Source: Chitinophagaceae bacterium PMP191F (GTDB lineage: Bacteria > Bacteroidota > Bacteroidia > Chitinophagales > Chitinophagaceae). From it: DNA of 64,000 nucleotides. Positions 1 through 64,000 of this stretch are shown piece by piece (the first letter of the stretch is position 1; each line of letters starts with the position of its first letter). The notes under the pieces are model-generated. The model had not been told where the DNA came from. It did no database searches and was given only the letters and a program-made list of their open reading frames with translations. The stretch covers positions 186,001-250,000 of the forward strand of contig LGYU01000009.1 in the NCBI GenBank assembly GCA_001302245.1, in the 5' to 3' direction. The position numbers and the translations under genes were made by a program.

Positions 1-1
1 G

Positions 2-1315
2 AACCAAAGCGAATTTATGCGGGTAGATAAGAGCGGAGATTTTTTCTCCAACTTCTTCTCCAACTTTTGGCGACAGCTCAAAGACCCCACCCGTTTTTCA
101 TTTTTCAAAGTTCCTGAACAGGAAGCCGTTGAAACAGCCCAAAAAATGCAGCAACAAATAAACGCCCCTACCAAAGAGGGCGAGGCAGTTATGGCTAAAC
201 ATGAAGTGAAAGAGCCAAAGGAAGTGCAGCAAGAAAACAAAAAAGATATGGAAACTACACAAGCAACACAGACAACGCAGGCAACCCCTGAAACAAACGA
301 CCATCGTTTTAAGGCAGATGATATTGATTGGAAAACACTGGCACAAATTGGGATAACCAAAGAGCGGCTTGAAAAAGACGGCACATTGGATATGCTGTTG
401 AAAGGCTATAAAACCAATAAGGTATATCCCATAGGTATCAATTTTGGTTCTGCCGTAATTCGTTCGGAGGCAAGGTTGGGGCTTCAAAACGGAGAAAACG
501 GCAAGCCTGTATTTGTAATGTATGGCGTTCGCCACGAGCCGAACCTGCATACTCCTTTTTTCGGTCATGAATTTACCAAAGAGGACAAAGACAATTTGCT
601 CAAAACCGGGAACATGGGGCGTGTGGTAGAGTTGACCTATCCCAAGACCGGAGAAAAAATACCGTCCATTATCAGCATTGATAAACTGACAAAGGAAGTT
701 ATTGCCTTACGGCAGGATTGGATAAAAGTGCCTGACGATATTGGAGGTGTAAAACTCACCGCGGAGCAAAAGCAAGTCTTATATGAGGGCAAAGCCATTT
801 ACTTAGAGGGTATGGTTTCGCAGAAAGGCAAAACGTTCAGCAGCGATATTCAATATAATGCTGACAAGCGTTTTCCCGAATACCTTTTTGAAAGGGGTGC
901 AAATTACAAACAGACCCAAAGCCAGCAGCAAGCGCAATCACAGGAAAATCCCAAATTATTCAGAGGTAAAGAATTTAACGATGAGCAATACAAAAAGCTC
1001 ACAGAGGGCAAGACCATTTATGTTTCTGATTTCATAGACGGGAAAGGACAGCCTTACAAGGGCTATGTTACGCTGAATGCCGAAACAGGCAAGTTTGATT
1101 TCAGTTTTAGAAACCCGGATAAATTAAAAGACAAGATTGTTCCCGCAGAAACCCATAAAACGCAGGTTGCCGTCAATTCAGAGGGTAAAACCAATGAGGC
1201 TACCAAAAATATCAATGAGCCTTTAAAACCCCAACAAACTGCTCCTGTGAACAAACAGCAGCAGGAAAAGCAGGAGCCGCCAAAGCCAGCTAAATCAAAA
1301 GGAATGAAAATGTAA
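2..1315 (+). CDS. DUF3945 domain protein, 5'-truncated by window edge
   Basis: The reading frame is open to the first base of the window. The residues before the first ATG (position 17) read NQSEF and continue into MRVDKSGDFFSNFFSNF, so the true start probably lies upstream. The C-terminal half contains two copies of a module of about 50 residues (LTAEQKQVLYEGKAIYLEG and FNDEQYKKLTEGKTIYVSD), separated by a Gln-rich linker. This repeat is typical of DUF3945 proteins carried on Bacteroidota conjugative elements. The tail is rich in Gln, Lys and Pro. No enzymatic motif is visible and the function is unknown. It sits 17 bases before the topoisomerase, the usual partner in these elements. Confidence 0.85.
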   Translation, partial: NQSEFMRVDKSGDFFSNFFSNFWRQLKDPTRFSFFKVPEQEAVETAQKMQQQINAPTKEGEAVMAKHEVKEPKEVQQENKKDMETTQATQTTQATPETNDHRFKADDIDWKTLAQIGITKERLEKDGTLDMLLKGYKTNKVYPIGINFGSAVIRSEARLGLQNGENGKPVFVMYGVRHEPNLHTPFFGHEFTKEDKDNLLKTGNMGRVVELTYPKTGEKIPSIISIDKLTKEVIALRQDWIKVPDDIGGVKLTAEQKQVLYEGKAIYLEGMVSQKGKTFSSDIQYNADKRFPEYLFERGANYKQTQSQQQAQSQENPKLFRGKEFNDEQYKKLTEGKTIYVSDFIDGKGQPYKGYVTLNAETGKFDFSFRNPDKLKDKIVPAETHKTQVAVNSEGKTNEATKNINEPLKPQQTAPVNKQQQEKQEPPKPAKSKGMKM

Positions 1316-1332
1316 TTTCTAAAGGATAAGAT

Positions 1333-3414
1333 ATGAAAGCAATTATAGCAGAAAAACCAAGCGTAGCCCGTGAAATAGCCTCCCTGTTGGGAGCCACCGA
1401 AAAAAAGGATGGCTACGTAACAGGCAATGGCTATCAGGTTACGTGGGCATTCGGGCATTTGGTCGGTTTGGCAATGCCGGAAGATTATGGGTTTTCGGGT
1501 TTCCAAAAGGAAGCCCTGCCCATATTGCCCAACCCTTTTTTATTGACGGTACGCAAAGTGCGAAAAGAAAAAGCCTATGTTCCCGATAGTGGAGCGGTAA
1601 AGCAGTTGAAAATTATTGAACAGGTTATCGGGCGTTGCGATAGCATTATTGTTGCTACCGATGCGGGACGTGAGGGTGAACTCATCTTCAGGTATATTTA
1701 TGAATACCTGAAATGCAGCAAACCTTTTCAGCGTTTATGGATAAGTTCATTGACTGAAAAAGCCATCAGGCAAGGTTTTGATAATCTAAAACCCGGAGGT
1801 GATTTCGATGGGCTGTACCGTGCCGGGCAAGCACGAAGCCAAGCCGATTGGCTCGTAGGCATCAATGCTTCACAGGCATTGAGCATTGCAGGGCGTGGTT
1901 TGTTTTCGCTGGGGCGTGTGCAAACGCCTACACTCGCACTCATCTGTAAACGATATTTGGAGAACAAAAATTTTGCTGTCAAAAAATATTGGCAGATACA
2001 GTTGGAACACCGAAAGGAATTTACAGACTTCAAAAGCCTTTCAAAAACCAAATGGGACGATAAGAAATTAGCAGACGACACGCTTAAATCTATTGAACGC
2101 ACCGGGGTCGCAACTGTTACAACCGTAGAAACCAAAACAGTTACCGAACAACCGCCATTACTTTTTGACCTGACGGGCTTGCAAAAGGAAGCAAACAAAA
2201 GGCTCTTTTTAACCGCCGAAGAAACGCTGAACATATCCCAAACCCTGTACGAAAAGAAACTCATCACCTATCCACGTACCGGGAGCAAATACATACCCGA
2301 AGATGTTTGGGCGGAAATACCCGCTTTGGTAAGGTCACTGGAAGCAAGAACTTCCTGTAAAGAAGCAGTAGGGAAATTGAAATGGGGTCGTTTTAACAAG
2401 CGGATTGTGAACGATGTAAAAGTAACAGACCATCACGGTTTGCTCATCACCGAAACCATCCCCTCTGCATTACCCTCAAACGAAGAAGCTGTCTATGATA
2501 TGATTGCACTGCGCTTGCTGGAAGCCTTATCGCAAGCCAGCACCAAAGAAATAACAGACGTTACATTACAGGCATTGCATTATGATTTTGCAATGAAAGG
2601 CAGCAAAATTATAGAAGCGGGCTGGCGTGGCATCAAAAGAAATTTTAGTGATGAAGAAAGCGAACCAGTGCAGGAATTACCGGAATTAAAATCGGGCGAT
2701 GAACTTAAAATCAAGAGTGCTGAAGTGCTGGAGAAAAAGACCAAGCCACCTGTACTTTACACGGAAGCAGATTTGTTGTCTGCAATGGAAAATGCCGGAA
2801 AGGAAATAGCGAACGAAGATGAACGTAAAGCCCTGCAAGGTATCGGTATTGGTACACCAGCCACAAGAGCCGCCATTATAGAAACCCTTTTTAAAAGGGA
2901 ATATATCAGGCGGGATAAAAAATCACTTGTTCCCACCGAAAAGGGATTGCAGGTATATGAAGTCGTAAAGGATAAGCGAATTGCCGATGTTGCCATGACC
3001 GCTGAATGGGAAATGGCTTTGCAAAAGATTGAGAATAACGAAGCAGATGCTATGGACTTCCATCAATCAATGAAAACCTATACATCTTCTGTTACGCAGG
3101 AAATTTTAGGCATAACTATCGAAAGTCAAAATCACCCAGACCTAACCTGTCCCAAATGTGGAACCCATAAACTGCTCATTCGGGATAAGGTTGTGAAATG
3201 TCCCAATGAGGCTTGCAACTGGCTTCAGTTTCGCAATGTGTGCGGTGTACAATTGAGCGTTGCCGACATAGAAAACCTTGTAACCAAAAGAAAGACCAAT
3301 CTTCTCAAAGGAATGAAAAGTAAAGCGGGTAAAAAATTCGATGCTTTTATCATCCTGAAAGATAATTGCGAAAGCTCTTTTGAATTTGCCAACACCACAA
3401 GCAAAAAGAAATGA
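1333..3414 (+). CDS. Type IA DNA topoisomerase (topoisomerase III-like)
   Basis: A 693-residue type IA topoisomerase that would relax or decatenate DNA during element transfer or replication. The N-terminal TOPRIM domain starts MKAIIAEKPSVAREIA and carries the acidic motif DAGREGE near residue 110. The catalytic tyrosine lies in LITYPRTGS near residue 312. A four-cysteine zinc finger (CPKCG and CPNEAC) lies at about residues 604-620. Length fits element-borne TopB-like enzymes. The gene ends in an ATGA overlap with the next one, which indicates translational coupling. Confidence 0.95.
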   Translation: MKAIIAEKPSVAREIASLLGATEKKDGYVTGNGYQVTWAFGHLVGLAMPEDYGFSGFQKEALPILPNPFLLTVRKVRKEKAYVPDSGAVKQLKIIEQVIGRCDSIIVATDAGREGELIFRYIYEYLKCSKPFQRLWISSLTEKAIRQGFDNLKPGGDFDGLYRAGQARSQADWLVGINASQALSIAGRGLFSLGRVQTPTLALICKRYLENKNFAVKKYWQIQLEHRKEFTDFKSLSKTKWDDKKLADDTLKSIERTGVATVTTVETKTVTEQPPLLFDLTGLQKEANKRLFLTAEETLNISQTLYEKKLITYPRTGSKYIPEDVWAEIPALVRSLEARTSCKEAVGKLKWGRFNKRIVNDVKVTDHHGLLITETIPSALPSNEEAVYDMIALRLLEALSQASTKEITDVTLQALHYDFAMKGSKIIEAGWRGIKRNFSDEESEPVQELPELKSGDELKIKSAEVLEKKTKPPVLYTEADLLSAMENAGKEIANEDERKALQGIGIGTPATRAAIIETLFKREYIRRDKKSLVPTEKGLQVYEVVKDKRIADVAMTAEWEMALQKIENNEADAMDFHQSMKTYTSSVTQEILGITIESQNHPDLTCPKCGTHKLLIRDKVVKCPNEACNWLQFRNVCGVQLSVADIENLVTKRKTNLLKGMKSKAGKKFDAFIILKDNCESSFEFANTTSKKK

Positions 3415-4292
3415 ACAACAATGCTATCATAAATCGAAAGGATATAGAAAGCCTTATTTACACAGTACGGGACAAACAGGTTATGTTGGACAGCGACCTT
3501 GCAACCCTGTACCAGGTTGAAACAAAAAATCTTAACAAAGCCGTAAAAAGAAACATAGAGCGGTTTCCCCAATCGTTCTGCTTCCAATTAACCGAAAAAG
3601 AAGCTGAAAACTTGAGGTTCCAACTTGGAACCTCAAGTTTGAATTACGGCGGCAGGCGTTACCTGCCTTATGTTTTTTGCGAGCAAGGGGTCGCTATGCT
3701 GTCCGCTGTTTTGCGCAGCGAAATAGCTGTAACGGTCAGCATTGAGATTATGAACGCCTTTGTGGAAATGCGGAAGTTGTTAATCGGCAATGCCGCATTG
3801 TTCTCCCGGATGGATAAAGTGGAACTCAAACAAATTGAAGCAGACGGAAAATTTGAGGAAATATTTAAAGCACTGGAAAGCGGTAAGCTACACAGCGAAA
3901 AAGGTATTTTCTACGACGGGCAGATATTCGATGCCTATGTCTTTGTCGCTGATATTATTAGAAGTGCCCAAAGGTCAATTGTGCTTATTGACAATTATGT
4001 GGACGATACGGTGCTTACGCTACTCGGAAAGCGTGGACAAACCGTATCTGCCACTATCTATACCAAAAGCATCAGCAATCAGTTGCAACTCGATTTGCAG
4101 CGTTACAACAGCCAATACCCACCCATCACTATTCATACTTTTGTTCATGCGCATGACCGTTTCCTCATTATTGACGGCACAGAATTATATCACATTGGCG
4201 CATCTTTAAAAGATTTGGGTAAAAAATGGTTTGCATTTTCTAAGATGAACGCAGAAACAAGCAAAATGCTTAGTTTCCTGAACGCCATTTAA
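3411..4292 (+). CDS. ORF6N domain protein with C-terminal PLD-like region
   Basis: A 293-residue protein. The first 100 residues match the ORF6N/KilA-N-like DNA-binding domain (RDKQVMLDSDLATLYQVETK, then NIERFPQSFCFQL). The C-terminal half contains HDRFLIIDGTELYHIGASLK, which resembles a phospholipase D-type fold with a degenerate HxK motif. Start ATG overlaps the topoisomerase stop by four bases. ORF6N proteins are common on Bacteroidota mobile elements and are presumed DNA-binding regulators; the role here is unknown. Nuclease activity is doubtful because the lysine of the HKD motif is not in place. Confidence 0.85.
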   Translation: MNNNAIINRKDIESLIYTVRDKQVMLDSDLATLYQVETKNLNKAVKRNIERFPQSFCFQLTEKEAENLRFQLGTSSLNYGGRRYLPYVFCEQGVAMLSAVLRSEIAVTVSIEIMNAFVEMRKLLIGNAALFSRMDKVELKQIEADGKFEEIFKALESGKLHSEKGIFYDGQIFDAYVFVADIIRSAQRSIVLIDNYVDDTVLTLLGKRGQTVSATIYTKSISNQLQLDLQRYNSQYPPITIHTFVHAHDRFLIIDGTELYHIGASLKDLGKKWFAFSKMNAETSKMLSFLNAI

Positions 4293-4335
4293 GTATATCC
4301 TTCCAACCTATATAGCAGACCGTTACCCGGTCAAT

Positions 4336-4384
4336 AACTGCCACTAAAAGCCAACTGCTACCGCTTTTGACGTGGCAGTTTATT
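4336..4384 (+). terminator. Long hairpin between ORF6N gene and DUF1896 gene
   Basis: A perfect 9-base inverted repeat, AACTGCCAC (4336-4344) and GTGGCAGTT (4372-4380), encloses a second pair AAAAGC (4346-4351) and GCTTTT (4363-4368), followed by TATT. The stable stem with a short T-containing tail fits a terminator or attenuator in the 138-base gap upstream of the DUF1896 gene. Confidence 0.55.
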
Positions 4385-4430
4385 GCCATAATACTTTAGC
4401 TACTCATTGAAAATTTTAAACAAAATCAAT

Positions 4431-4865
4431 ATGAGTACACAGCAAAAAGACCTCTCTTATTTCTCGTTAAGGTTACAGGAATTATTAAATACCAGCTTCC
4501 CCGAAAAAGCACATGACCAAAGATTTATCGAGCAACGTTCCAAATGGGCGGCAAACGCCTACGAGGGTGCATTTAGTTCGGGAAACTCCACAGAGCAATG
4601 CAACCGTATCGCAGATTACATACTGTTTGAGGGACTTCACTATTCCAAATTCGACACTGTTTTTCAAGTGGTTTGCAATGAGTTTAACAGCATCATGCTG
4701 GACGAAGAACTCCGCCCGTTCGCATTAAAGATGCTGCCAATCTGCGAACCCGTATTTGCCAAATATGTGCTAACGGATGACTTTGCTTACACCACCGACC
4801 ACGACCTGCTCTATACAGAAATCACGGGAACCATAGCAATTCATATCGAGGACTATGGCATTTAA
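4431..4865 (+). CDS. DUF1896 family protein
   Basis: A 144-residue protein of the DUF1896 family, found almost only on Bacteroidota conjugative elements directly before the large methylase/helicase gene. The ATG at 4431 ([11 protein letters not shown]) is chosen over an upstream TTG because the family begins here. It has no signal peptide or membrane segment and is acidic. The stop overlaps the start of the next gene by 11 bases, so the pair is probably translated together. Function unknown. Confidence 0.85.
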
Positions 4866-7800
4866 TCAACGTGAACACCTGAAATTGAATATTGAGGCGT
4901 TGCGGGTCATGTTCAGGTTAGAAAAGGAAAAACGCCAAGCTACCGAAGCCGAGCGGCAGCAGCTTTTGCAGTATAGCGGTTTCGGCGGGATAAAATTCAT
5001 CTTAAATCCCGCAGAGCATCCAACAGACATAAGGCAATGGAAAGACTATGAGCGAACCTATTTTGAGGAAACGCAGGAACTCCACCGGATGCTGAAAGAA
5101 AATGCCCCAGACGAAAAGCAATACAAACATTATGTGGACAGTATGCGCAGCTCGGTACTGACGGCGTTTTACACCCCTCCCGAAATTATAAATATGCTAT
5201 CCGATATTTTCAAGGAAAACGGCATAACGATACAGAAATTTTTAGAACCATCAGCAGGGGTTGGCGGTTTTATTCAGTCTTTTACAGATAAAGACGTGCC
5301 GCAGGTTACGGCTTATGAAAAAGACCTGCTTACGGGCAAAATCCTTAAACAGATTTGCCCAGACAGAAATATCCGAATAAACGGTTTTGAACAAATACCG
5401 GAAAAGGAACTGAACAGCTACGATGTAATTGCCAGCAATATTCCATTTGGCACAAGTTCGGTCTTTGACCTTTCCTATTCGCGTGGTGATGACCCTGCAA
5501 GAGCGCAGGCAGCAAAAAGTATCCACAATTATTTTTTTCTGAAGGGAACGGACACCATACGGGATGGTGGTATGCTCGCTTTCATTACCTCGCAGGGTGT
5601 TTTGGATAGCCCAAGCAATAAGCCTATCCGTGAGGCATTGATGGCAGCGCATAATCTTGTTTCGGTGGTACGGCTACCGAACAATCTTTTTATGGATTAT
5701 GCAGGAACTGAAGTTGGAAGCGACCTTATCGTACTTCAAAAGAATGAGGGCAAACAAGGGCTTACGGAATTGGAAAAAGATTTTTGCGATACACTGCTCA
5801 CAAAGCACAACGACCACGTAAATGCCTTTGTTCATTATACCGCTCCCGTTGTGTTCGATGAAATCATTCAATCCACCGACCTGTACGGTAAGCCCTACAC
5901 CGTATATGTACATAGTGGCGGTGTGGAAGAAATTGCAAAAGAAGCCAGGCAAATACTGTCTGCGGATTTTAAAAGCAATTTAAACCTGAACCTTTATAAA
6001 GGAATTGCGCCGGATGAACCTACCATACAGCCGGGTATTACTTTAGTACCTGAACCAGCCCCCGTGCAGCCAGCTACCGGCAATGCAAGGGGAAAAACAT
6101 CACAGCCCACATTATTCAATTTTACCAATCCTGCGGCGGCACAACCTGTCATGAGCCGTACACTGCAAGGCATCACGGCGGTAGCGGATGCGCCGTCAAC
6201 ACGGGAAGAAGTACAATTGAGTTTGTTTGACCTCTTTAACAATACGCCACAATCTGCCGTTCTCGCACCAGCGAAAAAGGTCAGAAGAAAAACGAGCATT
6301 ACCAAGAAAAAGGTAGGCGGTCGCACCCAACAGCCGGGGCTGTTCGATTATATACCCTTGCGTAGTTTACAAGAGGAAACGCCAAAGCCTCCAATCACGT
6401 CACGAACAAGTGAGCAATCAGCCGTAATTGGCGATTTGTTTTCGTCTGTTAGTGTCAATAGCAACGGCGAAATAGAAGAACTGCCCAAAAACAAACCTGC
6501 CCCTGCAACGGACAATACCATCCCTGAACCCGCACCATATTCCGGCGAACTGCAATCATTCCACAGGGATGATTGCCTTGCAACGGATAAGGGTTTTGTT
6601 GGGCATTTGCGGGATGTGGATATACCCAATGGCACGGCTGTATTCTGTCCGCTATTATTGCCTCCCAATCAGAAAGTAAGAGCCGAAGCCTATATAGGGT
6701 TACGGGATGCCTATCAGCAGCTTTACAATCACGAAGCACAATATCATAAAGAGTACAAACAAGAACGGGAAACACTGAACCGCCTGTATGATGATTTTGA
6801 AAAAAGATACGGCAATCTGAATAGTGCCGACAATATCAAATTGATTAAAACCGATAGCGCAGGTAAGGAAGTACCTTATTTGGAGCGTGTGGTAGGTGGC
6901 GTGGTACATAAGTCAGATATATTCCACCAGCCTGTCAGTTTTGCAACAACAACACTCGCAACGGACAACCCGGATGAAGCGTTGGCGGCATCGCTCAACA
7001 AGTACGGAACGGTTGATTTGAACTATATGTCGGAGTTAAGCGGAATGTCCGGCGAAGATTTAAAAGATGCGCTGCATGGCCGCATCTTTTACAATCCTGC
7101 ACAAAGAGAATATGAGATTGCAGAAAAATGGGTTTCGGGCAACGTAGTAGAAAAAGCGGCAGAAGTACGGGCGTACCTCGCAGGGCAACCGGATAGCAAA
7201 GAAGCTGCCGAAAGTCTTAAAGCACTCGAAGAAGCCAAGCCCCGCAGGATAGAGTTTGACGAACTCGATTTTAACCTCGGTGAACGTTGGATACCAGCGG
7301 GCATTTACAATCGTTTTGCTTCGCATCTGTTCGATACCGAAATCCGCATTCATTATTCCGAAAGTTCCGATGATTTTTCAATCCATTGCGACCGTAAGAA
7401 TATCCATATCACAGAAAAATACGCCATCAAGTCGGAAAGCCGCACGTTTGACGGCGTTACCCTGCTGAAACACGCTCTTGTCAATACCACGCCCGACATT
7501 ACCAAAAAGGTAATTATAGATGATAAAGAAGTCAAGGTGCGGGATATGGAAGCCATACAAATGGCGAACAGTAAAATTGATGAGATACGCAGGGAGTTTA
7601 CAGATTGGCTTTTTGCGCAGAACGATGAGTTTAAGCAACGCCTGACCGATAAATACAACGACACCTTTAACTGTTTTGTTCGTCCGCAATATGACGGCAG
7701 CCATCAGGATTTTCCGGGGCTTGACCGCAAGGCGTTGGGCATTGAAGACCTCTACCCAAGCCAAAAAGATGCCGTTTGGATGATTAAGATGAACGGCGGT

Positions 7801-10362
7801 GCTATCTGCGACCATGAAGTGGGTGCGGGTAAAACGCTCATCATGTGTACTGCAGCGCAGGAAATGAAGCGTTTGGGGCTGGCACATAAGCCGATAATCA
7901 TCGGGTTAAAAGCCAACGTGCATGAAATAGCGGAAACTTACCGCAAAGCCTACCCACACGCCAAAATATTATATCCCGGCAAAGAAGATTTTACCCCGCA
8001 GAAACGTCTGCGCATTTTCGGCGATATTAAAAACAACGATTGGGATTGCATCATCTTAACGCATGACCAGTTCGGGATGATACCGCAATCGCCTGAAATG
8101 CAAAAGCAGATTTTGGAAGCCGAATTGGAAAGCGTGGAAGAAAATCTTGCGGCTTTGGAAAGACAGGGCAAGGAAGTTTCAAGGGGAATGCTCAAAGGGG
8201 TAATTGTTCGTAAGCAAAATTTAGAGGTTAGGTTAAAAACACTGGAGCATGACATCGAAAACCGCAAGGACGATGTTGTGGACTTTAAAATGATGGGCAT
8301 AGACCACATTTTAGTGGACGAAAGCCATCGTTTTAAAAACCTCATGTTCAACACAAGACATGAACGTGTAGCGGGATTGGGCAACATGGCGGGAAGCCAA
8401 AAGGCTTTGAACCTGCTATTTGCCATCCGCACCATTCAGGAGCGCACAGACAAAGACTTGGGCGCAACGTTCCTTTCAGGTACGACGATCAGCAACTCGC
8501 TTACTGAACTGTATTTGCTCTTTAAATACCTGCGCCCTAAAGCAATGGAAAAACAGGGCATCAACTGTTTTGATGCTTGGGCAGCTATTTACGCTCGTAA
8601 AACCACCGATTATGAATTTTCGGTAGCGAACAATATAGTATCAAAAGAGCGTTTCCGCTTCTTCATCAAAGTGCCGGAACTGGCGCAGTTCTATTCGGAG
8701 ATTACCGACTACCGGACGGCAAAGGACATTGGCATAGACCGTCCCGAAAAGAATGAGATACTGTACCATATCCCACCGACACCGGAACAGGAGGTTTTCA
8801 TCAAAAAGTTGATGGAGTTTGCCAAAACGGGCAACGCCGAATTATTAGGCAGACCGCCGCTGAGCGAAAGCGAAGAAAAAGCAAAAATGCTGATTGCGAC
8901 AGACTACGCACGTAAGATGTCGCTGGATATGCGGATGATTAGCCGGGGTTATGAAGACCACCCCGACAATAAAGCCTCGCACTGTGCGGCTAATATTGCT
9001 AAATACTACAACAAATTCGATGCGCAGAAAGGAACGCAGTTTATTTTCTCCGACCTCGGCACTTATAAACCCGCCGAATGGAATATCTATTCTGAAATCA
9101 AGCGTAAGCTGGTGGAAGACCACGGTATCCCTGCTCATGAAATACGGTTTATTCAGGAGGCTAAAAATGAGAAACAACGTAAGGAGCTTATCAGGGATGT
9201 AAACGAGGGAAAAATACGGGTGCTGTTCGGTTCTACCGAAATGCTCGGTACGGGCGTTAACGCTCAAAAGCGGGCAGTTGCTGTCCACCATTTAGATATA
9301 CCGTGGCGACCATCAGACCTTGCACAGCGGGATGGCAGGGCTATCCGCAAGGGCAATGATATTGCCAAATTCTTTGCCGATAACAAAGTGGATATTTTCA
9401 TCTACGCCGTTCAAAAATCGCTGGATAGCTACAAATTCAATACGCTGTACAATAAGCAGGTATTTATCGAGCAATTAAAGAGCAACAGCCTCGGCAAACG
9501 TACCATTGATGAAGGTGGAATGGACGAGAAAACGGGCATGAACTTCTCCGAATACGTGGCGATACTTTCAGGCAATACAGACCTATTAGAAAAAGCAAAG
9601 CTGGAGAAGCAGATTGCCGGACTGGAAAGCGAACGCCAGGCGCATAACCGTTCCAAACTTAGTTCCAAATACAAGCTGGAAGATACTGTTGCCACACTGG
9701 AAAGTACGCAGGCACGTTTCGACCGTATGAGCCTCGACCTCGGAAACCTGCAAAAGCGCATACAGAAAAACAAAGAGGGCGAAATACTCAACCCTGTGCA
9801 GCTTATTGGGCTTTCACCAAACGCCGATGTAAAGCAGGTTGGGGCAAAACTCAATCAGCTTTCCGAAAAAGCCCGCACCGCAGGGCAGTATGAGGAAATC
9901 GGTACGCTATATGGTTTTACGCTCTTAGTAAAAACAGAGGTTTCGCAAAAGGACGGTGTGGATATTAAGGACAACCGTTTCTTTGTTCAGGGTGAGGGCA
10001 ATATCAAGTACACGTACAATAACGGCAAGATGGCTACCGATGCGAAAACAGCATCCTTTAATTTTCTGAATGCGCTCGAAAAGATACCGGGTATCTTAGA
10101 GCAGGAACAGAAGAAAATTGCTGAATTGCAAAAGGACCTTCCGGTTCTTCAGGAAGTGGTAAATGGCTCATGGAAGAAAGAGCAGGCATTAAGCGACCTC
10201 AAAACGGAACTGGCGGCGGTTGAAAGGAAAATACAATTATCCATAAAGCCGGAAACCGATACGGGCGAAGAACAACCCGAAAAAGCCGAAAAGCAAGTGC
10301 AGAATAATTCGGAAACAATTGTACGGGTTAAAGGCATTCATTTACCCCGTGGGGTATTATAA
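4855..10362 (+). CDS. Giant N6-adenine methylase / superfamily 2 helicase
   Basis: An 1835-residue protein combining two enzyme signatures. Near residue 130 the AdoMet-binding motif [10 protein letters not shown] is followed by ASNIPFG, the counterpart of the NPPF/Y catalytic motif of N6-adenine methylases. The C-terminal half is a DEAD/SNF2-type helicase: GAGKT Walker A near residue 990, DESH Walker B near 1153, and helicase motif VI in [11 protein letters not shown] near 1491. A low-complexity Pro/Ala-rich linker separates the halves. Such proteins are hallmarks of Bacteroidota conjugative elements; element DNA modification or anti-restriction are suggested roles but unproven. The methylase motif has isoleucine in place of the first proline, so activity is uncertain. 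Confidence 0.9.
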
Positions 10363-10377
10363 ACTGAAAGGAGCGAT

Positions 10378-10417
10378 AAAAAGTAAAAGGGGATCTGCAA
10401 GTCCCCTTTTACTTTTT
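10378..10417. terminator. Bidirectional intrinsic terminator
   Basis: A perfect 16-base inverted repeat (10378-10393 and 10402-10417) with an 8-base loop, flanked by A-runs on one side and T-runs on the other. It separates the convergent helicase gene and HD-domain gene and should terminate transcription in both directions. Confidence 0.9.
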
Positions 10418-10423
10418 CCATAT

Positions 10424-11017
10424 CTACGGTAAGATTTGTTTTATCCGTTCTATGTTTACTTCTTTGGACTTTTGAAGGACAGTTTGCCCATACTCCGTAT
10501 GGTAACTATGGTTCTGCAAGAAAGTATAGTTTGTTTTGTTCCATTCAACATCTGTACAGGATTTACCCAAATGTATTTCAAACTCTTTCCTTAATCGCTG
10601 TTCATATTTGGGGTAATCCGGTTTTGTGAAATGATACAAATCTGCATCTGCAATAACGTTATCTTCCGGCGATTGGGGATTTTGTGGGAAACGTGTTGCC
10701 TCAATGCAGGCTAAAACCCTTTCTATATCATCTTTTGGATAGCCATACCGGGTTAAAAAATCGGAGGCAATGGCTTTGCTGCTGTCCTCGTGGTTAATAT
10801 ACTGCACTGTATAACCGCAATCGTGAAACCATGCGGAAAGCGTAACAATTTCTAATTGCTTCGGGTTAAAATTACATGCTTGGGCAATTTCAATTGCTGC
10901 CTTTACAACTTCTTTCGTATGCTCTACATTGTGAAAGAAAATACCATCAGGAAGTTTGCCGGACAAAAGTTCAGATACATATTTCCGTGTCAATTCAATA
11001 ATATTCTCTGCTACCAT
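10424..11017 (-). CDS. HD-domain phosphohydrolase
   Basis: A 197-residue single-domain HD protein. Metal-binding residues expected for the family are visible: HNVEH near residue 29, the HD pair in WFHDCGY near residue 65, and a later aspartate in ADADLYHF. HD proteins of this kind hydrolyse phosphate esters, often nucleotides, but the substrate cannot be deduced. No membrane segment. It lies between the element maintenance genes and the first RteC gene, on the same strand as RteC, 48 bases downstream of it, so the two may be cotranscribed. Confidence 0.85.
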   Translation of the reverse strand: MVAENIIELTRKYVSELLSGKLPDGIFFHNVEHTKEVVKAAIEIAQACNFNPKQLEIVTLSAWFHDCGYTVQYINHEDSSKAIASDFLTRYGYPKDDIERVLACIEATRFPQNPQSPEDNVIADADLYHFTKPDYPKYEQRLRKEFEIHLGKSCTDVEWNKTNYTFLQNHSYHTEYGQTVLQKSKEVNIERIKQILP

Positions 11018-11065
11018 TATCTGATAATTTGAAATTTATATTCTAAGTACTGAACATGGACACAA

Positions 11066-11893
11066 TTATTTCTCGTCCTGTTCGTCCATCTTCTTTAGAA
11101 GACCGTCCCGGAGTTCATCAAGGAATTTTGTACGGTTTATTTTTCGGGTTCGTAACTCCAAAAACGTTTGATAAAAATTCCCTAAGTCAATATTGAACGT
11201 ATTTTCAAAATATTGTGCTATTAATCTTATATCGGTATTGCCATTATCAAACACACCCTGACAATTCAGTGCGTAAATTAATTCTATCATAGCCGTTTTG
11301 CTTCCCGTCCAATTTAACTTTTCAGTGGCTACCGATTTATTGTCCTGGGTTTTGCTGTATAGTTGTTTTTCGACATAAACCTGTATCATGTCGTTAGCAA
11401 TTATCTTGGCAACCTTATAATCGTGTGAAGTGGAAAAGGACTGGTCAGACTGAAAATAGTAAGTATCCAACCATAGTTTTATATCGTGCCTGCCACGTAC
11501 AAAAAAACTTTCATCAAGAAAAGAATTATTGCTACGATAGTATTTATAGAAATCGAGATTGTTATCAAAAAATCTTTTTAGCTTTTTCAGTTCTTTGGTA
11601 AGATATTTTTTTATTGGCTTTGCTCCATAGGGTTTTCTTGCTTCAATCTTGTAAATGGTATTGTAGTAAATAAGTTTTGAAACAATGGTCGGTTTCTGAT
11701 ATTTGAAAAAACGGATTTCCTCATCTGTATTCTTAAATCCTCTTTTCAATATATACTCTTTTACTTCGGACAGGCATTTAAGAATAAGGTGTATCACAGT
11801 TTCTACCTGTTGTATAGAACAATCGGTTTCAATCTCTAACTCATTGATTGAAAATTCCAATTTATATAGCGTTTCATTATAGAATTTTTCCAT
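11066..11893 (-). CDS. rteC: RteC family element regulator (copy 1)
   Basis: A 275-residue RteC protein. In CTnDOT, RteC activates the excision operon in response to RteA/RteB, so this protein probably controls excision or transfer of this element. From about residue 48 to the end it is nearly identical to the second RteC of this window (shared KLKRFFDNNLDFYKYYRSNN and RTKFLDELRDGLLKKMDEQ), while the first 45 residues differ. RteA and RteB partners were not seen in the window. It is followed by the HD gene and preceded by metal cargo on the same strand. Confidence 0.9.
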   Translation of the reverse strand: MEKFYNETLYKLEFSINELEIETDCSIQQVETVIHLILKCLSEVKEYILKRGFKNTDEEIRFFKYQKPTIVSKLIYYNTIYKIEARKPYGAKPIKKYLTKELKKLKRFFDNNLDFYKYYRSNNSFLDESFFVRGRHDIKLWLDTYYFQSDQSFSTSHDYKVAKIIANDMIQVYVEKQLYSKTQDNKSVATEKLNWTGSKTAMIELIYALNCQGVFDNGNTDIRLIAQYFENTFNIDLGNFYQTFLELRTRKINRTKFLDELRDGLLKKMDEQDEK

Positions 11894-12010
11894 TTTATTA
11901 TTTTAAATGCCCCAGATATTGGTTGCTAATAGAAGAACCCAAATTGTTTTGCCGATGCTCTATTCTGTTAGCATTTTACGAGGCGTATTAATTAAAATTT
12001 CTATGTTTCT

Positions 12011-14509
12011 TTATTTCACTCGCTTCACCCATTTATACACTTCAAACCATAATACAGATACCGATGCAATGCCAATAGCCGTACCTAATTCGCCTGCATT
12101 TAATCCTGTTAAGTGAAAGAAATTGGCAAAAGGTGCAATATATAATATAGCGAACAGCAGAATAAAGGTTAAGCTGTTGACTACCACAAACAGCCTATTC
12201 CTGTTCTTAAAACTTTCAAACAGGCTGTAATGGAATGAGCGATTGGCCAGGCTCAATAAAATATTGGCAAAAATCAAGGTCGTAAAAACCATCGCTCTTG
12301 TTTTCTCTTCATTACCGCCGTTTTGCACGGTATATTGATAAGCGAACAATACACCACCTGTTATGATCAACCCCTGAGCAATGCTAACAGCCAACTCTTT
12401 CCAGTTCAGAAATGTATCCGTCATTTTTCGTGGCTTTTTCAACATGGTGTTACGCTCCATCGGTTCGTTTTCATATACAATGGAGCAGGTAGGCCCCATT
12501 ATCAATTCTAAAAAGATCACGTGGACAGGAGTGAATATCTGTGGGAATACCCAGCCCAGAAACAAAGGCAGAGAAACCGTAAGAATAATCGGTATATGAA
12601 TGGAAATAATATACTGAATAGCTTTTTTAATGTTCGCATAAATTCTTCGACCGGATGCGATACCGGTAATCAGCTTGTCTAAATCGTCATTGGTAATCAC
12701 CAATGCTGCAGCAGCTTTAGCTATTTCAGTTCCTTTGCTGCCCATTGCCACACCAATATGAGCAGCTTTCAGTGCCGGGCCGTCATTTACGCCATCGCCC
12801 AGCATGGCCACTACTTCACCTTGCTTTTTTAGTGCGTTTACCACAGCCAGCTTGGCATCAGGGAACATCCGGGTAAACAATACTTTATCTTCGGCTGCTT
12901 CCATAAGCTTAGCATCCGAATATTCCATAATATCTTTTCCCTCTACTGCATCGGTTGTGTTTAAAATTCCCGCCTGTGCTGCAATGCTTCTGGTGGTATC
13001 AGTATTATCACCCGTAATTACTTTTACTTTAATGCCAGCGTCATAAATATGGCGGAAGACTTCCTGAATATTTTGCTTTGGCGGATCATAGAAAACGACC
13101 AGCCCCAGGAAATCAAACCTGAAATCCTGTTGCTTTAAAGGAAAGTCATTCCCTTCAAAAGAGGTGCTGGCAACCCCTAAAACCCGGAAGCCCTGTTGTC
13201 CGAAATTTTTGATAAGCTCCCGTATTTTATTTTTTTCATTTTCCGAAAGTGTGGATACATTAAGAATGGCTTCCGGCGCACCTTTAGCAGCGATGATCCG
13301 TTGTTGTTCAGCATTTTCAAAAAGATGTGTCATCATTGGAGGTTTCCCTTCCAGTGGATACTCATGTATCATTTTAAATGCTTTCCGTTGGTCGTTGGAT
13401 TGTGTTTGCTCATATACTTTGTGCAAAGTCTTTTCCATCGGGTCAAAAGGGGCAGGCTCACTGCTCCACATGGCATAGTCAATCAGCGTAGAAAGTGCCA
13501 CATCGCTGAAATCTTTCTCATCTAAAATTTTATCCGACCGGTAGTCGTAAAGATGCTTTAGGTGCATCGTGTTTTCAGTAATGGTTCCGGTTTTATCAGT
13601 ACAGATCACCGTTGTGCTGCCTAATGTTTCCACAATGCTGCTGCGTTTGACAATGATACCGTCACGCATCAGCTTCCAGGCACCCAATGCCATAAAAGTG
13701 GTAAATGCTACGGGAATTTCTTCCGGCAGTACAGACATTGCCAGCGTAAGCCCATTGAGCAGGCTGTTAATCAGATCTTGAGTATGATAATAGCTAACGG
13801 CACATACCATCCCGAAAATAGCTATACCCACAATAGCCATAGCTTTTACAAAGCTGCGTATTTGAAGTTGCAAAGGCGAGGCTTCTTCTTTTATTCCCGA
13901 AAGGGAAACGCCGATTTTACCAAGGCGGGTTGCTGCGCCTATTTGTTCCACTTTAAATACAGCCAGTCCCGATACTGCTAATGTGCCACTATAAACCTTG
14001 TTGTCTTCGCTTTCCCTGCTTTTGAATACAGAAAGACTTTCGCCGGTCAGAGAGGCTTCATTAACGGAAAAGTCGTTGCTGTGCATAATCTCGCCATCGG
14101 CGTTAATCGTTTTTCCTTCTTCGGTAATGCAGAGATCGCCTACCGCAATTTCGTGGGTCGGAATTTCAATAACCTGTGCATTGCGGATAACTTTACTCAA
14201 TGGCTCGTTCAGTTTTTCCAATGCCTCCAGTGCTTTTTTGCTACGGGTATCCTGGTATAATGAAATGGCGGAAACCACAACGATTGCCAGCAACATAAAA
14301 AGGGCTTCACCATAATTGCCTACGATGAGGTAAATGGCTGAAATGGCAAAGAGCAGTATGAGCATTGGTTCTTTGAGTATATTCATCAGCAATTCCAGCA
14401 CCGTGCTTGTATGAACACCGTCTATTTTGTTGTAGCCGTATTGCCTTCTAGAAGCGGCTACTTCGCTATCGTTAAGACCTTTCAGATGGTCGGGTATATT
14501 ATATGACAT
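12011..14509 (-). CDS. Cation-translocating P-type ATPase
   Basis: An 832-residue P-type ATPase. Visible motifs: DKTGT phosphorylation site near residue 308 (VICTDKTGTITEN), PEEIP in membrane helix 4, TGDN and GDGVNDGPALKAAHIGVAM in the catalytic domain. There is no N-terminal cysteine metal-binding domain and the helix-4 motif is not CPC/CPH, so it is not a classic heavy-metal P1B pump; it resembles P2-type Ca2+/Mn2+ ATPases. The ATG at 14509 (MSYNIPDHLKG) is preferred over an upstream TTG. It is transcribed away from a small membrane gene across a shared intergenic region. Substrate is inferred to be a divalent cation. Confidence 0.92.
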   Translation of the reverse strand: MSYNIPDHLKGLNDSEVAASRRQYGYNKIDGVHTSTVLELLMNILKEPMLILLFAISAIYLIVGNYGEALFMLLAIVVVSAISLYQDTRSKKALEALEKLNEPLSKVIRNAQVIEIPTHEIAVGDLCITEEGKTINADGEIMHSNDFSVNEASLTGESLSVFKSRESEDNKVYSGTLAVSGLAVFKVEQIGAATRLGKIGVSLSGIKEEASPLQLQIRSFVKAMAIVGIAIFGMVCAVSYYHTQDLINSLLNGLTLAMSVLPEEIPVAFTTFMALGAWKLMRDGIIVKRSSIVETLGSTTVICTDKTGTITENTMHLKHLYDYRSDKILDEKDFSDVALSTLIDYAMWSSEPAPFDPMEKTLHKVYEQTQSNDQRKAFKMIHEYPLEGKPPMMTHLFENAEQQRIIAAKGAPEAILNVSTLSENEKNKIRELIKNFGQQGFRVLGVASTSFEGNDFPLKQQDFRFDFLGLVVFYDPPKQNIQEVFRHIYDAGIKVKVITGDNTDTTRSIAAQAGILNTTDAVEGKDIMEYSDAKLMEAAEDKVLFTRMFPDAKLAVVNALKKQGEVVAMLGDGVNDGPALKAAHIGVAMGSKGTEIAKAAAALVITNDDLDKLITGIASGRRIYANIKKAIQYIISIHIPIILTVSLPLFLGWVFPQIFTPVHVIFLELIMGPTCSIVYENEPMERNTMLKKPRKMTDTFLNWKELAVSIAQGLIITGGVLFAYQYTVQNGGNEEKTRAMVFTTLIFANILLSLANRSFHYSLFESFKNRNRLFVVVNSLTFILLFAILYIAPFANFFHLTGLNAGELGTAIGIASVSVLWFEVYKWVKRVK

Positions 14510-14549
14510 AAACAATTAGATATTAATCTTTAAAAATACATATGCTTTC

Positions 14550-14581
14550 TTTGTTCCTGTGTTTTGCTTTCAATAATTTTG
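14550..14581 (+). promoter_or_regulatory. Bacteroidota consensus promoter for small membrane gene
   Basis: TTTG at 14550-14553, a 20-base spacer and TAATTTTG at 14574-14581 match the Bacteroidota -33/-7 consensus exactly. The expected start of transcription is about 15 bases before the ATG of the 67-residue gene, which supports that gene being real. Confidence 0.75.
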
Positions 14582-14602
14582 TTATATATAAATTGATAAA
14601 AC

Positions 14603-14806
14603 ATGAGCTTCTTCAATAAAAAAACCACCTGGGCAAACAAAGAATTTATCCCATTTAAACTTTGCATTGCCAGTATTTATATCATTGCAGGCAGTTATTT
14701 TCACAGTGTCTTTGCAAACTATTATGTACCGCTTTTTATTCTGTTTGGCGTCACTGCCGTATGGACAGTGGTTTTGTGGCTAAAAAAAATGAAAAGCAAG
14801 AACTAA
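14603..14806 (+). CDS. Small two-helix membrane protein, unknown function
   Basis: A 67-residue protein with two hydrophobic segments (about residues 17-36 and 41-59) and a basic C-terminus (KKMKSKN). I do not recognise a family. It is preceded by a full consensus promoter and is the only plus-strand gene in the metal cargo block, divergent from the P-type ATPase. That placement suggests an accessory membrane peptide for metal cargo, but this is inference. Confidence 0.6.
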   Translation: MSFFNKKTTWANKEFIPFKLCIASIYIIAGSYFHSVFANYYVPLFILFGVTAVWTVVLWLKKMKSKN

Positions 14807-14856
14807 CGAAAGATTAAGCCCTGAAAAACGCTTCTTTTCCAAGGCTTGTAACTCTA

Positions 14857-15576
14857 TTATACTTTTACTCCAAAAAGATACCCCACCAGAGCGGTCAATA
14901 CCATTGCAATAGTTCCCCAAAGCGTAATCCGAACAACTGCTTTTGCTATTGCTGAACCACCGGTGCGTGCAGCAAATGCACCGAGAATACCCAGAAATAC
15001 AATGGAAAAGATGTAAAGAACATATTCCATATTCTTTACAGGAGAAAACAGTGTTATTGCTAAGGGTAAAATACCGCCTGCCGTAAACGCTGCGCCCGAT
15101 GCCAATGCCGCCTGAATGGGGTTAGCCTGTGTGATTTCATTGATGCCAAGCTCATCCCTAAGGTGTGCTTCAAGTGCATTGTGTTCCGTCAATTCTTTGG
15201 CAACAAGTTGAGCGGTTTCCTTTTTCAGTCCCCGTTTCTGGTATATTTCTGTTAGCCGTTGCAATTCGACTTCGGGCATTTCATCCAGTTCCTGCTGCTC
15301 TCTTTTTATATCCGCTTTCTCCAGATCGGTCTGCGAACTTACCGATACATATTCTCCGGCAGCCATTGACAATGCCCCGGCAACAAGACCTGCCAAAACC
15401 GCTAAAATAATTGGCTCTCTTGTACTGCTGGCTGTTGCTACGCCAATAGCGATACTGGCAACAGACAATATGCCGTCATTGGCACCCAATACCGCCGCAC
15501 GCAGCCAGTTGCTTTTGTGCATATAGTGATTGTCAAGATAATTATCCAGTGTTCCTGTTTGTTTACTATTTGCCAT
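14857..15576 (-). CDS. VIT1/CCC1-family iron/manganese transporter
   Basis: A 239-residue membrane protein of the VIT1/CCC1 family, which exports Fe2+ or Mn2+ from the cytosol by proton exchange. The N-terminal signature LGANDGILSVASIAIGVA and the GALSMAAGEYVSVSSQ segment are characteristic. A long charged cytosolic helix rich in Glu (DLEKADIKREQQELDEMPEVE) lies between helices 2 and 3, where the family binds metal. Start ATG at 15576 (MANSKQTG) is chosen; the upstream TTG extension would run into the preceding gene. Last gene of the metal/redox operon. Confidence 0.88.
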   Translation of the reverse strand: MANSKQTGTLDNYLDNHYMHKSNWLRAAVLGANDGILSVASIAIGVATASSTREPIILAVLAGLVAGALSMAAGEYVSVSSQTDLEKADIKREQQELDEMPEVELQRLTEIYQKRGLKKETAQLVAKELTEHNALEAHLRDELGINEITQANPIQAALASGAAFTAGGILPLAITLFSPVKNMEYVLYIFSIVFLGILGAFAARTGGSAIAKAVVRITLWGTIAMVLTALVGYLFGVKV

Positions 15577-15599
15577 TTGTTTTCCTTTTATTAAATGAT

Positions 15600-16061
15600 T
15601 TATTGAATTTCTTTTTTTACTGTATTCACCCACGCCTCTATCTCTTTTTTGTCTGCATCAGAAAGTTTTGCATTGCCGTGAATAAGCGTGTAAGAGTTTA
15701 ACGGCATTTCATCTCTGTTAATCGTTTCTACCACTTCCTCCAGTTTGTGTAGCTTCTTCTTTGCAGGATAGGTATTAAACTCATCAAAATTCAAATGCTT
15801 TTTACCTTCAGTAACATGACTGGCCAGCCACCATTTTACCGGCTGCACATTGTTGTACCAGGGATAAGTGGTGTTATTGGAATGACAGTCGTAACAGCTT
15901 GTTTTTAGCAATCCCTGTACTTTCGGAGGTACGCTATAATGCCTGGTAATTGCATTTTCAGAGGCTACAATACTGCTATTTTTTTCTGTTCCAAAGAACT
16001 GAATGATGATAAGCAGCAGCACTATGGCTGCTACTATCTTTTTTAAGATTGATTTTTTCAT
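15600..16061 (-). CDS. Membrane-anchored haem-binding (cytochrome c-like) protein
   Basis: A 153-residue protein with one N-terminal membrane anchor (IVAAIVLLLIIIQFF) and a single CxxCH haem attachment site at residues 56-60 (CYDCH). It matches the Haem_bd family common in Bacteroidota. It would sit in the periplasm and carry one c-type haem, so it could pass electrons in a redox system with the ApbE/thioredoxin genes of the same operon. Conserved downstream features include KWWLASHVTEGK and the segment YTLIHGNAKLSD. Confidence 0.85.
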   Translation of the reverse strand: MKKSILKKIVAAIVLLLIIIQFFGTEKNSSIVASENAITRHYSVPPKVQGLLKTSCYDCHSNNTTYPWYNNVQPVKWWLASHVTEGKKHLNFDEFNTYPAKKKLHKLEEVVETINRDEMPLNSYTLIHGNAKLSDADKKEIEAWVNTVKKEIQ

Positions 16062-16078
16062 TTTATTTTAATTATTTT

Positions 16079-17284
16079 TTATTTGAACCTGATGTTTAAC
16101 GAAATAATATCCGATGCCATTCCTACCGACTTGGTATAATGACCATATCGTAATTCCAGCATATTGATCTGTTGTATGCCCAAAAGCCCATTGGGCAGGT
16201 TGTAACGTATGCCTGCACCAAAGAAATTGCTATTGAATTTGGACAGGTCGTAATTGCTGGTATAAAACTCATCCGATACCCCATGTGCCTGATAAGGCGC
16301 AAAATATTTTGCCCCTGTTTGCGTATAAAAACGATAGAACGGACTGACTGAAACAAAAGGTGATAATTTGATCGGAGTTTCCAAACTGATCGTATGTGAT
16401 TTTATACCCCAACTGTCCGTGTAATAGCGGTAATAGGTACGGATGATAAATTGATCTCCCAGAAAATAATTGGCACGTAGCCCCAGTGGGATTTTAAAAC
16501 GCTTATCGGGCAGGGTTTCCTGATGTACGGTACCATCCGAAAAATATACCCTGTGAAAAGGCAGACTTAGATAGCCACTCTGCTGCACAACGTCCGTAAG
16601 CAGTTCCACCTGAAAGTTTGGATTGATAATCTGCGAATAGGCAAGTGAAAGTGCAAACGTGTTCCGCCCGCTGGTACCATATTGTTCATGTTCCCTTCCA
16701 CCAGTTCCCGGACTATAGTTTGGTCTTAATTCAATCGGCGCTATAAGTGTCACCTGATCCAAATAAGCCTGGAACTTGGCTGTAAATTCACCCATTTTAT
16801 TGGCTGTTTTCTGTGCAAAGCCAATATTGGCACCTAAAGACTGGTAGTCAAATTCCCCGGAATAGGAAACTCCACCCATCAGTGTGCTGCCTTTACTTTC
16901 ATTTTCTCTCGTCCAGCCAATCGAAGGATAAAACCTTGTATCGGCGTGAGATGCGGAAGAATTGGCTTTCAGGTCGATCCTATCGGAAGAAGCAGAGGTA
17001 TAATGATCTACACCTACATCCAGCCTGAATTTATTTTTCCTGTTCTTTCTGTCATATTTAACGAGTGTAACGTCTATGACATTGGAAATATCCGTCAACC
17101 TTTCAGAACCGATACCACCCGTCACTGCCGAGTTATTGCCATTCTGATGATAATAGCTGGATACCAGGTTAATTTCATCAACTTTTAATTTTCGGGATAT
17201 ATGGCTGGTATCAACAGGCGTAGTCTGCGCATGGGAATGCAATAACGCCATAAGAGCTGCTGCTGTTAAAAATATTCTTTTCAT
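16079..17284 (-). CDS. DUF3570 outer-membrane beta-barrel protein
   Basis: A 401-residue protein with a signal peptide (cleavage likely after ALLHSHA) and alternating beta-strand patterns rich in Tyr and aromatic residues throughout, fitting an outer-membrane barrel. It matches DUF3570 proteins, which typically sit next to DUF4266 and ApbE genes as here. The function of the family is not known to me. It is 18 bases downstream of the DUF4266 gene. The last residues (SLNIRFK) end in an aromatic residue followed by lysine. Confidence 0.85.
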   Translation of the reverse strand: MKRIFLTAAALMALLHSHAQTTPVDTSHISRKLKVDEINLVSSYYHQNGNNSAVTGGIGSERLTDISNVIDVTLVKYDRKNRKNKFRLDVGVDHYTSASSDRIDLKANSSASHADTRFYPSIGWTRENESKGSTLMGGVSYSGEFDYQSLGANIGFAQKTANKMGEFTAKFQAYLDQVTLIAPIELRPNYSPGTGGREHEQYGTSGRNTFALSLAYSQIINPNFQVELLTDVVQQSGYLSLPFHRVYFSDGTVHQETLPDKRFKIPLGLRANYFLGDQFIIRTYYRYYTDSWGIKSHTISLETPIKLSPFVSVSPFYRFYTQTGAKYFAPYQAHGVSDEFYTSNYDLSKFNSNFFGAGIRYNLPNGLLGIQQINMLELRYGHYTKSVGMASDIISLNIRFK

Positions 17285-17302
17285 TGTTTTTCTCTTTTTA
17301 GG

Positions 17303-17533
17303 TTAATTACAGCCACAGCCTCCACCAGATTTGCCTGCATTGGCACCGGATGAGCCTTCACGGTAGGATTGAAAATTGAGTTCGGTTTTTTCGATGGTGC
17401 GATTGCCGAGTACCATTTCGGCATCATTCAGCTTATTCTTTTGGTATTCTTTTACTGTTGTACAGGAAACCAAAGCGCAAACTGCCATAAAAGCAGCAGC
17501 TTTTAAAAATATTTTACTTGATAATTGTTTCAT
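17303..17533 (-). CDS. DUF4266 lipoprotein with C-terminal Cys-Gly-Cys tail
   Basis: A 76-residue lipoprotein. The lipobox is ALVSC (lipidated Cys24). The mature part ends in a Gly/Ser-rich stretch and the sequence GGGCGCN, with Cys73 and Cys75 close to the C-terminus. It fits DUF4266. The start overlaps the ApbE stop (ATGA), so it is translationally coupled to the flavinyltransferase gene. The tail could bind metal or be modified; this is inference. Gene order thioredoxin, ApbE, DUF4266, DUF3570 points to one functional module at the cell envelope. Confidence 0.88.
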   Translation of the reverse strand: MKQLSSKIFLKAAAFMAVCALVSCTTVKEYQKNKLNDAEMVLGNRTIEKTELNFQSYREGSSGANAGKSGGGCGCN

Positions 17534-18456
17534 TTTAAATTGATTTTTTTGGATGAATAAATGCGGTTGGCATCGTCAATGATGATACATTCAACCTGTT
17601 GGATCTGGTTAATAAGGTTTAGCGCTGCATCGATGCCCATGATGCTTACAGGCGTAGCCATTGCATCAGCTATTTCTGCATTCGGGCAGATAATGGTCAC
17701 ACTTTTGACCCCGGAAACGGGTATTCCTGTTTTGGGATTAATGGTGTGGGAATACCGTTTGCCTCCGATCATGACATATTTTTCGTAATTACCTGAAGTG
17801 GCTACCGCCGTATCCGTTATATTCAGGTACGAAAATGGCAATCTTGCATTATCGGGATTGGCAATGCCAATCGTCCAGGGTTTACCGTCTGCCTGGCTTC
17901 CCCAAACCGTAAGGTCACCCGAAGCATTGACAACACCGGATTGGACACCACGTTGCTGCAATAATCGTTTGCCCATCTCGGCAGCATAGCCTTTTCCAAT
18001 TCCCCCGAAACCGATACGCATACCTTTCTCTTTCAGGAAAACGGTTTGTTTTTCGGGGTCTAAAAGGATGTTCCTGTAATTGACCAGTTTCAGGTGTTCT
18101 TTAACAGATCCGGGATCAGGAAGCTCCTTCATTTCCTTGTCGAAGTTCCAGAGCCTTTTATCTATGCCACCGTAAGAAATATCAAAATAACCATCTGTAA
18201 TCTGGCTGATGCGGATACTCCGTTCAATCAGGTTAAACATTTCCGCATCCACTTTTACAGGCTGCACCCCCGCATTGCGGTTAACGAGGTTGGTTTGACT
18301 GTCTTCCTTATAAGTGGTGAGTAATTGCTCAATCCGTTGGATTTCGGCTATGGCGGCATCAATATGCTCCAGTGCCTGCCGCTCATCGGTATCCACAACG
18401 GTAATTTCAAAAGCATTGCCCATCAGCCTTTGGGGTTTGCGAAATTCCTGTAGCAT
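17530..18456 (-). CDS. apbE: ApbE-type FAD:protein FMN transferase
   Basis: A 308-residue ApbE protein, which attaches FMN from FAD to Thr/Ser of target redox proteins using Mg2+. Family motifs are visible: GGIGKGYAAEMGKRLL near residue 155, GVVNASGDLTVWG, and HTINPKTGIPVSG. The start at 18456 (MLQEFRKPQ) lies one base after the thioredoxin stop. Most ApbE proteins are exported, yet no signal peptide or lipobox is visible here, which is odd for an enzyme coupled to envelope proteins. No clear flavinylation target motif was found in neighbouring genes. Confidence 0.93.
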   Translation of the reverse strand: MLQEFRKPQRLMGNAFEITVVDTDERQALEHIDAAIAEIQRIEQLLTTYKEDSQTNLVNRNAGVQPVKVDAEMFNLIERSIRISQITDGYFDISYGGIDKRLWNFDKEMKELPDPGSVKEHLKLVNYRNILLDPEKQTVFLKEKGMRIGFGGIGKGYAAEMGKRLLQQRGVQSGVVNASGDLTVWGSQADGKPWTIGIANPDNARLPFSYLNITDTAVATSGNYEKYVMIGGKRYSHTINPKTGIPVSGVKSVTIICPNAEIADAMATPVSIMGIDAALNLINQIQQVECIIIDDANRIYSSKKINLK

Positions 18457-18457
18457 C

Positions 18458-18901
18458 TTAATGTTTTTTGTTGTAGAAATTCCGTATTTCACCTGTAAAA
18501 GCGTCCGCACTTTGGGCCGGCAATCCTTCCCAGGTCTTTAAGATTTTACCCTCTGCATCCAACAAAAGCGTATAAGGGAATATCCCGTTCGGATTGTACT
18601 GGTCTGCCAGTTCTGCATTTTCTTTTTTAACGGCCTGTGTCGGCTGTTTCTTTTTGCTTCTCGGGAAATCGGCATTGAGATATATCACAGCGTTATCCGA
18701 AATCAGTTTTTGAAATGCTTCGGTTTCTATAATATTCTTATGGAGCTTAATGCAGGGAACGCACCAGTCCGACCCGGAAAAATTGAGTACGATCAGCTCC
18801 TTTTTTTCAGCAGCTTCTTTTTTAGCCTGATCGAAACGTGATTGCGAAAAGGCTATGTTTGAAAATAACGCCAGTAGGATGGCTACACTTACATTTTTCA
18901 T
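18458..18901 (-). CDS. Periplasmic thioredoxin-family protein
   Basis: A 147-residue protein with a signal peptide (ILLALFSNIAFSQ) and a thioredoxin-like domain whose active site is WCVPC in SGSDWCVPCIKLH. It resembles the Thioredoxin_7 group. It would act in the periplasm as a thiol reductant or oxidase. Its stop is separated from the ApbE start by one base. It may maintain cysteines of the DUF4266 lipoprotein or the haem site of the c-type protein in the same operon; that is inference. Confidence 0.88.
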   Translation of the reverse strand: MKNVSVAILLALFSNIAFSQSRFDQAKKEAAEKKELIVLNFSGSDWCVPCIKLHKNIIETEAFQKLISDNAVIYLNADFPRSKKKQPTQAVKKENAELADQYNPNGIFPYTLLLDAEGKILKTWEGLPAQSADAFTGEIRNFYNKKH

Positions 18902-18943
18902 TTTATTAATTTTTAAGATTGTGATTTAATTTATCAATAGCAG

Positions 18944-20110
18944 CTATTCATCTTCTGCTGCATTTTTGAGTTTCATCAATAGCGTATAAGCGTTCTGTAC
19001 CACAATGTTTTTTCCTGCCAGCTCACCGCTGTTCAGTATCTGAACGAAACCGTTTTCCTGTGTGCCAGGTGTAACCGGCAGCATGGTGTATTTTTGCTTA
19101 CCGCTTACCGCAAACACATAGCTTTTCCCTTCAAAATCAACAATGCTTTCTTCGGGCAATGCCTGTGAAAAAGTGGATTGAAGTTCTATGACCGCATTCA
19201 TGTACATTCCGGGTAATAGTCCATTATCATACTGGTGAAAATGACAGTGCACATCAGCGGTTCCGTCCATTCCGATGTCCTTACTGATCAAAATAATTTC
19301 AGCAGGTATTTTTTTACCGGGGTCGTTATTGGTATAGGCAATTACCTGCTGACCGATTTTCAAATGGCTGATATCTTTCTCATATACCCTCAAATTCAAA
19401 TGAATATCATCGGGATTAATGAGTTCAAACAATACTTCTGAAGGGTTGACGTATTTACCAATGTTCACATTCACCTTGCTTACAAAACCATTGATGGTGC
19501 TGTAAATGCGGATACCCTTAGCTATCGTGGCTGTTGAAAGTTTATCAGGATTAATATTAATGAGTCGTAGTTGCTGCGCCAGTGCATTGAGCTGTATCTG
19601 CTGACCAGCCATTTCTGCCTGTGCCTGTTGCATTACTTTATCGCTCGCCGCCTGGTTTTCATTCAGATTTTTTTGGCGGTTGTAATCCAGTTGTGCAAAA
19701 TGCAGTTTTGATTTCGCCTGAAGGTAATCCTGCTGCAACCGGATGTATTGCGGGTCTTCCAGTTCAGCGATTACTTCGCCCTTTTTTACCTGCATTCCCG
19801 GTAATAGTTTGGTATTTTTCAGATAACCTCCCAGCGGCACACTTACCGAAACCAAACTTTGGGGTGGCACGTCTATCTTGCCATTGAGCTTTAATTGGGT
19901 GGCAATATTCCTGTCGGAAAGCTGTGTAGTGGTTACCGGTGCGTTTTTCAGTTGTGCATCGGTTAATATGACCACATTGTTTTCTCCTTTGACGGCTGGC
20001 TTCTCGGCATCCGCAGATTTGTTTTTGCATTGGGAAAATGCCAGGACAGCCAACAGTAAGACACATTTTAATGGGGCTGATTTTTTTATATGGATTGCTG
20101 ATAAAAGCAT
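18944..20110 (-). CDS. Metal-efflux periplasmic adaptor (CzcB/CusB-like)
   Basis: A 388-residue membrane-fusion lipoprotein linking the RND pump to the outer-membrane channel. The lipobox is LAFSQC. The barrel-sandwich halves (LKNTKLLPGMQVKKGEVIAE and IYSTINGFVSKVNVNIGKYV) flank a coiled-coil hairpin with AQAEMAGQQIQLNALAQQL. The ATG at 20110 follows the RND-TolC stop by two bases, which decides the start over an upstream ATG inside that gene. No N- or C-terminal Cys/His-rich metal-binding extension is present. Confidence 0.9.
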   Translation of the reverse strand: MLLSAIHIKKSAPLKCVLLLAVLAFSQCKNKSADAEKPAVKGENNVVILTDAQLKNAPVTTTQLSDRNIATQLKLNGKIDVPPQSLVSVSVPLGGYLKNTKLLPGMQVKKGEVIAELEDPQYIRLQQDYLQAKSKLHFAQLDYNRQKNLNENQAASDKVMQQAQAEMAGQQIQLNALAQQLRLININPDKLSTATIAKGIRIYSTINGFVSKVNVNIGKYVNPSEVLFELINPDDIHLNLRVYEKDISHLKIGQQVIAYTNNDPGKKIPAEIILISKDIGMDGTADVHCHFHQYDNGLLPGMYMNAVIELQSTFSQALPEESIVDFEGKSYVFAVSGKQKYTMLPVTPGTQENGFVQILNSGELAGKNIVVQNAYTLLMKLKNAAEDE

Positions 20111-20112
20111 AA

Positions 20113-23100
20113 TTATGGATTTAGATTGAGATAATTGATGGATATAATGGACTGGCAAAGCGTATTGACCGCATCGGCATAATTGCTCCGTATTGCAATA
20201 GCCTGGTTCATCAGCATTACCCAGTCCAGGTAATTGATTTCGCCACCCAGGAACTGCTTCTGCGCTGTAGCAACGATGGTAGCTGCATTTTTCAGCCCGG
20301 TGGTTTCAAAATACCTGACAATAGCTATATTGTTATCATAGGCGGAAAGCAGTTCCTCGTATTTACTCTTCAATGCGGCCGTTTCGGCTGCAAGCCGACC
20401 TTCTGCAATATTTTCAGCTATACGGGATGCTTTCACCCTGGCTTTTTGCGCCTGCGCAAAAACAGGAATGCCAATGCCAATCTGTACGGAATGGAACCGG
20501 TTAGCCGTGCCATAGGAATTATTGTCGGGACCTGTGCCTTTAAAACTGTTGTTGTTATAACCCAGCATCAGATCAGGCAATAGTTTTGCCCGTTCAGCTT
20601 TGGTCTGTGCTATCGCAATAGCTTGCTGTTGTTTTAATATTTGCAATAAAGGATGATCGTTGCCGGAATTAGAAGATAAAACAGGTATTTTACTGTCATC
20701 TGCCGGTTGCATAGGGGTATCTGTGTTCAACAGGAACCTCAAACGGATGCCCATTGTATTCAGCTCCTGCCTTACCTGCTGCAACTGTATGGCGATAGCT
20801 GCTTTCTGGCTTTCTGCAATTGTTTTTTCCAATATATTGCTTTCGCCATTTTGCAAGCGCAGTTTTGCCTTTTCATAAAATCCACTGTACAAACTATCTG
20901 CCCCAAGCAGTAATGCTTCTTTCTTTTCCCAATAAAGGAGGGTGAAAAATGTTTGGGTTACGGCTTTTTTCAACTCATATTCTTTCAGTGAAATATTCAG
21001 CAGGCTCTGCTTGTATTCTTCTTCAAGAACCCTGTTTTGTTTTTGGTAAACAGAAGGAAATGCAAAACTCTGCGACACGCCAAACCGGGTGTCATTATAC
21101 GCACTGTTGATCTGACCGAAATCAGCCGTAACCGCCATTTGAGGGATATTGGCACCCGATTTTACCAGGGCTTTACTATATTCCGAAACCAGTTTTTCAT
21201 TTTTTACCTGGAGGTTGTTCTTTATGGCAATATGGATCGCCTCATCTAAGCTAACCGGTGTCTGTGCGCTTACTGTTCCGGCAGATAGCAAGCCGATGAA
21301 CAGTATAACGACCGCTTTGTTTTTGATTTTGATGCCTTTTTCAAACAGGATATACAATAGCGGAAGCACAAACAAAGTAAGCAGCGTAGCAATCAGTAAT
21401 CCGCCGATTACAACTGTTGCCAGCGGACGCTGCACTTCGGCTCCTGCTCCGTTGCTCAAAGCCATCGGCAAAAAGCCCAGTGATGCAACGCTTGCGGTCA
21501 TCAGGATGGGACGTAACCTGATTTTAGTGCCATAAACCACGATGCGGGAAATGTTGGTCAAACCTGCGTTTTTAATGCGTTTGAACTCCGAAATAAGTAC
21601 AATCCCGTTCAGTACTGCCACACCAAACAGGGCAATAAACCCAACACCGGCACTAATGCTGAACGGCATACCACGGGCAGCCAGTAGCAATACACCACCG
21701 ATAATGGACAGAGGAATGGCTGTATAGATAAGCAGGCTCTCTTTAACAGACCTGAAAGCAAAGAAAAGCAGGATGAAAATCAGCACCAATGCCACCGGAA
21801 CAGCAATCATCAGCCGCTCTTTGGCCTGGTTCAGATTTTCAAAAGAACCTCCATAAGTAATGTGATACCCTACGGGCAATTTTACTTGTTGCGCTACTTT
21901 TTGCTGAAGTTCTTTCACGATACTCTGCACATCCCGGCCTTTGACATTGAAACCGACTATGATACGGCGCTGGGCATTTTCACGCTGTATCTGGTTAGGC
22001 CCTTCCTTGATCTGTACATCGGCCAGTTGCGAAAGTGGTATTTGGTTGCCCTGGGCGGTAGGTATCAGCAAACGTTTTACATCTTCCAGTCGCTTGCGGT
22101 CATTGGCATCCAGTCGAACCACCAGATCAAAACGTTTTTCACCTTCAAAAACCAGCCCGCTGCTTTGCCCGGCAAATGCCGTGTTTACTATATTGTTGAT
22201 GTCGGCAATGGACAAATGATACTGTGCAATAAGCGGCCGGTTGTATTGAATAATTACCTGCGGCATTCCTGTAACCGGTTCCACATAAAGGTTTTCCGCT
22301 CCTTGTACGGTATTCACCACTTTTCCCAACTGTGCTGCTGTAGCAGCCAGTGTATCCAGGTTCTCCCCATAAATCTTTAATACCACATCCTGCCTGGCAC
22401 CGGTCATTAGTTCATTAAAACGCATCTGCACCGGGTACTGAAAACCTGCGGTGATGCCCGGAACATCCTGTAGCGCCTTACTCATTTTTTCTGCCAGTTC
22501 GGGAAATGTCTTTGCGGAAGTCCATTCCTTTTTGTCTTTCAGGATCACCATCATATCACTGGCTTCCATTGGCATAGGGTCGGTAGGTACTTCACCGCTG
22601 CCAATCTTGGTAACCACTTTTATTACTTCCGGGAACTTTGTCTTTAAAAGGTGTGCGGCTTTCTGCGTATGCTCGATTGTTGTGTTCAAATTGCTGCCGG
22701 TAAGCACACGGGTATCTACGGCAAAATCACCCTCTTCCAGGGAGGGAATAAACTCGCCACCCAAACGGGAAAGAATAAAAACTGAAACAATGAAAAGTAC
22801 TGCAACCAATGAAAGGATAAGTTTGGGCAGCCGCAATGCCCGGAGTAACATCTTTTGATAAAATGCTTCAATGGCCGCCATCATCCGGTCGGAATAGTTC
22901 ACTTTTGTACTGCTTTTTCTTTTCAGTACCAGCGAGCTCATCATTGGAATATAGGTAAGTGATAGTAAAAATGCACCCAATAAGGCAAAGGCCACGGTTT
23001 GCGCCATCGGCTTGAACATCTTGCCCTCTATGCCCTGTAAGGAAAGAATAGGCAGATAAACAATAAGGATGATGATCTGCCCGAACACGGCGCTGTTCAT

Positions 23101-24444
23101 CATTTTACCGGCGGCAGTGGTAACGGTTCCGTTCATTTCTTCTTTGGAAATGCCACCTATCTGTCGGAAATGTTTATTATGTGCTATCTGGTGCATTACC
23201 GCTTCCACGATGATTACCGCGCCATCGATGATCAGGCCGAAATCCAGCGCACCGAGGCTCATCAGATTACCGCTTACGCCAAACAGGTTCATCATACAGA
23301 TGGCAAATAGCATAGCCAACGGAATAACCGATGCAACCAATAAACCCGCACGGATATTTCCAAGAAATATCACCAGCACAAACACAACAATGAGCGCACC
23401 CTCCATCAGGTTATGCTCAACGGTTCCGATAGCATTGTTGACCATCTTTGTGCGGTCAAGGAACGGTTCGATCACCACACCCTGGGGCAGTGTCTTTTGA
23501 ATTTGGGCGATGCGTTCTTTTACGTTTTTAATGACCTGGCTGCTGTTTTCGCCTTTCAGCATCATCACCACGGCACCGGCCACTTCGCCCTCGTCATTAT
23601 AGCACACAGCGCCGTAACGGGTGGCATAGCCCATTTTTACAGCAGCAACGTCACGAATAAAAAGTGGTGGCTGATCGGGTCTGTTTGTAATGGCTATGTT
23701 CTGAATATCTTCAATAGTGCCTATCAGCCCTTCACTACGGATATACAGGACGGTGGGGCCTTTTTCGATGTAAGCGCCTCCCGTATTCTGGTTGTTGGCT
23801 TCCAGTGAAGCAAACACATCTTTGATGCTGATGCCGTGGGCGTGTAATTTGTCGGCGTTTACGGCTATTTCATATTGCTTCAGCTTGCCGCCAAAACTGC
23901 TGACTTCGGCTACGCCTTTTACGCCCAATAACTGGCGGCGCACAATCCAGTCCTGAATGGTACGCAGTTCGGTGATGTCGTATTTTTTTTCAAAACCTTT
24001 TTTCGGACGTACCACATATTGATATATTTCTCCCAATCCCGTTGATATGGGGCCTAATGCCGGTGTACCGATGCCTGGGGGGATTTGGCTTTGCACCTGT
24101 TGCAGACGTTCCGCCACCTGCTGCCTTGCCCAATAAATATCAATACCATCTTCAAAAACAATGGTTACCAGCGAAAGCCCGAACCGGGAAAAGCTGCGGA
24201 TCTCCTTTAAGCCGGAAATATTGCTGTTTGCCTGTTCGATGGGAAAGGTTACCAGTCTTTCAATATCAGTGGCTCCGAAAGAAGGAGCAATGGTGATGAC
24301 CTGCACCTGGTTATTGGTAATATCCGGCACAGCATCAATAGGTAATCTGGTGGTTTGATAAGCACCTATGACTATCAGGGCGATTACCAATAGCCCTACA
24401 ATGAGTTTGTTCCTTACGGAAAACTCAATAATTCTATTTAGCAT
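20113..24444 (-). CDS. CzcA-type heavy-metal RND pump fused to a TolC-type channel
   Basis: A 1443-residue fusion. Residues 1 to about 1035 are an RND transporter of the heavy-metal family: IYWARQQVAERLQ is typical, and the helix-4 motif DFGLIIDGAVIIVE matches CzcA-type Co/Zn/Cd pumps rather than Cu/Ag pumps. After the last pump helix comes a hydrophobic stretch ending TVSAQ, like a signal peptide, then a TolC-family domain of about 390 residues (SLDEAIHIAIKNNLQVKNEK). Start ATG at 24444 (MLNRIIEFSVRNK) is chosen; upstream residues are not family-like. Such fusions are known in Bacteroidota. It is followed immediately by the adaptor gene, giving a full tripartite pump. Confidence 0.93.
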   Translation of the reverse strand: MLNRIIEFSVRNKLIVGLLVIALIVIGAYQTTRLPIDAVPDITNNQVQVITIAPSFGATDIERLVTFPIEQANSNISGLKEIRSFSRFGLSLVTIVFEDGIDIYWARQQVAERLQQVQSQIPPGIGTPALGPISTGLGEIYQYVVRPKKGFEKKYDITELRTIQDWIVRRQLLGVKGVAEVSSFGGKLKQYEIAVNADKLHAHGISIKDVFASLEANNQNTGGAYIEKGPTVLYIRSEGLIGTIEDIQNIAITNRPDQPPLFIRDVAAVKMGYATRYGAVCYNDEGEVAGAVVMMLKGENSSQVIKNVKERIAQIQKTLPQGVVIEPFLDRTKMVNNAIGTVEHNLMEGALIVVFVLVIFLGNIRAGLLVASVIPLAMLFAICMMNLFGVSGNLMSLGALDFGLIIDGAVIIVEAVMHQIAHNKHFRQIGGISKEEMNGTVTTAAGKMMNSAVFGQIIILIVYLPILSLQGIEGKMFKPMAQTVAFALLGAFLLSLTYIPMMSSLVLKRKSSTKVNYSDRMMAAIEAFYQKMLLRALRLPKLILSLVAVLFIVSVFILSRLGGEFIPSLEEGDFAVDTRVLTGSNLNTTIEHTQKAAHLLKTKFPEVIKVVTKIGSGEVPTDPMPMEASDMMVILKDKKEWTSAKTFPELAEKMSKALQDVPGITAGFQYPVQMRFNELMTGARQDVVLKIYGENLDTLAATAAQLGKVVNTVQGAENLYVEPVTGMPQVIIQYNRPLIAQYHLSIADINNIVNTAFAGQSSGLVFEGEKRFDLVVRLDANDRKRLEDVKRLLIPTAQGNQIPLSQLADVQIKEGPNQIQRENAQRRIIVGFNVKGRDVQSIVKELQQKVAQQVKLPVGYHITYGGSFENLNQAKERLMIAVPVALVLIFILLFFAFRSVKESLLIYTAIPLSIIGGVLLLAARGMPFSISAGVGFIALFGVAVLNGIVLISEFKRIKNAGLTNISRIVVYGTKIRLRPILMTASVASLGFLPMALSNGAGAEVQRPLATVVIGGLLIATLLTLFVLPLLYILFEKGIKIKNKAVVILFIGLLSAGTVSAQTPVSLDEAIHIAIKNNLQVKNEKLVSEYSKALVKSGANIPQMAVTADFGQINSAYNDTRFGVSQSFAFPSVYQKQNRVLEEEYKQSLLNISLKEYELKKAVTQTFFTLLYWEKKEALLLGADSLYSGFYEKAKLRLQNGESNILEKTIAESQKAAIAIQLQQVRQELNTMGIRLRFLLNTDTPMQPADDSKIPVLSSNSGNDHPLLQILKQQQAIAIAQTKAERAKLLPDLMLGYNNNSFKGTGPDNNSYGTANRFHSVQIGIGIPVFAQAQKARVKASRIAENIAEGRLAAETAALKSKYEELLSAYDNNIAIVRYFETTGLKNAATIVATAQKQFLGGEINYLDWVMLMNQAIAIRSNYADAVNTLCQSIISINYLNLNP

Positions 24445-24602
24445 AAATTTCTTCTGGAATTTGTTAACGATAATTTGGCTCACAGAAGAATACCTGCGCA
24501 ATGATTAGCCGCACATCGGAACAATAGTATGTAGCAAGATTATTTAGCCCCTTGCAGAAAGTATAGACAATCTAAAAGAGACAAAACATCAGTTACAGTT
24601 CA

Positions 24603-24663
24603 CAATACTACTTTGAGATAGTATTGCAAACAGAATGGCTATCTTATTCAACATAAGAATAGC
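24603..24663. promoter_or_regulatory. Two inverted repeats in the RND pump leader
   Basis: The 281-base gap upstream of the pump gene contains a perfect 8-base inverted repeat, CAATACTA (24603-24610) and TAGTATTG (24619-24626), and a second imperfect stem, GCTATCTTAT (24638-24647) with ATAAGAATAGC (24653-24663). Possible operator or leader structure controlling the pump. No metal-regulator gene was found nearby. Confidence 0.4.
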
Positions 24664-24725
24664 GTCCAGACTATTGTTGTAGTGCTGTTAAATCAAAACA
24701 GGAACGTTCTGTGAGAAAAAAAACA

Positions 24726-25109
24726 TTAACAGGCTCTCGGAGGCTGCCAGATAGAATTTTGGTAGTTGAAAGAATACGCTGTTGAATTGTATAAAAGCGG
24801 TTTTTCTTTCTTATTGTAAAAAGGAGGGACTATTTGAAAATGTGTAGATACAGATGGAATAACAAAGGTGACTAAAGAGGTGTGTGCAACCATTTTAAAA
24901 GGCAATTGCATATCCCGGTCATAATCGGCATCATGTGGACTGCCGTGCATATAGTGCATATCCAGGAAGGCCAAAACAGAAATAGAAGGATCTTGCGCAC
25001 GATGCTCCATAAAATGCTCTATCAGCACAGGCAACTTCCACACCTCTTTGAAAGGTGTAAAAGCAGTCAGATAGACTGATAAAAAAAATATGGCTATCAT
25101 CTTCCTCAT
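24726..25109 (-). CDS. Small exported protein preceding the metal pump, unknown function
   Basis: A 127-residue protein with an N-terminal signal peptide (MIAIFFLSVYLTAF). The mature part includes HFMEHRAQDPSISVLAFLD, which resembles small proteins found upstream of Bacteroidota heavy-metal pumps, and several His, Asp and Met residues (MHYMHGSPHDADYDRDMQ) suited to metal binding. I know no named family. A -7 box (TACCTTTG) lies only five bases before its ATG. It is probably first in the metal-efflux operon; a periplasmic metal-binding or sensing role is inferred. Confidence 0.7.
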   Translation of the reverse strand: MRKMIAIFFLSVYLTAFTPFKEVWKLPVLIEHFMEHRAQDPSISVLAFLDMHYMHGSPHDADYDRDMQLPFKMVAHTSLVTFVIPSVSTHFQIVPPFYNKKEKPLLYNSTAYSFNYQNSIWQPPRAC

Positions 25110-25114
25110 TGAAG

Positions 25115-25122
25115 CAAAGGTA
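25115..25122 (-). promoter_or_regulatory. -7 box (TACCTTTG) directly before small exported protein gene
   Basis: Matches the Bacteroidota -7 consensus TAnnTTTG exactly. Only five bases separate it from the ATG, so the transcript should start at or next to the start codon (leaderless). No clear -33 TTTG at the usual distance, which suggests dependence on an activator or weak basal activity. Confidence 0.5.
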
Positions 25123-25289
25123 CTTAAAAATATAATGCTATTTACTGGTATATGCTATTTTAAATTGTTCAAAATAAATTCAATATATGTAGCCATTTTA
25201 TATGCCATAACAGAAAAAATTGGAACTATAAACACTGGTGGAAAACCCAAAATTTGCTATTTTTGTTAAACAATATGAATTGAATTAAT

Positions 25290-25317
25290 GAAAAAATCAT
25301 TCCAAAATAGGAATGAT
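25290..25317 (-). terminator. Intrinsic terminator of RteC copy 2
   Basis: Perfect 9-base inverted repeat (AATCATTCC and GGAATGATT, loop of six) followed on the minus strand by a T-run. It lies 29 bases downstream of the second RteC stop and should separate it from the metal-efflux operon. Confidence 0.75.
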
Positions 25318-25346
25318 TTGGGAGATATTACTTTTGGTGACTGGTC

Positions 25347-26174
25347 CTACTTTTCGTCCTGTTCATCCATTTTCTTTAAAAGCCCGTCCCGGAGTTCATC
25401 AAGAAATTTTGTCCGGTTTATTTTTCGGGTTCGCAATTCCAAAAACGTTTGATAGAAATTGCCTAATTCGATATTAAACGTATTCTCAAAATATTGCGCT
25501 ATCAGTCTTATATCGCTATTGCCGTTATCGAAAACGCCTTGACAATTCAGTGCATAAATTAGCTCTATCATGGCGGTTTTACTTCCCGTCCAATTCAGCT
25601 TTTGCGTGGCTACTGATTTACTGTCTTGGGTTTTGCTGTACAGTTGGTCTTCGATATACACCTGTATCAAGTCGTTGGCGATTATCTTGGCAACCTTATA
25701 GTCATGTGAAGTGGAAAAGGTTTGGTCAGATTGAAAGTAATAAGTGTCCAGCCATAACTTAATATCGTGCTTACCCCGCACAAAAAAATTTTCATCAAGA
25801 AAGGAATTATTGCTACGATAGTACTTATAGAAATCGAGGTTATTATCAAAGAACCTCTTTAATTTTTTGAGTTCTTTGTTGAGGTATTTTCTTATAGATT
25901 TCGTTCCATAGGGTTTTCTTGCCTCAATTTTATAGATGGCATTGTAATAAATGAGTTGAGCGATAATGGCTGGTTTCTGATATTTGAAAAAATGTATTTC
26001 TTCCTGCTCGTTTTCAAATCCAGTTTTCAATACATATTCTTTCAGTTCAGTAGTCTTGCTTAAAATGAGTTCAATTGCTTTCTCATAGGAAGCTAAGACA
26101 TTTCCCTGCTCGTATGCCAATTCTTTTATTTCTTCATCTAATTCATCTGATATTTTCTTAAAATATTCTGTCAT
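25347..26174 (-). CDS. rteC: RteC family element regulator (copy 2)
   Basis: A 275-residue RteC protein, same length as the first copy and nearly identical over the last 225 residues, but with a different first 45 residues (MTEYFKKISDELDEEIKELA versus MEKFYNETLYKLEFSINELE). RteC proteins activate excision genes in CTnDOT-type elements. The two copies flank the metal cargo in the same orientation. DNA similarity is clear but far from identical, so this is not a recent duplication; the metal block may have been carried in with its own RteC. Ends in its own terminator. Confidence 0.9.
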   Translation of the reverse strand: MTEYFKKISDELDEEIKELAYEQGNVLASYEKAIELILSKTTELKEYVLKTGFENEQEEIHFFKYQKPAIIAQLIYYNAIYKIEARKPYGTKSIRKYLNKELKKLKRFFDNNLDFYKYYRSNNSFLDENFFVRGKHDIKLWLDTYYFQSDQTFSTSHDYKVAKIIANDLIQVYIEDQLYSKTQDSKSVATQKLNWTGSKTAMIELIYALNCQGVFDNGNSDIRLIAQYFENTFNIELGNFYQTFLELRTRKINRTKFLDELRDGLLKKMDEQDEK

Positions 26175-26407
26175 TCAAATTATCACTTTTGTAATTAATT
26201 GATTACCCCAGAATAACTCTTAAATACTTGCTTAATTTATCCGGTTGTGTAACAATTATTTTTGCTTGAATTTTTGGTTTAAAAAAGTCATTTATTGCTC
26301 TTTTGACGTTTTATCTCAAAGGGGTTCTACAACCTCAATCCCCAAAGAATTAAGTTTACTTTCTCTATGTGTTTATATGTCCACCCCATAAAACATCTTT
26401 CATTTGT
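26175..26407. other. AT-rich gap between RteC copy 2 and DUF2141 gene
   Basis: This 233-base stretch holds no open frame of note. It should contain the RteC promoter on the minus strand, but no exact TAnnTTTG box at a suitable distance was found. A small repeat GGTT/AACC around a GTAG loop near 26320 might help terminate the efflux operon. Otherwise nothing distinctive. Confidence 0.4.
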
Positions 26408-26857
26408 TTACATATAAATTACTGTTACGTCAATTGTCTTGTCTGCGTTCAATTCAAAACTTGCTTTGGAAAAATTAGGCCTGTTTCGTAAACCTATTGA
26501 CTGATAATTGGAAAATCCAATTCCCTCTTTGGGTAAAAGCAAACCTTTATCAATCTTTCCGTTATTGTTTTCATCGTGTAAAATATTTACGGCATATCTC
26601 CCTTGGGGCAGGCTTTTAAAAGTAATTTCAGATTTGCCATTTACAATTTTCGCTTTCTCTAATCGGTAATATTTTTTGTAATCTTCATCGGGGATTGAAT
26701 TATCTTTGTTATAGAGGGCGAATTGAACAACACCCTTTGAATTTCGTAAATTTTCTACCTTAACGGTCAAGGTGTAGGTTTCTGCCTGATTTTCCGAAAA
26801 TGAACAGAGAAAAAAACATAACCCAACTGTCAGTATAATAAAAATTGTTGCTTTCAT
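26408..26857 (-). CDS. DUF2141 secreted protein
   Basis: A 149-residue protein with a signal peptide (FIILTVGLCFFLCSF) and a DUF2141 domain: TLTVKVENLRNSKGVVQFAL, then GRYAVNILHDENNNGKIDKG near residue 85, which has the look of a calcium-binding loop. Usually encoded with efflux or outer-membrane genes in Bacteroidota. Function unknown. It is the last gene of the TetR-controlled efflux operon, three bases after the pump stop. Confidence 0.88.
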   Translation of the reverse strand: MKATIFIILTVGLCFFLCSFSENQAETYTLTVKVENLRNSKGVVQFALYNKDNSIPDEDYKKYYRLEKAKIVNGKSEITFKSLPQGRYAVNILHDENNNGKIDKGLLLPKEGIGFSNYQSIGLRNRPNFSKASFELNADKTIDVTVIYM

Positions 26858-26860
26858 TTA

Positions 26861-29800
26861 TTATTGTTTTTTATTTGAACCCAATTTTTCTTTCATTCTA
26901 TCTACTCCGTAGTACACCATTGGCACTAAATAAACCGTCAATGCTAATGAAGAAAGCAAACCGCCAATGATTACCCACGCCAAACCGTTTTTCCATTCGG
27001 CTGCTGTTCCGCTGGCTAATGCTATGGGCAACATTCCTATTGCCATTGATAAAGTCGTCATCAAAATGGGTCGCATACGTTCTTTTCCTGCGGTAATCAA
27101 TGCTTCCTGATAATGTTTTCCTTCTGCCTTCAAATGGTTGGTAAAGTCCACAATCAAGATGGAATTTTTTGTTACCAATCCCATTAGCATAATCAAGCCG
27201 AGCAAAGCAAATAAGCTCAAATTGCTTAACGATAAATTCAAGGCTAAAAATGCTCCGATTGCTGCAACGGGTATGGCAAACAGGGCAACAAAAGGATAAA
27301 TGTAACTGTCGTATAAGGCTACCATAATCAAATAAATCAGTAAGAATGAAATCAGCAATACCGAACCCAAAGCCCCGAAACTGTCGTTTTGCCGTTTAAT
27401 ATCGCTTCCCCAAGTCATTTGTATGCCGTTGGGTAAAGGATTGTTTTTGAGATATGCCACTACATCGTCTGCTACTGTTCCCGAAGGTCTGCCGAGTGCA
27501 TCGGAAGTTAATGTAACGGCAGGTTGCCGGTCTTTTCGTTCTAAAAGCGAAGGCGAATTATCTCTTTCAATAGTTGCAAACTGTGAAACTTCAATCGGAA
27601 TGCCCATTGGATTTATAATGTTGAGTTGGTTTACATCATCATAATTTTTACGGCTGAATTTATCCAACCAAATCCGTACAGGATATTCTGTTCCGTTTTC
27701 CGTTAAAGTGGCATCGTCATTTCCTGTAAAAGCGGTACGCAAATTCATTCCCACATAAGCCGTGTTCAATCCTAAACGCTGCATTTTGTCTTTGTCAGGA
27801 ATGACTTTTAATTCAGGGCTTCCTGCTTCTACCGAAAGCCGCACATTATCTGCTCCGGGTATTTTTTCAATAACTGTTTTTAAGTCATTACCTGTCTGCA
27901 TTACCTGGTCTAAGTCGCTTCCGCTTAATGTAATTTCTATCGGTGCAGAACGTGGAATTAAGCCTAATGCTATCATTGAAAAATTGATGCCTGAATATTC
28001 TTTTTGCAAATCAGTTCGCAATTTCCGCATAAAGGTTTCGGTAGAGAGATTATTTGTTTCTTTCCTGGATTTTAGCTGAATAGTAAATTCAGTTTTATTG
28101 GCAGAACCAACTCCCAAACTTCCGATACCTGTGCTTGGTCCGCCTACATTGCTGAAAACAGTTGAAACTTCGGGTTGCTTCAGAATATAGTTTTCTATTT
28201 TTTCTGAAACCAAATTGTTTTGCTGAATGGAAGTACTTTTATCAAACTCTAATGCCAAACGGAATTTCCCTTGGTCGCCTGTGGAAATGAGTTCCTTTCC
28301 AATAATTCCCTGCTTCATCATTGCTACCGTTCCTACGAACAGCAACAAAACAAATCCTGTAAAAATGAGTTTGTGATGTAAAACCCAATTCAATGTTCTG
28401 CCATACCAATTGATGAATTGGTCTAACTGATGTTCAAACCAAAGCAAAAAACGATTAAAGAAATTAGTCGGTTGCAAATCTTCTTTTTTCCCGATGCGTG
28501 AAGCCAGCCAAGGCGTTAAAGTAAACCCGACCAATAAACTTGTAAGCGTAGAAGTGATAACTACTACCGAAAACTGTTTGAGCATATCGGCAACAAAAAC
28601 CTGTAAGAACAAAATCGGCAAGAACACCACCACATCAACCAATGTAATAGACAATGCCGAAAAACCGATTTCCATTCTTCCGTCCATAGCTGCCGTTCTT
28701 TTTTCTTTACCCATATCCAAATGGCGTTGGATATTTTCTAAAACTACGGTAGCATCGTCCACCAAAATGCCGATGATTAAAGACATCGCCAGCAAAGTCA
28801 TCAGATTGAGCGTATAGCCCCAAAGCCACATCACGGCAAAAGCGGTAATTAAGGAAGTCGGAATGGCAACTAAAACAATCAGTGAGTTTCTGAAACTTCG
28901 CAGAAACAGCAACATTACCAACGACACTAAAATCACGGCTAAAATCAAGTCAAACACCACCGAGTTAACGGCTGCAATGGTGTTATCGGTGCTATCGTCC
29001 GTAACTACAAATTTTACATCTGCATTGGCATTTTGTTTTTCAATGGACTGAAATTTTTCCCTAATCAGTTTTGAAACATCAACGGCATTGGCATCGCCTT
29101 GTTTCTTTATCATTAAGCCAATACCGTTTTTACTGTTGTAACGGCTATACGAAGTAATTTCTTTAATGCCGTCTGTTACTTCCGCAATATCTTTCACATA
29201 AACAGGACTGTTTGGAAAAGGCATTGCGACCTGAACATTCTGAATATCATTGATAGTATTGAATTTGCCAACTAACCTAACTGAATTATTTTCTGTATCG
29301 GTTTGTAATTTTCCCGCAGGTAAATCAATACCTGAACGATTGACGGCTTCCACTACCTGGTACAAAGAAATTTTATAGAGCTTCAATTTTTCTTTATCCA
29401 CCTTGATTTGAATTTCCCGTTCTTCTCCGCCTAAAATGGCAATCTCTGCTACTCCTTTTAGTTGTTGGATTTGTGGCAGGTAATCGTCTTTCATTTTTTG
29501 GTAAAAGTCAGTCGGCTCTAAATTGCTTGTTGCACTTACCGACATTATCGGCAAATCATTAGGCGATACTTTGCTCATTACAGGGTTTTGAATATCGTTA
29601 GGCAAGTCCTTTCGGATATTGTCAATGTAGCGTTGAGCGTCCTGCATTGTTTTGTCCAAATCCGTTCCGTATTTCAGATTGGCTATGATGATTGAAGCAT
29701 TGGGTAATGATTTGGTAAGCAAATAATCTACGCCCTCCAGATTAGAAAGTGCATCTTCAATTTTTCGGGAAACGGAAGTTTCCACTTCGTTGGGTTCTGC

Positions 29801-29959
29801 ACCGGGATAAACGGTTTTGATAACCACAACAGGCTGATTAAAATCGGGCATCAGTTCATAGCTCAAATTCTTGTAGCCGATAATTCCCAACAGGGCAAAT
29901 ACGCTGAAAAGTACGATAATCAGCGAGGGACGTTTGATTGATATTTCTGTAATATTCAT
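26861..29959 (-). CDS. RND multidrug efflux pump (HAE1/AcrB type)
   Basis: A 1032-residue inner-membrane RND transporter that exports hydrophobic compounds using proton influx. It starts MNITEISIKRPSLIIVLFSV with the first helix of the family and carries the proton-relay motif GILVDDATVVLENIQ in helix 4. The DFG/DGA metal-pump signature is absent, so drugs or organic compounds are likelier substrates than metals. It is tightly linked to its adaptor (11-base gap) and to a separate TolC gene, giving a full tripartite pump. Confidence 0.95.
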   Translation of the reverse strand: MNITEISIKRPSLIIVLFSVFALLGIIGYKNLSYELMPDFNQPVVVIKTVYPGAEPNEVETSVSRKIEDALSNLEGVDYLLTKSLPNASIIIANLKYGTDLDKTMQDAQRYIDNIRKDLPNDIQNPVMSKVSPNDLPIMSVSATSNLEPTDFYQKMKDDYLPQIQQLKGVAEIAILGGEEREIQIKVDKEKLKLYKISLYQVVEAVNRSGIDLPAGKLQTDTENNSVRLVGKFNTINDIQNVQVAMPFPNSPVYVKDIAEVTDGIKEITSYSRYNSKNGIGLMIKKQGDANAVDVSKLIREKFQSIEKQNANADVKFVVTDDSTDNTIAAVNSVVFDLILAVILVSLVMLLFLRSFRNSLIVLVAIPTSLITAFAVMWLWGYTLNLMTLLAMSLIIGILVDDATVVLENIQRHLDMGKEKRTAAMDGRMEIGFSALSITLVDVVVFLPILFLQVFVADMLKQFSVVVITSTLTSLLVGFTLTPWLASRIGKKEDLQPTNFFNRFLLWFEHQLDQFINWYGRTLNWVLHHKLIFTGFVLLLFVGTVAMMKQGIIGKELISTGDQGKFRLALEFDKSTSIQQNNLVSEKIENYILKQPEVSTVFSNVGGPSTGIGSLGVGSANKTEFTIQLKSRKETNNLSTETFMRKLRTDLQKEYSGINFSMIALGLIPRSAPIEITLSGSDLDQVMQTGNDLKTVIEKIPGADNVRLSVEAGSPELKVIPDKDKMQRLGLNTAYVGMNLRTAFTGNDDATLTENGTEYPVRIWLDKFSRKNYDDVNQLNIINPMGIPIEVSQFATIERDNSPSLLERKDRQPAVTLTSDALGRPSGTVADDVVAYLKNNPLPNGIQMTWGSDIKRQNDSFGALGSVLLISFLLIYLIMVALYDSYIYPFVALFAIPVAAIGAFLALNLSLSNLSLFALLGLIMLMGLVTKNSILIVDFTNHLKAEGKHYQEALITAGKERMRPILMTTLSMAIGMLPIALASGTAAEWKNGLAWVIIGGLLSSLALTVYLVPMVYYGVDRMKEKLGSNKKQ

Positions 29960-29970
29960 TTTCGCTGATT

Positions 29971-31026
29971 TTATTTAATCGTAATATTCGCTCCGTCAAA
30001 CAGGTTGATAAAGCCATTCGTTACAACAATATCGCCTGTTGCCAATCCGCCTGATACAATCGTTTTATTGCCGATATTTCTTGATATGGTTATCGGTTGC
30101 AATACGGCTTTTCCGTTTTTTATGATATATACTTTCGCTTTTCCATTTTCTTCTGTAATGGCAGATGTCGGAATAAGAATACCTTGTTCTTGCTTGGTGT
30201 CAGAAAGATTTACCTTACCGAACATTCCCGATTTTATGGTTAAGTTGTTGGTGTTGGCAACCTGAAACTGTATAGGAAAACTATTGCCCATATTGGCTTT
30301 ACTTCCTGTCATTGTTACTTTGCCCGAAAGGGAAATGTCGGGATAAACATCAGCACTAATTTTATAAGTCTGATTGTTTTGAAACTGCACCAAATCATTT
30401 TCGGGAACATTGACCGTAAAGCGTAAAGTGCTTATATCCGTAATTTGTAGCAACGGAATACCCGGTGCTGCAAAACCACCCTCCTCATTGAGCTTGGCAG
30501 TTACCACACCGTTGAAAGGTGCTTTTATAGTGGTTTTACTGATTTGCTCCAATAAAGTCGCTTTCTGAACTTTTGCAGCTTTCAATCCCAATTTTGCCTT
30601 TTCCAACTGCACACCTTGAACGGCATCGGCTTCTGTTAAAATGGTGTATCGTTTTACATCGTCTTCCAAACCCTCAATCTGTACTTCAACTGCTTGCAGT
30701 TGTAGCTTCAACAACGAGTTATCCAACTGAATAAGTGTTTGTCCTTTGCTTACACTACTTCCAACATCTACCAAAACAGCATTGATTTTTCCTTGTATAT
30801 CCGCACTGATTTTTGTTTCCTTATTCGGCTCAAAAGTACCTGCATAAGTATTTGCATCATCAATAGTCTGCAAACGAATGGTGTCAGCATTTACAGTAAT
30901 AGGTTTTTCTTTGTCATATTGATACACCTTGCTTTCGGTGGTTTCTTTATTGTTTTTCAACTTAAAAAACACAAGTGCTATTACCGCAATCAAAGCAATT
31001 ATCCCGATTATTTTTTTCCAATTCAT
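29971..31026 (-). CDS. RND periplasmic adaptor protein
   Basis: A 351-residue membrane-fusion protein with an N-terminal anchor (IIGIIALIAVIALVFF). The biotinyl-lipoyl-like halves KINAVLVDVGSSVSKGQTLI and TTIKAPFNGVVTAKLNEEGG flank a helical hairpin. It bridges the pump and the TolC channel of the same operon. No lipobox is visible, so it is anchored by the N-terminal helix. Confidence 0.92.
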   Translation of the reverse strand: MNWKKIIGIIALIAVIALVFFKLKNNKETTESKVYQYDKEKPITVNADTIRLQTIDDANTYAGTFEPNKETKISADIQGKINAVLVDVGSSVSKGQTLIQLDNSLLKLQLQAVEVQIEGLEDDVKRYTILTEADAVQGVQLEKAKLGLKAAKVQKATLLEQISKTTIKAPFNGVVTAKLNEEGGFAAPGIPLLQITDISTLRFTVNVPENDLVQFQNNQTYKISADVYPDISLSGKVTMTGSKANMGNSFPIQFQVANTNNLTIKSGMFGKVNLSDTKQEQGILIPTSAITEENGKAKVYIIKNGKAVLQPITISRNIGNKTIVSGGLATGDIVVTNGFINLFDGANITIK

Positions 31027-31050
31027 ATTCCTGATTTTTTATCCGTTATT

Positions 31051-32376
31051 TTAATTCTTAATTGTTCCTGCCAGCTTTTTTAGCTCCAAATCCGCTTTCA
31101 GATAATCTATAACTGCCGACAGGTAATTTTGCTGTGCTTCACGAAGTGTATTATCAGCCAATAAAACATCGGTAAGTGTTGCCGTACCTTGCTTTTGTTG
31201 TAAAATGGTTTGCTCATAAATAGATTGAGCCAAAGTGATTTGATTTTCGGTATTGATGACTGTTTGCTGTGCAATCGTTCTTTGCCTTAAAGCATTTTCA
31301 GTTTCCATTTTGTTTTTATCGCCAATCAGTTGAGCCTGCAATTCGTTATTGCTGATTTCCAGTTTTTTTTGATTTATTTTTCGCTGTGTAACTGTTCCGT
31401 TGAAAAGCGGGTAAGTCAGTTGCAAACCTGCAAAGCCTATGGGATAAAATTTCAGAAAGTCATTTGGGGTTTTGTCGTAGCCAAAACCTGTTGTTCCGTA
31501 GGAGGCAATCAAATTAAGCGAGGGTAGAAATCGTGATTTGTTCAACGTACTCAATTCGCTGTTCAATAGTTTGTTTTGTGTCTGAATAATTTTCAAATCC
31601 AATATGTTTTCTACATTATTTTTAGTTAAGGCTCGCTGTTCGATTTCAGAAACAACGGTAATATTTCGCTCCAATGGGATACCGATATTCAGTTTTAGTG
31701 CATTTAGAATTGAAATGTATTTGTTGTGGACGTTTTCCCTTTGGGTATTTAACTGTTCGGTTTGCAATTTCACTTTACTCACATCTGTTCCCTTTGCCAA
31801 TAACTGTTTTTTCAAAAGTTCCATATTCTTTAATAGCTTTTGGGTGTTGAGCATATTGCTTTCCAAAAAATCCAATTGATGTTTCAATATTTGAGCGTTG
31901 TAATACAGCATAGTGATGTCGTATAAAACCTGCTCTTCCGATTTTTGAAATTGAAGCAGTGTCAGTTTGTTGGCAATTTTTGTATTCTCAATCACTCCAT
32001 AAACCTGCGGATTATACAACGGCATTGCCAACTGCACATTTGCATTGATGTTGTGAGGAACACCAAATTGCAAATCTCTGAATTGCCCTTCGGGTGCTTG
32101 CGGATTGAGTGCATTCATCGGCATGAGCTGTGTAGGCAATTCCATAAAATATTTGTAATCGGCATTGGCTGTAACTTTCGGAATAAGATTGGCTTTTGCT
32201 TCTTTTTCCCTTTGTTCGCTGATGCTGATGTGGTTTCGGTTGATTTGCAGGGTTTTGTTATAGACCTGTGCCGTATCAGTACATTGTTTCAGTGTCCAGA
32301 CTTCCTGTGCCTGAACAGTATTCCACCCGATAAATATCAACGGAATAATAAATAGTTTGCGAGCGTTCACTAACAT
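31051..32376 (-). CDS. TolC-family outer-membrane efflux channel
   Basis: A 441-residue protein with a signal peptide ending in WNTVQAQ and long alpha-helical repeats (QNKLLNSELSTLNKSRFLPS, then LTDVLLADNTLREAQQNYLS) of outer-membrane efflux proteins. It completes the tripartite pump with the two genes downstream. In this operon the channel gene comes first, the usual Bacteroidota order is TolC, adaptor, pump. Confidence 0.92.
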   Translation of the reverse strand: MLVNARKLFIIPLIFIGWNTVQAQEVWTLKQCTDTAQVYNKTLQINRNHISISEQREKEAKANLIPKVTANADYKYFMELPTQLMPMNALNPQAPEGQFRDLQFGVPHNINANVQLAMPLYNPQVYGVIENTKIANKLTLLQFQKSEEQVLYDITMLYYNAQILKHQLDFLESNMLNTQKLLKNMELLKKQLLAKGTDVSKVKLQTEQLNTQRENVHNKYISILNALKLNIGIPLERNITVVSEIEQRALTKNNVENILDLKIIQTQNKLLNSELSTLNKSRFLPSLNLIASYGTTGFGYDKTPNDFLKFYPIGFAGLQLTYPLFNGTVTQRKINQKKLEISNNELQAQLIGDKNKMETENALRQRTIAQQTVINTENQITLAQSIYEQTILQQKQGTATLTDVLLADNTLREAQQNYLSAVIDYLKADLELKKLAGTIKN

Positions 32377-32406
32377 AATTGAGCAAATTTTTTTGTTTCT
32401 TTTTAT

Positions 32407-32799
32407 TTATATTCTTTGAGCAAAAGCGATAATAAGCCCGTCTAAATCGGTAAAATAGCAAACGCTGTCGCCCCAATCTCTGTCTTCTATCGGACTAATA
32501 AGTTTAGCTCCTATTTTCATTGCGTTATGAAATTCAAGTTCAATATTATCAACATAAAAATATAGCTCACATCTCGGAATTCCGTTTCCTTGGTCAGGAT
32601 GTGGTGTTTTGTCCGAAAGTATTTTGGCAATTCCTTTATTAGGCATAAGTCCCAATTTACAGTTTTCGGAAAGTTTAAATTCAGTCATTCCAGGTACATT
32701 CAAGTCAGGGTTTATACGAAAAAGCTTTGTGTAAAAATCTGTACTTTTCTGTTGGTCAATTACATAAAGTATAAATTCAGTTGTTATAATATGTTTCAT
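32407..32799 (-). CDS. VOC (glyoxalase-like) family protein
   Basis: A 130-residue protein of the vicinal oxygen chelate fold: LYVIDQQKSTDFYTKLF at the start and GDSVCYFTDLDGLIIAFAQ near the end. Members include antibiotic-binding or modifying proteins and glyoxalases. Its place inside an efflux operon suggests it binds or alters the exported compound, but no catalytic set can be assigned. Cytoplasmic; no signal peptide. Confidence 0.85.
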   Translation of the reverse strand: MKHIITTEFILYVIDQQKSTDFYTKLFRINPDLNVPGMTEFKLSENCKLGLMPNKGIAKILSDKTPHPDQGNGIPRCELYFYVDNIELEFHNAMKIGAKLISPIEDRDWGDSVCYFTDLDGLIIAFAQRI

Positions 32800-32822
32800 T
32801 CTTAGTTTGATATTAAATATGG

Positions 32823-33158
32823 TTATATGAATTGTTCTTCCTTTATCATTGTCAGCAACATTTTAAAGCGTTCAATGGCTTTCAATTCGTGTGGAATGTT
32901 TGCCGGCATAATGATACAATCACCTTTTTTCAGATGATGAAGTTTTCCGGCAATCGTTATTTCTGCTTCGCCATCCAAAATCTGCACAATGGCATCATAA
33001 GGTGTTTTATGCTCCGATAGTCCCTGTTCTTTGTCAAACGAGAATAAAGTCAAGGTTCCACCTTTGCTTTTAGTTACCTGTTTGCTGATAACACCGCCGT
33101 TTGTGTATTCAATTGCATTTTCGAGATTGAAAATGCTTTCTTTTTCAAATGTTGCCAT
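32823..33158 (-). CDS. Small cupin-domain protein
   Basis: A 111-residue single-domain cupin. The two cupin motifs are recognisable: HKTPYDAIVQILDGEAEI and KGDCIIMPANIPHEL. Histidines in both motifs could coordinate a metal. Likely cytoplasmic. It lies between a lipoprotein gene and a VOC gene in the TetR-led operon. Substrate unknown; a detoxification role for the same compound that is exported is inferred. Confidence 0.87.
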   Translation of the reverse strand: MATFEKESIFNLENAIEYTNGGVISKQVTKSKGGTLTLFSFDKEQGLSEHKTPYDAIVQILDGEAEITIAGKLHHLKKGDCIIMPANIPHELKAIERFKMLLTMIKEEQFI

Positions 33159-33167
33159 AGTCGTTGT

Positions 33168-33623
33168 TTAATTAAAATACTGATGATATTGCTGATACGA
33201 ATGTTGCAGGCGCAAAACAATTTCACTTGCTTTGGTTGCATCTGTTTCATTTTGCAACGCCTTAATTATTTCAAGATGTGGATGTAGCCATTTGTGCAGT
33301 TCATCGTGACCTTTGCCGCCCATTGTACAACTTTTTACGAGCTGGTCGTTTTGCTCTTTTAGTTGTTGAGCCAATGCTTTATAATCAGTCTTTCCGTCCT
33401 GAATATAAGTATTTACCAATTCTTCGCCTTTCACTACAAAAGGTTTCATTTCTTCGTTCACCAGCCACTTTTCGCCATTGTTGAGTTCAATAGCTTTGGA
33501 ACCCTCATCGTGTTGATGTTCTGCGTGGTTTTCTGTTTCCTGATGTGCCGTTGATTTTTCAGTAACATTATTACAACTCCACAAAAGCATAACGCTCAAT
33601 CCAAATACAAGTAGTTTTTTCAT
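33168..33623 (-). CDS. His-rich lipoprotein of the efflux operon, unknown function
   Basis: A 151-residue lipoprotein with lipobox MLLWSC (Cys17) followed by a His/Glu-rich stretch (HAEHQHDEG) that could bind metal. The rest is predicted helical (EELVNTYIQDGKTDYKALAQ, SEIVLRLQHSYQQYHQYF), with a single Cys in SCTMGGKGHDELHKW. I do not recognise a characterised family. The start overlaps the TetR stop (ATGA), so it is coupled to the regulator gene and could sense the inducer at the envelope. Confidence 0.75.
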   Translation of the reverse strand: MKKLLVFGLSVMLLWSCNNVTEKSTAHQETENHAEHQHDEGSKAIELNNGEKWLVNEEMKPFVVKGEELVNTYIQDGKTDYKALAQQLKEQNDQLVKSCTMGGKGHDELHKWLHPHLEIIKALQNETDATKASEIVLRLQHSYQQYHQYFN

Positions 33624-34219
33624 ATCTCAATTTTTTTTTCAATCATTTTTAAAATTCCCTCTAAAACTGCTGTACCGTCTTTTATCAGGTTAGACTTATG
33701 CCTCGAAAGTTTCCATTTCAAAACCGTCATTCTCATTCCACCAAGTATAATAGTGGTAAGCGTGGAGGCATTGATTAGCTTGCCGTATTGCCCTACCTTC
33801 TGTCCTTTTTCAATGTTTGCATTGACATATTGGTGCATTAATTCCATTATTTCGGAAACTTTATAACTCAATCCCTCATCATAATGAAAAATACTTTCCG
33901 CAAAAATGACACTGACAATCGCAGGTTTATCTGTAAAGGTTTGTAGTTGCGATTTAAAAATATCCCTCAATTCATCTCCTGCCGTTGCGTTAGGATTTAC
34001 AGGAATGTTACTTATGCGGTTTTTCATTCCTGTTATGAAATAGTTGAGCAAACCAAGTAAAATATCATTCTTGCTTTTAAAATGACGGTATAAAGCCGGT
34101 TCGGATAAACCAATATCGGCAGCCAGCGTTTTGATAGTCAGGTTTTGAATACCGTAAGCATCAATCCGAACCGTTGCGGCTTCCATTATTTCTATTTGTC
34201 TGTTTGTGAATTTTTCCAT
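33620..34219 (-). CDS. TetR-family repressor of the efflux operon
   Basis: A 199-residue TetR regulator. The N-terminal helix-turn-helix is clear: IKTLAADIGLSEPALYRHFK, near residues 28-47. The C-terminal ligand-binding region is variable as usual. It is the first gene of an eight-gene operon and its promoter carries symmetric repeats, so it probably represses its own operon until a ligand binds. The start is confirmed by a consensus promoter 16 bases upstream. Confidence 0.92.
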   Translation of the reverse strand: MEKFTNRQIEIMEAATVRIDAYGIQNLTIKTLAADIGLSEPALYRHFKSKNDILLGLLNYFITGMKNRISNIPVNPNATAGDELRDIFKSQLQTFTDKPAIVSVIFAESIFHYDEGLSYKVSEIMELMHQYVNANIEKGQKVGQYGKLINASTLTTIILGGMRMTVLKWKLSRHKSNLIKDGTAVLEGILKMIEKKIEI

Positions 34220-34227
34220 GTTACCCG

Positions 34228-34268
34228 TTCGCTAACAAAATTATGTTAGTTAGCATTCGCTAACAAAG
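34228..34268 (-). promoter_or_regulatory. TetR operon promoter with operator repeats
   Basis: On the minus strand TTTG (34267-34264), a 20-base spacer and TAATTTTG (34243-34236) form a full Bacteroidota promoter. Within it lies a perfect inverted repeat GTTAGC-GAAT-GCTAAC (34264-34249), and the 12-base sequence TTTGTTAGCGAA occurs twice (34268-34257 and 34239-34228), covering both promoter boxes. This arrangement fits autorepression by the TetR protein. Confidence 0.75.
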
Positions 34269-34337
34269 GTAGTGATATTTTTTTATTTAGCGATATTTCT
34301 TCAAGAAAAGGATATTGTCAACCAATACTATCATTCT

Positions 34338-36338
34338 TTATTCCTTTTGCACCAAATGTTGTAAGTCAGGGTCGTTTTTGATGCGTTCCATTTCACTTTC
34401 AACAATGGTCATAACATCCTGCTTGACTTGCTTGTAGTTGGCTTCAATTTCTTGCTTCATATTATCCGCTCCACTTTCATCGGTAAAGGATAATATCTGC
34501 GGTATCTTCTTGTAGGCTTTGGTTTCGGCGGCAACTTTATCATTATCTACTACAATTTCAGAATGAAATATTTTCTGCTCGATGCGTTCATCGAAATTGT
34601 CGGAAACCGCACCAACAAACATGCCCTGCGTAAGTGTTGAAATTTTGGATGCTGGTATCAGGCTATCCATTTGGGTAGAAATGGAAGTGGACTTATCATT
34701 TCGGTTGATGGTCATGCTCTGCCTTTTCTGCAACACTTTTCCAAAGCGTTCCGAAAGGCTCTTTGCTGTTTCGCCCACCACCTGACCGGAGAAAATATTA
34801 CCTATGGTATTCTGTATTACCTTACTTTCTTTATCGCCGTAATCCCTTGTCAGTTGTGAAAAATCCTGAAAGCCCAAACATACTGCTACCTTATTACTAC
34901 GTGCAGTTGCAATCAGGTTATCCAATCCCCTGAAATAAATGGTTGGCAACTCATCTATGATAATTGAACTTTTAAGCTGTCCTTTTTTGTTAATCAGTTT
35001 TACAATCCTTGAATTGTATAAACCCAAAGCTGCGGAGTAAATATTTTGCCTGTCGGGGTTGTTGCCAACGCACAGTATTTTAGGCTCTTTCGGATTGTTG
35101 ATGTCCAGTGAAAAATCGTCCCCCGTCATTACCCAATACAACTGCGGGCTAATCATTCGGGACAAAGGAATTTTTGCCGATGCAATCTGCCCCTGTAACT
35201 GGTCTTGTGCGCCCCCTAACCAGGCATCCATGAACGGCGATAAATAATTTTCGAGTTCGGGGTATGACGTAAGTATGGTAAATACGTCTGCGTATTTTTT
35301 GTTGAGCAATTCGATGGCGTGCGGGAACGTGCAATGCTTGCCGTTATCGTAAATTTTCAGGAACCAAATAATTGCTGCAAGCAATATAATCGGGCTTTCA
35401 ACGAAGAAATCCCCTTGCTTCAAAATCCACGACTTGTTAAGGTTAAGCATGATGGTATAGGCAGCTTCGTAAGCATCCGATATGTCCGTCATAAAGTCGG
35501 GATTAAGCGGGTTGCACCTGTGGCTCCGGCGTGGGTCATCAAAATTGATAACATAAAACTTGGGGGCTATTTTGTACTTGTTGGTATGCTTTAGCAGGTG
35601 GTTGTAGGCAATCGTGGAAAGGTCATCAAACTTGAAATCGTAGATATACATACTGAACCCTTTCTCGATGTGTTGTTTGATGTAGTTGTTTACAATAGCA
35701 TAGGATTTCCCCGAACCCGGAGTACCCAACACAATAGAGGCTCTAAAAGGATTGACCACATTAACCCAACCGTCATTCCATTTGCCTTTGTAGTAAAACT
35801 TCGTAGGCAGGTTAACGGAATATTCATTTTGCATCAGTTTGGTTTCCTGCTGGAAACTTTCGTTCTCGTTGTTGAAAACATCGTCCATCAGGTTATTGCG
35901 TAGTAAGCGGCTCATCCATACACCAGCCATCAGCAGGGCAATATATCCTGCGCCCGTTGTAAGAATGTAAAGCGAAGTAGCTAACCCTGCCGATAATTTC
36001 AGCAATGGGAAATTCAGGAAGAACAGCACTAAGCCAGTGGCTAAGGCAACACGGATTTTAGTCCATGTTATCTTTTCGTTTTTCACGCCCTTTGTACCCA
36101 AACAGCTTAACGCCAGTAACACCAATGCAAAAAATTTGGTGTAAAGCGTGTGTGAGAAAAGCCCTGCGGTACGGTTAAAATTGGTGAGTATCTTGCCTAT
36201 AACTTCTAAAGTCCAGCCACGTTCGGCAAAGAACCCATAGCAAAACCAATAAAAGTGCATCAATACAATGAGGATGCTTACCGCTCTCATAAAAGCCATT
36301 ATTTTGGCTAACCCTCTTAAATCGTCTTCTCCTTGCAT
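34338..36338 (-). CDS. mobC: Type IV coupling protein MobC (TraG/VirD4-like)
   Basis: A 666-residue coupling ATPase that brings the relaxase-DNA complex to the transfer channel. Four hydrophobic segments lie in the first 160 residues. The Walker A motif GTPGSGKSYA is near residue 208 and the Walker B region SSIIIDELPTIYF near 460. A conserved CLGFQDFSQLTRDYG follows. It is downstream of MobB on the same strand, after a 124-base gap that contains a hairpin. Matches the MobC/TraG proteins of Bacteroidota conjugative elements. Confidence 0.93.
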   Translation of the reverse strand: MQGEDDLRGLAKIMAFMRAVSILIVLMHFYWFCYGFFAERGWTLEVIGKILTNFNRTAGLFSHTLYTKFFALVLLALSCLGTKGVKNEKITWTKIRVALATGLVLFFLNFPLLKLSAGLATSLYILTTGAGYIALLMAGVWMSRLLRNNLMDDVFNNENESFQQETKLMQNEYSVNLPTKFYYKGKWNDGWVNVVNPFRASIVLGTPGSGKSYAIVNNYIKQHIEKGFSMYIYDFKFDDLSTIAYNHLLKHTNKYKIAPKFYVINFDDPRRSHRCNPLNPDFMTDISDAYEAAYTIMLNLNKSWILKQGDFFVESPIILLAAIIWFLKIYDNGKHCTFPHAIELLNKKYADVFTILTSYPELENYLSPFMDAWLGGAQDQLQGQIASAKIPLSRMISPQLYWVMTGDDFSLDINNPKEPKILCVGNNPDRQNIYSAALGLYNSRIVKLINKKGQLKSSIIIDELPTIYFRGLDNLIATARSNKVAVCLGFQDFSQLTRDYGDKESKVIQNTIGNIFSGQVVGETAKSLSERFGKVLQKRQSMTINRNDKSTSISTQMDSLIPASKISTLTQGMFVGAVSDNFDERIEQKIFHSEIVVDNDKVAAETKAYKKIPQILSFTDESGADNMKQEIEANYKQVKQDVMTIVESEMERIKNDPDLQHLVQKE

Positions 36339-36368
36339 AATTCAAAAATTTGTTTTGATGCAAGTGTA

Positions 36369-36386
36369 ACCGCTATGAATAGCGGT
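36369..36386. repeat. Perfect inverted repeat between mobB and mobC
   Basis: ACCGCTA (36369-36375), a four-base loop and TAGCGGT (36380-36386) form a perfect stem in the 124-base gap between the relaxase and coupling-protein genes. Two further AGCGGTGT copies follow directly. It may be an mRNA processing or attenuation structure; a role in DNA processing is also possible. Confidence 0.45.
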
Positions 36387-36462
36387 GTAGAGAAAGCGGT
36401 GTCAGATGGCGTGTAGTGGCATTATTTGGCATTAAACTGGCTTCCTGATAGAGAACAAAATC

Positions 36463-37767
36463 TTATTGCCGTCTTCCTGGTCTTTTGTTTTTCTTCTTTT
36501 TCTTCATGCGGTTTGCAAAAGCCTGTTCCTCGTAATCCTCGCCCTGTGCTTCCGGTAATAGCCCGCCCAATCCGTCTATCAATCCTGTATCATCGGTTGG
36601 CTGTTCTTTATCAAAGAAATCAAAAAGCCTGTGAGTTTCTTCTTTTTCCTCAACAACGTTTTTATCTGCGGCTGGCAATGCGGAGGTACTTGTATGTTCT
36701 GTATTTTGGCGTTGTTCCATTACTTGTTCTTTCCACCAGTCGTTAAACACATTTGCCGATAGTTTTTTGTCCAAAGCTGAACCGTTCCAAACTGTGCGGC
36801 TTTCATGGTCTATAAATGTCATACCATATATGCGCCCCTTATCAGTGCGGCGTACAACGGTATTGATGCCCTGCTCCAATAGTTGCTTTTTAAAATCGGT
36901 TTCATTGGTGGCCGTGTGCATTGCTACCTCGATGCTGTTTTTCAGTATGGCTCTTACCGGGTTATTTTTAATCTGCTCTTTAGATTGTGCAAAATGTTCC
37001 TGCAAGGCTTCCAATCCTGCGTGTTTGCCAAAACGTGAAGCCTTGAAAGGATTGCTGGCTTTTACTCCCTGTTCGTTCAAGGCAAAATACACCAGCCCGT
37101 TTTTGGGCTGTCCGTTCAGCTCGCCTTTCACTTCTTCGGCGGTAATATTAAAGAGGGAAAGCAACGCATTGTATGCGCCCAAACTGGCATATCCGTAATA
37201 CTTTGGCAGATGTCGTACCACCGATGCTATCTGACTTTTAACATCCCCGGCTTTGTAGTCTATCGGGTGGAATACCCGCTCGTTCCCCGTGCGTTGCTTT
37301 TCCGTTGCAGGTACAAGATTGTACTGCTGTTCCAATTTCCTGCAAATTGCCATTGAACGGGGATGGTCGTAACTGTCCGCTATCTTCTTGCCATCCAATC
37401 CAACGGCAACGGTCACAATATGGATGTGGGTGCGCTCTATATCCGTATGTTTGAAAACAACATAGGGCTGGTTGCCATAGCCCATTTCCTGCATATACTG
37501 CTGCGCCATTTTTATAAACTGCCCATCGCTGACCTTATCCGCAGGATCAGGGTTCAGCGATATGTGGCGAACTGGTTTTTCCGTTCGGATATTGGCGGCT
37601 AAATAGGGCTCAAATTGCTGGTGCAGGTAATGGGTAGAATAAGTATTGTTCAATGTTTCCGGTATCTTGTTCAGCAACAAAACCTGCCCTTTTTCTTTGT
37701 CAATCTTCTGCTGGTTATATGATATAGCACCGTACAAATGCTCACCCTTTCCAATCTTTGCTATCAT
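36463..37767 (-). CDS. mobB: Relaxase MobB
   Basis: A 434-residue relaxase that nicks oriT and carries the strand into the recipient. The metal-binding histidine triad is seen in TDIERTHIHIVTVAV near residue 110, and the N-terminal MIAKIGKGEHLYGAISYNQQ is typical of Bacteroidota MobB. The C-terminus is Lys/Arg-rich (KKKKKNKRPGRR). The start overlaps the MobA stop (ATGA), so MobA and MobB are coupled. Confidence 0.93.
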   Translation of the reverse strand: MIAKIGKGEHLYGAISYNQQKIDKEKGQVLLLNKIPETLNNTYSTHYLHQQFEPYLAANIRTEKPVRHISLNPDPADKVSDGQFIKMAQQYMQEMGYGNQPYVVFKHTDIERTHIHIVTVAVGLDGKKIADSYDHPRSMAICRKLEQQYNLVPATEKQRTGNERVFHPIDYKAGDVKSQIASVVRHLPKYYGYASLGAYNALLSLFNITAEEVKGELNGQPKNGLVYFALNEQGVKASNPFKASRFGKHAGLEALQEHFAQSKEQIKNNPVRAILKNSIEVAMHTATNETDFKKQLLEQGINTVVRRTDKGRIYGMTFIDHESRTVWNGSALDKKLSANVFNDWWKEQVMEQRQNTEHTSTSALPAADKNVVEEKEETHRLFDFFDKEQPTDDTGLIDGLGGLLPEAQGEDYEEQAFANRMKKKKKNKRPGRRQ

Positions 37768-38288
37768 TTTTGCAAGTGTTTTTTCTCAAATTCCTGTGTC
37801 AGTTCAATTACTTTCCGGCACAAGTCCGCCATTTCTGCCGTCTGTTTTTCCAGTTTAAAGAGGTAAGCAGATGCTTTTTTCTCCGAAAAATTGCGGTACA
37901 ATATCTTCACGATTTGGTTGTAGTTCACACCAACGGCTCTGAACTGGCTGTAAAAACTGGTGAGCCTTGTATGAAATTCTACGGCATCCATATCAATTTT
38001 TACTGTCTTAATTGTTTTCTGAAAGATGCAGGCAGTAATAAAATGCGCCATTACTTTCATTCCCGATTGCTCGAACAACGTAAGGAACTGTGCGTTTTCC
38101 GTATCGTTCAGGCTAATCGAATAGCGGTGGGTTGCAGGGTCATTCTTAGGCTTGCGACCACCTTTGCTTATTTGATTTCTTTTCTTGTCGTCCATATCTC
38201 TATCCATTACAATTTCCATAAACCCCGACTTCGGAGGGGGTTTTCCGGCTCCATGCAATGGCAAGTTGTTTTTAGCTGCGGAAAGCAT
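37764..38288 (-). CDS. mobA: Mobilisation accessory protein MobA
   Basis: A 174-residue relaxosome accessory protein. The core KNDPATHRYSISLNDTENAQ begins a ribbon-helix-helix-like region, and GVNYNQIVKILYR matches the MobC/MobA-type signature seen in plasmid mobilisation proteins. An alternative start at 38219 (MEIVMDRDMDD) is also plausible, since the first 23 residues look unlike the family. It borders the probable oriT region. Confidence 0.88.
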   Translation of the reverse strand: MLSAAKNNLPLHGAGKPPPKSGFMEIVMDRDMDDKKRNQISKGGRKPKNDPATHRYSISLNDTENAQFLTLFEQSGMKVMAHFITACIFQKTIKTVKIDMDAVEFHTRLTSFYSQFRAVGVNYNQIVKILYRNFSEKKASAYLFKLEKQTAEMADLCRKVIELTQEFEKKHLQK

Positions 38289-38942
38289 TTCAAGCAGCTA
38301 AAAACATAACTTGCTCTGTTCGGTTGAACAGAAAATCCGCCCTGCGGGACGGATTGGATAAAGCAGAAAAAAACGACTTAGAGCCGTTCCACTTATAGCC
38401 TCTTATCTCCAATGATTTTTCCATTCTCCTGTTGCATTGATGCAACTACAAAATAAGTGCAGCTTTCCCGAAGCATCACCCTGTTGCACACTGCCAAACA
38501 CTGCCACAGAACGCCAATAGCTACCACTTCGCAGCAATGCGATAAAATAACCCGCTCCTTTGTGATAGCATTCAGGCAAGCGTGTTGGCAGGCATTCATT
38601 CCGGTTGGCAGTTCAGAAAGACAGCATACAAGATTGCAGGAACCTAAGAATGTCTGATAGCATTCAGTCCGGCAGGCTGGCACACCTGAAAGAAAGCAGG
38701 ACGGCTTTCATGTTGGGCTGCAAGGTGGCATGACAGCTCACAAAGGAAACGGCTTGCAAGCGTGACAGCAGAAATGCAAGATGGTCGGCACGACAGGCAG
38801 AAAGGTTGTTTGCCTGATAGCCGGAGTTCCATCGGGATAGCATGACAGTATTATTTCATGCAGGATAACACGCTATCAAGAAAGCCATCCCGCAGGATTG
38901 CAGGCAGTACAAACAGAATTAAATTTTAAAACAGAATAGAAA
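38289..38942. other. Gene-free repeat-rich region, probable oriT
   Basis: This 654-base stretch between mobA and traA has no credible gene. It holds an inverted repeat CTGTTC-GGTT-GAACAG (38316-38331), a hairpin AATCCGCCC/GGGACGGATT (38334-38355), two identical copies of TGATAGCATTCAG (38563-38575, 38655-38667), and four near-identical nonamers GCATGACAG, GCGTGACAG, GCACGACAG, GCATGACAG (38728, 38760, 38788, 38840). The place next to mobA and the repeats fit an origin of transfer with accessory-protein binding sites. The nic site cannot be placed from sequence alone. Confidence 0.6.
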
Positions 38943-39710
38943 ATGGAAACAAAAAACAAAACCCGATTCATTGCTTTTTCCAGCCAAAAAGGAGGCGTGG
39001 GTAAAAGCACTTTTACCACCATCACTGCAAGCATACTCCATTACCGCATGGGGTATAACGTGGTCGTATTTGATTGTGATTACCCACAGCACAGTCTTTG
39101 GCAGATGCGGGAACGGGATTTAAAAACGGTGATGAAAAGCGAAATCCTGAAAAGACTGGCGTACCGCCAGTTCACGACCATTAACAAAAAAGCATATCCG
39201 GTATTGCAGAGCAAGGCAGACAATGCTTTAAGGGATGCGGAGGCATTTTTACAATCTTCCGATGTCCCGGTGGATGTGGTTTTCTTCGACTTACCGGGAA
39301 CTGTGAACACCCCCGGCTTGCTCAATACGCTGGCAGGAATGCAACATATCTTTTCACCTATCACGGCAGACCGTGTAGTGATGGAAAGTACATTGAGCTT
39401 TACCGATGTTCTGACCAATGTTTTGATGAAACGGGGACAGACTTGCATCGAAACGATACGGTTATTTTGGAACCAGGTGGACGGACGGGAAAAATCGCAC
39501 CTGTATGAAGCCTATGGAAATATCATCAATGAAGTTGGGCTGCAAACGATGGAAACCCGCATTGCAGACAGCAAACGCTTTCGCAAGGAAAGCGAAGCTA
39601 CCGCAAAGACCGTTTTCCGCTCCACATTATTACCTCCCGATGAAAGATTGATGAAAGCCTGCGGGCTGGATTTGTTTATGGTAGAGTTTTTAAGAACCGT
39701 CAAATTGTAA
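38943..39710 (+). CDS. traA: ParA/MinD-like ATPase TraA
   Basis: A 255-residue P-loop ATPase of the ParA type. The deviant Walker A motif KGGVGKST lies at residues 16-23, followed by VVVFDCDYPQHSLWQMR. It matches TraA of Bacteroidota conjugative elements, first gene of the transfer operon. Its role may be positioning or stabilising the element rather than the channel itself. Confidence 0.93.
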   Translation: METKNKTRFIAFSSQKGGVGKSTFTTITASILHYRMGYNVVVFDCDYPQHSLWQMRERDLKTVMKSEILKRLAYRQFTTINKKAYPVLQSKADNALRDAEAFLQSSDVPVDVVFFDLPGTVNTPGLLNTLAGMQHIFSPITADRVVMESTLSFTDVLTNVLMKRGQTCIETIRLFWNQVDGREKSHLYEAYGNIINEVGLQTMETRIADSKRFRKESEATAKTVFRSTLLPPDERLMKACGLDLFMVEFLRTVKL

Positions 39711-39715
39711 CGGCT

Positions 39716-40129
39716 ATGGAAAATGAGAATAAGAAAAAAACAAATGCCCCGATAGACGAGGCATACATCATGTCCATAATGGCGGGTGAAACAAAAAAGC
39801 CTGAAAAAGCAACGGAGGAACCCCAGGCAGAACAAAAGGAGTTGATAGACGAAAAGCCCGCATCTAAGGAGCGTACCCGTCAAAAGAAAGTTTCCGGGTT
39901 CAGTTACGGTGAGCGTTTCCTCAATGGTCATACCATGACCCGCAGGGGTGATAAAAGCATTTACATCCGGCAGGAATATCACGAACGGCTTTCCCGTATT
40001 GTACAGGTTATCGGTGAGGATAAAATACCCCTGTATGCTTATTTGGACAATATTCTCGAACACCATTTTGAACAGTTTGAGAAAGCCATCACCGATGATT
40101 TTAATGAGAAATTTAAACCCATATTTTAA
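39716..40129 (+). CDS. traB: DUF3408 protein TraB
   Basis: A 137-residue basic protein of the DUF3408 family. The C-terminal part (SIYIRQEYHERLSRIVQVIG, then YLDNILEHHFEQF) looks like a ribbon-helix-helix DNA-binding fold; the N-terminal half is Lys/Glu-rich and likely disordered. It follows traA by five bases, and a ParA-type ATPase next to a small DNA-binding protein resembles a partition pair. Confidence 0.88.
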   Translation: MENENKKKTNAPIDEAYIMSIMAGETKKPEKATEEPQAEQKELIDEKPASKERTRQKKVSGFSYGERFLNGHTMTRRGDKSIYIRQEYHERLSRIVQVIGEDKIPLYAYLDNILEHHFEQFEKAITDDFNEKFKPIF

Positions 40130-40140
40130 AGTATTTGATT

Positions 40141-40779
40141 ATGGAAATAATAATTGTTATCTGCCTGCTGATTGTTATTGTGCTGCTGGCAAAGGATAAA
40201 ATCATCATCAAAAAGGTGGTGAAAAGCAAGCCTCAACATCCTGCGGTAAATCCCGATTTATCGGAAATAATGGGCAAGCCAAAGCCTGTAAAGCGACACA
40301 TAGTGCCAACAAGTGCCACGAAACGCCAATTTGATAAAAAGGCTGATATACCTGATAATTTTGAAGCAGAAACCAACGAAGCAGGTTTTGCGAGGGAAAT
40401 TCCGCAGGAGGAATTGGATGAAGTTTTTGGGAGTGAACCTGTTTCCGATTTTGAGAGTGAGGACGAGGAATGGCAAGAACAGGGATTACCGAACAGCGAC
40501 AATGGGTTTGCCACAGGGGTTACCTACGAGGAACTGACAACCGTGGGGGCATTGCTTCAGCAAGACGTGCTGGAACCTGCCTCTCAACAAAAAGCGGTAG
40601 ACATCGTTCAGCGAATACAGGGAACCGAATTGTTTAGCTTGCTCGAAAACTCCATAGAGGGGGCTTCACGAAAGATTGCGGAGCTGCTGGATAAAAGCCT
40701 CCCCGCCAGAGCGGATTTCAATTCTTCCAACGTGCGGAATAAGGATTTAGAGGGTTTCGACATTGGGGAGTTTGTCTGA
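40141..40779 (+). CDS. traD: Conjugal transfer protein TraD (Bacteroidota type)
   Basis: A 212-residue protein with one N-terminal membrane helix (IIIVICLLIVIVLLA) and an acidic cytosolic part containing IPQEELDEVFG and GTELFSLLENSIEGASRKIA. It matches the TraD proteins that follow DUF3408 in these elements; it is not the F-plasmid TraD. Start ATG at 40141 is preferred over an in-frame TTG. The last codons overlap a terminator hairpin. Confidence 0.85.
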   Translation: MEIIIVICLLIVIVLLAKDKIIIKKVVKSKPQHPAVNPDLSEIMGKPKPVKRHIVPTSATKRQFDKKADIPDNFEAETNEAGFAREIPQEELDEVFGSEPVSDFESEDEEWQEQGLPNSDNGFATGVTYEELTTVGALLQQDVLEPASQQKAVDIVQRIQGTELFSLLENSIEGASRKIAELLDKSLPARADFNSSNVRNKDLEGFDIGEFV

Positions 40780-40798
40780 AAAGACAGCTCCCTTTTGT
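40766..40798 (+). terminator. Terminator at the end of traD
   Basis: GGGAG-TT-TGTCT (40766-40777), a GAAA loop, AGACA-G-CTCCC (40782-40792) and TTTTGTTT form an intrinsic terminator for the plus strand overlapping the traD stop. It ends the traABD transcript immediately before the oppositely oriented defence-like operon. Confidence 0.75.
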
Positions 40799-41599
40799 TT
40801 ATATCGCTTTATCAAGTCTTTTATGAATGTAGGATATGGTATTCAAAATATCCAAAGCCTCGTCTTCGGTAATTTCAAATTTGATTTTAGGTTCGTGCGC
40901 CGTAGAGTTTCTAATTAAGCCAAACATACCTTTAATCAAGTTGCATAATCCTAAATGCTCGCTTCTATCCGTATCCGTTTTTAAGTGATTGATTTTAACC
41001 AACGGATTACTGGTAGAAAATGAAGTTTCTGCTAAAGCATTGCCATCTGCATAAAGCCCGGTCATTTTCCTTAAACGGTCTGCAATACTTTTGGTAGCCT
41101 CAAAAACAGAATGAAAGTAGTTTTCAACCAATAGTTCAGCCTTACAATATTCAAATATCGCAGCATGAACATTCCTGCTTTCCAACTTATGTTTTAAGCG
41201 GCTGGCACGTTGTTCGGCTTCTGCGATTGTTGTAGCTTTTTCAACTAATCTGAATTTACCTTGCTCTGTGAGTTCTGTACCTATAAACGCTAAACGTTTA
41301 TTAACCTCTAATCTGCGGTTATGAAAAATTTCTTCTTTCCCAATATACCGAACAGGTTGCAAAGCATCTTGCACAAATCTTAGTATATGATTTGAACATT
41401 GATTTTTATTCTGCCAATCAGCAAATGCAGAATACAGTCTTCTCCATTTTGTGTTTTGAGGGTCAACATCCGGGATGTTTGCGTTCAATAGAATTTGCCC
41501 TATTTCCGTACCTGTCAAACCATCCGAAGCATCTCCAATAGTTTTACATAATCCCTCCAACACATGCGCTTCAAACATTGGACGTTTAATACTTGCCAT
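40799..41599 (-). CDS. TIGR02391/Ymh family protein with HEPN-type motif
   Basis: A 266-residue protein matching the TIGR02391 (Ymh) family. The C-terminal helical part reads GMFGLIRNSTAHEPKI: Arg230, Asn231 and His235 form the RNxxxH motif of HEPN ribonucleases, which in many toxins and defence proteins cleave RNA. The N-terminal part (GLTGTEIGQILLNANIPDVD) is a helical bundle also seen in the family. It is the last gene of a tight five-gene operon, five bases after the nucleoid-associated protein gene. RNase activity is inferred from the motif only. Confidence 0.85.
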   Translation of the reverse strand: MASIKRPMFEAHVLEGLCKTIGDASDGLTGTEIGQILLNANIPDVDPQNTKWRRLYSAFADWQNKNQCSNHILRFVQDALQPVRYIGKEEIFHNRRLEVNKRLAFIGTELTEQGKFRLVEKATTIAEAEQRASRLKHKLESRNVHAAIFEYCKAELLVENYFHSVFEATKSIADRLRKMTGLYADGNALAETSFSTSNPLVKINHLKTDTDRSEHLGLCNLIKGMFGLIRNSTAHEPKIKFEITEDEALDILNTISYIHKRLDKAI

Positions 41600-41604
41600 A
41601 CTTT

Positions 41605-42651
41605 CTACTTTTCTTCCTCGTAATAGATTTTGTAATACTTCCTACCATCTTTCTCAACACCCTTTTCAATAAGATCTTTATTCCCATGAATATATATGTC
41701 GAAATTTCGGTCAAGTTTTAGTACGCTTTTGAAAACACGAGATTGTTTTTTTACAGCTTGGGAAGATATTGGGAAGCTATCTGCTAATTCTACCTCATTT
41801 TCCTGTCTGTAAGTTTGATCGAACTTTCTAAACGATTCAATAACATTGTTGTCTCCAAACACTTCCTCTTCAAACTCCTCTTTATTAAATGTCTCATTCT
41901 TTTTAAAATAGTCCACAGATCGATTTAAAAAATCAATTTTATCGGCTTTACTCAACTCAAAGTCTTCATCTAATTGCTTTGTTACAAACTGTTTGGCTAT
42001 TCCTAAAAATTGGTTGGTTTGATGGTATTCATCCTTGATAATGCTCACATTAAGAAACTCATCTTTCCAATATTGTGCTTCGTTTGATTTGCTTGCATTA
42101 TCAATAATTAAAATTTTATATCCTGTTTCGGCAGTTGTATTGAAAATCAAACAGCCTTTATCCATGCTTTTCAAATCGAATCCAATTTCATGTACAATAT
42201 TATAATTCGATCTTTGCTTCTTCATCTGAATAAATGGAGAAGGTGTTTCTGATTTGAAAATGCCAAGTACATTAACAACCTCATCTTCTATAATTATATT
42301 GTCGAATAGTGAAATATTGAGTTGCCCTTCTTTTATTTTGGGGTGCATTGACTGTTCATAAAGTAATTTTGCTATACTTTGAGAATTTGAGATAAAAGAA
42401 TTTGGATCTGAAAATATCTGCTTAGCTAAAGTAAACACTTCATTCATCTCAATATTTACTGCATGGGTAAATTTGTAAAGTTCTTCTGTTTTTAAAAGGG
42501 ATAAGAAATATTTTAAAAGATAGTTTTTCGTGTCCGATGCTAAGAGCGATTCTTCATTAGAAAGACTATATTTTTCATCTCGTAATTTATTTCCAATTTG
42601 GTGCGTAATAATTTTCTCTATTTCTACTTGGGTAAAATCTATATTATTCAT
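41605..42651 (-). CDS. 37-kDa nucleoid-associated protein (NA37/NdpA-like)
   Basis: A 348-residue protein of the NA37 family. Family-like segments include VEIEKIITHQIGNKLRDEK at the start, SFISNSQSIAKLLYEQSMHP, and the C-terminal DRNFDIYIHGNKDLIEKGVE. NA37/YejK proteins associate with chromosomal DNA; some phage and mobile elements also carry them. It begins three bases after the preceding gene, so it belongs to the defence-like operon, where it might bind DNA as a sensor or adaptor. That role is inference. Confidence 0.85.
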   Translation of the reverse strand: MNNIDFTQVEIEKIITHQIGNKLRDEKYSLSNEESLLASDTKNYLLKYFLSLLKTEELYKFTHAVNIEMNEVFTLAKQIFSDPNSFISNSQSIAKLLYEQSMHPKIKEGQLNISLFDNIIIEDEVVNVLGIFKSETPSPFIQMKKQRSNYNIVHEIGFDLKSMDKGCLIFNTTAETGYKILIIDNASKSNEAQYWKDEFLNVSIIKDEYHQTNQFLGIAKQFVTKQLDEDFELSKADKIDFLNRSVDYFKKNETFNKEEFEEEVFGDNNVIESFRKFDQTYRQENEVELADSFPISSQAVKKQSRVFKSVLKLDRNFDIYIHGNKDLIEKGVEKDGRKYYKIYYEEEK

Positions 42652-42654
42652 CTT

Positions 42655-43791
42655 TTATGTCGTATGTTGTACAGAATGTGGTTGAGATTTCAGTAAATTA
42701 TATTTTTCCATTTTGAATTTTTCAAATTCTTGTAATAAAAATAACCTCACTTTATCTTTGTTTACTCCTTTATATTCATCTTTAAGATTAACGGTTGAAA
42801 CATCTATTGAAAATTCAATGTTGCTAAGTCGTTTTTTGAAATATCCGTTGAAGCCAAATTGAACTACGCAGTTCCCTTCAGCGGCATGATAGGAAAAATT
42901 GTAAAGAGCTTCAACTGAGGCTAACTCAATATATTTATGATTCTCATTTTCATTAATCAAATAATGTTCATGTAGTGTTTCGCCATTTATTTTTAAAGTA
43001 TTTACTTTACCCGTCATTAACTTGGCAATTTCAATTGGCATTTCCATAGTTCTATCAGGAGCAATATCCAAATCTGTGGCTCTTTGAAATTCAAAAATTT
43101 CAGAACTATCAGTTAGACTTAAAAAAAATTTAATCCTTTCTTCATTTGTGAAATTGCTATACAAGATTCTTTCAACGTCTGTATTTGGTTTAGTATAGTT
43201 TTTACTTTTAAACTCATTAACCAAATGCTTAACACCCAAATCCGCAATTGTTTGAGTTTCAGGAGAGGTGTAAATCATTCTTAGATATACCTTGTCATTT
43301 TCTTGTACCTTCTCTAAGACAATTTCTCCATCATACTCATTTTTAGTTCTATACCAGCCAGAATTATAATTATTCGTTTGACATCTAAATTGCATTTTCA
43401 CTTTGTTTGGATTTCCTTCAACCATTGCAAAATTGGTTTGCGAAATAACAGCCTGTCGTGAATCCGCTGTTCTTATAATTTCCTTTAAATCAATCTTGTC
43501 AGGAACAACTTTAATGAGATCATCTGTATTATGCCAGGCTAAAGGTCTTGAAAGAATTTTTTGGTTTAATTCTTTTCCTCGAATGTTTTCTTTAATATAT
43601 TCAAATTCACTCGGAGAAAGTATTGTTGACAATAAAATTGGATATGTATCATTATTCTTTGAATCCTCTAAATAAATTCCACGCAGTCTGAGCAAGTATT
43701 TCAATTTTGTGTCGGATAATGACGGATGATTTAAAACGTCCTGAAGAGTTGCTCCAAAAGGGATATGCTTATTTACTTCTAACTTTTCCAT
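42655..43791 (-). CDS. GapS4b-like protein
   Basis: A 378-residue protein without recognisable catalytic motif or membrane segment. Its opening (PFGATLQDVLNHPSLSDTKL, LRLRGIYLEDSKNND, STILSPSEFEYIKEN) resembles, from memory, the GapS4b partner of the two-gene GAPS4 anti-phage system. The position four bases after a GapS4a-like nuclease gene strengthens this. The rest of the protein is beta-rich and variable. A homology search is needed to confirm the name; as an alternative it is an uncharacterised sensor or regulator protein. Confidence 0.6.
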   Translation of the reverse strand: MEKLEVNKHIPFGATLQDVLNHPSLSDTKLKYLLRLRGIYLEDSKNNDTYPILLSTILSPSEFEYIKENIRGKELNQKILSRPLAWHNTDDLIKVVPDKIDLKEIIRTADSRQAVISQTNFAMVEGNPNKVKMQFRCQTNNYNSGWYRTKNEYDGEIVLEKVQENDKVYLRMIYTSPETQTIADLGVKHLVNEFKSKNYTKPNTDVERILYSNFTNEERIKFFLSLTDSSEIFEFQRATDLDIAPDRTMEMPIEIAKLMTGKVNTLKINGETLHEHYLINENENHKYIELASVEALYNFSYHAAEGNCVVQFGFNGYFKKRLSNIEFSIDVSTVNLKDEYKGVNKDKVRLFLLQEFEKFKMEKYNLLKSQPHSVQHTT

Positions 43792-43795
43792 AGTA

Positions 43796-44701
43796 CTAAC
43801 GTAAAATAGGGTTATTATAATTTACTACTTCTAACTGCGAAGTAAAAGAGGCATCATTGAATATTTGCTTAATGTTGTTTACCGTTGGCAAATGTTCAGT
43901 TTCTGAATAGTCCGGAAAGCCAATTAATGTCGCTCCTTGTGCATTACAGCCAATATTTTTTGCTATTCCCATGTATTTCATCAAATCATCTCTATCAAAA
44001 TTGTCGATTGCATTTATAATGATAGTTGTTTCATTCTCCTTTGATGCTCTCAATGGTAATATACTTGAGTTAATGTACTGAATCGGCATAACTCTCCCGT
44101 TTCGTGGATTTCGGTCATCATTATTTAGCCCATTGTTGAAATAAACAAAGTCAATATTGTGTAGACGATATTTCAATTGAGCAAAACAAATCGAATCATA
44201 TATGAACTCAATCCGTTTATTGTCAACTAAAAAAATGCCGTCGTGATTTACCCCTGTATTTAACTCAATCCGAGATAATCGACTTACTAAATCGTTCTCA
44301 CCTGTTCCTGAATTGTTCAACCAAAACAAAACACCTCGATCGAAATGTGTGTCAATGTTCTGGTGAAGATTTATTGTGTATTGTTTTAACTCAGACTTTT
44401 TAAAGGATTCAATTGCCTTAGCTAATTCAAGATATCGCTCTTTAAATTGTGTTGTTACTTGTGATACAGGATAAGGATCTGTGCTATATTTTGATGAATA
44501 GATGACATTTTCAATTGTGCTGCTCACCATAGGATTAACGTAATGAAAATATCCATCTATCCCATTTGTTCTTTTTCTGAACTCGGTATCAATACTATCA
44601 ATATCATCATTTCTTAAAGGATTTATCCATCCTATAAGGGCTAAAAAATCCGCTACTACTGTTTCGCCTACTTCTCCTACACGTTTTGAATATTCTCCCA
44701 T
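43796..44701 (-). CDS. GapS4a-like PD-(D/E)XK-type nuclease
   Basis: A 301-residue protein starting MGEYSKRVGEVGETVVADFL, the helix that opens many restriction-endonuclease-fold proteins (Glu10, Glu13). It is followed by GIDG (Asp49) and VIYSSKYS (Lys71), which is the spacing of a PD-(D/E)XK active site with Ser in place of the second acidic residue. The overall look agrees, from memory, with GapS4a of the GAPS4 anti-phage system. It follows the XRE regulator by 20 bases and is coupled to the GapS4b-like gene. Cytosolic; predicted to cleave DNA. Confidence 0.65.
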   Translation of the reverse strand: MGEYSKRVGEVGETVVADFLALIGWINPLRNDDIDSIDTEFRKRTNGIDGYFHYVNPMVSSTIENVIYSSKYSTDPYPVSQVTTQFKERYLELAKAIESFKKSELKQYTINLHQNIDTHFDRGVLFWLNNSGTGENDLVSRLSRIELNTGVNHDGIFLVDNKRIEFIYDSICFAQLKYRLHNIDFVYFNNGLNNDDRNPRNGRVMPIQYINSSILPLRASKENETTIIINAIDNFDRDDLMKYMGIAKNIGCNAQGATLIGFPDYSETEHLPTVNNIKQIFNDASFTSQLEVVNYNNPILR

Positions 44702-44721
44702 AATTTCTATTTAAGTTAAGT

Positions 44722-45057
44722 CTAAGTTTTTTTTCTTCGATAGTATTTGATTTTCTTCTCTACTATTTTTAGGATTTCAAGTCCATCTTCCTCATTAAGA
44801 AGTTGATTAGTGATCTTATCGCTAATGTATCTAACCTTTAGTTCGGACTGGTCAATTTTGAACATTCTTGAAATTCCATCAATGATTTGTTCATTGGCAT
44901 TTCGTTCATTCTTCTCTATTTTACTCAATGTTGACGTATCAATATTCAATTCCGCTGCGACTTTTCTAAGAGGAAGATTCGCTTTTCCCCTTAATGACCG
45001 GACATACTCGCCAAATGATATTCTTTCTAATGTTGACATTGACTTCTTGGACATCAT
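44722..45057 (-). CDS. XRE-family regulator of the defence-like operon
   Basis: A 111-residue single-domain helix-turn-helix protein: LRKVAAELNIDTSTLSKIEK near residues 31-50 is a clear XRE/Cro recognition region. The C-terminus is basic (KKIKYYRRKKT). It is the first gene of the operon and likely controls it. A -7 box ends five bases before the ATG, so the message is probably leaderless. A later in-frame ATG (MSTLERISFGEY) is an alternative start. Confidence 0.88.
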   Translation of the reverse strand: MMSKKSMSTLERISFGEYVRSLRGKANLPLRKVAAELNIDTSTLSKIEKNERNANEQIIDGISRMFKIDQSELKVRYISDKITNQLLNEEDGLEILKIVEKKIKYYRRKKT

Positions 45058-45062
45058 TTGTC

Positions 45063-45070
45063 CAAAAGTA
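45063..45070 (-). promoter_or_regulatory. -7 box (TACTTTTG) of the defence-like operon
   Basis: Exact match to TAnnTTTG on the minus strand, five bases before the XRE start codon; the -33 region is T-rich but not an exact TTTG. The transcript would begin at or beside the ATG. No other promoter is seen inside the operon, whose genes are almost contiguous. Confidence 0.5.
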
Positions 45071-45251
45071 ATAAAATTCTATGATTTGAAAAATATGTAT
45101 TTCATAGGTATCAATTACTCATAACACTGCCACTCACTGCCAAGTAATTCCACTGAAAGACACATCGTTATTGCGCCTCTTTTTTCCTGACACTTTTGTT
45201 CCGAAAGCCCACAGAAAGCGGGAAGTAGAAACAAAATAATTCATTCAGATT

Positions 45252-45557
45252 ATGGAAAGAAGAAAGAAAAAAGTATTGCTGACAGGCGTTGCGTTACTGT
45301 CGGCATTTGGTGTGTTCGCACAGGGAAACGGCAATGCTGGCATTCAGGAAGCAACACAAATGGTAACGGGATATTTTGACCCGGCTACCAAATTGATTTA
45401 TGCCATCGGTGCGGTGGTTGGGTTAATCGGAGGTGTAAAGGTTTACAACAAATTCAGCAGTGGCGACCCGGACACATCGAAAACGGCGGCAAGCTGGTTC
45501 GGTGCGTGTATCTTCTTAATCGTTGCAGCAACCATCCTGCGTTCATTCTTCCTTTAA
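45252..45557 (+). CDS. traE: Conjugative transfer protein TraE (DUF4134)
   Basis: A 101-residue inner-membrane protein with a signal-like N-terminus (VALLSAFGVFAQ) and two hydrophobic segments (LIYAIGAVVGLIGGVKVY; FGACIFLIVAATILRSFFL). This pattern resembles VirB2-type pilins, and DUF4134 TraE is the presumed pilin of these systems. Start follows a 194-base gap after the XRE gene, so it probably has its own promoter. Confidence 0.9.
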   Translation: MERRKKKVLLTGVALLSAFGVFAQGNGNAGIQEATQMVTGYFDPATKLIYAIGAVVGLIGGVKVYNKFSSGDPDTSKTAASWFGACIFLIVAATILRSFFL

Positions 45558-45568
45558 TCCAATGCCCT

Positions 45569-45901
45569 ATGAGTAATTACAACATCAACAAAGGCATTGG
45601 AAGAACCGTAGAGTTCAAAGGGCTGAAAGCACAATACCTGTTCATCTTCGCAGGTGGCTTGCTCGGCGTGCTTATCCTTGTTATGATTATGTACATGGCA
45701 GGCGTAAACTCCTACATCTGCCTGTTCATAGGCGCAGGCGGTGCATCACTGATTGTTTGGAAAACATTCTCATTAAATGGCAAGTACGGCGAACACGGGT
45801 TGATGAAGCTGGGCGCAAAGAAAAAGCATCCCAAATACATCATCAGTCGCAAAGCGGTACATCGCAGTTTAAGGTTCACCTCTAAATCCGATGCCGTATG
45901 A
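45569..45901 (+). CDS. traF: Conjugative transfer protein TraF (DUF4133)
   Basis: A 110-residue DUF4133 protein with two adjacent membrane helices (YLFIFAGGLLGVLILVMIMY; ICLFIGAGGASLIVW), comparable to VirB3 in topology and in its position directly before the VirB4-like ATPase. The ATG at 45569 (MSNYNINKGIGR) is chosen over an upstream TTG. Its stop overlaps the TraG start (ATGA). Confidence 0.9.
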   Translation: MSNYNINKGIGRTVEFKGLKAQYLFIFAGGLLGVLILVMIMYMAGVNSYICLFIGAGGASLIVWKTFSLNGKYGEHGLMKLGAKKKHPKYIISRKAVHRSLRFTSKSDAV

Positions 45902-48405
45902 GAAACACCGCAAAAACTACAACGCTGGAAAGCAAGTTTCCATTACTGGCGGTGGAACACAACTGCGTCATTTCAAAAGATGCAGACATTACCGCCTGCT
46001 TTCGGGTACACCTGCCGGAACTGTTTACCGTAGCATCACCGGAGTACGATGCCATACACTCCGCATGGCACAAGGCAATCAAAACCTTACCGGATTACTC
46101 CATCATCCACAAACAGGATTGGTTCATCAAGGAAAATTATGCACCGGATATTGCACAGGACGGATTGAGTTTCTTAGCGAAATCCTACCAGCAACATTTC
46201 AACGAGCGTCCTTTTCTCAACCATTACTGCTACCTCTTTTTGACGAAGACAACCAAAGAGCGTATGCGGATGCAAAGCAACTTTAGTTCGCTTTGCAAAG
46301 GCGTTCTTATCCCGAAAGAAATAAGGGATAAAGAAACCGTCCGCCGATTTATGGAAGCGGTGGCGCAATTCGAGCGCATCATCAACGACAGCGGGTTTGT
46401 GAAACTGGAACGGTTGACAGAAGATGACATCATCGGTGCAAATGAAAAACAGGGATTGTTGGAGCAATACCTGACCTTATCACGGACAGCCAATACGCCG
46501 TTGCAGGATTTGGCACTCGGTACGGAAGATGTGCGCATCGGTAATAAGCGATTGTGCCTGCACACGCTTTCAGATACAGACGATTTGCCCGGAACAGTAT
46601 CAGCAAATACACGTTATGAAAAGCTGTCCACCGATAGAAGCGACTGCCTGTTGTCCTTTGCGGCTCCGGTGGGCTTGCTCCTTAGCTGTAACCATATCTA
46701 CAACCAGTATTTATTTTTGGATAACAGCGATGAGAACCTGCGCAAGTTTGAAAAATCCGCAAGGAATATGCACTCGCTGGCAAGGTATAGCCGTGCAAAT
46801 CAAATCAACAAAGAGTGGATTGAAAAGTACCTGAACGAAGCCCACAGCTTCGGGCTTTCGTCTATCCGTGCGCACTTCAATGTAATGGCGTGGTCGGATG
46901 ATGCAAACGAACTCAAACAGCTAAAGAACGATACCGGTAGCGCATTGGCTTTAATGGAGTGCAAGCCTCGCCACAATACCATTGACGTTGCCACGCTGTA
47001 TTGGGCGGCTATGCCGGGCAATGCGGCCGACTTTCCAAGCGAGGAAAGTTTTTACACGTTCATTGAACCCGCCCTGTGTTTCTTCACCGAAGAAACCAAT
47101 TATCAAAGTTCACCATCGCCTTTCGGTATCAAGATGGCAGACAGGCTTACGGGTAAGCCTATCCATTTGGATATTTCCGACCTGCCAATGAAAAAAGGCA
47201 TCATCACGAACCGCAACAAGTTCATCTTGGGGCCATCGGGTTCGGGTAAGTCTTTTTTCACTAACCACATGGTGCGCCAATATTACGAACAGGGCGCACA
47301 CGTCCTGCTCGTGGACACAGGTAATTCCTATCAGGGCTTATGCGAACTGATTAAAGGAAAGACCAGAGGTGAAGACGGGGTTTACTTTACTTACACCGAA
47401 GAGAACCCGATTGCGTTCAATCCCTTTTATACCGATGACGGCGTATTTGACATTGAGAAAAGGGAAAGCATCAAAACCCTCATCCTTACGCTTTGGAAGC
47501 GTGATGACGAACCGCCGAAGCGTTCGGAAGAAGTGGCGTTGTCAAACGCCGTGAGCGGTTACATTGACCACATTAAGCAAAACGATGAATACCCATCGTT
47601 CAACGGATTCTACGAATATGTAAAGGGTGATTACAAAACGGTACTGGAAGAAAAGCAGGTAAGGGAAAAAGACTTTGACCTCGCCAATTTCCTGAACGTA
47701 CTGGAACCTTACTACAAGGGCGGCGAATACGATTACCTGTTGAACTCCGATAAGCAACTCGACCTGCTTTCCAAACGTTTTATCGTGTTTGAAATTGATG
47801 CGATAAAAGACCACAAAATCCTCTTTCCCGTGGTCACAATCATCATTATGGAAGTGTTCATCAACAAGATGCGCAGGCTCAAAGGTGTGCGTAAGCTGAT
47901 ACTGATTGAAGAAGCGTGGAAAGCGATTGCTAAAGAGGGTATGGCAGAATACATCAAGTATTTGTTTAAGACCGTCCGCAAATTCTTTGGTGAAGCCATC
48001 GTGGTTACGCAGGAAGTGGACGACATCATCCAGTCGCCCATCGTGAAAGAAAGTATCATCAACAACTCCGACTGCAAAATCCTGCTTGACCAGCGCAAGT
48101 ACATGAACAAGTTCGATGACATTCAGGCGATGCTCGGACTTACCGAAAAGGAAAAATCACAAATCCTTTCCATCAACATGAACAACGACCCGTCAAGGCT
48201 TTACAAAGAAGTATGGATTGGGCTGGGCGGTACGCATTCCGCAGTTTACGCCACAGAGGTATCGCTCGAAGAATACTTAGCCTACACCACGGAGGAAACC
48301 GAAAAAATGGAAGTGATGCAGCTTGCCCATGAACTGGATGGTAACGTGGAGCAAGCCATTAAACGCATTGCCCTCCAAAGACGTGAGAAAGCAAACAGTT
48401 ACTAA
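45898..48405 (+). CDS. traG: VirB4-like transfer ATPase TraG
   Basis: An 835-residue ATPase that powers the type IV channel. Walker A LGPSGSGKSFF lies near residue 447 and Walker B LILIEEAWKAIAKEG near 668; VVTQEVDDIIQSPIV follows as in VirB4 proteins. It matches TraG of CTnDOT-type systems. Translationally coupled to traF. Confidence 0.95.
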   Translation: MRNTAKTTTLESKFPLLAVEHNCVISKDADITACFRVHLPELFTVASPEYDAIHSAWHKAIKTLPDYSIIHKQDWFIKENYAPDIAQDGLSFLAKSYQQHFNERPFLNHYCYLFLTKTTKERMRMQSNFSSLCKGVLIPKEIRDKETVRRFMEAVAQFERIINDSGFVKLERLTEDDIIGANEKQGLLEQYLTLSRTANTPLQDLALGTEDVRIGNKRLCLHTLSDTDDLPGTVSANTRYEKLSTDRSDCLLSFAAPVGLLLSCNHIYNQYLFLDNSDENLRKFEKSARNMHSLARYSRANQINKEWIEKYLNEAHSFGLSSIRAHFNVMAWSDDANELKQLKNDTGSALALMECKPRHNTIDVATLYWAAMPGNAADFPSEESFYTFIEPALCFFTEETNYQSSPSPFGIKMADRLTGKPIHLDISDLPMKKGIITNRNKFILGPSGSGKSFFTNHMVRQYYEQGAHVLLVDTGNSYQGLCELIKGKTRGEDGVYFTYTEENPIAFNPFYTDDGVFDIEKRESIKTLILTLWKRDDEPPKRSEEVALSNAVSGYIDHIKQNDEYPSFNGFYEYVKGDYKTVLEEKQVREKDFDLANFLNVLEPYYKGGEYDYLLNSDKQLDLLSKRFIVFEIDAIKDHKILFPVVTIIIMEVFINKMRRLKGVRKLILIEEAWKAIAKEGMAEYIKYLFKTVRKFFGEAIVVTQEVDDIIQSPIVKESIINNSDCKILLDQRKYMNKFDDIQAMLGLTEKEKSQILSINMNNDPSRLYKEVWIGLGGTHSAVYATEVSLEEYLAYTTEETEKMEVMQLAHELDGNVEQAIKRIALQRREKANSY

Positions 48406-48425
48406 TCATTTTAAAAGCAAGAGAA

Positions 48426-48641
48426 GTGGAAAAGGAGAAAATCACACTGCCCATTGGTGGTAACAAGGCTTTGATATTTGAAGCCGACCCCACCAACAAA
48501 GAGGAACAGGATTTTGCAAAACTGTGCAAGGAAGCAGCAGCATCCCAACCTCAAAGCCTGCAAGACTTTTTTACCCGGCTCAATGACCTGCAACAAAAGA
48601 AGCCTCCTGAACCAAAAAGGAAAATGGGTCGGAAAATGTAA
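48426..48641 (+). CDS. Small soluble protein between traG and traI
   Basis: A 71-residue protein starting with GTG at 48426. It is charged, with an acidic N-terminal half and a basic C-terminal half (PEPKRKMGRKM), and has no membrane segment. It keeps a reading frame without stops between traG and traI and has the codon use of its neighbours, so it may be a real accessory gene. No family recognised. Confidence 0.5.
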   Translation: MEKEKITLPIGGNKALIFEADPTNKEEQDFAKLCKEAAASQPQSLQDFFTRLNDLQQKKPPEPKRKMGRKM

Positions 48642-48703
48642 AGCAGCTTTTCAACAGGAAAAGAAAAAATCAAACAGTTATTAATTTTTAAAAATCAGAA
48701 ACA

Positions 48704-49336
48704 ATGAAAAAAGCAATGTTACTGGTGTGTACGGCAATTATGCTTGCCGTTGCACCATCCGCTAAAGCACAATTTGTAGTAACTGACCCCGGTAATCTTA
48801 TCTCCGGCATTCTCAACAGTGCAAACGAAATCGTGCAGACCTCATCCACCGTATCGAATGTGGTTAAGAATTTCAATGAGGTAAAAAAGGTGTATGACCA
48901 AGGCAAAGAGTATTACGACAAACTGAAAGCCGTAAACAACCTGGTTAAAGATGCCCGCAAGGTACAGCAGACCGTTTTGCTGGTGGGCGATGTGTCCGAA
49001 ATGTACGTGAAGAATTTCGGCAAGATGATGAACGACCCCAATTTCACCCCACAGGAATTGACGGCAATTGCTAATGGTTATTCTACGCTTCTGAATGAAA
49101 GTACCGAGTTGCTGAAAGAGTTGAAACAAATCGTTACCTCGACCGGGCTTTCCTTAAATGATAAGGAGCGTATGGATATAATCGACAAAGTGTACAAAGA
49201 GGTTAAGGACTACCATAACCTTGTACGCTATTACACCAATAAAAATATTTCTGTAAGCATTTTGAGGGCGAAGAAACAGAACAACACCAAGCGTGTGCTG
49301 GAACTGTACGGAACCGCAGAACAAAAATATTGGTAA
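48704..49336 (+). CDS. traI: Conjugative transfer protein TraI (DUF4141)
   Basis: A 210-residue exported protein with a signal peptide ending SAKAQ. The helical body (VVKNFNEVKKVYDQGKEYYD) resembles VirB5-type proteins, and DUF4141/TraI is assigned to the same position in Bacteroidota transfer clusters. It is four bases upstream of traJ. Confidence 0.9.
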   Translation: MKKAMLLVCTAIMLAVAPSAKAQFVVTDPGNLISGILNSANEIVQTSSTVSNVVKNFNEVKKVYDQGKEYYDKLKAVNNLVKDARKVQQTVLLVGDVSEMYVKNFGKMMNDPNFTPQELTAIANGYSTLLNESTELLKELKQIVTSTGLSLNDKERMDIIDKVYKEVKDYHNLVRYYTNKNISVSILRAKKQNNTKRVLELYGTAEQKYW

Positions 49337-49339
49337 GCT

Positions 49340-50338
49340 ATGGAATGGAATAACCTTCACGAAATGCTGCGCAGCCTGTACGATGAAATGATGCCATTGA
49401 CGGCAGACATGGCTGCAATAGCCAAAGGAATTGCCGGATTGGGCGCACTGTTCTACGTTGCGCTGAAAGTGTGGCAGGCGTTGAGCCGGGCAGAACCCAT
49501 AGACGTGTTCCCTTTGCTCCGTCCGTTCGCCATCGGGCTTTGCATTATGTTTTTTCCCACGATGGTTTTAGGAACCATCAATGCGGTAATGTCTCCCGTA
49601 GTAAAAGGCACGCACTCCATGCTCGAAGGGCAGGTACTTGACCTGAACAAGCTACAACAGCAAAAAGACCAGTTGGAGCGGGAAGCCATGCTTCGCAATC
49701 CCGAAACCGCTTACCTCGTAAGCGACGAGGAATTTGATAAGAAGCTGGACGAATTGGGCTGGTCGCCGTCCGATTTGGCTACCATGACGGGAATGTATCT
49801 CGACAGGCAAGCCTATAAAATGGAGAAAGCCATAAAGGAGTGGTTTCGTGACCTGCTGGAGATACTCTTTCAGGCAGCGGCATTGGTCATAGATACGATA
49901 CGGACGTTCTTCCTCATCGTACTGTCTATATTGGGGCCGATAGCCTTTGCGATAAGCGTTTGGGACGGTTTTCAGTCCACGCTCACGCAATGGCTAACCC
50001 GATATATCAGCGTTTATCTGTGGCTGCCCATATCCGATATGTTCAGTTCCATACTGGCGAAAATACAATCGCTCATACTGGAGCGGGATATTGAAATGCT
50101 GGCAGACCCTACTTACATCCCCGATACTTCCAATACCGTGTATATCATTTTTATGCTGATAGGCATAGTGGGCTACTTCACTATCCCAACGGTGGCGGGC
50201 TGGGTAATACAGGCAGGCGGTGCAGGAAACTTTATGCGTAACGTAAACTCTACGGCTGCAAAAACAGGAAATCTTGCCGGAGCCGGAACGGGAGCCGCAG
50301 TGGGCAACATTGGCGGCAGGCTATTGAACAAAAATTAA
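49340..50338 (+). CDS. traJ: Inner-membrane transfer protein TraJ
   Basis: A 332-residue polytopic protein with helices at about residues 20-45, 60-80, 180-210 and 260-290, and a Gly/Ala-rich C-terminus (GNLAGAGTGAAVGNIGGRLL). The layout is that of VirB6/TrbL-type channel components. It matches TraJ of CTnDOT-type elements. Confidence 0.93.
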   Translation: MEWNNLHEMLRSLYDEMMPLTADMAAIAKGIAGLGALFYVALKVWQALSRAEPIDVFPLLRPFAIGLCIMFFPTMVLGTINAVMSPVVKGTHSMLEGQVLDLNKLQQQKDQLEREAMLRNPETAYLVSDEEFDKKLDELGWSPSDLATMTGMYLDRQAYKMEKAIKEWFRDLLEILFQAAALVIDTIRTFFLIVLSILGPIAFAISVWDGFQSTLTQWLTRYISVYLWLPISDMFSSILAKIQSLILERDIEMLADPTYIPDTSNTVYIIFMLIGIVGYFTIPTVAGWVIQAGGAGNFMRNVNSTAAKTGNLAGAGTGAAVGNIGGRLLNKN

Positions 50339-50349
50339 TCATCGTAAAA

Positions 50350-50973
50350 ATGGAATTTAAAACATTAAGAAACATCGAAAACAGTTTTAGACAGATAAGA
50401 CTGTACGCTATTGTTTTTGCCATTCTCTGCATTGCAGTGGTAGGATATGCCCTTTGGCAGTCCTACCGCTTTGCGGAGTTACAAAGACAAAAGATTTATG
50501 TATTGGATAACGGCAAATCATTGATGCTTGCTTTATCACAGGATGCCAGCATTAACCGACCAGTGGAAGCCCGTGAACACGTTAGGCGTTTCCATGAATT
50601 GTTTTTTACGCTCGCACCCGATAAGAATGCTATCGAAAGCAATATGAAGCGGGCTTTTAATCTCGCAGATAAATCGGCTTTTGATTACTACAAAGACCTT
50701 TCGGAAAAGGGCTATTACAACCGTATCATTTCGGGCAACGTACAACAGCGCATCGAAGTAGATAGTGTCGTCTGCAATTTCGATACCTATCCTTATGCGG
50801 TTCGTACCTACGCCAAGCAATTCATCATCCGTTCAAGCAATGTAACCAGGCGCAGCCTTGTTACCTCTTGCTACCTCGTGAACTCCGTCCGTTCGGACAA
50901 CAATCCGCAGGGCTTCAACATCGAAAAATTTGCCGTGCTGGAAAACAAAGACATGGAGGTTATCGAACGCTAA
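50350..50973 (+). CDS. traK: Conjugative transfer protein TraK
   Basis: A 207-residue protein with one N-terminal helix (LYAIVFAILCIAVVGYALW) and a periplasmic domain (REHVRRFHELFFTLAPDKNA), similar in plan to VirB8. It matches TraK. Eleven bases separate it from traJ. Confidence 0.92.
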   Translation: MEFKTLRNIENSFRQIRLYAIVFAILCIAVVGYALWQSYRFAELQRQKIYVLDNGKSLMLALSQDASINRPVEAREHVRRFHELFFTLAPDKNAIESNMKRAFNLADKSAFDYYKDLSEKGYYNRIISGNVQQRIEVDSVVCNFDTYPYAVRTYAKQFIIRSSNVTRRSLVTSCYLVNSVRSDNNPQGFNIEKFAVLENKDMEVIER

Positions 50974-50983
50974 AACCAATTTT

Positions 50984-51412
50984 ATGGAAGCATTATCAGA
51001 TTTAAACACGTTCGCCAAAATCCTTACCGACAAAGGATATAACGGCTATTTCCATACGCAGGGGGCATATCCCGGAAAGCTCAAAGATAGCATAGGCGAA
51101 TACCTCGAAAGTTGTCGTAAAGGAACAGAGGGCGCACCTAAGCCCGTACTGTTGGTTACGGGCTACCTGCAATGGGCAGGTGAAGACAAGCCCCATGTGG
51201 AATGCAGTATGTGGGTCAAGTACCTGAACGGAAAATTCTTCCTCTCAAAAATGGAGGTTTCAAGAAAAGACCAATACGGGCAATTATTGAAGCATTCGGA
51301 ACTCACAAATCTATCAGTGGTTACCGCTCCCAAAGTAAGGGAGGCAATCGCTTTGGTGAGTGATGCGCCTAAGCAAAGAGTTGTTCCCAAAAGCAAAGGT
51401 TTCAGGCACTAA
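50984..51412 (+). CDS. Conserved soluble protein between traK and traL
   Basis: A 142-residue protein without signal peptide or membrane segment. Visible segments include AKILTDKGYNGYFHTQGAYP and PVLLVTGYLQWAGEDKPHVE. It begins ten bases after traK. Proteins in this position are typical of flavobacterial and sphingobacterial variants of the transfer cluster, but I know no function. Confidence 0.75.
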   Translation: MEALSDLNTFAKILTDKGYNGYFHTQGAYPGKLKDSIGEYLESCRKGTEGAPKPVLLVTGYLQWAGEDKPHVECSMWVKYLNGKFFLSKMEVSRKDQYGQLLKHSELTNLSVVTAPKVREAIALVSDAPKQRVVPKSKGFRH

Positions 51413-51425
51413 AAACAGTCAAGGA

Positions 51426-51710
51426 ATGAAAAAGTTACGAACAAAAATCAGCAAGTGGTTTGACAGGCTCGATGACAGGTGGCGGGAGTTGCCCATAAAA
51501 AAACAGCACCGCTATACGCTATTGCTTTTCGCTGGCTATGTGTTGTTGTCCATTATAGTAATAGCAAAAGTCTGCTATGATGTTGGCGCAAGCGATAGCA
51601 AGCTGAAAATAGAGCATATCGAAAACCCGCTTATCAAACAAAACAAGTCCCCGGTATCGCCGCAGGACAGTATTTCAAAAATCCTAAAAAATAAGATGTA
51701 TGAAAGATAA
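51426..51710 (+). CDS. traL: Conjugative transfer protein TraL (DUF3989)
   Basis: A 94-residue protein with a basic N-terminal region (KISKWFDRLDDRWRELPIKK) and one membrane helix (LLLFAGYVLLSIIVIAKVCY). Matches DUF3989/TraL. Start ATG at 51426 follows the family. Its last codons overlap the TraM start. Confidence 0.85.
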   Translation: MKKLRTKISKWFDRLDDRWRELPIKKQHRYTLLLFAGYVLLSIIVIAKVCYDVGASDSKLKIEHIENPLIKQNKSPVSPQDSISKILKNKMYER

Positions 51711-53031
51711 TGAAAACAAAAAAGTGAGTATTCTGGTCGAAGATGACGACCTGAATAACCAGCAGGATGCACCGAAAGACGGTGCGCAGAACAAAGCCGA
51801 AAAGCTAAAAAAGCCAATCATTTTTGTCCTTATGGGCGTGGTATTTCTCGGCTGTATGTATTTAATCTTCAAACCATCTTCCGACAAGAAAAAGGCGGTA
51901 GATATAGGTTTGAATGATGCCGTACCACAGGCTACCGATGCCGGAATGCAATCGGATAAGCAAAAAGCGTATGAACAGGAAATGCTGGAACAGAAAGAAC
52001 AGGAAAAACGCAATGCGCTTATGTCCCTTTCCGATTACTGGAGCGAAGACAGTGCCGCCGACAAGAAAGCTGCTAATCCGGATGAGGTTAACGAAGACGG
52101 ATCTGCTTACGGAGGTGGTATGCCTGCTAAGGGCAATCCGGCTTTGAGCAGTTATCGCAATGCCCAAAGTACTTTAGGTTCATTTTACGACAACAACGAT
52201 TATCAAACGCAGGAACTCCGCAAACAGGTTGATGAACTGAAAGAGAAACTGGCGGAAAAGGATGTACCCGCTACAACGACCGTGCAAGACCAAATGGCAT
52301 TGATGGAGAAGTCGTACCAAATGGCGGCAAAGTACTTGCCAACAAATACAGTTCCACAATCCAATAAAGTAGATACAACGGTTCCGGTAAAGGGTGGCGG
52401 TACGCAAAAAGAACATTTTGTAGCGTTCTCACCTGTGAGGAAAACTGCGGTGTCTGCATTGTACCGTGAGCCGACAGACAGTGCTTTTCTTGCCAACTGG
52501 AACGAAACCCGTAACAGGGGATTTTATACAGCCGGAACCAGTAAGCAGGTACAGCAGCCCAAAAACAGCATCAGGGCGATAGTACAGGAAACGCAGACTG
52601 TAACCGATGAAAGTGGTGTGCGCTTGCGTTTGATGGAAACTGCGAAAACGCCCGGTCGTACTATTCCGGCGGGAACGGTGCTAACAGCAAATGCAAAGTT
52701 TGCAGGCGGTAGGTTACAGTTGAAAATAACGTCCATTGAATTTGAGGGCAATATTATCCCTATGGAAATAACCGTGTACGATTTGGACGGACAACAAGGC
52801 TTATATGTGCCTTATTCGCCTGAAGTAAATGCCTTAACGGAAATAGCCTCCAACATGAGCCAGACGTCCGGCACGTCCATTATGATGACCCGCTCTGCAG
52901 GGCAGCAGGCGGCAGGCGACCTTTCCCGTGGCGTGGTGCAGGGTATATCGGGCTACTTCTCTAAAAAACTAAGAACACCGAAAGTTACCGTTAAAGCCGG
53001 TCATCAACTTTTCCTTGTTTCAAAAAACTAA
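51700..53031 (+). CDS. traM: VirB10-like transfer protein TraM
   Basis: A 443-residue protein with a cytosolic N-terminal tail, one helix (IIFVLMGVVFLGCMYLIF), a coiled-coil stretch (QELRKQVDELKEKLAEKD) and a C-terminal domain with PGRTIPAGTVLTANAKFAGG, the segment characteristic of VirB10/TrbI-like proteins that span the envelope. Matches TraM of CTnDOT-type elements. Confidence 0.93.
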   Translation: MKDNENKKVSILVEDDDLNNQQDAPKDGAQNKAEKLKKPIIFVLMGVVFLGCMYLIFKPSSDKKKAVDIGLNDAVPQATDAGMQSDKQKAYEQEMLEQKEQEKRNALMSLSDYWSEDSAADKKAANPDEVNEDGSAYGGGMPAKGNPALSSYRNAQSTLGSFYDNNDYQTQELRKQVDELKEKLAEKDVPATTTVQDQMALMEKSYQMAAKYLPTNTVPQSNKVDTTVPVKGGGTQKEHFVAFSPVRKTAVSALYREPTDSAFLANWNETRNRGFYTAGTSKQVQQPKNSIRAIVQETQTVTDESGVRLRLMETAKTPGRTIPAGTVLTANAKFAGGRLQLKITSIEFEGNIIPMEITVYDLDGQQGLYVPYSPEVNALTEIASNMSQTSGTSIMMTRSAGQQAAGDLSRGVVQGISGYFSKKLRTPKVTVKAGHQLFLVSKN

Positions 53032-53058
53032 TGTTCAACACTAAAAATCAGCAATAAA

Positions 53059-53961
53059 ATGAAAGCAATATTTAAAAGTCTTTTGGCAATGGCTTGTTTA
53101 ATAGCCTTTACTGCCAATACCAATGCGCAGCAGGTTGCATCTAATACAAGCAAATTAAGCATGGGTAAAGTAGAACCTTACGAAATGCAGGTAACGTACA
53201 ATAAGACCTCCCATTTGATTTTTCCGGCAGCCATCCGGTATGTGGATTTGGGCAGTGAATACCTGATTGCAGGTAAGGCAGATGATGCCGAAAACGTGCT
53301 GCGTATAAAGGCTACCGTTAAAGATTTTAAAGAAGAAACCAATTTTTCTGTAATTACCGATGATGGTCGTTTCTACAACTTCAATGTTTTTTACAGTGCT
53401 TATCCAACCACCCTGAATTATGATTTACTGACGATGCAAAAAGCATCAGACAGGGAAAACGGTAACGATGTGCTGTTTGAGGAATTGGGGAGCAATTCGC
53501 CATCGCTGGCCGGGTTGCTCATGGAAACCATTTATAAAAAGGACAAAAGGATTGTAAAGCATATAGCCTCCAAAAGTTACGGCGTACAGTTTCTACTGAA
53601 AGGCATCTATGTACACAACGGCAAATTTTATTTTCATACAGAGTTGCGCAATACAAGCAACGTTCCGTTTGCTATTGACTTTGTGAATTTCAAAGTAGTA
53701 GATAAGAAAGTGGCGAAGCGTACCGTAGTGCAGGAAAAGCCAATGACCCCGTTGCGTATGTATAAACCGCTTACCGAAATTGCGGGCAATACGACTGACC
53801 AAAACGTCTTCCTACTCGACCAGTTCACCATTACCGATGATAAGGTATTGGTAATTGAAATCTTTGAAAAGAATGGCGGCAGGCAGCAAGCCTTACAGGT
53901 CGAAAATTCCGACCTCGTACACGCCAAGCTGGTAAACGCTATGCACCTAAAGATTAAGTAA
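53059..53961 (+). CDS. traN: VirB9-like transfer protein TraN
   Basis: A 300-residue exported protein with a signal peptide ending in TANTNAQQ and beta-rich body (HLIFPAAIRYVDLGSEYLIA), matching TraN, which takes the VirB9/TraN place in the outer-membrane part of the channel. Confidence 0.92.
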   Translation: MKAIFKSLLAMACLIAFTANTNAQQVASNTSKLSMGKVEPYEMQVTYNKTSHLIFPAAIRYVDLGSEYLIAGKADDAENVLRIKATVKDFKEETNFSVITDDGRFYNFNVFYSAYPTTLNYDLLTMQKASDRENGNDVLFEELGSNSPSLAGLLMETIYKKDKRIVKHIASKSYGVQFLLKGIYVHNGKFYFHTELRNTSNVPFAIDFVNFKVVDKKVAKRTVVQEKPMTPLRMYKPLTEIAGNTTDQNVFLLDQFTITDDKVLVIEIFEKNGGRQQALQVENSDLVHAKLVNAMHLKIK

Positions 53962-53978
53962 CCAAAACAGAAAAAACA

Positions 53979-54536
53979 ATGACAAAATACATTTTTGCTG
54001 TAATGCTTGCGGTGTTGAGCATTACAGCAACGCAAGCACAACGAATGACACCCGGACAAAAAGGACTGGAAGTAAACGCCGGATTGTTATCTAAGAAAGT
54101 AAAGGATAATTACTTTTTGAATTTGACCCTTACTGTAAATAGCAGAGCTGGAAACTATTGGATTTGGGGTGCAGAATATACCCACCAATTTGCCGATTAC
54201 AGGACTGTACAAATACCTCTTGAAACCTATACGGGTGAAATGGGGTACAGCCTCCAGCTTTTAGGCGATGCAAGAAAGACTACAAACCTTAATGCGGGGC
54301 TTACTGCTGTTGCCGGGTACGAAACCATTAACCGGAGTGATGCAACGCTCTATGATGGCTCTAAAGTCCTCGACAAAGACAATTTTATTTACGGAGCCGG
54401 AGGGCGTTTGTCTTTGGAAACATACCTGTCCGACAGGTTTGTGCTGCTCCTGCAAGGTCGTACCAAAGTATTATGGGGTACAGATTTAAAACAGTTCCGC
54501 CCATCAGCAGGCATTGGGCTAAGGTTTAACTTTTAA
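53979..54536 (+). CDS. traO: Conjugative transfer protein TraO
   Basis: A 185-residue protein with a signal peptide (VMLAVLSITATQAQ) and alternating beta-strands ending in IGLRFNF, which fits a small outer-membrane barrel. Matches TraO. Seventeen bases after traN. Confidence 0.9.
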   Translation: MTKYIFAVMLAVLSITATQAQRMTPGQKGLEVNAGLLSKKVKDNYFLNLTLTVNSRAGNYWIWGAEYTHQFADYRTVQIPLETYTGEMGYSLQLLGDARKTTNLNAGLTAVAGYETINRSDATLYDGSKVLDKDNFIYGAGGRLSLETYLSDRFVLLLQGRTKVLWGTDLKQFRPSAGIGLRFNF

Positions 54537-54547
54537 AAAGAATAACA

Positions 54548-54982
54548 ATGAAACGATTTTTGAATAGAAATAAATTTTTGTGGCTGCTTCTCCTGGTCTT
54601 TACAAGTGCCGCCGTGTTATCGTCCTGTAATAAGGAGGAACTCGACATACAGCAGAACTATCCGTTTGAGGTCAAAGTGATGCCAGTTCCGGGAGATGTG
54701 GCAAACGGGCAGACTGTTGAAATAAGGTTTACCATTGAACGGAGTGGTAATTTCAACGATGCAAAATACTTTATCCGCTATTTCCAATATGACGGGCAAG
54801 GCGCATTGCGATATTACAGCGAACCGCCGTATATGCCTAATGATTTGTACCAATTGCCAGCGACACAGTTCCGGCTGTATTACACCTCACAATCTGCCGT
54901 ATCGCAGTCGTTTGATGTATGGATAAGCGACAATTTCGGGAACGAAAAGCAGATAAGTTTTCAATTTAATAATAAAGACTAA
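54548..54982 (+). CDS. traQ: Transfer lipoprotein TraQ (DUF3872)
   Basis: A 144-residue lipoprotein (lipobox SAAVLSSC) with a single beta-sandwich-like domain (QNYPFEVKVMPVPGDVANGQ). Matches DUF3872/TraQ. It is the last transfer gene here; TraP was not found between traO and traQ. A terminator follows. Confidence 0.88.
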   Translation: MKRFLNRNKFLWLLLLVFTSAAVLSSCNKEELDIQQNYPFEVKVMPVPGDVANGQTVEIRFTIERSGNFNDAKYFIRYFQYDGQGALRYYSEPPYMPNDLYQLPATQFRLYYTSQSAVSQSFDVWISDNFGNEKQISFQFNNKD

Positions 54983-55010
54983 GCGAACGGCTATACCAAT
55001 CGGAAAATAG

Positions 55011-55046
55011 AAGTCGTCTGACCTAAAAAGTCGGACGACTTTTTTA
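55011..55046. terminator. Terminator closing the transfer operon
   Basis: A 12-base stem (AAGTCGTCTGAC with GTCGGACGACTT, one G-U pair) and a T-run at its plus-strand end. It lies between traQ and the convergent receiver gene and should stop transcription from the transfer side. Confidence 0.85.
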
Positions 55047-55068
55047 TTGCAGTTCTTAATTTGTGCCG

Positions 55069-55500
55069 TTATAAGCTGTGACTGCTAAAATATTCTGCTG
55101 CTATTTCACTAATTCCAACACTGACATATTTCCTGTCTTTGCTCAATGCTTTTACGGCGGTTATTATCTCATCAGGGTCGGCGAATTTCAATATATAGCC
55201 CGATACACCAGCTTTCAGCATAGTTCTAACACTTTCCTCTGCATCATCGGTACTTGATATTAATAGCTTTAAATCGGGATGTTTTTCGAGTAACAATTTT
55301 GCTGCCGCAAAATCTTCTTCGACGATGCACACATCGGGCAGCTCGCCGTCTTCATCTATTTTCATTAATGCTTTTTCGCTGTCACTCACTTGAAATTGTA
55401 CAATATAGCCAGCATTTTCAAGTTGATTTATGGAAGTATATCCCAGATGTTCGTTGTTATCTATAATGGCTATGCGAATTGCTTTTTCATTACTGTTCAT
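55069..55500 (-). CDS. Stand-alone receiver-like protein lacking the phosphoacceptor Asp
   Basis: A 143-residue protein with the receiver fold: IRIAIIDNNEHLGYTSINQL at the start, LKLLISSTDD, and GVSGYILKFADPDEIITAVK with the conserved lysine. At the position of the phosphorylated Asp it reads PDVCIVEEDF, with Glu instead of Asp, and no output domain follows. It may be a constitutively active-like or degraded regulator, perhaps derived from an RteB-like protein. Confidence 0.8.
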   Translation of the reverse strand: MNSNEKAIRIAIIDNNEHLGYTSINQLENAGYIVQFQVSDSEKALMKIDEDGELPDVCIVEEDFAAAKLLLEKHPDLKLLISSTDDAEESVRTMLKAGVSGYILKFADPDEIITAVKALSKDRKYVSVGISEIAAEYFSSHSL

Positions 55501-55512
55501 AATCTTGCAATA

Positions 55513-55770
55513 TTATTTGTTACGTTTAATCCGTCCCCACCAGCTTTTATTTGTAGATGGAGGGGTTGGCTTTGTCCTTTCTTCTTTTTGTATATCTCTG
55601 ATTTCATGAGCGGTCAGCCAATCATGAAAATGTTGGACATCATTGGGGCAAAAGTGTACTATCTTCCCGTTTTTAAGTGATATGGTAAAAATGCCACTGG
55701 CAACTGCAAAAGCCGATAATTCGGAGGCAGAAAATTGAAAGGCAAGGTAGGTATTGTTTGCAGTGTCCAT
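55513..55770 (-). CDS. Small protein of unknown function next to receiver gene
   Basis: An 85-residue protein starting MDTANNTYLAFQFSASELSA; the upstream TTG extension is not family-like. C-terminal half is Pro/Lys-rich (TKPTPPSTNKSWWGRIKRNK). It is 12 bases upstream of the receiver gene on the same strand, so the two are probably cotranscribed. No domain recognised. Confidence 0.6.
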   Translation of the reverse strand: MDTANNTYLAFQFSASELSAFAVASGIFTISLKNGKIVHFCPNDVQHFHDWLTAHEIRDIQKEERTKPTPPSTNKSWWGRIKRNK

Positions 55771-55829
55771 AATATCCGTTTTAGTATTGGAAGCCTGCAA
55801 CAAAAAGAGGCGCAGGCAACCACACTTAC

Positions 55830-55942
55830 CGATACTAAGGCACTGGTACGCCTAATCCCGAATAAGCGAGCGCCCACGCCATAGCATGAGCGTTCTTACT
55901 TATTATCTCGGGATTTTTAAAAATTACCAGTTTTTAGTATCG
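55830..55942. repeat. Large nested palindrome in noncoding DNA
   Basis: Four pairs of complementary arms are nested in order: CGATACTAA (55830-55838) with TTAGTATCG (55934-55942); CTGGTA (55843-55848) with TACCAG (55925-55930); AATCCCGA (55854-55861) with TCGGGATT (55908-55915); ATAAG (55862-55866) with CTTAT (55899-55903). It dominates the 320-base gap between the small protein gene and the Crp/Fnr gene. Could be an RNA structure, a miniature element or a cargo boundary. Confidence 0.65.
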
Positions 55943-56078
55943 AGATTTAAAGCAAAAACACTTTAAATTTTTTATATCTTCAATAGCAAATATACTAAAA
56001 AATCACCCCTATTTAAGTATAGATGTAATTAATACGATTATTAGACTTCCCATAGCCAATTTCCTGTAATTAAATTTT

Positions 56079-56086
56079 TAATTTTG
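56079..56086 (+). promoter_or_regulatory. -7 box (TAATTTTG) of the Crp/Fnr gene
   Basis: Exact TAnnTTTG match ending four bases before the ATG, so the mRNA is expected to be leaderless. No exact -33 TTTG precedes it, and the operator-like element found three times downstream is absent here, so the regulator gene itself does not seem to be in its own regulon. Confidence 0.6.
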
Positions 56087-56090
56087 CACT

Positions 56091-56714
56091 ATGAGTGATT
56101 TGCAACAGATAACAGAATTTAAGTCATCGCCTGAATTAGTGGAGCAACTGTATAAGCACAGTATACAAAAGACTTATAAAGCGGGTGATATTATTTTAAA
56201 CGAAAATGCACACATTCGTTCTATTCCGATTGTAGCGAAAGGAACTTTAAAAGTGATCCGAACAGAAGAAGATGGAAAAGAAATTTTGCTGTACTATATT
56301 AAAGCGGGTGAAAGTTGTATTATGTCTTTTTTGGGTGGACTGCACAACGAAATAAGCAAAGTAAGAGCCGAGGTGGAAGAAGATGCTGAAATTCTGTTTT
56401 TGCCTGTTGATAAAGTATCATTATTTATCAAAGAATATCCCCAATGGTTGGATTATATTTTCCGTTTATACCACAAACGGTTTGAAGAGTTATTGGAAAT
56501 CGTAAATGCCATTTCCTTTAAAAAAGTGGACGAAAGAATGCTGAATTTGCTGGATAAAAAAGTAGCACTTACAGGAAACAAAACACTGAACATTACCCAC
56601 GAACAAGTAGCCTCCGAATTGGGAACAGCAAGAGCAGTTGTTTCCCGCCTGCTAAAACAGTTGGAAGAAAACGGAAAAGTAAAATTGGGCAGAAACAAAA
56701 TAACCCTTATGTGA
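56091..56714 (+). CDS. Crp/Fnr-family regulator of the sulfur cluster
   Basis: A 207-residue Crp/Fnr protein: N-terminal cyclic-nucleotide-binding-like fold (GDIILNENAHIRSIPIVAKG, then AGESCIMSFLGG) and C-terminal winged helix (THEQVASELGTARAVVSRLL). It has one cysteine, Cys76, so it cannot hold an Fnr-type iron-sulfur cluster; a thiol or persulfide switch at Cys76 is possible. Its stop codon lies inside the first of three identical operator-like elements. Likely activator of the sulfur genes downstream. Confidence 0.9.
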   Translation: MSDLQQITEFKSSPELVEQLYKHSIQKTYKAGDIILNENAHIRSIPIVAKGTLKVIRTEEDGKEILLYYIKAGESCIMSFLGGLHNEISKVRAEVEEDAEILFLPVDKVSLFIKEYPQWLDYIFRLYHKRFEELLEIVNAISFKKVDERMLNLLDKKVALTGNKTLNITHEQVASELGTARAVVSRLLKQLEENGKVKLGRNKITLM

Positions 56715-56731
56715 CCAAAGTAGCTGTACAG
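56710..56731 (+). promoter_or_regulatory. Crp/Fnr operator-like element 1
   Basis: First copy of the element TGTGACNAAAGTAGCTGTAC plus two bases. It overlaps the stop codon of the regulator gene. A -7-like box (CATTTTTG, one mismatch to TAnnTTTG) ends exactly 23 bases after the element. It would drive the TauE gene. Confidence 0.75.
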
Positions 56732-56775
56732 TTTTTGGAGTTGGTGCATTTTTGCAGCAGAAATTTCAGAAACTT

Positions 56776-57573
56776 ATGGATATAGCAGGTTATTTAGCAT
56801 CAATTTTAATAGGTATTTCATTAGGGCTAATCGGGGGTGGCGGCAGCATTCTTACCGTTCCTGTTTTAGTCTATTTATTTCATATAGATGCAGTTTTAGC
56901 AACCGCCTATTCTCTTTTCATTGTTGGAACTACCAGCGTTGTAGGCTCATTCTCTTATTTCAAAAAAGGGTTGGTTAACTTTAGAACGGCTGTTGCATTT
57001 GGCATCCCGTCTATTATAGCCGTTTTTTTAACAAGGGCTTTTATTGTTCCCGCCATACCGCAGGAAATTTTTAGCATCGGCAGTTTTATCATTACCAAAA
57101 ACATTTTCTTGATGTTGCTTTTTGCTGTATTGATGTTTTTTGCGTCTTACAGTATGATAAAAAAGTGTAAAGGAGAAGATTGCCTGCCTTCCAAAACAGC
57201 CCCTAAGCGCACTTCATTAGTTATTATCCAAGGATTATTTGTGGGTATAGTTACCGGGCTTATCGGTGCAGGTGGCGGTTTTTTAATAATCCCTGCCCTG
57301 GTTAATCTGCTACATTTAGATATTAAGAAAGCAATCGGAACCTCACTGGTCATTATTGCGGTCAATTCACTTTTTGGATTTGCTGTATCGGCTACACATC
57401 TAACGGTTGAATGGATTTTTCTTCTCAAAATTTTGGCACTGGCTATTATCGGGGTGCTGATAGGAAGCTTTATCTCTAAAAAAATTGATGGTAAAAAATT
57501 GAAACCTGCTTTCGGTTGGTTTGTGCTGTCAATGGGTATTTACATTATGATCAAAGAAATCATTGTGAAATAA
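56776..57573 (+). CDS. TauE/SafE-family sulfite or sulfur-compound exporter
   Basis: A 265-residue membrane protein with about eight helices and the family repeats GISLGLIGGGGSILTVPVLV and GIVTGLIGAGGGFLIIPALV. Such proteins export sulfite, sulfoacetate or related anions. Start ATG at 56776 (MDIAGYLASIL) is preferred over a TTG 24 bases earlier. Own operator-like element upstream. Confidence 0.9.
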   Translation: MDIAGYLASILIGISLGLIGGGGSILTVPVLVYLFHIDAVLATAYSLFIVGTTSVVGSFSYFKKGLVNFRTAVAFGIPSIIAVFLTRAFIVPAIPQEIFSIGSFIITKNIFLMLLFAVLMFFASYSMIKKCKGEDCLPSKTAPKRTSLVIIQGLFVGIVTGLIGAGGGFLIIPALVNLLHLDIKKAIGTSLVIIAVNSLFGFAVSATHLTVEWIFLLKILALAIIGVLIGSFISKKIDGKKLKPAFGWFVLSMGIYIMIKEIIVK

Positions 57574-57582
57574 AATCCCTTA

Positions 57583-57604
57583 TGTGACTAAAGTAGCTGT
57601 ACAG
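57583..57604 (+). promoter_or_regulatory. Crp/Fnr operator-like element 2
   Basis: Second copy, differing from the first only at the seventh base. A -7-like box (GAAATTTG, one mismatch) again ends exactly 23 bases after it. It would drive the OsmC gene. Confidence 0.8.
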
Positions 57605-57689
57605 GAAAATCAATCTTCAGAAATTTGTAACAAATAATATAACCCACTACAGCGGGCAATGTCAACTGTCCTTTTTCAATTCAAAAATT

Positions 57690-58124
57690 ATGTCACAAAC
57701 ACATTTTTACGAAGTAAACATCAAATGGAAAGATGGCAGAACAGGCGAACTGTCATCGCCGGTATTAAACAAAACTATTGAATGCGCTACACCACCGGAA
57801 TTTCCTAATGGCGTTCCCGGTGTATGGTCGCCAGAACATCTTTTTGTAGCAGCTATTAACAGTTGCTATATGGCAACCTTCCTGGCAATTGCTTCTAATT
57901 TTAAAGTAGAAATCGAAAACTTTAGTTGTAAAACAATTGCCAGATTGGAAATGGTAGAAGGAAAATACCTCATCACGCAGGCAGAAATGTTTCCGGTAAT
58001 AAAATTGATTAATCCCGGAACCGATATGGATAAGGCCATGCGTGTTGCCGAAAAAGCAAAAGCTGGCTGTTTAGTAACCAACTCAATGAAAACAGAAATT
58101 ACATTAACGCCTGAAATTGCCTAA
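57690..58124 (+). CDS. OsmC/Ohr-family peroxiredoxin-like protein
   Basis: A 144-residue OsmC protein with the two family cysteines, in INSCYMATFLAIA and KAKAGCLVTNSM. OsmC/Ohr enzymes reduce organic hydroperoxides and some handle persulfides. Placement between a sulfur exporter and an MBL-rhodanese gene suggests work on sulfane-sulfur or thiol-derived oxidants. Own operator-like element upstream. Confidence 0.9.
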   Translation: MSQTHFYEVNIKWKDGRTGELSSPVLNKTIECATPPEFPNGVPGVWSPEHLFVAAINSCYMATFLAIASNFKVEIENFSCKTIARLEMVEGKYLITQAEMFPVIKLINPGTDMDKAMRVAEKAKAGCLVTNSMKTEITLTPEIA

Positions 58125-58146
58125 TGTGACAAAAGTAGCTGTACCG
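58125..58146 (+). promoter_or_regulatory. Crp/Fnr operator-like element 3
   Basis: Third copy, beginning one base after the OsmC stop. It differs at the seventh base and near its end (CCG instead of CAG). A degenerate -7 box (GAAATTCG) again ends exactly 23 bases after it. It would drive the operon from the MBL-rhodanese gene to the YeeE/YedE genes. Confidence 0.8.
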
Positions 58147-58203
58147 AAAAACCAATATTCGGAAATTCGCAGTATCAAATCATAAACAAGAAAAATTTGG
58201 ATA

Positions 58204-59613
58204 ATGAAAATAGAACAAATTTATACAGGCTGCCTGGCACAAGGTGCATATTATATTACTTCCAATGGTGAAGCTGCCATTATTGACCCATTACGTGAAA
58301 CGCAACCGTATTTAGACCGTTTGGAAAAAGATGATGTGAAGCTCAAATACATTTTTGAAACGCATTTTCACGCTGATTTTGTAAGCGGACACGTTGATCT
58401 GAGTAAAAAAACAAATGCATCAATTGTTTACGGGCCTACGGCAAAGCCAGAGTTTGAAGCCATCGTAGCAGAAGACAATCAGATTTTTGAATTGGGCAAC
58501 GTGAAAATTAAAGTATTGCATACCCCGGGGCATACAATGGAAAGCTCCTGTTTTTTGTTGATTGACGAAAATGGCAATGAAACAGCATTGTTTAGTGGCG
58601 ATACACTTTTTCTTGGCGATGTAGGCAGACCGGATCTGGCACAAAAGGCGGCAAACCTCACACAGGAAGAATTGGCAGGTTTGCTTTATGACAGTTTGTA
58701 TCATAAGATTTTACCACTATCGGATGATATCACTGTTTATCCGGCACACGGTGCAGGTTCGGCTTGCGGAAAAAATATGATGAAAGAAACGGTTGATAGC
58801 CTTGGTAATCAGAAAAGTATCAACTATGCGCTAAACCAGCCGGATAAAGAAAGTTTTATCAAAGCCGTTACTGATGGATTATTACCACCACCTGCTTATT
58901 TCGGTATGAACGTAGCCATGAATAAAAAAGGTTATGACAGTTTTGAAGAAGTGTTGAGCCACGGAATGAAAGCACTCTCGGCAGAAGAATTTGAAGCGGC
59001 GGCAGAAAATACAGGAGCATTGATTTTAGACACACGAAGCGATAAGGATTTTGCCAAAGGCTTTATTCCGAAATCTATCAATATAGGTTTGAAAGGCGAT
59101 TTTGCACCTTGGGTGGGTGCGATGATTGTTGACGTGAAACAACCGATTTTGTTGGTTACCGACAACGGTACGGAAGAAGAAGCCGTAACACGATTGAGCC
59201 GTGTTGGTTTTGACAATGTACTGGGACATTTAAAAGATGGTTTTGAAACCTGGATAAAAGCAGCAAAAGAAACTGACATCATAAATCGGATTACGGCCGA
59301 CCAATTTTCAAAAGATTATTATGACAACAGCAAGGTCATTGATGTTCGCAAAGAAAGCGAATATACGGCAGAGCACGTTGAAGATGCTTACAGCAAACCA
59401 TTGGCATATATCAATGATTGGGTTAAAGAACTCAACCCGAAAGAGCATTTTTACCTGCATTGTGCAGGCGGCTACCGCAGTATGATAGCTGCGAGTATTT
59501 TACAGGCAAGAGGATACAGAAACTTTACGGAAGTAGAGGGTGGTTTTAACGCCATTGCACAGACCAGTATTCCTAAAACCGATTTTGTATGTCAAAGTAA
59601 AATGTTGAGCTAA
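58204..59613 (+). CDS. MBL-fold persulfide-dioxygenase-like protein with two rhodanese domains
   Basis: A 469-residue fusion. The N-terminal metallo-beta-lactamase domain carries THFHADFVSGH near residue 54, with Phe where ETHE1-type persulfide dioxygenases have the second His of HxDH, then HTPGHTMES and SGDTLFLGDVG. Two rhodanese domains follow: the first lacks the catalytic cysteine (LLVTDNGTEEEA), the second keeps it (HCAGGYRS). It would oxidise glutathione- or protein persulfides and transfer sulfane sulfur in the cytosol. Confidence 0.92.
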   Translation: MKIEQIYTGCLAQGAYYITSNGEAAIIDPLRETQPYLDRLEKDDVKLKYIFETHFHADFVSGHVDLSKKTNASIVYGPTAKPEFEAIVAEDNQIFELGNVKIKVLHTPGHTMESSCFLLIDENGNETALFSGDTLFLGDVGRPDLAQKAANLTQEELAGLLYDSLYHKILPLSDDITVYPAHGAGSACGKNMMKETVDSLGNQKSINYALNQPDKESFIKAVTDGLLPPPAYFGMNVAMNKKGYDSFEEVLSHGMKALSAEEFEAAAENTGALILDTRSDKDFAKGFIPKSINIGLKGDFAPWVGAMIVDVKQPILLVTDNGTEEEAVTRLSRVGFDNVLGHLKDGFETWIKAAKETDIINRITADQFSKDYYDNSKVIDVRKESEYTAEHVEDAYSKPLAYINDWVKELNPKEHFYLHCAGGYRSMIAASILQARGYRNFTEVEGGFNAIAQTSIPKTDFVCQSKMLS

Positions 59614-59639
59614 TTTATATCACCATAACAACAATAGCA

Positions 59640-59960
59640 ATGTTTGGAATTTTCAAAAATATGTTCTCGTCAACAGACAATACCCAACTATCAGAAGCGA
59701 TAAAAGAAGGTGCTTTTTTAGTGGATGTTCGCACACCTGCCGAATTTTCGACAGGTAGTGTAAAAGGTGCGGTAAACATACCGCTGGATAAAGTTCAAAG
59801 TCAGTTATCCAAATTCAAAAACAAAAAAAGCATCATTGTATTTTGCCGTAGCGGAAACCGCAGCAGCCAGTCAAAAAGTATTCTGGAAAGAAAAGGCATT
59901 CAAAATGTAATCAATGGCGGAACCTGGCACAACGTAAATAACTTAGTAAACAACAAATAG
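59640..59960 (+). CDS. Single-domain rhodanese
   Basis: A 106-residue sulfurtransferase with DVRTPAEFSTGSVKGAVNIP and the active-site loop FCRSGNRSSQSK containing the catalytic cysteine. Cytosolic. Probably passes sulfane sulfur to the neighbouring thioredoxin or membrane proteins. Confidence 0.93.
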   Translation: MFGIFKNMFSSTDNTQLSEAIKEGAFLVDVRTPAEFSTGSVKGAVNIPLDKVQSQLSKFKNKKSIIVFCRSGNRSSQSKSILERKGIQNVINGGTWHNVNNLVNNK

Positions 59961-59967
59961 ATCAGAT

Positions 59968-60177
59968 ATGAAAAAGAATATGGGAACAATAGACAAAGCA
60001 ATTCGCATACTCATTGCGATTGTGATAGGTGTTTTATATTTCACAAATACCATTTCCGGTATAATGGCAATCATCTTGGGTATTTTAGCCATAGCATTTG
60101 TGCTTACTTCATTTATGAGCTTTTGCCCTTTATACCTGCCGTTTGGCATCAATACCCTTAAAAAGAAAGAGAAATGA
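59968..60177 (+). CDS. DUF2892 (YgaP-like) small membrane protein
   Basis: A 69-residue protein with two helices and the DUF2892 signature MGTIDKAIRILIAIVIG and FCPLYLPFGINT. In YgaP this domain is fused to a rhodanese; here it is a separate gene seven bases after one, so the two may act together at the membrane. Its stop overlaps the next start (ATGA). Confidence 0.9.
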   Translation: MKKNMGTIDKAIRILIAIVIGVLYFTNTISGIMAIILGILAIAFVLTSFMSFCPLYLPFGINTLKKKEK

Positions 60178-60407
60178 AAAAACATTTTGAAAACTGGAGC
60201 TTTATGCGAGTACTGCGGTTAGCATTGGGCATCCTTATTATCGTGCAAAGCGTTATTGCAAAAGATTGGCTTTTTATGGGAGCAGGTATTTTGTTTTCAC
60301 TGATGCCAATATTGAATATCGGTTGTTGTGGCACATCGGGGTGCACTACGCCTGTTTCAAAAAGCAACAAGAAAGTGGAAGAGGTAAGCTATGAAGAAGT
60401 TCGCTAA
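60174..60407 (+). CDS. Small membrane protein with Cys-rich loop, unknown function
   Basis: A 77-residue protein with two helices (RVLRLALGILIIVQSVIA; WLFMGAGILFSLMPILNI) followed by GCCGTSGCTTP, three cysteines that could hold sulfur or metal. The tail is charged. Coupled to both neighbours by overlaps. The helices resemble DUF2892, but the cysteine cluster is distinct. No named family known to me. Confidence 0.75.
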   Translation: MKKHFENWSFMRVLRLALGILIIVQSVIAKDWLFMGAGILFSLMPILNIGCCGTSGCTTPVSKSNKKVEEVSYEEVR

Positions 60408-60597
60408 AAATAATCTGCTCACAATAGTTGGCGTATTTGCAGGGGCATTGGCAGGTTATCTCTATTGGAAAACGGTCGGTTGCAATTCGGGGCAATGTGC
60501 TATTACTTCAAATCCTATTAACAGTAGCTTATACGGTTCAGTTATGGGTGGCCTTCTATTCTCAATGTTTCAAAAAAGCAGAAAAAAAACAGCATGA
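60391..60597 (+). CDS. DUF6132-like small membrane protein
   Basis: A 68-residue membrane protein with GVFAGALAGYLYWKTVGCNS and a second helix SLYGSVMGGLLFSMF. A pair of cysteines (GCNSGQC) sits between them. Overlaps the preceding and following genes. Likely DUF6132. It repeats the theme of paired cysteines seen in the gene before, within a sulfur-handling operon. Confidence 0.75.
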   Translation: MKKFAKNNLLTIVGVFAGALAGYLYWKTVGCNSGQCAITSNPINSSLYGSVMGGLLFSMFQKSRKKTA

Positions 60598-60887
60598 CAT
60601 TTCAGGAAATAATAAATCAGGACAAACCTGTATTGGTGGACTTTTTTGCCACTTGGTGTGGCCCCTGCAAAATGATGTCGCCAATATTGGAAGACGTAAA
60701 GCAACGTGTTGGCGAAAATGCAAACATCATAAAAATTGATGTAGACAAAAACCCTCAAGCTGCATCAGCTTATCAGGTACGTGGCGTACCCACGCTTATC
60801 TTATTTAAAAACGGGAAACCGCTTTGGCGACAATCGAGCGTTGTGCCCGCAAACGAGTTAGAAAGACTGATTATAGCAAATACATAA
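60594..60887 (+). CDS. Thioredoxin
   Basis: A 97-residue cytosolic thioredoxin with the canonical WCGPC site in FFATWCGPCKMMSP near residue 22, and the cis-proline in RGVPTLILFKNG. It overlaps the preceding gene by four bases. It could reduce persulfides formed on the rhodanese proteins. Confidence 0.95.
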   Translation: MTFQEIINQDKPVLVDFFATWCGPCKMMSPILEDVKQRVGENANIIKIDVDKNPQAASAYQVRGVPTLILFKNGKPLWRQSSVVPANELERLIIANT

Positions 60888-60894
60888 ACTAAGA

Positions 60895-61458
60895 ATGATA
60901 GAATATTTAAAACAGCCCTGGGCTTGGTATATAGCAGGCCCATTAATCGGCTTAACTGTTCCTGCATTGATGATTTTAGGAAATAAATCCTTTGGTATCA
61001 GCTCATCTCTACGACACATTTGTGCCTCGTGCGTGCCTGCCAACATTCTGTTTTTTAAATATGACTGGAAAAAAGAAATATGGAATTTACTCTTTGTATT
61101 CGGTATATTTCTGGGCGGAGCATTGGCAGTTAGCCTTTTGGCTAATCCCAATCCGGTTGAGGTTAGTCCTAAATTAGCACAAGATTTAGCAGGTTATGGC
61201 ATTACCCATTTTAATAATCTGGTTCCACAAGACATTATGAGCTGGCAATCGCTGTTTACATTAAGAGGCTTTATAATGATGGTAGGCGGTGGCTTTTTAG
61301 TAGGTTTCGGAACTCGCTATGCAGGTGGCTGTACCAGCGGACACGCTATTATGGGATTGTCCAATTTACAACTGCCGTCCCTGATTGCTACCATTAGCTT
61401 TATGATGGGCGGTTTCATTATGGCGAACCTGATTTTGCCTTTTATTCTTTCACTTTAA
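60895..61458 (+). CDS. YeeE/YedE-family transporter subunit 1 (TsuA-like half)
   Basis: A 187-residue membrane protein with conserved cysteines in RHICASCVPANI and RYAGGCTSGHAIMG. YeeE/YedE (TsuA) proteins take up thiosulfate through relay cysteines; here the protein is split into two genes. Likely pairs with the next gene to form one transporter. Confidence 0.9.
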   Translation: MIEYLKQPWAWYIAGPLIGLTVPALMILGNKSFGISSSLRHICASCVPANILFFKYDWKKEIWNLLFVFGIFLGGALAVSLLANPNPVEVSPKLAQDLAGYGITHFNNLVPQDIMSWQSLFTLRGFIMMVGGGFLVGFGTRYAGGCTSGHAIMGLSNLQLPSLIATISFMMGGFIMANLILPFILSL

Positions 61459-61485
61459 GTAAAACAGAAATTAACTAAAACAAAA

Positions 61486-61986
61486 ATGCAGCAACATATA
61501 GATACAGAAAAAGATTTAGCACAAAGAGAGCTGGACGCAATGTGCGTAAATGAAAGCCATTTACAGCACAAATGGTATCATAATTTGAAATACTTAGTTG
61601 TCGGAATTTTATTTGGCATTGTGTTCGTAAAAGCCGAAGTCATTAGCTGGTTTCGTATTCAGGAAATGTTTCGTTTGCAATCGTTTCATATGTATGGAAT
61701 AATAGGAAGTGCCGTTGTAACAGGAATGATTTCCGTTTTTCTGATTAAAAAATTCAACATCAAAACCATTTATGGAGAGCCGATTAAAATTGCACCCAAA
61801 GAGTTTAATAAAGGGCAAATCTACGGTGGTTTAATTTTTGGTTTTGGTTGGGCAATTACCGGGGCCTGTCCCGGGCCGTTGTTTGCTCAAATTGGAACAG
61901 GGGCAACCGTCATTGCCGTTACGCTTCTGAGTGCTGTTGCAGGGACTTGGGTTTACGGCTATTTCAGAGAAAAGTTGCCGCATTAA
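61486..61986 (+). CDS. YeeE/YedE-family transporter subunit 2 (DUF6691-like half)
   Basis: A 166-residue membrane protein with GFGWAITGACPGPLFAQIGTG, the second relay-cysteine signature. About four helices. It follows the first half by 27 bases, completing a split thiosulfate-type uptake system at the end of the sulfur operon. Confidence 0.9.
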   Translation: MQQHIDTEKDLAQRELDAMCVNESHLQHKWYHNLKYLVVGILFGIVFVKAEVISWFRIQEMFRLQSFHMYGIIGSAVVTGMISVFLIKKFNIKTIYGEPIKIAPKEFNKGQIYGGLIFGFGWAITGACPGPLFAQIGTGATVIAVTLLSAVAGTWVYGYFREKLPH

Positions 61987-62313
61987 ATATTGTTATGGGT
62001 TAGTTTAAGAAATTGTTGCTAACAACAATAATGTAGGTCTTATTGGGCTTAATCTTGAATACAAAGCTTTACCCAATTTGAAATTTGATATATCTATGTT
62101 AGCCGAATATCCTTAACAGCACCACAAGGCTGTACGAAAACAATATCTCTGAACGTTATTCAATCAAATAGAAAATTAGAGACAATATAATGATACATAA
62201 TTTGCTTGCAGGATTGCCCAAAATACACATTTTTAAAGCTGAAATGCTTTTTATATGGCTATAAACTTATTAGAAAAACAGTTTTGTAAGTTTGCAATAA
62301 AAAAAATTTATAA
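61987..62313. other. Gap before the YoaK gene
   Basis: This 327-base stretch has no intact gene. A short frame at about 62005-62117 reads NNNVGLIGLNLEYKALPNLK and could be the end of a lost barrel protein. A -7 box for the YoaK gene lies at its right end. Confidence 0.5.
62287..62294 (+). promoter_or_regulatory. -7 box (TAAGTTTG) of the YoaK gene
   Basis: Exact TAnnTTTG match 19 bases before the ATG. No exact -33 TTTG at the usual distance. Confidence 0.5.
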
Positions 62314-63051
62314 ATGTTTAGACATAAGGGTAAAGGTCGGACTTATGCACATAATCTAAAATTAGCTTCCATATTATCAGGCGTTGCTGGCATCGTAAAT
62401 ATTACGGGTGTTTTAGAATTGCATACATTAACAACCAACGTAACAGGACATTTCGCTTATTTTTCTGAAGAACTTATTTTAAGAAATAACAAAATGGCTC
62501 TTGCATATTTATTTTACATTCTTTTTTTCTTATTTGGTGCTTTCGTTTCAAGCCTGATTATGGAATTGGTATCAAAATATAAACCACAAACTTCTTATGT
62601 GATACCTATATTGATTGAAGTATTCATATTTTTAGCAATTAGTACTTCAGTATTTTTTGTACCAAACGAATATCCCAAATTTTCGATTATATTATCGTCT
62701 GCTCTGCTTTTTGCTATGGGATTACAGAATGCATTAGTGACGAGGGTATCTCAATCGGTAGTAAGAACTACGCATTTAACAGGATTGTTTACTGACCTCG
62801 GAATTGAACTCTCACAGTTGTTCTTTTATAAAGACCGACCAGCAAAGATGCAGTTAAATAAAAGCATCTTCTTGAAGTTAGCTATTATTAGCTGTTTCTT
62901 TTTAGGATGTATCATAGGGGGGCTGGTTTATACGAATTTCAAGTTGCAAACTCTTTTACTCCCGGTGGGATTATTATTTTTTGCGCTGTGGTATGATCGC
63001 TTACTCTTTCGATATTATCATCTGAAAAGGAAATTTAGAAATCATCACTAA
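62314..63051 (+). CDS. YoaK/DUF1275 membrane protein
   Basis: A 245-residue protein with about six helices and typical YoaK segments: LASILSGVAGIVNITGVLEL, TNVTGHFAYF, and GLQNALVTRVSQSVVRTTHL. Function of the family is unknown. It has its own promoter and lies beyond the sulfur operon. Its stop is seven bases from the end of the convergent regulator gene. Confidence 0.9.
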   Translation: MFRHKGKGRTYAHNLKLASILSGVAGIVNITGVLELHTLTTNVTGHFAYFSEELILRNNKMALAYLFYILFFLFGAFVSSLIMELVSKYKPQTSYVIPILIEVFIFLAISTSVFFVPNEYPKFSIILSSALLFAMGLQNALVTRVSQSVVRTTHLTGLFTDLGIELSQLFFYKDRPAKMQLNKSIFLKLAIISCFFLGCIIGGLVYTNFKLQTLLLPVGLLFFALWYDRLLFRYYHLKRKFRNHH

Positions 63052-63058
63052 CCACATT

Positions 63059-63346
63059 TTATTTTATATAATGCTTTTCCAATATCGTTACCAAATCTGA
63101 TTGTTTATAGATTAATTTGCCTCCTATTTGTATATACGGCAAAATTTGGTCATCACGGTATTGTTGTAAAGTTCGTTTACTGATATGCAGCAGTTTGCAA
63201 ATATCATCCCCTGACAAATAAATTTCTCCGTTCATTACCGGGCGAAAGTTCTCCAGTATCATTTCCGTTTGGATACGGAGCTGCTCAAACTTTCTTTTAT
63301 AGTTTGCTATTTCTTCGGCATCGGTATCAAAAAGTTCCATACTCAT
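63059..63346 (-). CDS. Helix-turn-helix (excisionase-like) regulator 1
   Basis: A 95-residue protein ending in an excisionase/MerR-type domain: LSGDDICKLLHISKRTLQQY, then GGKLIYKQSDLVTILEKH. Tandem pairs of this kind accompany Bacteroidota conjugative elements and are thought to control excision. The ATG at 63346 is chosen; the upstream extension lies inside the other regulator gene. Overlaps it by 20 bases. Confidence 0.88.
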   Translation of the reverse strand: MSMELFDTDAEEIANYKRKFEQLRIQTEMILENFRPVMNGEIYLSGDDICKLLHISKRTLQQYRDDQILPYIQIGGKLIYKQSDLVTILEKHYIK

Positions 63347-63632
63347 TTGTTTTGTGTGTGGTATCAGGAGCAAGCAAACGCTGTACATCCGAAAGTTTGT
63401 AATAATTTTTTCGGTTCAATTTTGAAAAAGACAAAATCCCTTTGTCTTTGTATGATTGCAGGGTGCGTTTGGTTATGCCAAGCATGAGGCACACCTCCTG
63501 ATTGTCCAGCCATCTTTCTTCGTTGAAAATGCCTACATAGGCTTTGCTCGCATCTGTGGTACGCTGTAACAGTTCATCCAGCTCTGTGGTCAGTTCTTTA
63601 AGAACTGATTTCGGTATTGCTATCACTTCCAT
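63327..63632 (-). CDS. Helix-turn-helix (excisionase-like) regulator 2
   Basis: A 101-residue protein with the same domain type: WLDNQEVCLMLGITKRTLQS, then YYKLSDVQRLLAP. An N-terminal helical segment precedes it (LTTELDELLQRTTDASKAY). First of two overlapping regulator genes. Likely recombination directionality or transfer control, by analogy with Xis2c/Xis2d of CTnDOT; analogy only. Confidence 0.88.
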   Translation of the reverse strand: MEVIAIPKSVLKELTTELDELLQRTTDASKAYVGIFNEERWLDNQEVCLMLGITKRTLQSYKDKGILSFSKLNRKNYYKLSDVQRLLAPDTTHKTNEYGTF

Positions 63633-63791
63633 AATCTTTTCCTCACTTTTTCATGTTAGGAAAGGAAATTAGGAAAGGTTTTAAGGTGTCTTATAAATGT
63701 GGGCGTGTTTGGCGTTGAGTGGTAAGGTTTGGCACAAAAAAATGGTACAAGCCTGTAAAGACCTATACCATTGAATAAAGTAAGTTGTTGA

Positions 63792-63998
63792 TTATCGTGG
63801 CTTCTGTACCTCCGTGTTTTTGGTTGCTATTTCCTTCTTCTCTCTTGAATATACCCATAGCGACAATAGCCCGAAAATAATCAAAGCATAAGCTATCCAT
63901 TTGCCCACACGTTCGATGAACTTTATAGCTAATGATTTTTCATAGCTTGAAAATCCTTCGGCTCCGGTAGGGCTTCGCCTGTAAAATTTCCTGCGGTT
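63792..63998 (-). CDS. C-terminal part of a membrane protein cut by the window end
   Basis: An open frame without ATG runs off the window end. The visible 68 residues read FIERVGKWIAYALIIFGLL followed by a charged tail (SREKKEIATKNTEVQKPR), so the protein ends in a membrane helix and a short cytosolic or periplasmic tail. No family can be assigned from this fragment. It lies 159 bases upstream of the regulator pair on the same strand. Confidence 0.6.
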   Translation of the reverse strand, partial: NRRKFYRRSPTGAEGFSSYEKSLAIKFIERVGKWIAYALIIFGLLSLWVYSREKKEIATKNTEVQKPR

Positions 63999-64000
63999 AA

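Follow-up and report, generated by a model that had tools for sequence, protein, structure and literature searches.

Within the window, i.e. the whole stretch of 64,000 nucleotides analysed, five predicted genes on the minus strand encode a secreted thioredoxin-like protein, an ApbE flavin transferase, a DUF4266 lipoprotein, a DUF3570 protein and a Haem_bd c-type haem protein (Table 1). Open reading frames and Pfam matches bear out the sequence-only reading of genes with overlaps or tiny gaps: the ATG of the ApbE gene lies 1 nt past the thioredoxin stop, the ApbE and DUF4266 frames overlap by 4 nt, and gaps of 18 nt and 17 nt separate DUF4266 from DUF3570 and DUF3570 from the haem protein, respectively. 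All five proteins exceed their respective Pfam cut-offs, with ApbE matching PF02424, DUF4266 PF14086 and DUF3570 PF12094. The thioredoxin, which is weakly DsbH-like, matches both of its Pfam families with about 40 bits each (cut-off of 27 for Thioredoxin_7, PF13899). The next gene downstream of the haem protein encodes a VIT1-family transporter, and the module sits in the cargo of a conjugative element. Here the known DUF3570/DUF4266/ApbE/thioredoxin flavinylation module is thus present in a mobile form.

Table 1. Features of the flavinylation module and its downstream neighbour (positions in the window).
Feature	Position	Strand	Basis
Secreted thioredoxin-like protein, 147 aa	18458..18901	-	Thioredoxin_2 and Thioredoxin_7, N-terminal signal sequence
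Thioredoxin active site WCVPC, C47 and C50	18752..18766	-	
ApbE flavin transferase	17530..18456	-	Pfam ApbE, 279 bits
DUF4266 lipoprotein, 76 aa	17303..17533	-	Pfam DUF4266, 67 bits
GGGCGCN tail, Cys73 and Cys75	17306..17326	-	Read from sequence
DUF3570, predicted outer-membrane barrel, probable flavinylation substrate	16079..17284	-	Pfam DUF3570, 115 bits
First flavinylation motif (putative) of DUF3570, D93-H-Y-T-S-A-S99	16988..17008	-	Alignment
Second flavinylation motif (putative) of DUF3570, S109-S-A-S112	16949..16960	-	Alignment
Haem_bd c-type haem protein, accessory	15600..16061	-	Pfam Haem_bd, 166 bits
Haem protein motif CYDCH	15882..15896	-	
VIT1-family iron/manganese transporter, accessory	14857..15576	-	Pfam VIT1, 225 bits

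The combination of ApbE, DUF3570, a thioredoxin-like protein and DUF4266 has already been published by Méheust et al. 2021, who noted the CXC tail, found VIT1 in 25 clusters and described the four-gene set both with and without DsbD, the latter in 316 clusters (PMC8238504). The window locus shares with their DsbD-type system the same four families in one operon, the CXC tail and the VIT1 neighbour, but lacks the DsbD within the cluster by which that paper operationally defines the system. The genome has no DsbD (PF02683) gene close to the module, and since the sole full DsbD-type match is on another contig (C25), the locus fits the 316 clusters without DsbD. Gene order differs as well: it is thioredoxin-ApbE-DUF4266-DUF3570 in the window, while Chlorobium-group genomes and Vibrio have the single run thioredoxin-DUF4266-DUF3570-ApbE-DsbD. 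Further differences are an ApbE without signal peptide, the motifs TSAS and SSAS instead of [S/T]GAS, the additional Haem_bd gene and the location on a conjugative element. A Haem_bd gene is near 20 of 115 related loci. The gene set is known and its function unproven; it appears to build an outer-membrane barrel with covalent flavins that receives electrons from the periplasm.

Among 395 sampled genomes of the phylum, 118 encode DUF3570 and 113 encode DUF4266. Each of the 113 has both, so that co-occurrence is almost obligate (113/118). We did not find this association in the literature searched. The module is therefore common among the sampled genomes and has no assigned function. Outside the phylum of the window, the comparison covers one Vibrio plasmid locus. 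The genome itself, which is 99.99% complete, has ApbE-DUF4266-DUF3570 modules at three places, plus a single ApbE that stands alone. The search for other flavin targets covered FMN_bind (PF04205), for which the whole genome gave 0 matches. The other two DUF3570 copies each adjoin an ApbE of their own, and within this scope a flavin target elsewhere in the genome was rejected.

The sequence-only reading had left the target of ApbE open. This does not hold, because the neighbouring DUF3570 protein carries both putative flavinylation sites, S99 and S112, and belongs to a family for which flavinylation by the cognate ApbE has been demonstrated experimentally (PMC8238504). The experimentally flavinylated member is the Chlorobium luteolum DUF3570 (ABB24424.1), in which ApbE modifies two [S/T]GA[S/T] motifs (PMC8238504). 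In our alignment the first site of the window protein corresponds to DSVTGAS of the Chlorobium group and DTVSGAS of Vibrio, and the second to [S/T]SGAS of the Chlorobium group; S99 is kept in 64 of 65 cases and position 112 is S or T in 60 of 65. At both sites the G of the canonical D-x-x-[S/T]-G-A-[S/T] is replaced by S, while experimental flavinylation is limited to the G form; in another protein, changing the conserved G to A lowered flavinylation to about half (PMC12052999). The window protein shares about 23% identity with Chlorobium-group relatives, and flavinylation of the Bacteroidia form is putative. Judged by sequence, the barrel protein DUF3570 itself is very probably the flavin target of ApbE, and homology to the tested relative makes S99 and S112 the most likely points of FMN attachment.

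Two separate predictions describe DUF3570 as an even-stranded antiparallel barrel; the protein has an N-terminal signal sequence, and both Foldseek and VIA matched it to outer-membrane barrels. The AlphaFold model of the window protein has 16 strands (pLDDT 88.7, pTM 0.82), as has that of a Chlorobium-group DUF3570 (pLDDT 83.0). Both motifs lie in loop 2 or at its edge in the two models, so that barrel and loop placement agree in this one relative in addition to the aligned acceptor positions. With the membrane orientation taken from a loop-length and terminus rule, the predicted extracellular side holds 36 of the 40 best-conserved columns (Fisher p = 2e-5). DUF3570 is thus predicted to span the outer membrane as a barrel of 16 strands and to bear the two flavin sites on extracellular loop 2. 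This loop is poorly modelled (pLDDT <50 at residues 107-110), and the flavins may point either outward or to the lumen. A barrel model with such predicted extracellular flavin sites was not found in the literature searched.

DUF4266 has the lipobox LVSC, and the sequence confirms a 76-residue lipoprotein with cysteines at positions 73 and 75. The conservation of the tail, proposed earlier as a check, is complete: CxC followed by one or two residues forms the C-terminal end in 146/146 relatives (100 distinct sequences), far above chance expectation. Bacilliredoxins use CGC as a redox motif (PMC8301015). Convincing relatives of DUF4266 were absent from PHROGs, and a sequence search of the Protein Data Bank gave none for either DUF4266 or DUF3570.

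The ApbE protein starts with MLQEFRKPQRLMGNAFEITVV; the residues MLQEFRKPQR stand directly ahead of the ApbE core, without signal peptide or lipobox. The conserved H of YSHTINPKTG is evident from alignment with the other ApbE copies of the genome. The absence of the signal peptide went unremarked in the sequence-only reading. By a hydrophobicity scan, used here rather than SignalP and bimodal in outcome (17 loci at >=2.0, the others at <=1.4), 93 of 110 ApbEs of related modules have no signal peptide. The signal-less state clusters on the tree, with 3 changes compared to 17.8 when labels are shuffled. It is a deep, clade-wide trait that hints at flavinylation ahead of export, and it was not found in the literature searched. 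Lacking an export signal, the module ApbE probably flavinylates DUF3570 in the cytosol. The cytosolic ApbE of Klebsiella likewise has no signal peptide and flavinylates in the cytosol, but it acts on a fumarate reductase that is soluble and cytosolic, and not on a protein exported later (PMC12052999). The SecYEG channel is able to widen to about 22 A (PMC5963308).

Alternatively, ApbE may be exported after all, as a readthrough or frameshift product with the thioredoxin or by some other route, and flavinylate DUF3570 in the periplasm. Marine-type Flavobacteriaceae relatives do have an exported ApbE, thioredoxin and ApbE frames overlap or adjoin at the junction in most loci, and in the second module of the same genome the two proteins are fused in a single open frame with a signal peptide on the thioredoxin part, which argues for periplasmic work of ApbE in at least one copy. 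However, about 70 junctions revealed neither a conserved frame relation nor a slippery site, on which ground a programmed event was rejected; several loci have a stop that separates the two frames, and ordinary ATG or GTG starts are at hand for ApbE. We regard export of the window enzyme as somewhat unlikely.

Other readings concern the tail of DUF4266. It might be a metal ligand, i.e. a sensing or buffering arm at the surface or in the periplasm, which the redox proteins merely keep reduced; an invariant pair of cysteines on a flexible tail would suit this, as would nearby metal pumps and VIT1. The association with metal genes suggested earlier is indeed present, VIT1 being near 44 of 115 related loci. 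However, DUF4266 is paired near-obligately with the flavinylated barrel (113/113 genomes) and not with a metal transporter, VIT1 accompanying only those 44 loci and P-type ATPases 25 of the 115, and 142 of 146 relatives have no third cysteine beside the pair. A metal-binding role is in our estimate clearly unlikely. Even less probable, to the point of being nearly dismissed, is that ApbE or a partner flavinylates DUF4266 itself or modifies it in another way, an option raised before. Its tail contains EG(A/S)SGAN, which resembles the ApbE motif, but the acceptor position is neither serine nor threonine; flavin on the lipoprotein was rejected because [S/T]GA[S/T] occurs in 0/146 relatives. Electrons might also flow in reverse, the barrel flavins taking them from outside, e.g. 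from Fe(II) or thiols, and passing them inward to thioredoxin as acceptor. Flavins and dithiols are reversible, and direction is in principle reversible for such systems (PMC8238504), but complete clusters include DsbD, which delivers electrons outward, and inward flow appears very unlikely.

In the explanation we favour, ApbE would attach FMN to S99 and S112 of DUF3570 in the cytosol, while the barrel protein is unfolded and before its export. A DsbD-type protein encoded elsewhere in the genome may recharge the periplasmic thioredoxin, which would reduce the Cys-Gly-Cys tail of DUF4266; this flexible, glycine-rich dithiol arm could then hand electrons to the barrel flavins, which in turn could reduce an acceptor on the surface of the cell. 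The whole route is inferred, as are its direction and the acceptor. Fe(III) or another metal is a plausible acceptor because VIT1 adjoins. Known VIT1 relatives export iron from the cytosol, which is not a simple fit with iron uptake. Taken as a whole, FMN on the barrel, cytosolic loading and surface electron transfer fed by thioredoxin and DUF4266 seem to us reasonably probable. Of the earlier interpretation, the envelope redox system, the tail cysteines, the metal genes and the mobile cargo stand, while the open ApbE target does not.

MtrCAB-type conduits combine an outer-membrane barrel with redox cofactors and bring electrons to the surface. The likeness is functional only, the module having no multihaem cytochrome and, instead, a covalent flavin and a dithiol arm. 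More tentatively, DUF3570 could be an outer-membrane conduit in which covalent flavins at the extracellular mouth replace haems, with a signal-less ApbE loading them in the cytosol ahead of export and the invariant dithiol arm of DUF4266 reducing them, a possible flavin/dithiol counterpart of multihaem conduits spread in Bacteroidota partly on mobile metal-resistance cargo. If the flavins are at the outer face of the barrel, the module is a candidate for a haem-free electron route to the cell surface. The usual picture of ApbE, in which enzyme and targets are both exported, leaves out flavinylation before Sec export; if the module ApbE is cytosolic, covalent flavinylation can precede it.

The five-gene run proposed by the sequence-only reading is real, its open reading frames and protein families having been found as described there, and it lies inside a conjugative element with two RteC genes, a coupling protein, a relaxase and a TraG ATPase. 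The metal cargo is, on nucleotide identity, a very recent transfer between genera, since 12,228 bases (11306-23533) are 100% identical, within the stretches compared, to Pedobacter nutrimenti DSM 27372 and to the MAG Bacteroidetes bacterium 43-16. The two RteC proteins share 79% identity with an identical C-terminal stretch, their genes being 14,281 bases apart, and the cargo may have entered via rteC duplication or recombination at rteC.

Features of the metal cargo and the flavin module
Feature	Position	Strand	Remarks
RteC genes (two)	11066-11893 and 25347-26174	both -	bracket the metal cargo
VIT1 transporter	14857-15576		start 23 bases beyond the haem protein gene
Five-gene run	18901-15600	-	spacing -4 to +18 bases
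Thioredoxin-like protein, secreted	first in run	-	active site WCVPC
ApbE flavin transferase	second in run	-
DUF4266 lipoprotein	third in run	-	76 residues, C-terminus GGGCGCN
DUF3570 protein	fourth in run	-
c-type haem protein	fifth in run	-	motif CYDCH
HlyD/CusB-type adaptor	upstream of run	-
RND pump, outer-membrane efflux protein fused at C-terminus	20113-24501	-	single 1462-residue frame, upstream of run
Cation P-type ATPase	downstream of run

The target of ApbE had been left open by that reading for want of an FMN-attachment domain nearby. This no longer stands, since the DUF3570 family has a published flavinylated member (PMC8238504) and the window DUF3570, very probably the target, keeps both acceptor serines. 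For Chlorobium luteolum DUF3570, flavinylation by the cognate ApbE has been shown, and it was lost only when both motif serines were changed (PMC8238504). The window motifs DHYTSAS (S99) and NSSAS (S112) align with DSVTGAS and STSGAS, respectively, of presumed Chlorobium-group relatives, and the first also with DTVSGAS of Vibrio. S99 is kept in 64 of 65 DUF3570 proteins, and position 112 is S or T in 60 of them. At both window sites a serine stands where the published motif has its middle glycine; in several relatives the first site is of the serine type and the second of the glycine type, so the two forms may be interchangeable. No FMN_bind domain is present in the whole genome (99.99% complete), which encodes three DUF3570, three DUF4266 and four ApbE proteins, three of the ApbE genes lying within modules. 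The DUF4266 tail contains EG(A/S)SGAN, similar to the flavinylation motif, and [S/T]GA[S/T] is absent from all 146 DUF4266 relatives examined. Five related loci (L050, L051, L072, L078 and L082) carry thioredoxin, DUF4266 and DUF3570 with no ApbE within the stretch examined; their acceptor serines persist, the second site of L050 having diverged.

An AlphaFold2 model of the window DUF3570 (65-sequence alignment) is a 16-stranded barrel with mean pLDDT 88.7 and pTM 0.82, and its leading structural matches are all outer-membrane barrels. Modelling of a Chlorobium-group protein, from an alignment partly overlapping the first, again gave 16 strands (pLDDT 83.0). Outer-membrane barrels as a general rule have both termini in the periplasm, and the orientation was taken from this rule; long connections (14, 22, 22, 23 and 27 residues) would then lie outside and short turns inside. 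Both flavin sites fall in the second outside loop of the model, which is poorly resolved, S99 where strand 3 ends and S112 ahead of strand 4. Outer strand halves and outer loops hold 36 of the 40 most conserved columns, against 4 for the inner half (Fisher p = 2e-5). The DUF3570 flavins are thus predicted at the outer face of the barrel.

The window ApbE starts directly after the thioredoxin stop codon, ten residues ahead of the ApbE core. Among 110 module ApbEs a hydrophobic export segment is absent in 93 and present in 17, with a clear gap between the classes, and on their tree the trait requires 3 changes versus 17.8 with shuffled labels. The window protein, represented by its identical copy from the related locus L004, falls within an 84-row clade (support 99/97) with zero signals; the Chlorobium-group and Vibrio module ApbEs likewise lack one. 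The survey of Méheust et al. was filtered for signal-bearing genes (PMC8238504), which may be why the signal-less ApbE went undiscussed. The simplest reading for an exported barrel would be flavinylation of the unfolded DUF3570 precursor ahead of Sec transport; a cytosolic ApbE with a cytosolic target is known in Klebsiella (PMC12052999), and widening of the Sec channel to about 22 Å has been reported (PMC5963308). Against flavinylation before export speaks another module of the same genome (L160 6871-8430; contig C45, about 300.9-302.4 kb), where one open frame encodes both thioredoxin and ApbE and the DUF4266 and DUF3570 genes come next. There ApbE would be exported as part of the fusion, which, judged from this gene structure, links both proteins functionally.

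The tail cysteines Cys73 and Cys75 proved to be conserved, CxC plus one or two residues forming the C-terminal end of 146/146 DUF4266 proteins; in 142 of them the mature C-terminal part contains these two cysteines and no others. Co-occurrence also held for DUF4266 with DUF3570: among 395 genomes they are found in 113 and 118, respectively, and all 113 are common to both, so the tail has the flavin barrel as a near-obligate partner. Bacilliredoxins are known to use CGC as a redox motif (PMC8301015). The periplasm is where thioredoxin and DUF4266 are both expected to work, and electrons may flow from DsbD via thioredoxin, the DUF4266 dithiol arm and the barrel flavins to a surface acceptor. DsbD is the next gene in the complete clusters of the Chlorobium group and Vibrio, whereas the DsbD-type gene of the window genome is located away from the module. 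In 44 of 115 related modules a VIT1 gene lies no more than about 6 kb away, which suggests that iron or manganese is involved; the haem protein, near 20 of the 115, is accessory. In 21 related loci DUF3570 is followed on the same strand by a recurrent gene whose product was classed by eye as a PAP2-like membrane phosphatase.

The module, as the combination of ApbE, DUF3570, a thioredoxin-like protein and DUF4266, its CXC tail and the flavin target were already described by Méheust et al. in 2021 (PMC8238504). The present analysis supports the conservation and co-occurrence, and the predicted barrel and loop placement. Neither outer-face flavins nor a signal-less module ApbE was found in the literature searched, most subscription journals being outside the search. 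What this analysis adds is the predicted position of the flavins at the outer face and the transferase without an export signal.

Follow-up and report, generated by a model that had tools for sequence, protein, structure and literature searches.

A probable three-gene GAPS4 variant, GapS4a-GapS4b-NA37, in the traD-traE slot of a Bacteroidota ICE

Our analysis revealed a minus-strand operon in the window (the whole stretch of 64,000 nucleotides analysed, from Chitinophagaceae bacterium PMP191F) that probably represents a three-gene variant of GAPS4. The variant would consist of GapS4a, GapS4b and an NA37 protein in the traD-traE defence slot of a Bacteroidota ICE; a HEPN-type Ymh gene that can be exchanged is appended, and an XRE gene stands in front. 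An earlier note had described five close-packed, AT-rich genes running opposite to the transfer genes, and this layout was confirmed. Specifically, the minus strand encodes an XRE/Cro-C1 type regulator (44722..45057, 111 aa), GapS4a (43796..44701, 301 aa), GapS4b (42655..43791, 378 aa), an NA37/YejK-family protein (41605..42651, 348 aa) and a Ymh protein (TIGR02391; 40799..41599, 266 aa), separated in this order by 20, 4, 3 and 5 bp in the ORF calls of the window. GC content is ~0.28-0.38 within the operon versus ~0.40-0.50 outside, and the flanking transfer genes lie on the plus strand. A TraG near the operon matched TIGR03783 with 1660 bits; the neighbours had no NCBIfam match and are named traD and traE by gene order. 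Near-identical copies of the operon were found in three loci (L006, L007, L008). Pairwise dN/dS was 0.02-0.05 for GapS4a, GapS4b and NA37 (against L009 and L010) and for Ymh (against L015 and L022), rough values given a dS above 1. Because of these ratios, and because parts of the operon were found again in other genomes, the arrangement is not attributed to chance. Promoter and terminator scans showed no enrichment over shuffled sequence.

The first two structural genes had been proposed to be GAPS4-like, and both exceeded the curated NCBI cut-offs of their family models: GapS4a matched NF047933 with 324.4 bits (cut-off 270) and GapS4b, 4 bp behind it, matched NF047934 with 378.1 bits (cut-off 300). 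Since both subunits lie above these cut-offs, the assignment of the pair to GAPS4 is solid at the level of sequence. Pfam and PADLOC gave nothing informative for either protein (for GapS4a no Pfam match at E <= 1 and no clear PDB sequence match), and PDB sequence searches with the four structural proteins GapS4a, GapS4b, NA37 and Ymh gave nothing useful. Going by its motifs, GapS4a is a probable PD-(D/E)XK-type nuclease subunit, with D49 conserved in 14 of 15 aligned relatives and the SxK motif (S69-x-K71) in 11 of the 15. GapS4b would be the partner subunit, and its AlphaFold2 model (mean pLDDT 80.8) weakly resembles RdgC/CENP-L. VIA comparison with RdgC gave Z-scores of 7.5 and 7.1 over 227 and 226 residues, where the caution line is 8, and the top VIA rows, above RdgC, were single-domain matches to phosphoglucomutases and other proteins, with a best Z of 8.5 over 94 residues. 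Comparison with RdgC by hhalign was negative (probability 0.06%), and Foldseek returned chain N of the human CCAN complex (7pkn_N) with an E-value of 3.4e-5 but a TM of 0.18. In a viral structure library GapS4b matched one uncharacterised phage protein (E 4.7e-5); a scan of viral contigs with GapS4b alone found no relative, and GapS4a had no match in phage records. Furthermore, four aligned GapS4a-GapS4b fusions of ~895 aa lack the SxK motif of GapS4a; at the N terminus they have a new domain in which E34, D43 and Q56-x-K58 are invariant, as if one nuclease chemistry had been swapped for another. An hhalign comparison of this domain with LmuA was negative.

NA37 and Ymh had also been regarded as integral parts of the system. 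NA37 is a recurrent third gene, in line with this view, whereas Ymh as an integral part was not supported, since it is replaceable and 91% identical across unrelated modules. By the refuting condition set in the note, the full four-gene order proved rare elsewhere, and it was the order GapS4a-GapS4b-NA37 that recurred. In draws centred on GapS4, NA37 adjoined six of nine complete Bacteroidota pairs (G000, G012, G281, G432, G589, G812) and was not adjacent in G154, which lies at a contig edge, G320 and G771. This count left out three genomes: G699 and G653, whose matches were short (E 2.6e-4 and 8.5e-4) and which hold no GapS4 by our models, and G689, which holds only the first half of GapS4a and neither GapS4b nor NA37. 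With all three included the count becomes 6 of 12. A scan centred on NA37 comprised 80 loci, five of which (L035, L077, L078, L084, L085) were excluded because no NA37 ORF in them reached 250 aa; 13 of the other 75 were linked to GapS4, three of them being the copies of the window operon. NA37 was further found downstream of two kinds of GapS4a-GapS4b fusion and, in reversed order, before GapS4a on three viral contigs (L166/L210; L168/L211, where GapS4a lies at the contig end; and L200, where a shortened NA37 is 335 bp away). Viral contigs L206-L209 (L206 starts at the contig edge) encoded GapS4 without NA37, and both plasmid and both E. coli pairs inspected (n=4) consisted of two genes, again without NA37. 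Since NA37 is absent from these and from three of nine Bacteroidota pairs, not every GAPS4 needs it.

On a tree of GapS4a and GapS4b with 26 rows, the presence of NA37 required 2 changes compared with a shuffled mean of 8.2. Of the 16 rows with NA37 in this tree, ten came from the NA37-centred scan. The tree omits L168, in which no GapS4b was seen, as well as the copies or near copies L209, L087 and L101, and a long-branch warning applies to L200, L088, L166 and L218. On the NA37 tree (77 rows, 16 of them GAPS4-linked; built without L006-L008, which equal the window, and without L120, L101, L076 and L200) the GAPS4 label required 7 changes, 5 of which are forced by starred branches. Seven changes on one tree against two on the other suggest that different NA37 lineages became joined to GapS4. 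Together the sequence comparisons support NA37 as a recurrent third gene of GAPS4 along several GapS4 branches. NA37 also occurs downstream of Lamassu operons (L015, L026, L027, L057 and L120, the NA37 of L120 being very divergent), but only one of 30 LmuB loci, the weaker of which may not be Lamassu, had NA37 within its 1.5 kb flanks.

The location of the window operon inside an ICE raises the question whether NA37 is instead a regulator of ICEs or genomic islands, its proximity to GAPS4 reflecting the island and not defence. A precedent is NdpA2 of PAPI-1, which according to the excerpted text of PMC8565334 acts with TprA against repression by MvaT and enhances ICE transfer. However, no tra match was found in the flanks examined of nine linked loci (L011, L018, L019, L023, L024, L072, L089, L102, L219), and the adjacency is kept in fused, unfused and reversed arrangements; we consider such a regulator unlikely. 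The nine loci without tra match likewise led us to reject NA37 as a plain ICE passenger.

NA37 matched PF04245 with 124.6 bits (gathering score 24.6), and its model has the fold of E. coli YejK (9be2; Foldseek E 1.1e-8; VIA Z 14.9 over 275 residues, rmsd 8.7). The genome of the window holds a second NA37 as well, a chromosomal copy not linked to GapS4. Binding of YejK to dsDNA or the nucleoid is reported in a passage of PMC10561277 citing Lee and Marians 2013. After YejK, the N-half of NA37 ranked KwaB of Kiwa at positions 2, 3 and 10, a weak likeness below the caution line (Z 5.2, 5.0 and 4.3 over 132-136 residues). KwaB is described in part of the text of PMC12904381 as binding phage DNA without cutting it; unlike Kiwa, the window operon has no KwaA. 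Comparison between loci indicates that NA37 is a mosaic. DNA similarity of the window gene begins at codon ~164 against L015 and at codon ~182 against L022, which places a crossover zone at 42106..42162 on the minus strand, and similarity between the NA37 genes of L009 and L036 likewise begins at codon ~164. Identity to L015 is 29% in the N-half and 86% in the C-half. Trees of the two halves (without L006-L008, L120, L101, L076, L200, L166, L168, L066, L059 and L054) conflict on the placement of L015, and the C-half tree mixes partners. The N-half thus tends to go with the upstream system, GapS4 or Lamassu, the C-half is common to GAPS4 and Lamassu loci, and the similarity onsets show at sequence level that downstream genes were swapped by recombination within NA37. 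The same onsets, in the pairs window-L022, window-L015 and L009-L036, together with the mixed C-half tree, would also be expected if the main reason for keeping NA37 were the homology that its conserved 3' half offers for recombination between cargo modules, with no immune role. This appears quite improbable, since purifying selection extends across NA37 (dN/dS 0.04-0.05 against L009 and L010) and the linkage to GapS4 is also found where loci share no downstream module.

The last gene encodes a predicted HEPN-type RNase-like protein. Ymh matched PF09509 (Hypoth_Ymh) with 128.4 bits (cut-off 25) and the PADLOC model PD-Lambda-3_B with 271.9 bits (1.3e-81; PADLOC gives no cut-off here). Its RNSTAH stretch (R230-H235) has the form R-x4-H, which we take to be the HEPN motif, and R230, N231, A234 and H235 were invariant in all eight aligned sequences. 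Ymh was found 3' of NA37 in three distinct contexts among those examined, namely the window operon (L006-L008 being its copies), L022 and L015. The Ymh proteins of L022 and L015 are 91% identical to that of the window, whereas the GapS4 genes of L022 are only ~21-25% identical and L015 holds a Lamassu operon instead. Other genes occupy the position in L009, L010, L036, L026, L057, L082 and L072, and no close same-strand gene follows in L011, L023, L024 and L027. Because Ymh keeps this identity beside divergent GapS4 or Lamassu genes and alternates with other genes, the locus comparison marks it as an exchangeable add-on and not as core. A scan of viral contigs with Ymh alone found no relative.

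PD-lambda-3, composed of PD-Lambda-3_A and PD-Lambda-3_B, is termed an abortive infection system in a passage of PMC13190303, and the homology of Ymh to its subunit B could mean that NA37 and Ymh form a separate two-gene system of this kind that merely follows GAPS4. The block of NA37 C-half and Ymh common to a GAPS4 and a Lamassu locus points the same way. Subunit A, however, was not detectable: phmmer with the subunit of L100 against window ORFs of at least 30 aa gave no match at E <= 1, and PADLOC gave none in the five operon genes; for this reason we rejected membership of the operon in PD-lambda-3. Moreover, most GapS4-linked NA37 loci lack Ymh (in L018 and L019 the sequence stops shortly behind NA37), all NA37-Ymh pairs among the 80 loci (L006-L008, L015, L022) stand directly behind a defence system, and the N-half of NA37 tends to go with its upstream partner, so that a separate system seems rather unlikely. 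PD-Lambda-3_A and PD-Lambda-3_B are adjacent in the plasmid loci L100 and L098; a pairing of the L098 Ymh with Hachiman was rejected, as PD-Lambda-3_A directly precedes Ymh there and HamA follows it.

GAPS4 itself reportedly consists of GapS4a and GapS4b, as described by Mahata et al. in 2024. The window shares both subunits with it, adjacent, in the same order and above the NCBIfam cut-offs; it differs from the two-gene pairs inspected in E. coli and plasmids by NA37 as a third gene and by the appended Ymh and XRE genes. The five genes had no PADLOC match to LmuA, to the SMC-like LmuB or to LmuC, unlike Lamassu/DdmABC, in which NA37 follows LmuA-LmuC-LmuB in some Bacteroidota and, in L015, the same Ymh ends the operon. 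A portion of PMC13092281 describes a DefensePredictor system that includes a YejK nucleoid-associated domain and held up in phage tests in E. coli; the likeness to our operon, compared by that domain only, is a YejK-family domain within a defence unit. Searches on YejK/NdpA with Lamassu, ABC-3C, nucleoid-associated proteins and defence listed this as the only defence-discovery paper with YejK among their matches. Those on GAPS4 with phage or on GapS4a, GapS4b and GAPS1 (subscription papers being mostly outside their scope) listed nothing on topic, nor did the search on NA37 with phage.

In the three-gene variant, GapS4a would cut DNA and GapS4b would place it there, while NA37 would bind dsDNA or the nucleoid like YejK and link the nuclease complex to its DNA. 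Docking on the particular partner might fall to the N-half of NA37, and the shared C-half might serve a common function: it would either label incoming DNA or shield the chromosome from the nuclease. Ymh may act as a second layer in which RNA cleavage stops the cell if DNA cleavage fails. More tentatively, YejK-type nucleoid proteins could be a shared class of immunity adaptors. With an N-half specific to the partner and a C-half in common, they would plug into GAPS4, GapS4a-GapS4b fusions, Lamassu and possibly RelA/SpoT-domain toxins beside RM genes, and the downstream slot would take second-layer effectors that can replace one another (HEPN-Ymh; TmtA-like plus Schlafen; TOTE primase-helicase). 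If so, the adaptor would tell the nuclease nucleoid DNA from non-nucleoid DNA. Here a nucleoid protein forms part of defence operons, being linked to several GAPS4 branches and also joined to other systems. This suggests that nucleases of bacterial immunity can take nucleoid proteins as partners and makes the role of NA37 testable.

We rejected the reading of all five genes as a single integral unit, since Ymh and XRE vary independently. As Ymh is close-packed and yet exchangeable, tight spacing in an ICE slot is no proof that every gene belongs to the system. The XRE protein matched PF01381 (HTH_3) with 33.1 bits and the PADLOC models HTH_VI and Control_protein. Among the loci examined, the near-identical copies L006-L008 were the only ones with XRE immediately 5' of GapS4a. 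Five bases before the first ATG of XRE lies TACTTTTG (45063..45070, minus strand), which from the Bacteroidota promoter consensus we take to be a possible -7 box, a weak candidate by consensus match only; no -33 box was found at the usual distance from it. In L016, L019 and L028, XRE genes with 71%, 49% and 42% identity lie upstream of RM or methyltransferase genes. The protein looks like the control proteins of restriction-modification operons, and its gene, which is outside the recurrent core, appears to be element-specific.

The ORF map of the window confirmed the operon, with all positions exact. Five minus-strand genes (XRE, GapS4a, GapS4b, NA37 and Ymh; 40799-45057) are separated by 20, 4, 3 and 5 bp and are AT-richer than both flanks (GC about 0.28-0.38 vs about 0.40-0.50). 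The likeness of the first two structural genes to GAPS4 held as well, with both over their NCBIfam cut-offs (GapS4a 324 bits against 270, GapS4b 378 against 300). The NA37 gene matched PF04245 (124.6 bits); Ymh, at the end of the operon, matched Hypoth_Ymh PF09509 (128.4 bits) and the PADLOC model PD-Lambda-3_B. A PD-lambda-3 identity of the Ymh locus was rejected because subunit A was not found in the window. GapS4a, GapS4b, NA37 and Ymh are under purifying selection (dN/dS 0.02-0.05, a rough value at dS >1). The operon sits in a conjugative transposon of Bacteroidota, in which TraG was identified by TIGR03783 (1660 bits); the names traD and traE of the enclosing genes were assigned by gene order. 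Very recent spread of this element is suggested by the DNA at 34608-49651, which is 100% identical to Bacteroidetes bacterium 43-16 and to Pedobacter nutrimenti, and 99.95% identical to a Filimonas MAG. In locus L022, a SoFic-type Fic defence gene (L022:2695-3792; PADLOC, 364 bits) lies upstream of a GapS4 fusion in the same slot of the element, so that the gap between traD and traE appears to serve as a defence slot.

The earlier note had suggested that the operon is one extended GAPS4-type system with NA37 and Ymh as integral parts. Our results support this in part: NA37 held as a third gene but Ymh did not, which leaves a three-gene GAPS4 variant plus a swappable HEPN gene. A genome scan queried with NA37 kept 80 loci, and in 75 of these the NA37 ORF is 250 aa or longer. 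Direct linkage was to GapS4 at 13 (three being copies of the window operon), to Lamassu at 4 and to a RelA/SpoT-domain gene at 4, and the models used found none of these links at the remaining 54. Among the linked GapS4 proteins aligned, identity to those of the window spans 91% to about 20%, and at eight loci (L018, L019, L022, L023, L024, L036, L089 and L219) GapS4a and GapS4b are fused into one protein of 710 or about 895 aa. No tra genes were found in the available flanks of nine GapS4-linked NA37 loci.

Since such a scan favours NA37, we also started from GapS4. Four overlapping draws (395, 395, 298 and 395 genomes) gave complete pairs in 9 distinct genomes, the window's own included; NA37 adjoins the pair in six and is not adjacent in three, after exclusion of three weak or fragmentary GapS4 matches, all without NA37. 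Both pairs found on plasmids lacked NA37, as did two E. coli pairs, the ones inspected among four found. On viral contigs NA37 lies upstream of GapS4a with gaps of 16-18 bp (L166, L168) or, shortened, 335 bp upstream (L200); it was not found on L206-L209, of which L206 starts at the contig edge. At L086:8614-11320 a further GapS4 pair lacks NA37, and the two genes after it (565 and 347 aa) had no Pfam match above cut-off. L232:7771-8211 is a remnant that keeps the first 147 residues of a window-type GapS4a (91% identical); an XRE gene (74% identical; 10659-10979) lies further upstream, and neither GapS4b nor NA37 was found. L019:360-7625 encodes consecutively XRE, a methyltransferase, a Type I-like specificity subunit, a GapS4a-b fusion and NA37.

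On a joined GapS4a+b tree of 26 rows, NA37 presence took 2 changes vs a shuffled mean of 8.2, where 10 of the 16 NA37-positive rows came via the NA37-centred scan and parsimony is blind to gain versus loss. On an NA37 tree of 77 rows, 16 of them GAPS4-linked, the GAPS4 label took 7 changes, 5 forced by starred branches. Judging from these trees, NA37 likely stays with GapS4 branches, and different NA37 lineages likely took that place. The window genome has a second NA37 (G000:C34:111709-112740), next to which the models used recognised no defence gene; it offers a natural experimental control.

Ymh follows NA37 in the window operon, L022 and L015. The window's Ymh is 91% identical to each of the other two; GapS4a of L022 is about 21-25% identical to the window's, and L015 carries LmuA-LmuC-LmuB in place of GapS4. 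Elsewhere other genes follow NA37: in L009, L010 and L036 a TmtA-like ATPase and a Schlafen gene that weakly matches HEPN (in L035 this pair lies behind Lamassu), in L026 and L057 a TOTE primase-helicase, in L082 a Schlafen gene and in L072 a gene of 143 aa. DNA similarity between the window and L015 runs from NA37 codon about 164 through Ymh, and between the window and L022 from codon about 182 into the tra genes; a downstream pair unlike the window's is common to L009 and L036, with similarity from codon about 164. Between the window and L015 the N-half of NA37 is 29% identical and the C-half 86%. The four Lamassu-linked NA37 group as a single clade in the N-half tree (100, starred), and L015 joins the window group in the C-half tree (96, starred). 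Across 22 linked rows the N-half tree requires 4 changes of the partner label, the minimum for five groups, and the C-half tree 7; the contrast is smaller with unlinked rows included (10 vs 12), and the C-half is the more conserved overall. The distribution of Ymh, the mosaic and the other genes in the slot together mark Ymh as an exchangeable add-on.

GapS4a is probably a nuclease, as suggested by D49 (14 of 15 aligned relatives) and SxK (11 of 15). The four sequences that lack SxK are the aligned fusions of about 895 aa. These have an additional N-terminal domain, in which E34, D43 and Q56-x-K58 are invariant, as though a nuclease site had been replaced. A profile comparison of this domain with LmuA was negative. 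The GapS4b model matched RdgC (Z 7.5 and 7.1) over 227 and 226 residues, most of its length, and kinetochore Iml3 and CENP-L (Z 6.0-6.4, 180-204 residues), all ranking under matches of single domains to unrelated proteins (best Z 8.5, 94 residues). Sequence comparison gave no support for the RdgC match, and the model is at most a hint that GapS4b may bind DNA. The NA37 model matched YejK in structure comparison; E. coli YejK binds dsDNA and interacts with topoisomerase IV, according to a study cited in PMC10561277. In our best reading NA37 would couple the nuclease complex to DNA, either as a mark on invading DNA or as a shield for the nucleoid, and Ymh would act as an RNA-cutting second layer. 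A bolder reading, less likely but testable, would make YejK-type proteins a general adaptor shared by several immune systems.

The DefensePredictor study (PMC13092281) reports a validated, E. coli-tested defence unit with a YejK nucleoid-associated domain. GAPS4 combined with NA37 was not described among the literature matches listed, from a search that covered few subscription papers, and the three-gene variant is new as far as we have seen. Operons of another kind occur in L016 and L028 (about 725-8053), with XRE, Type II or Type IIG restriction-modification, a second NA37-like protein, a RelA/SpoT-domain protein and NA37; L013 and L082 also have NA37-like, RelA/SpoT-type and NA37 genes. This set is possibly a back-up toxin module of restriction-modification.
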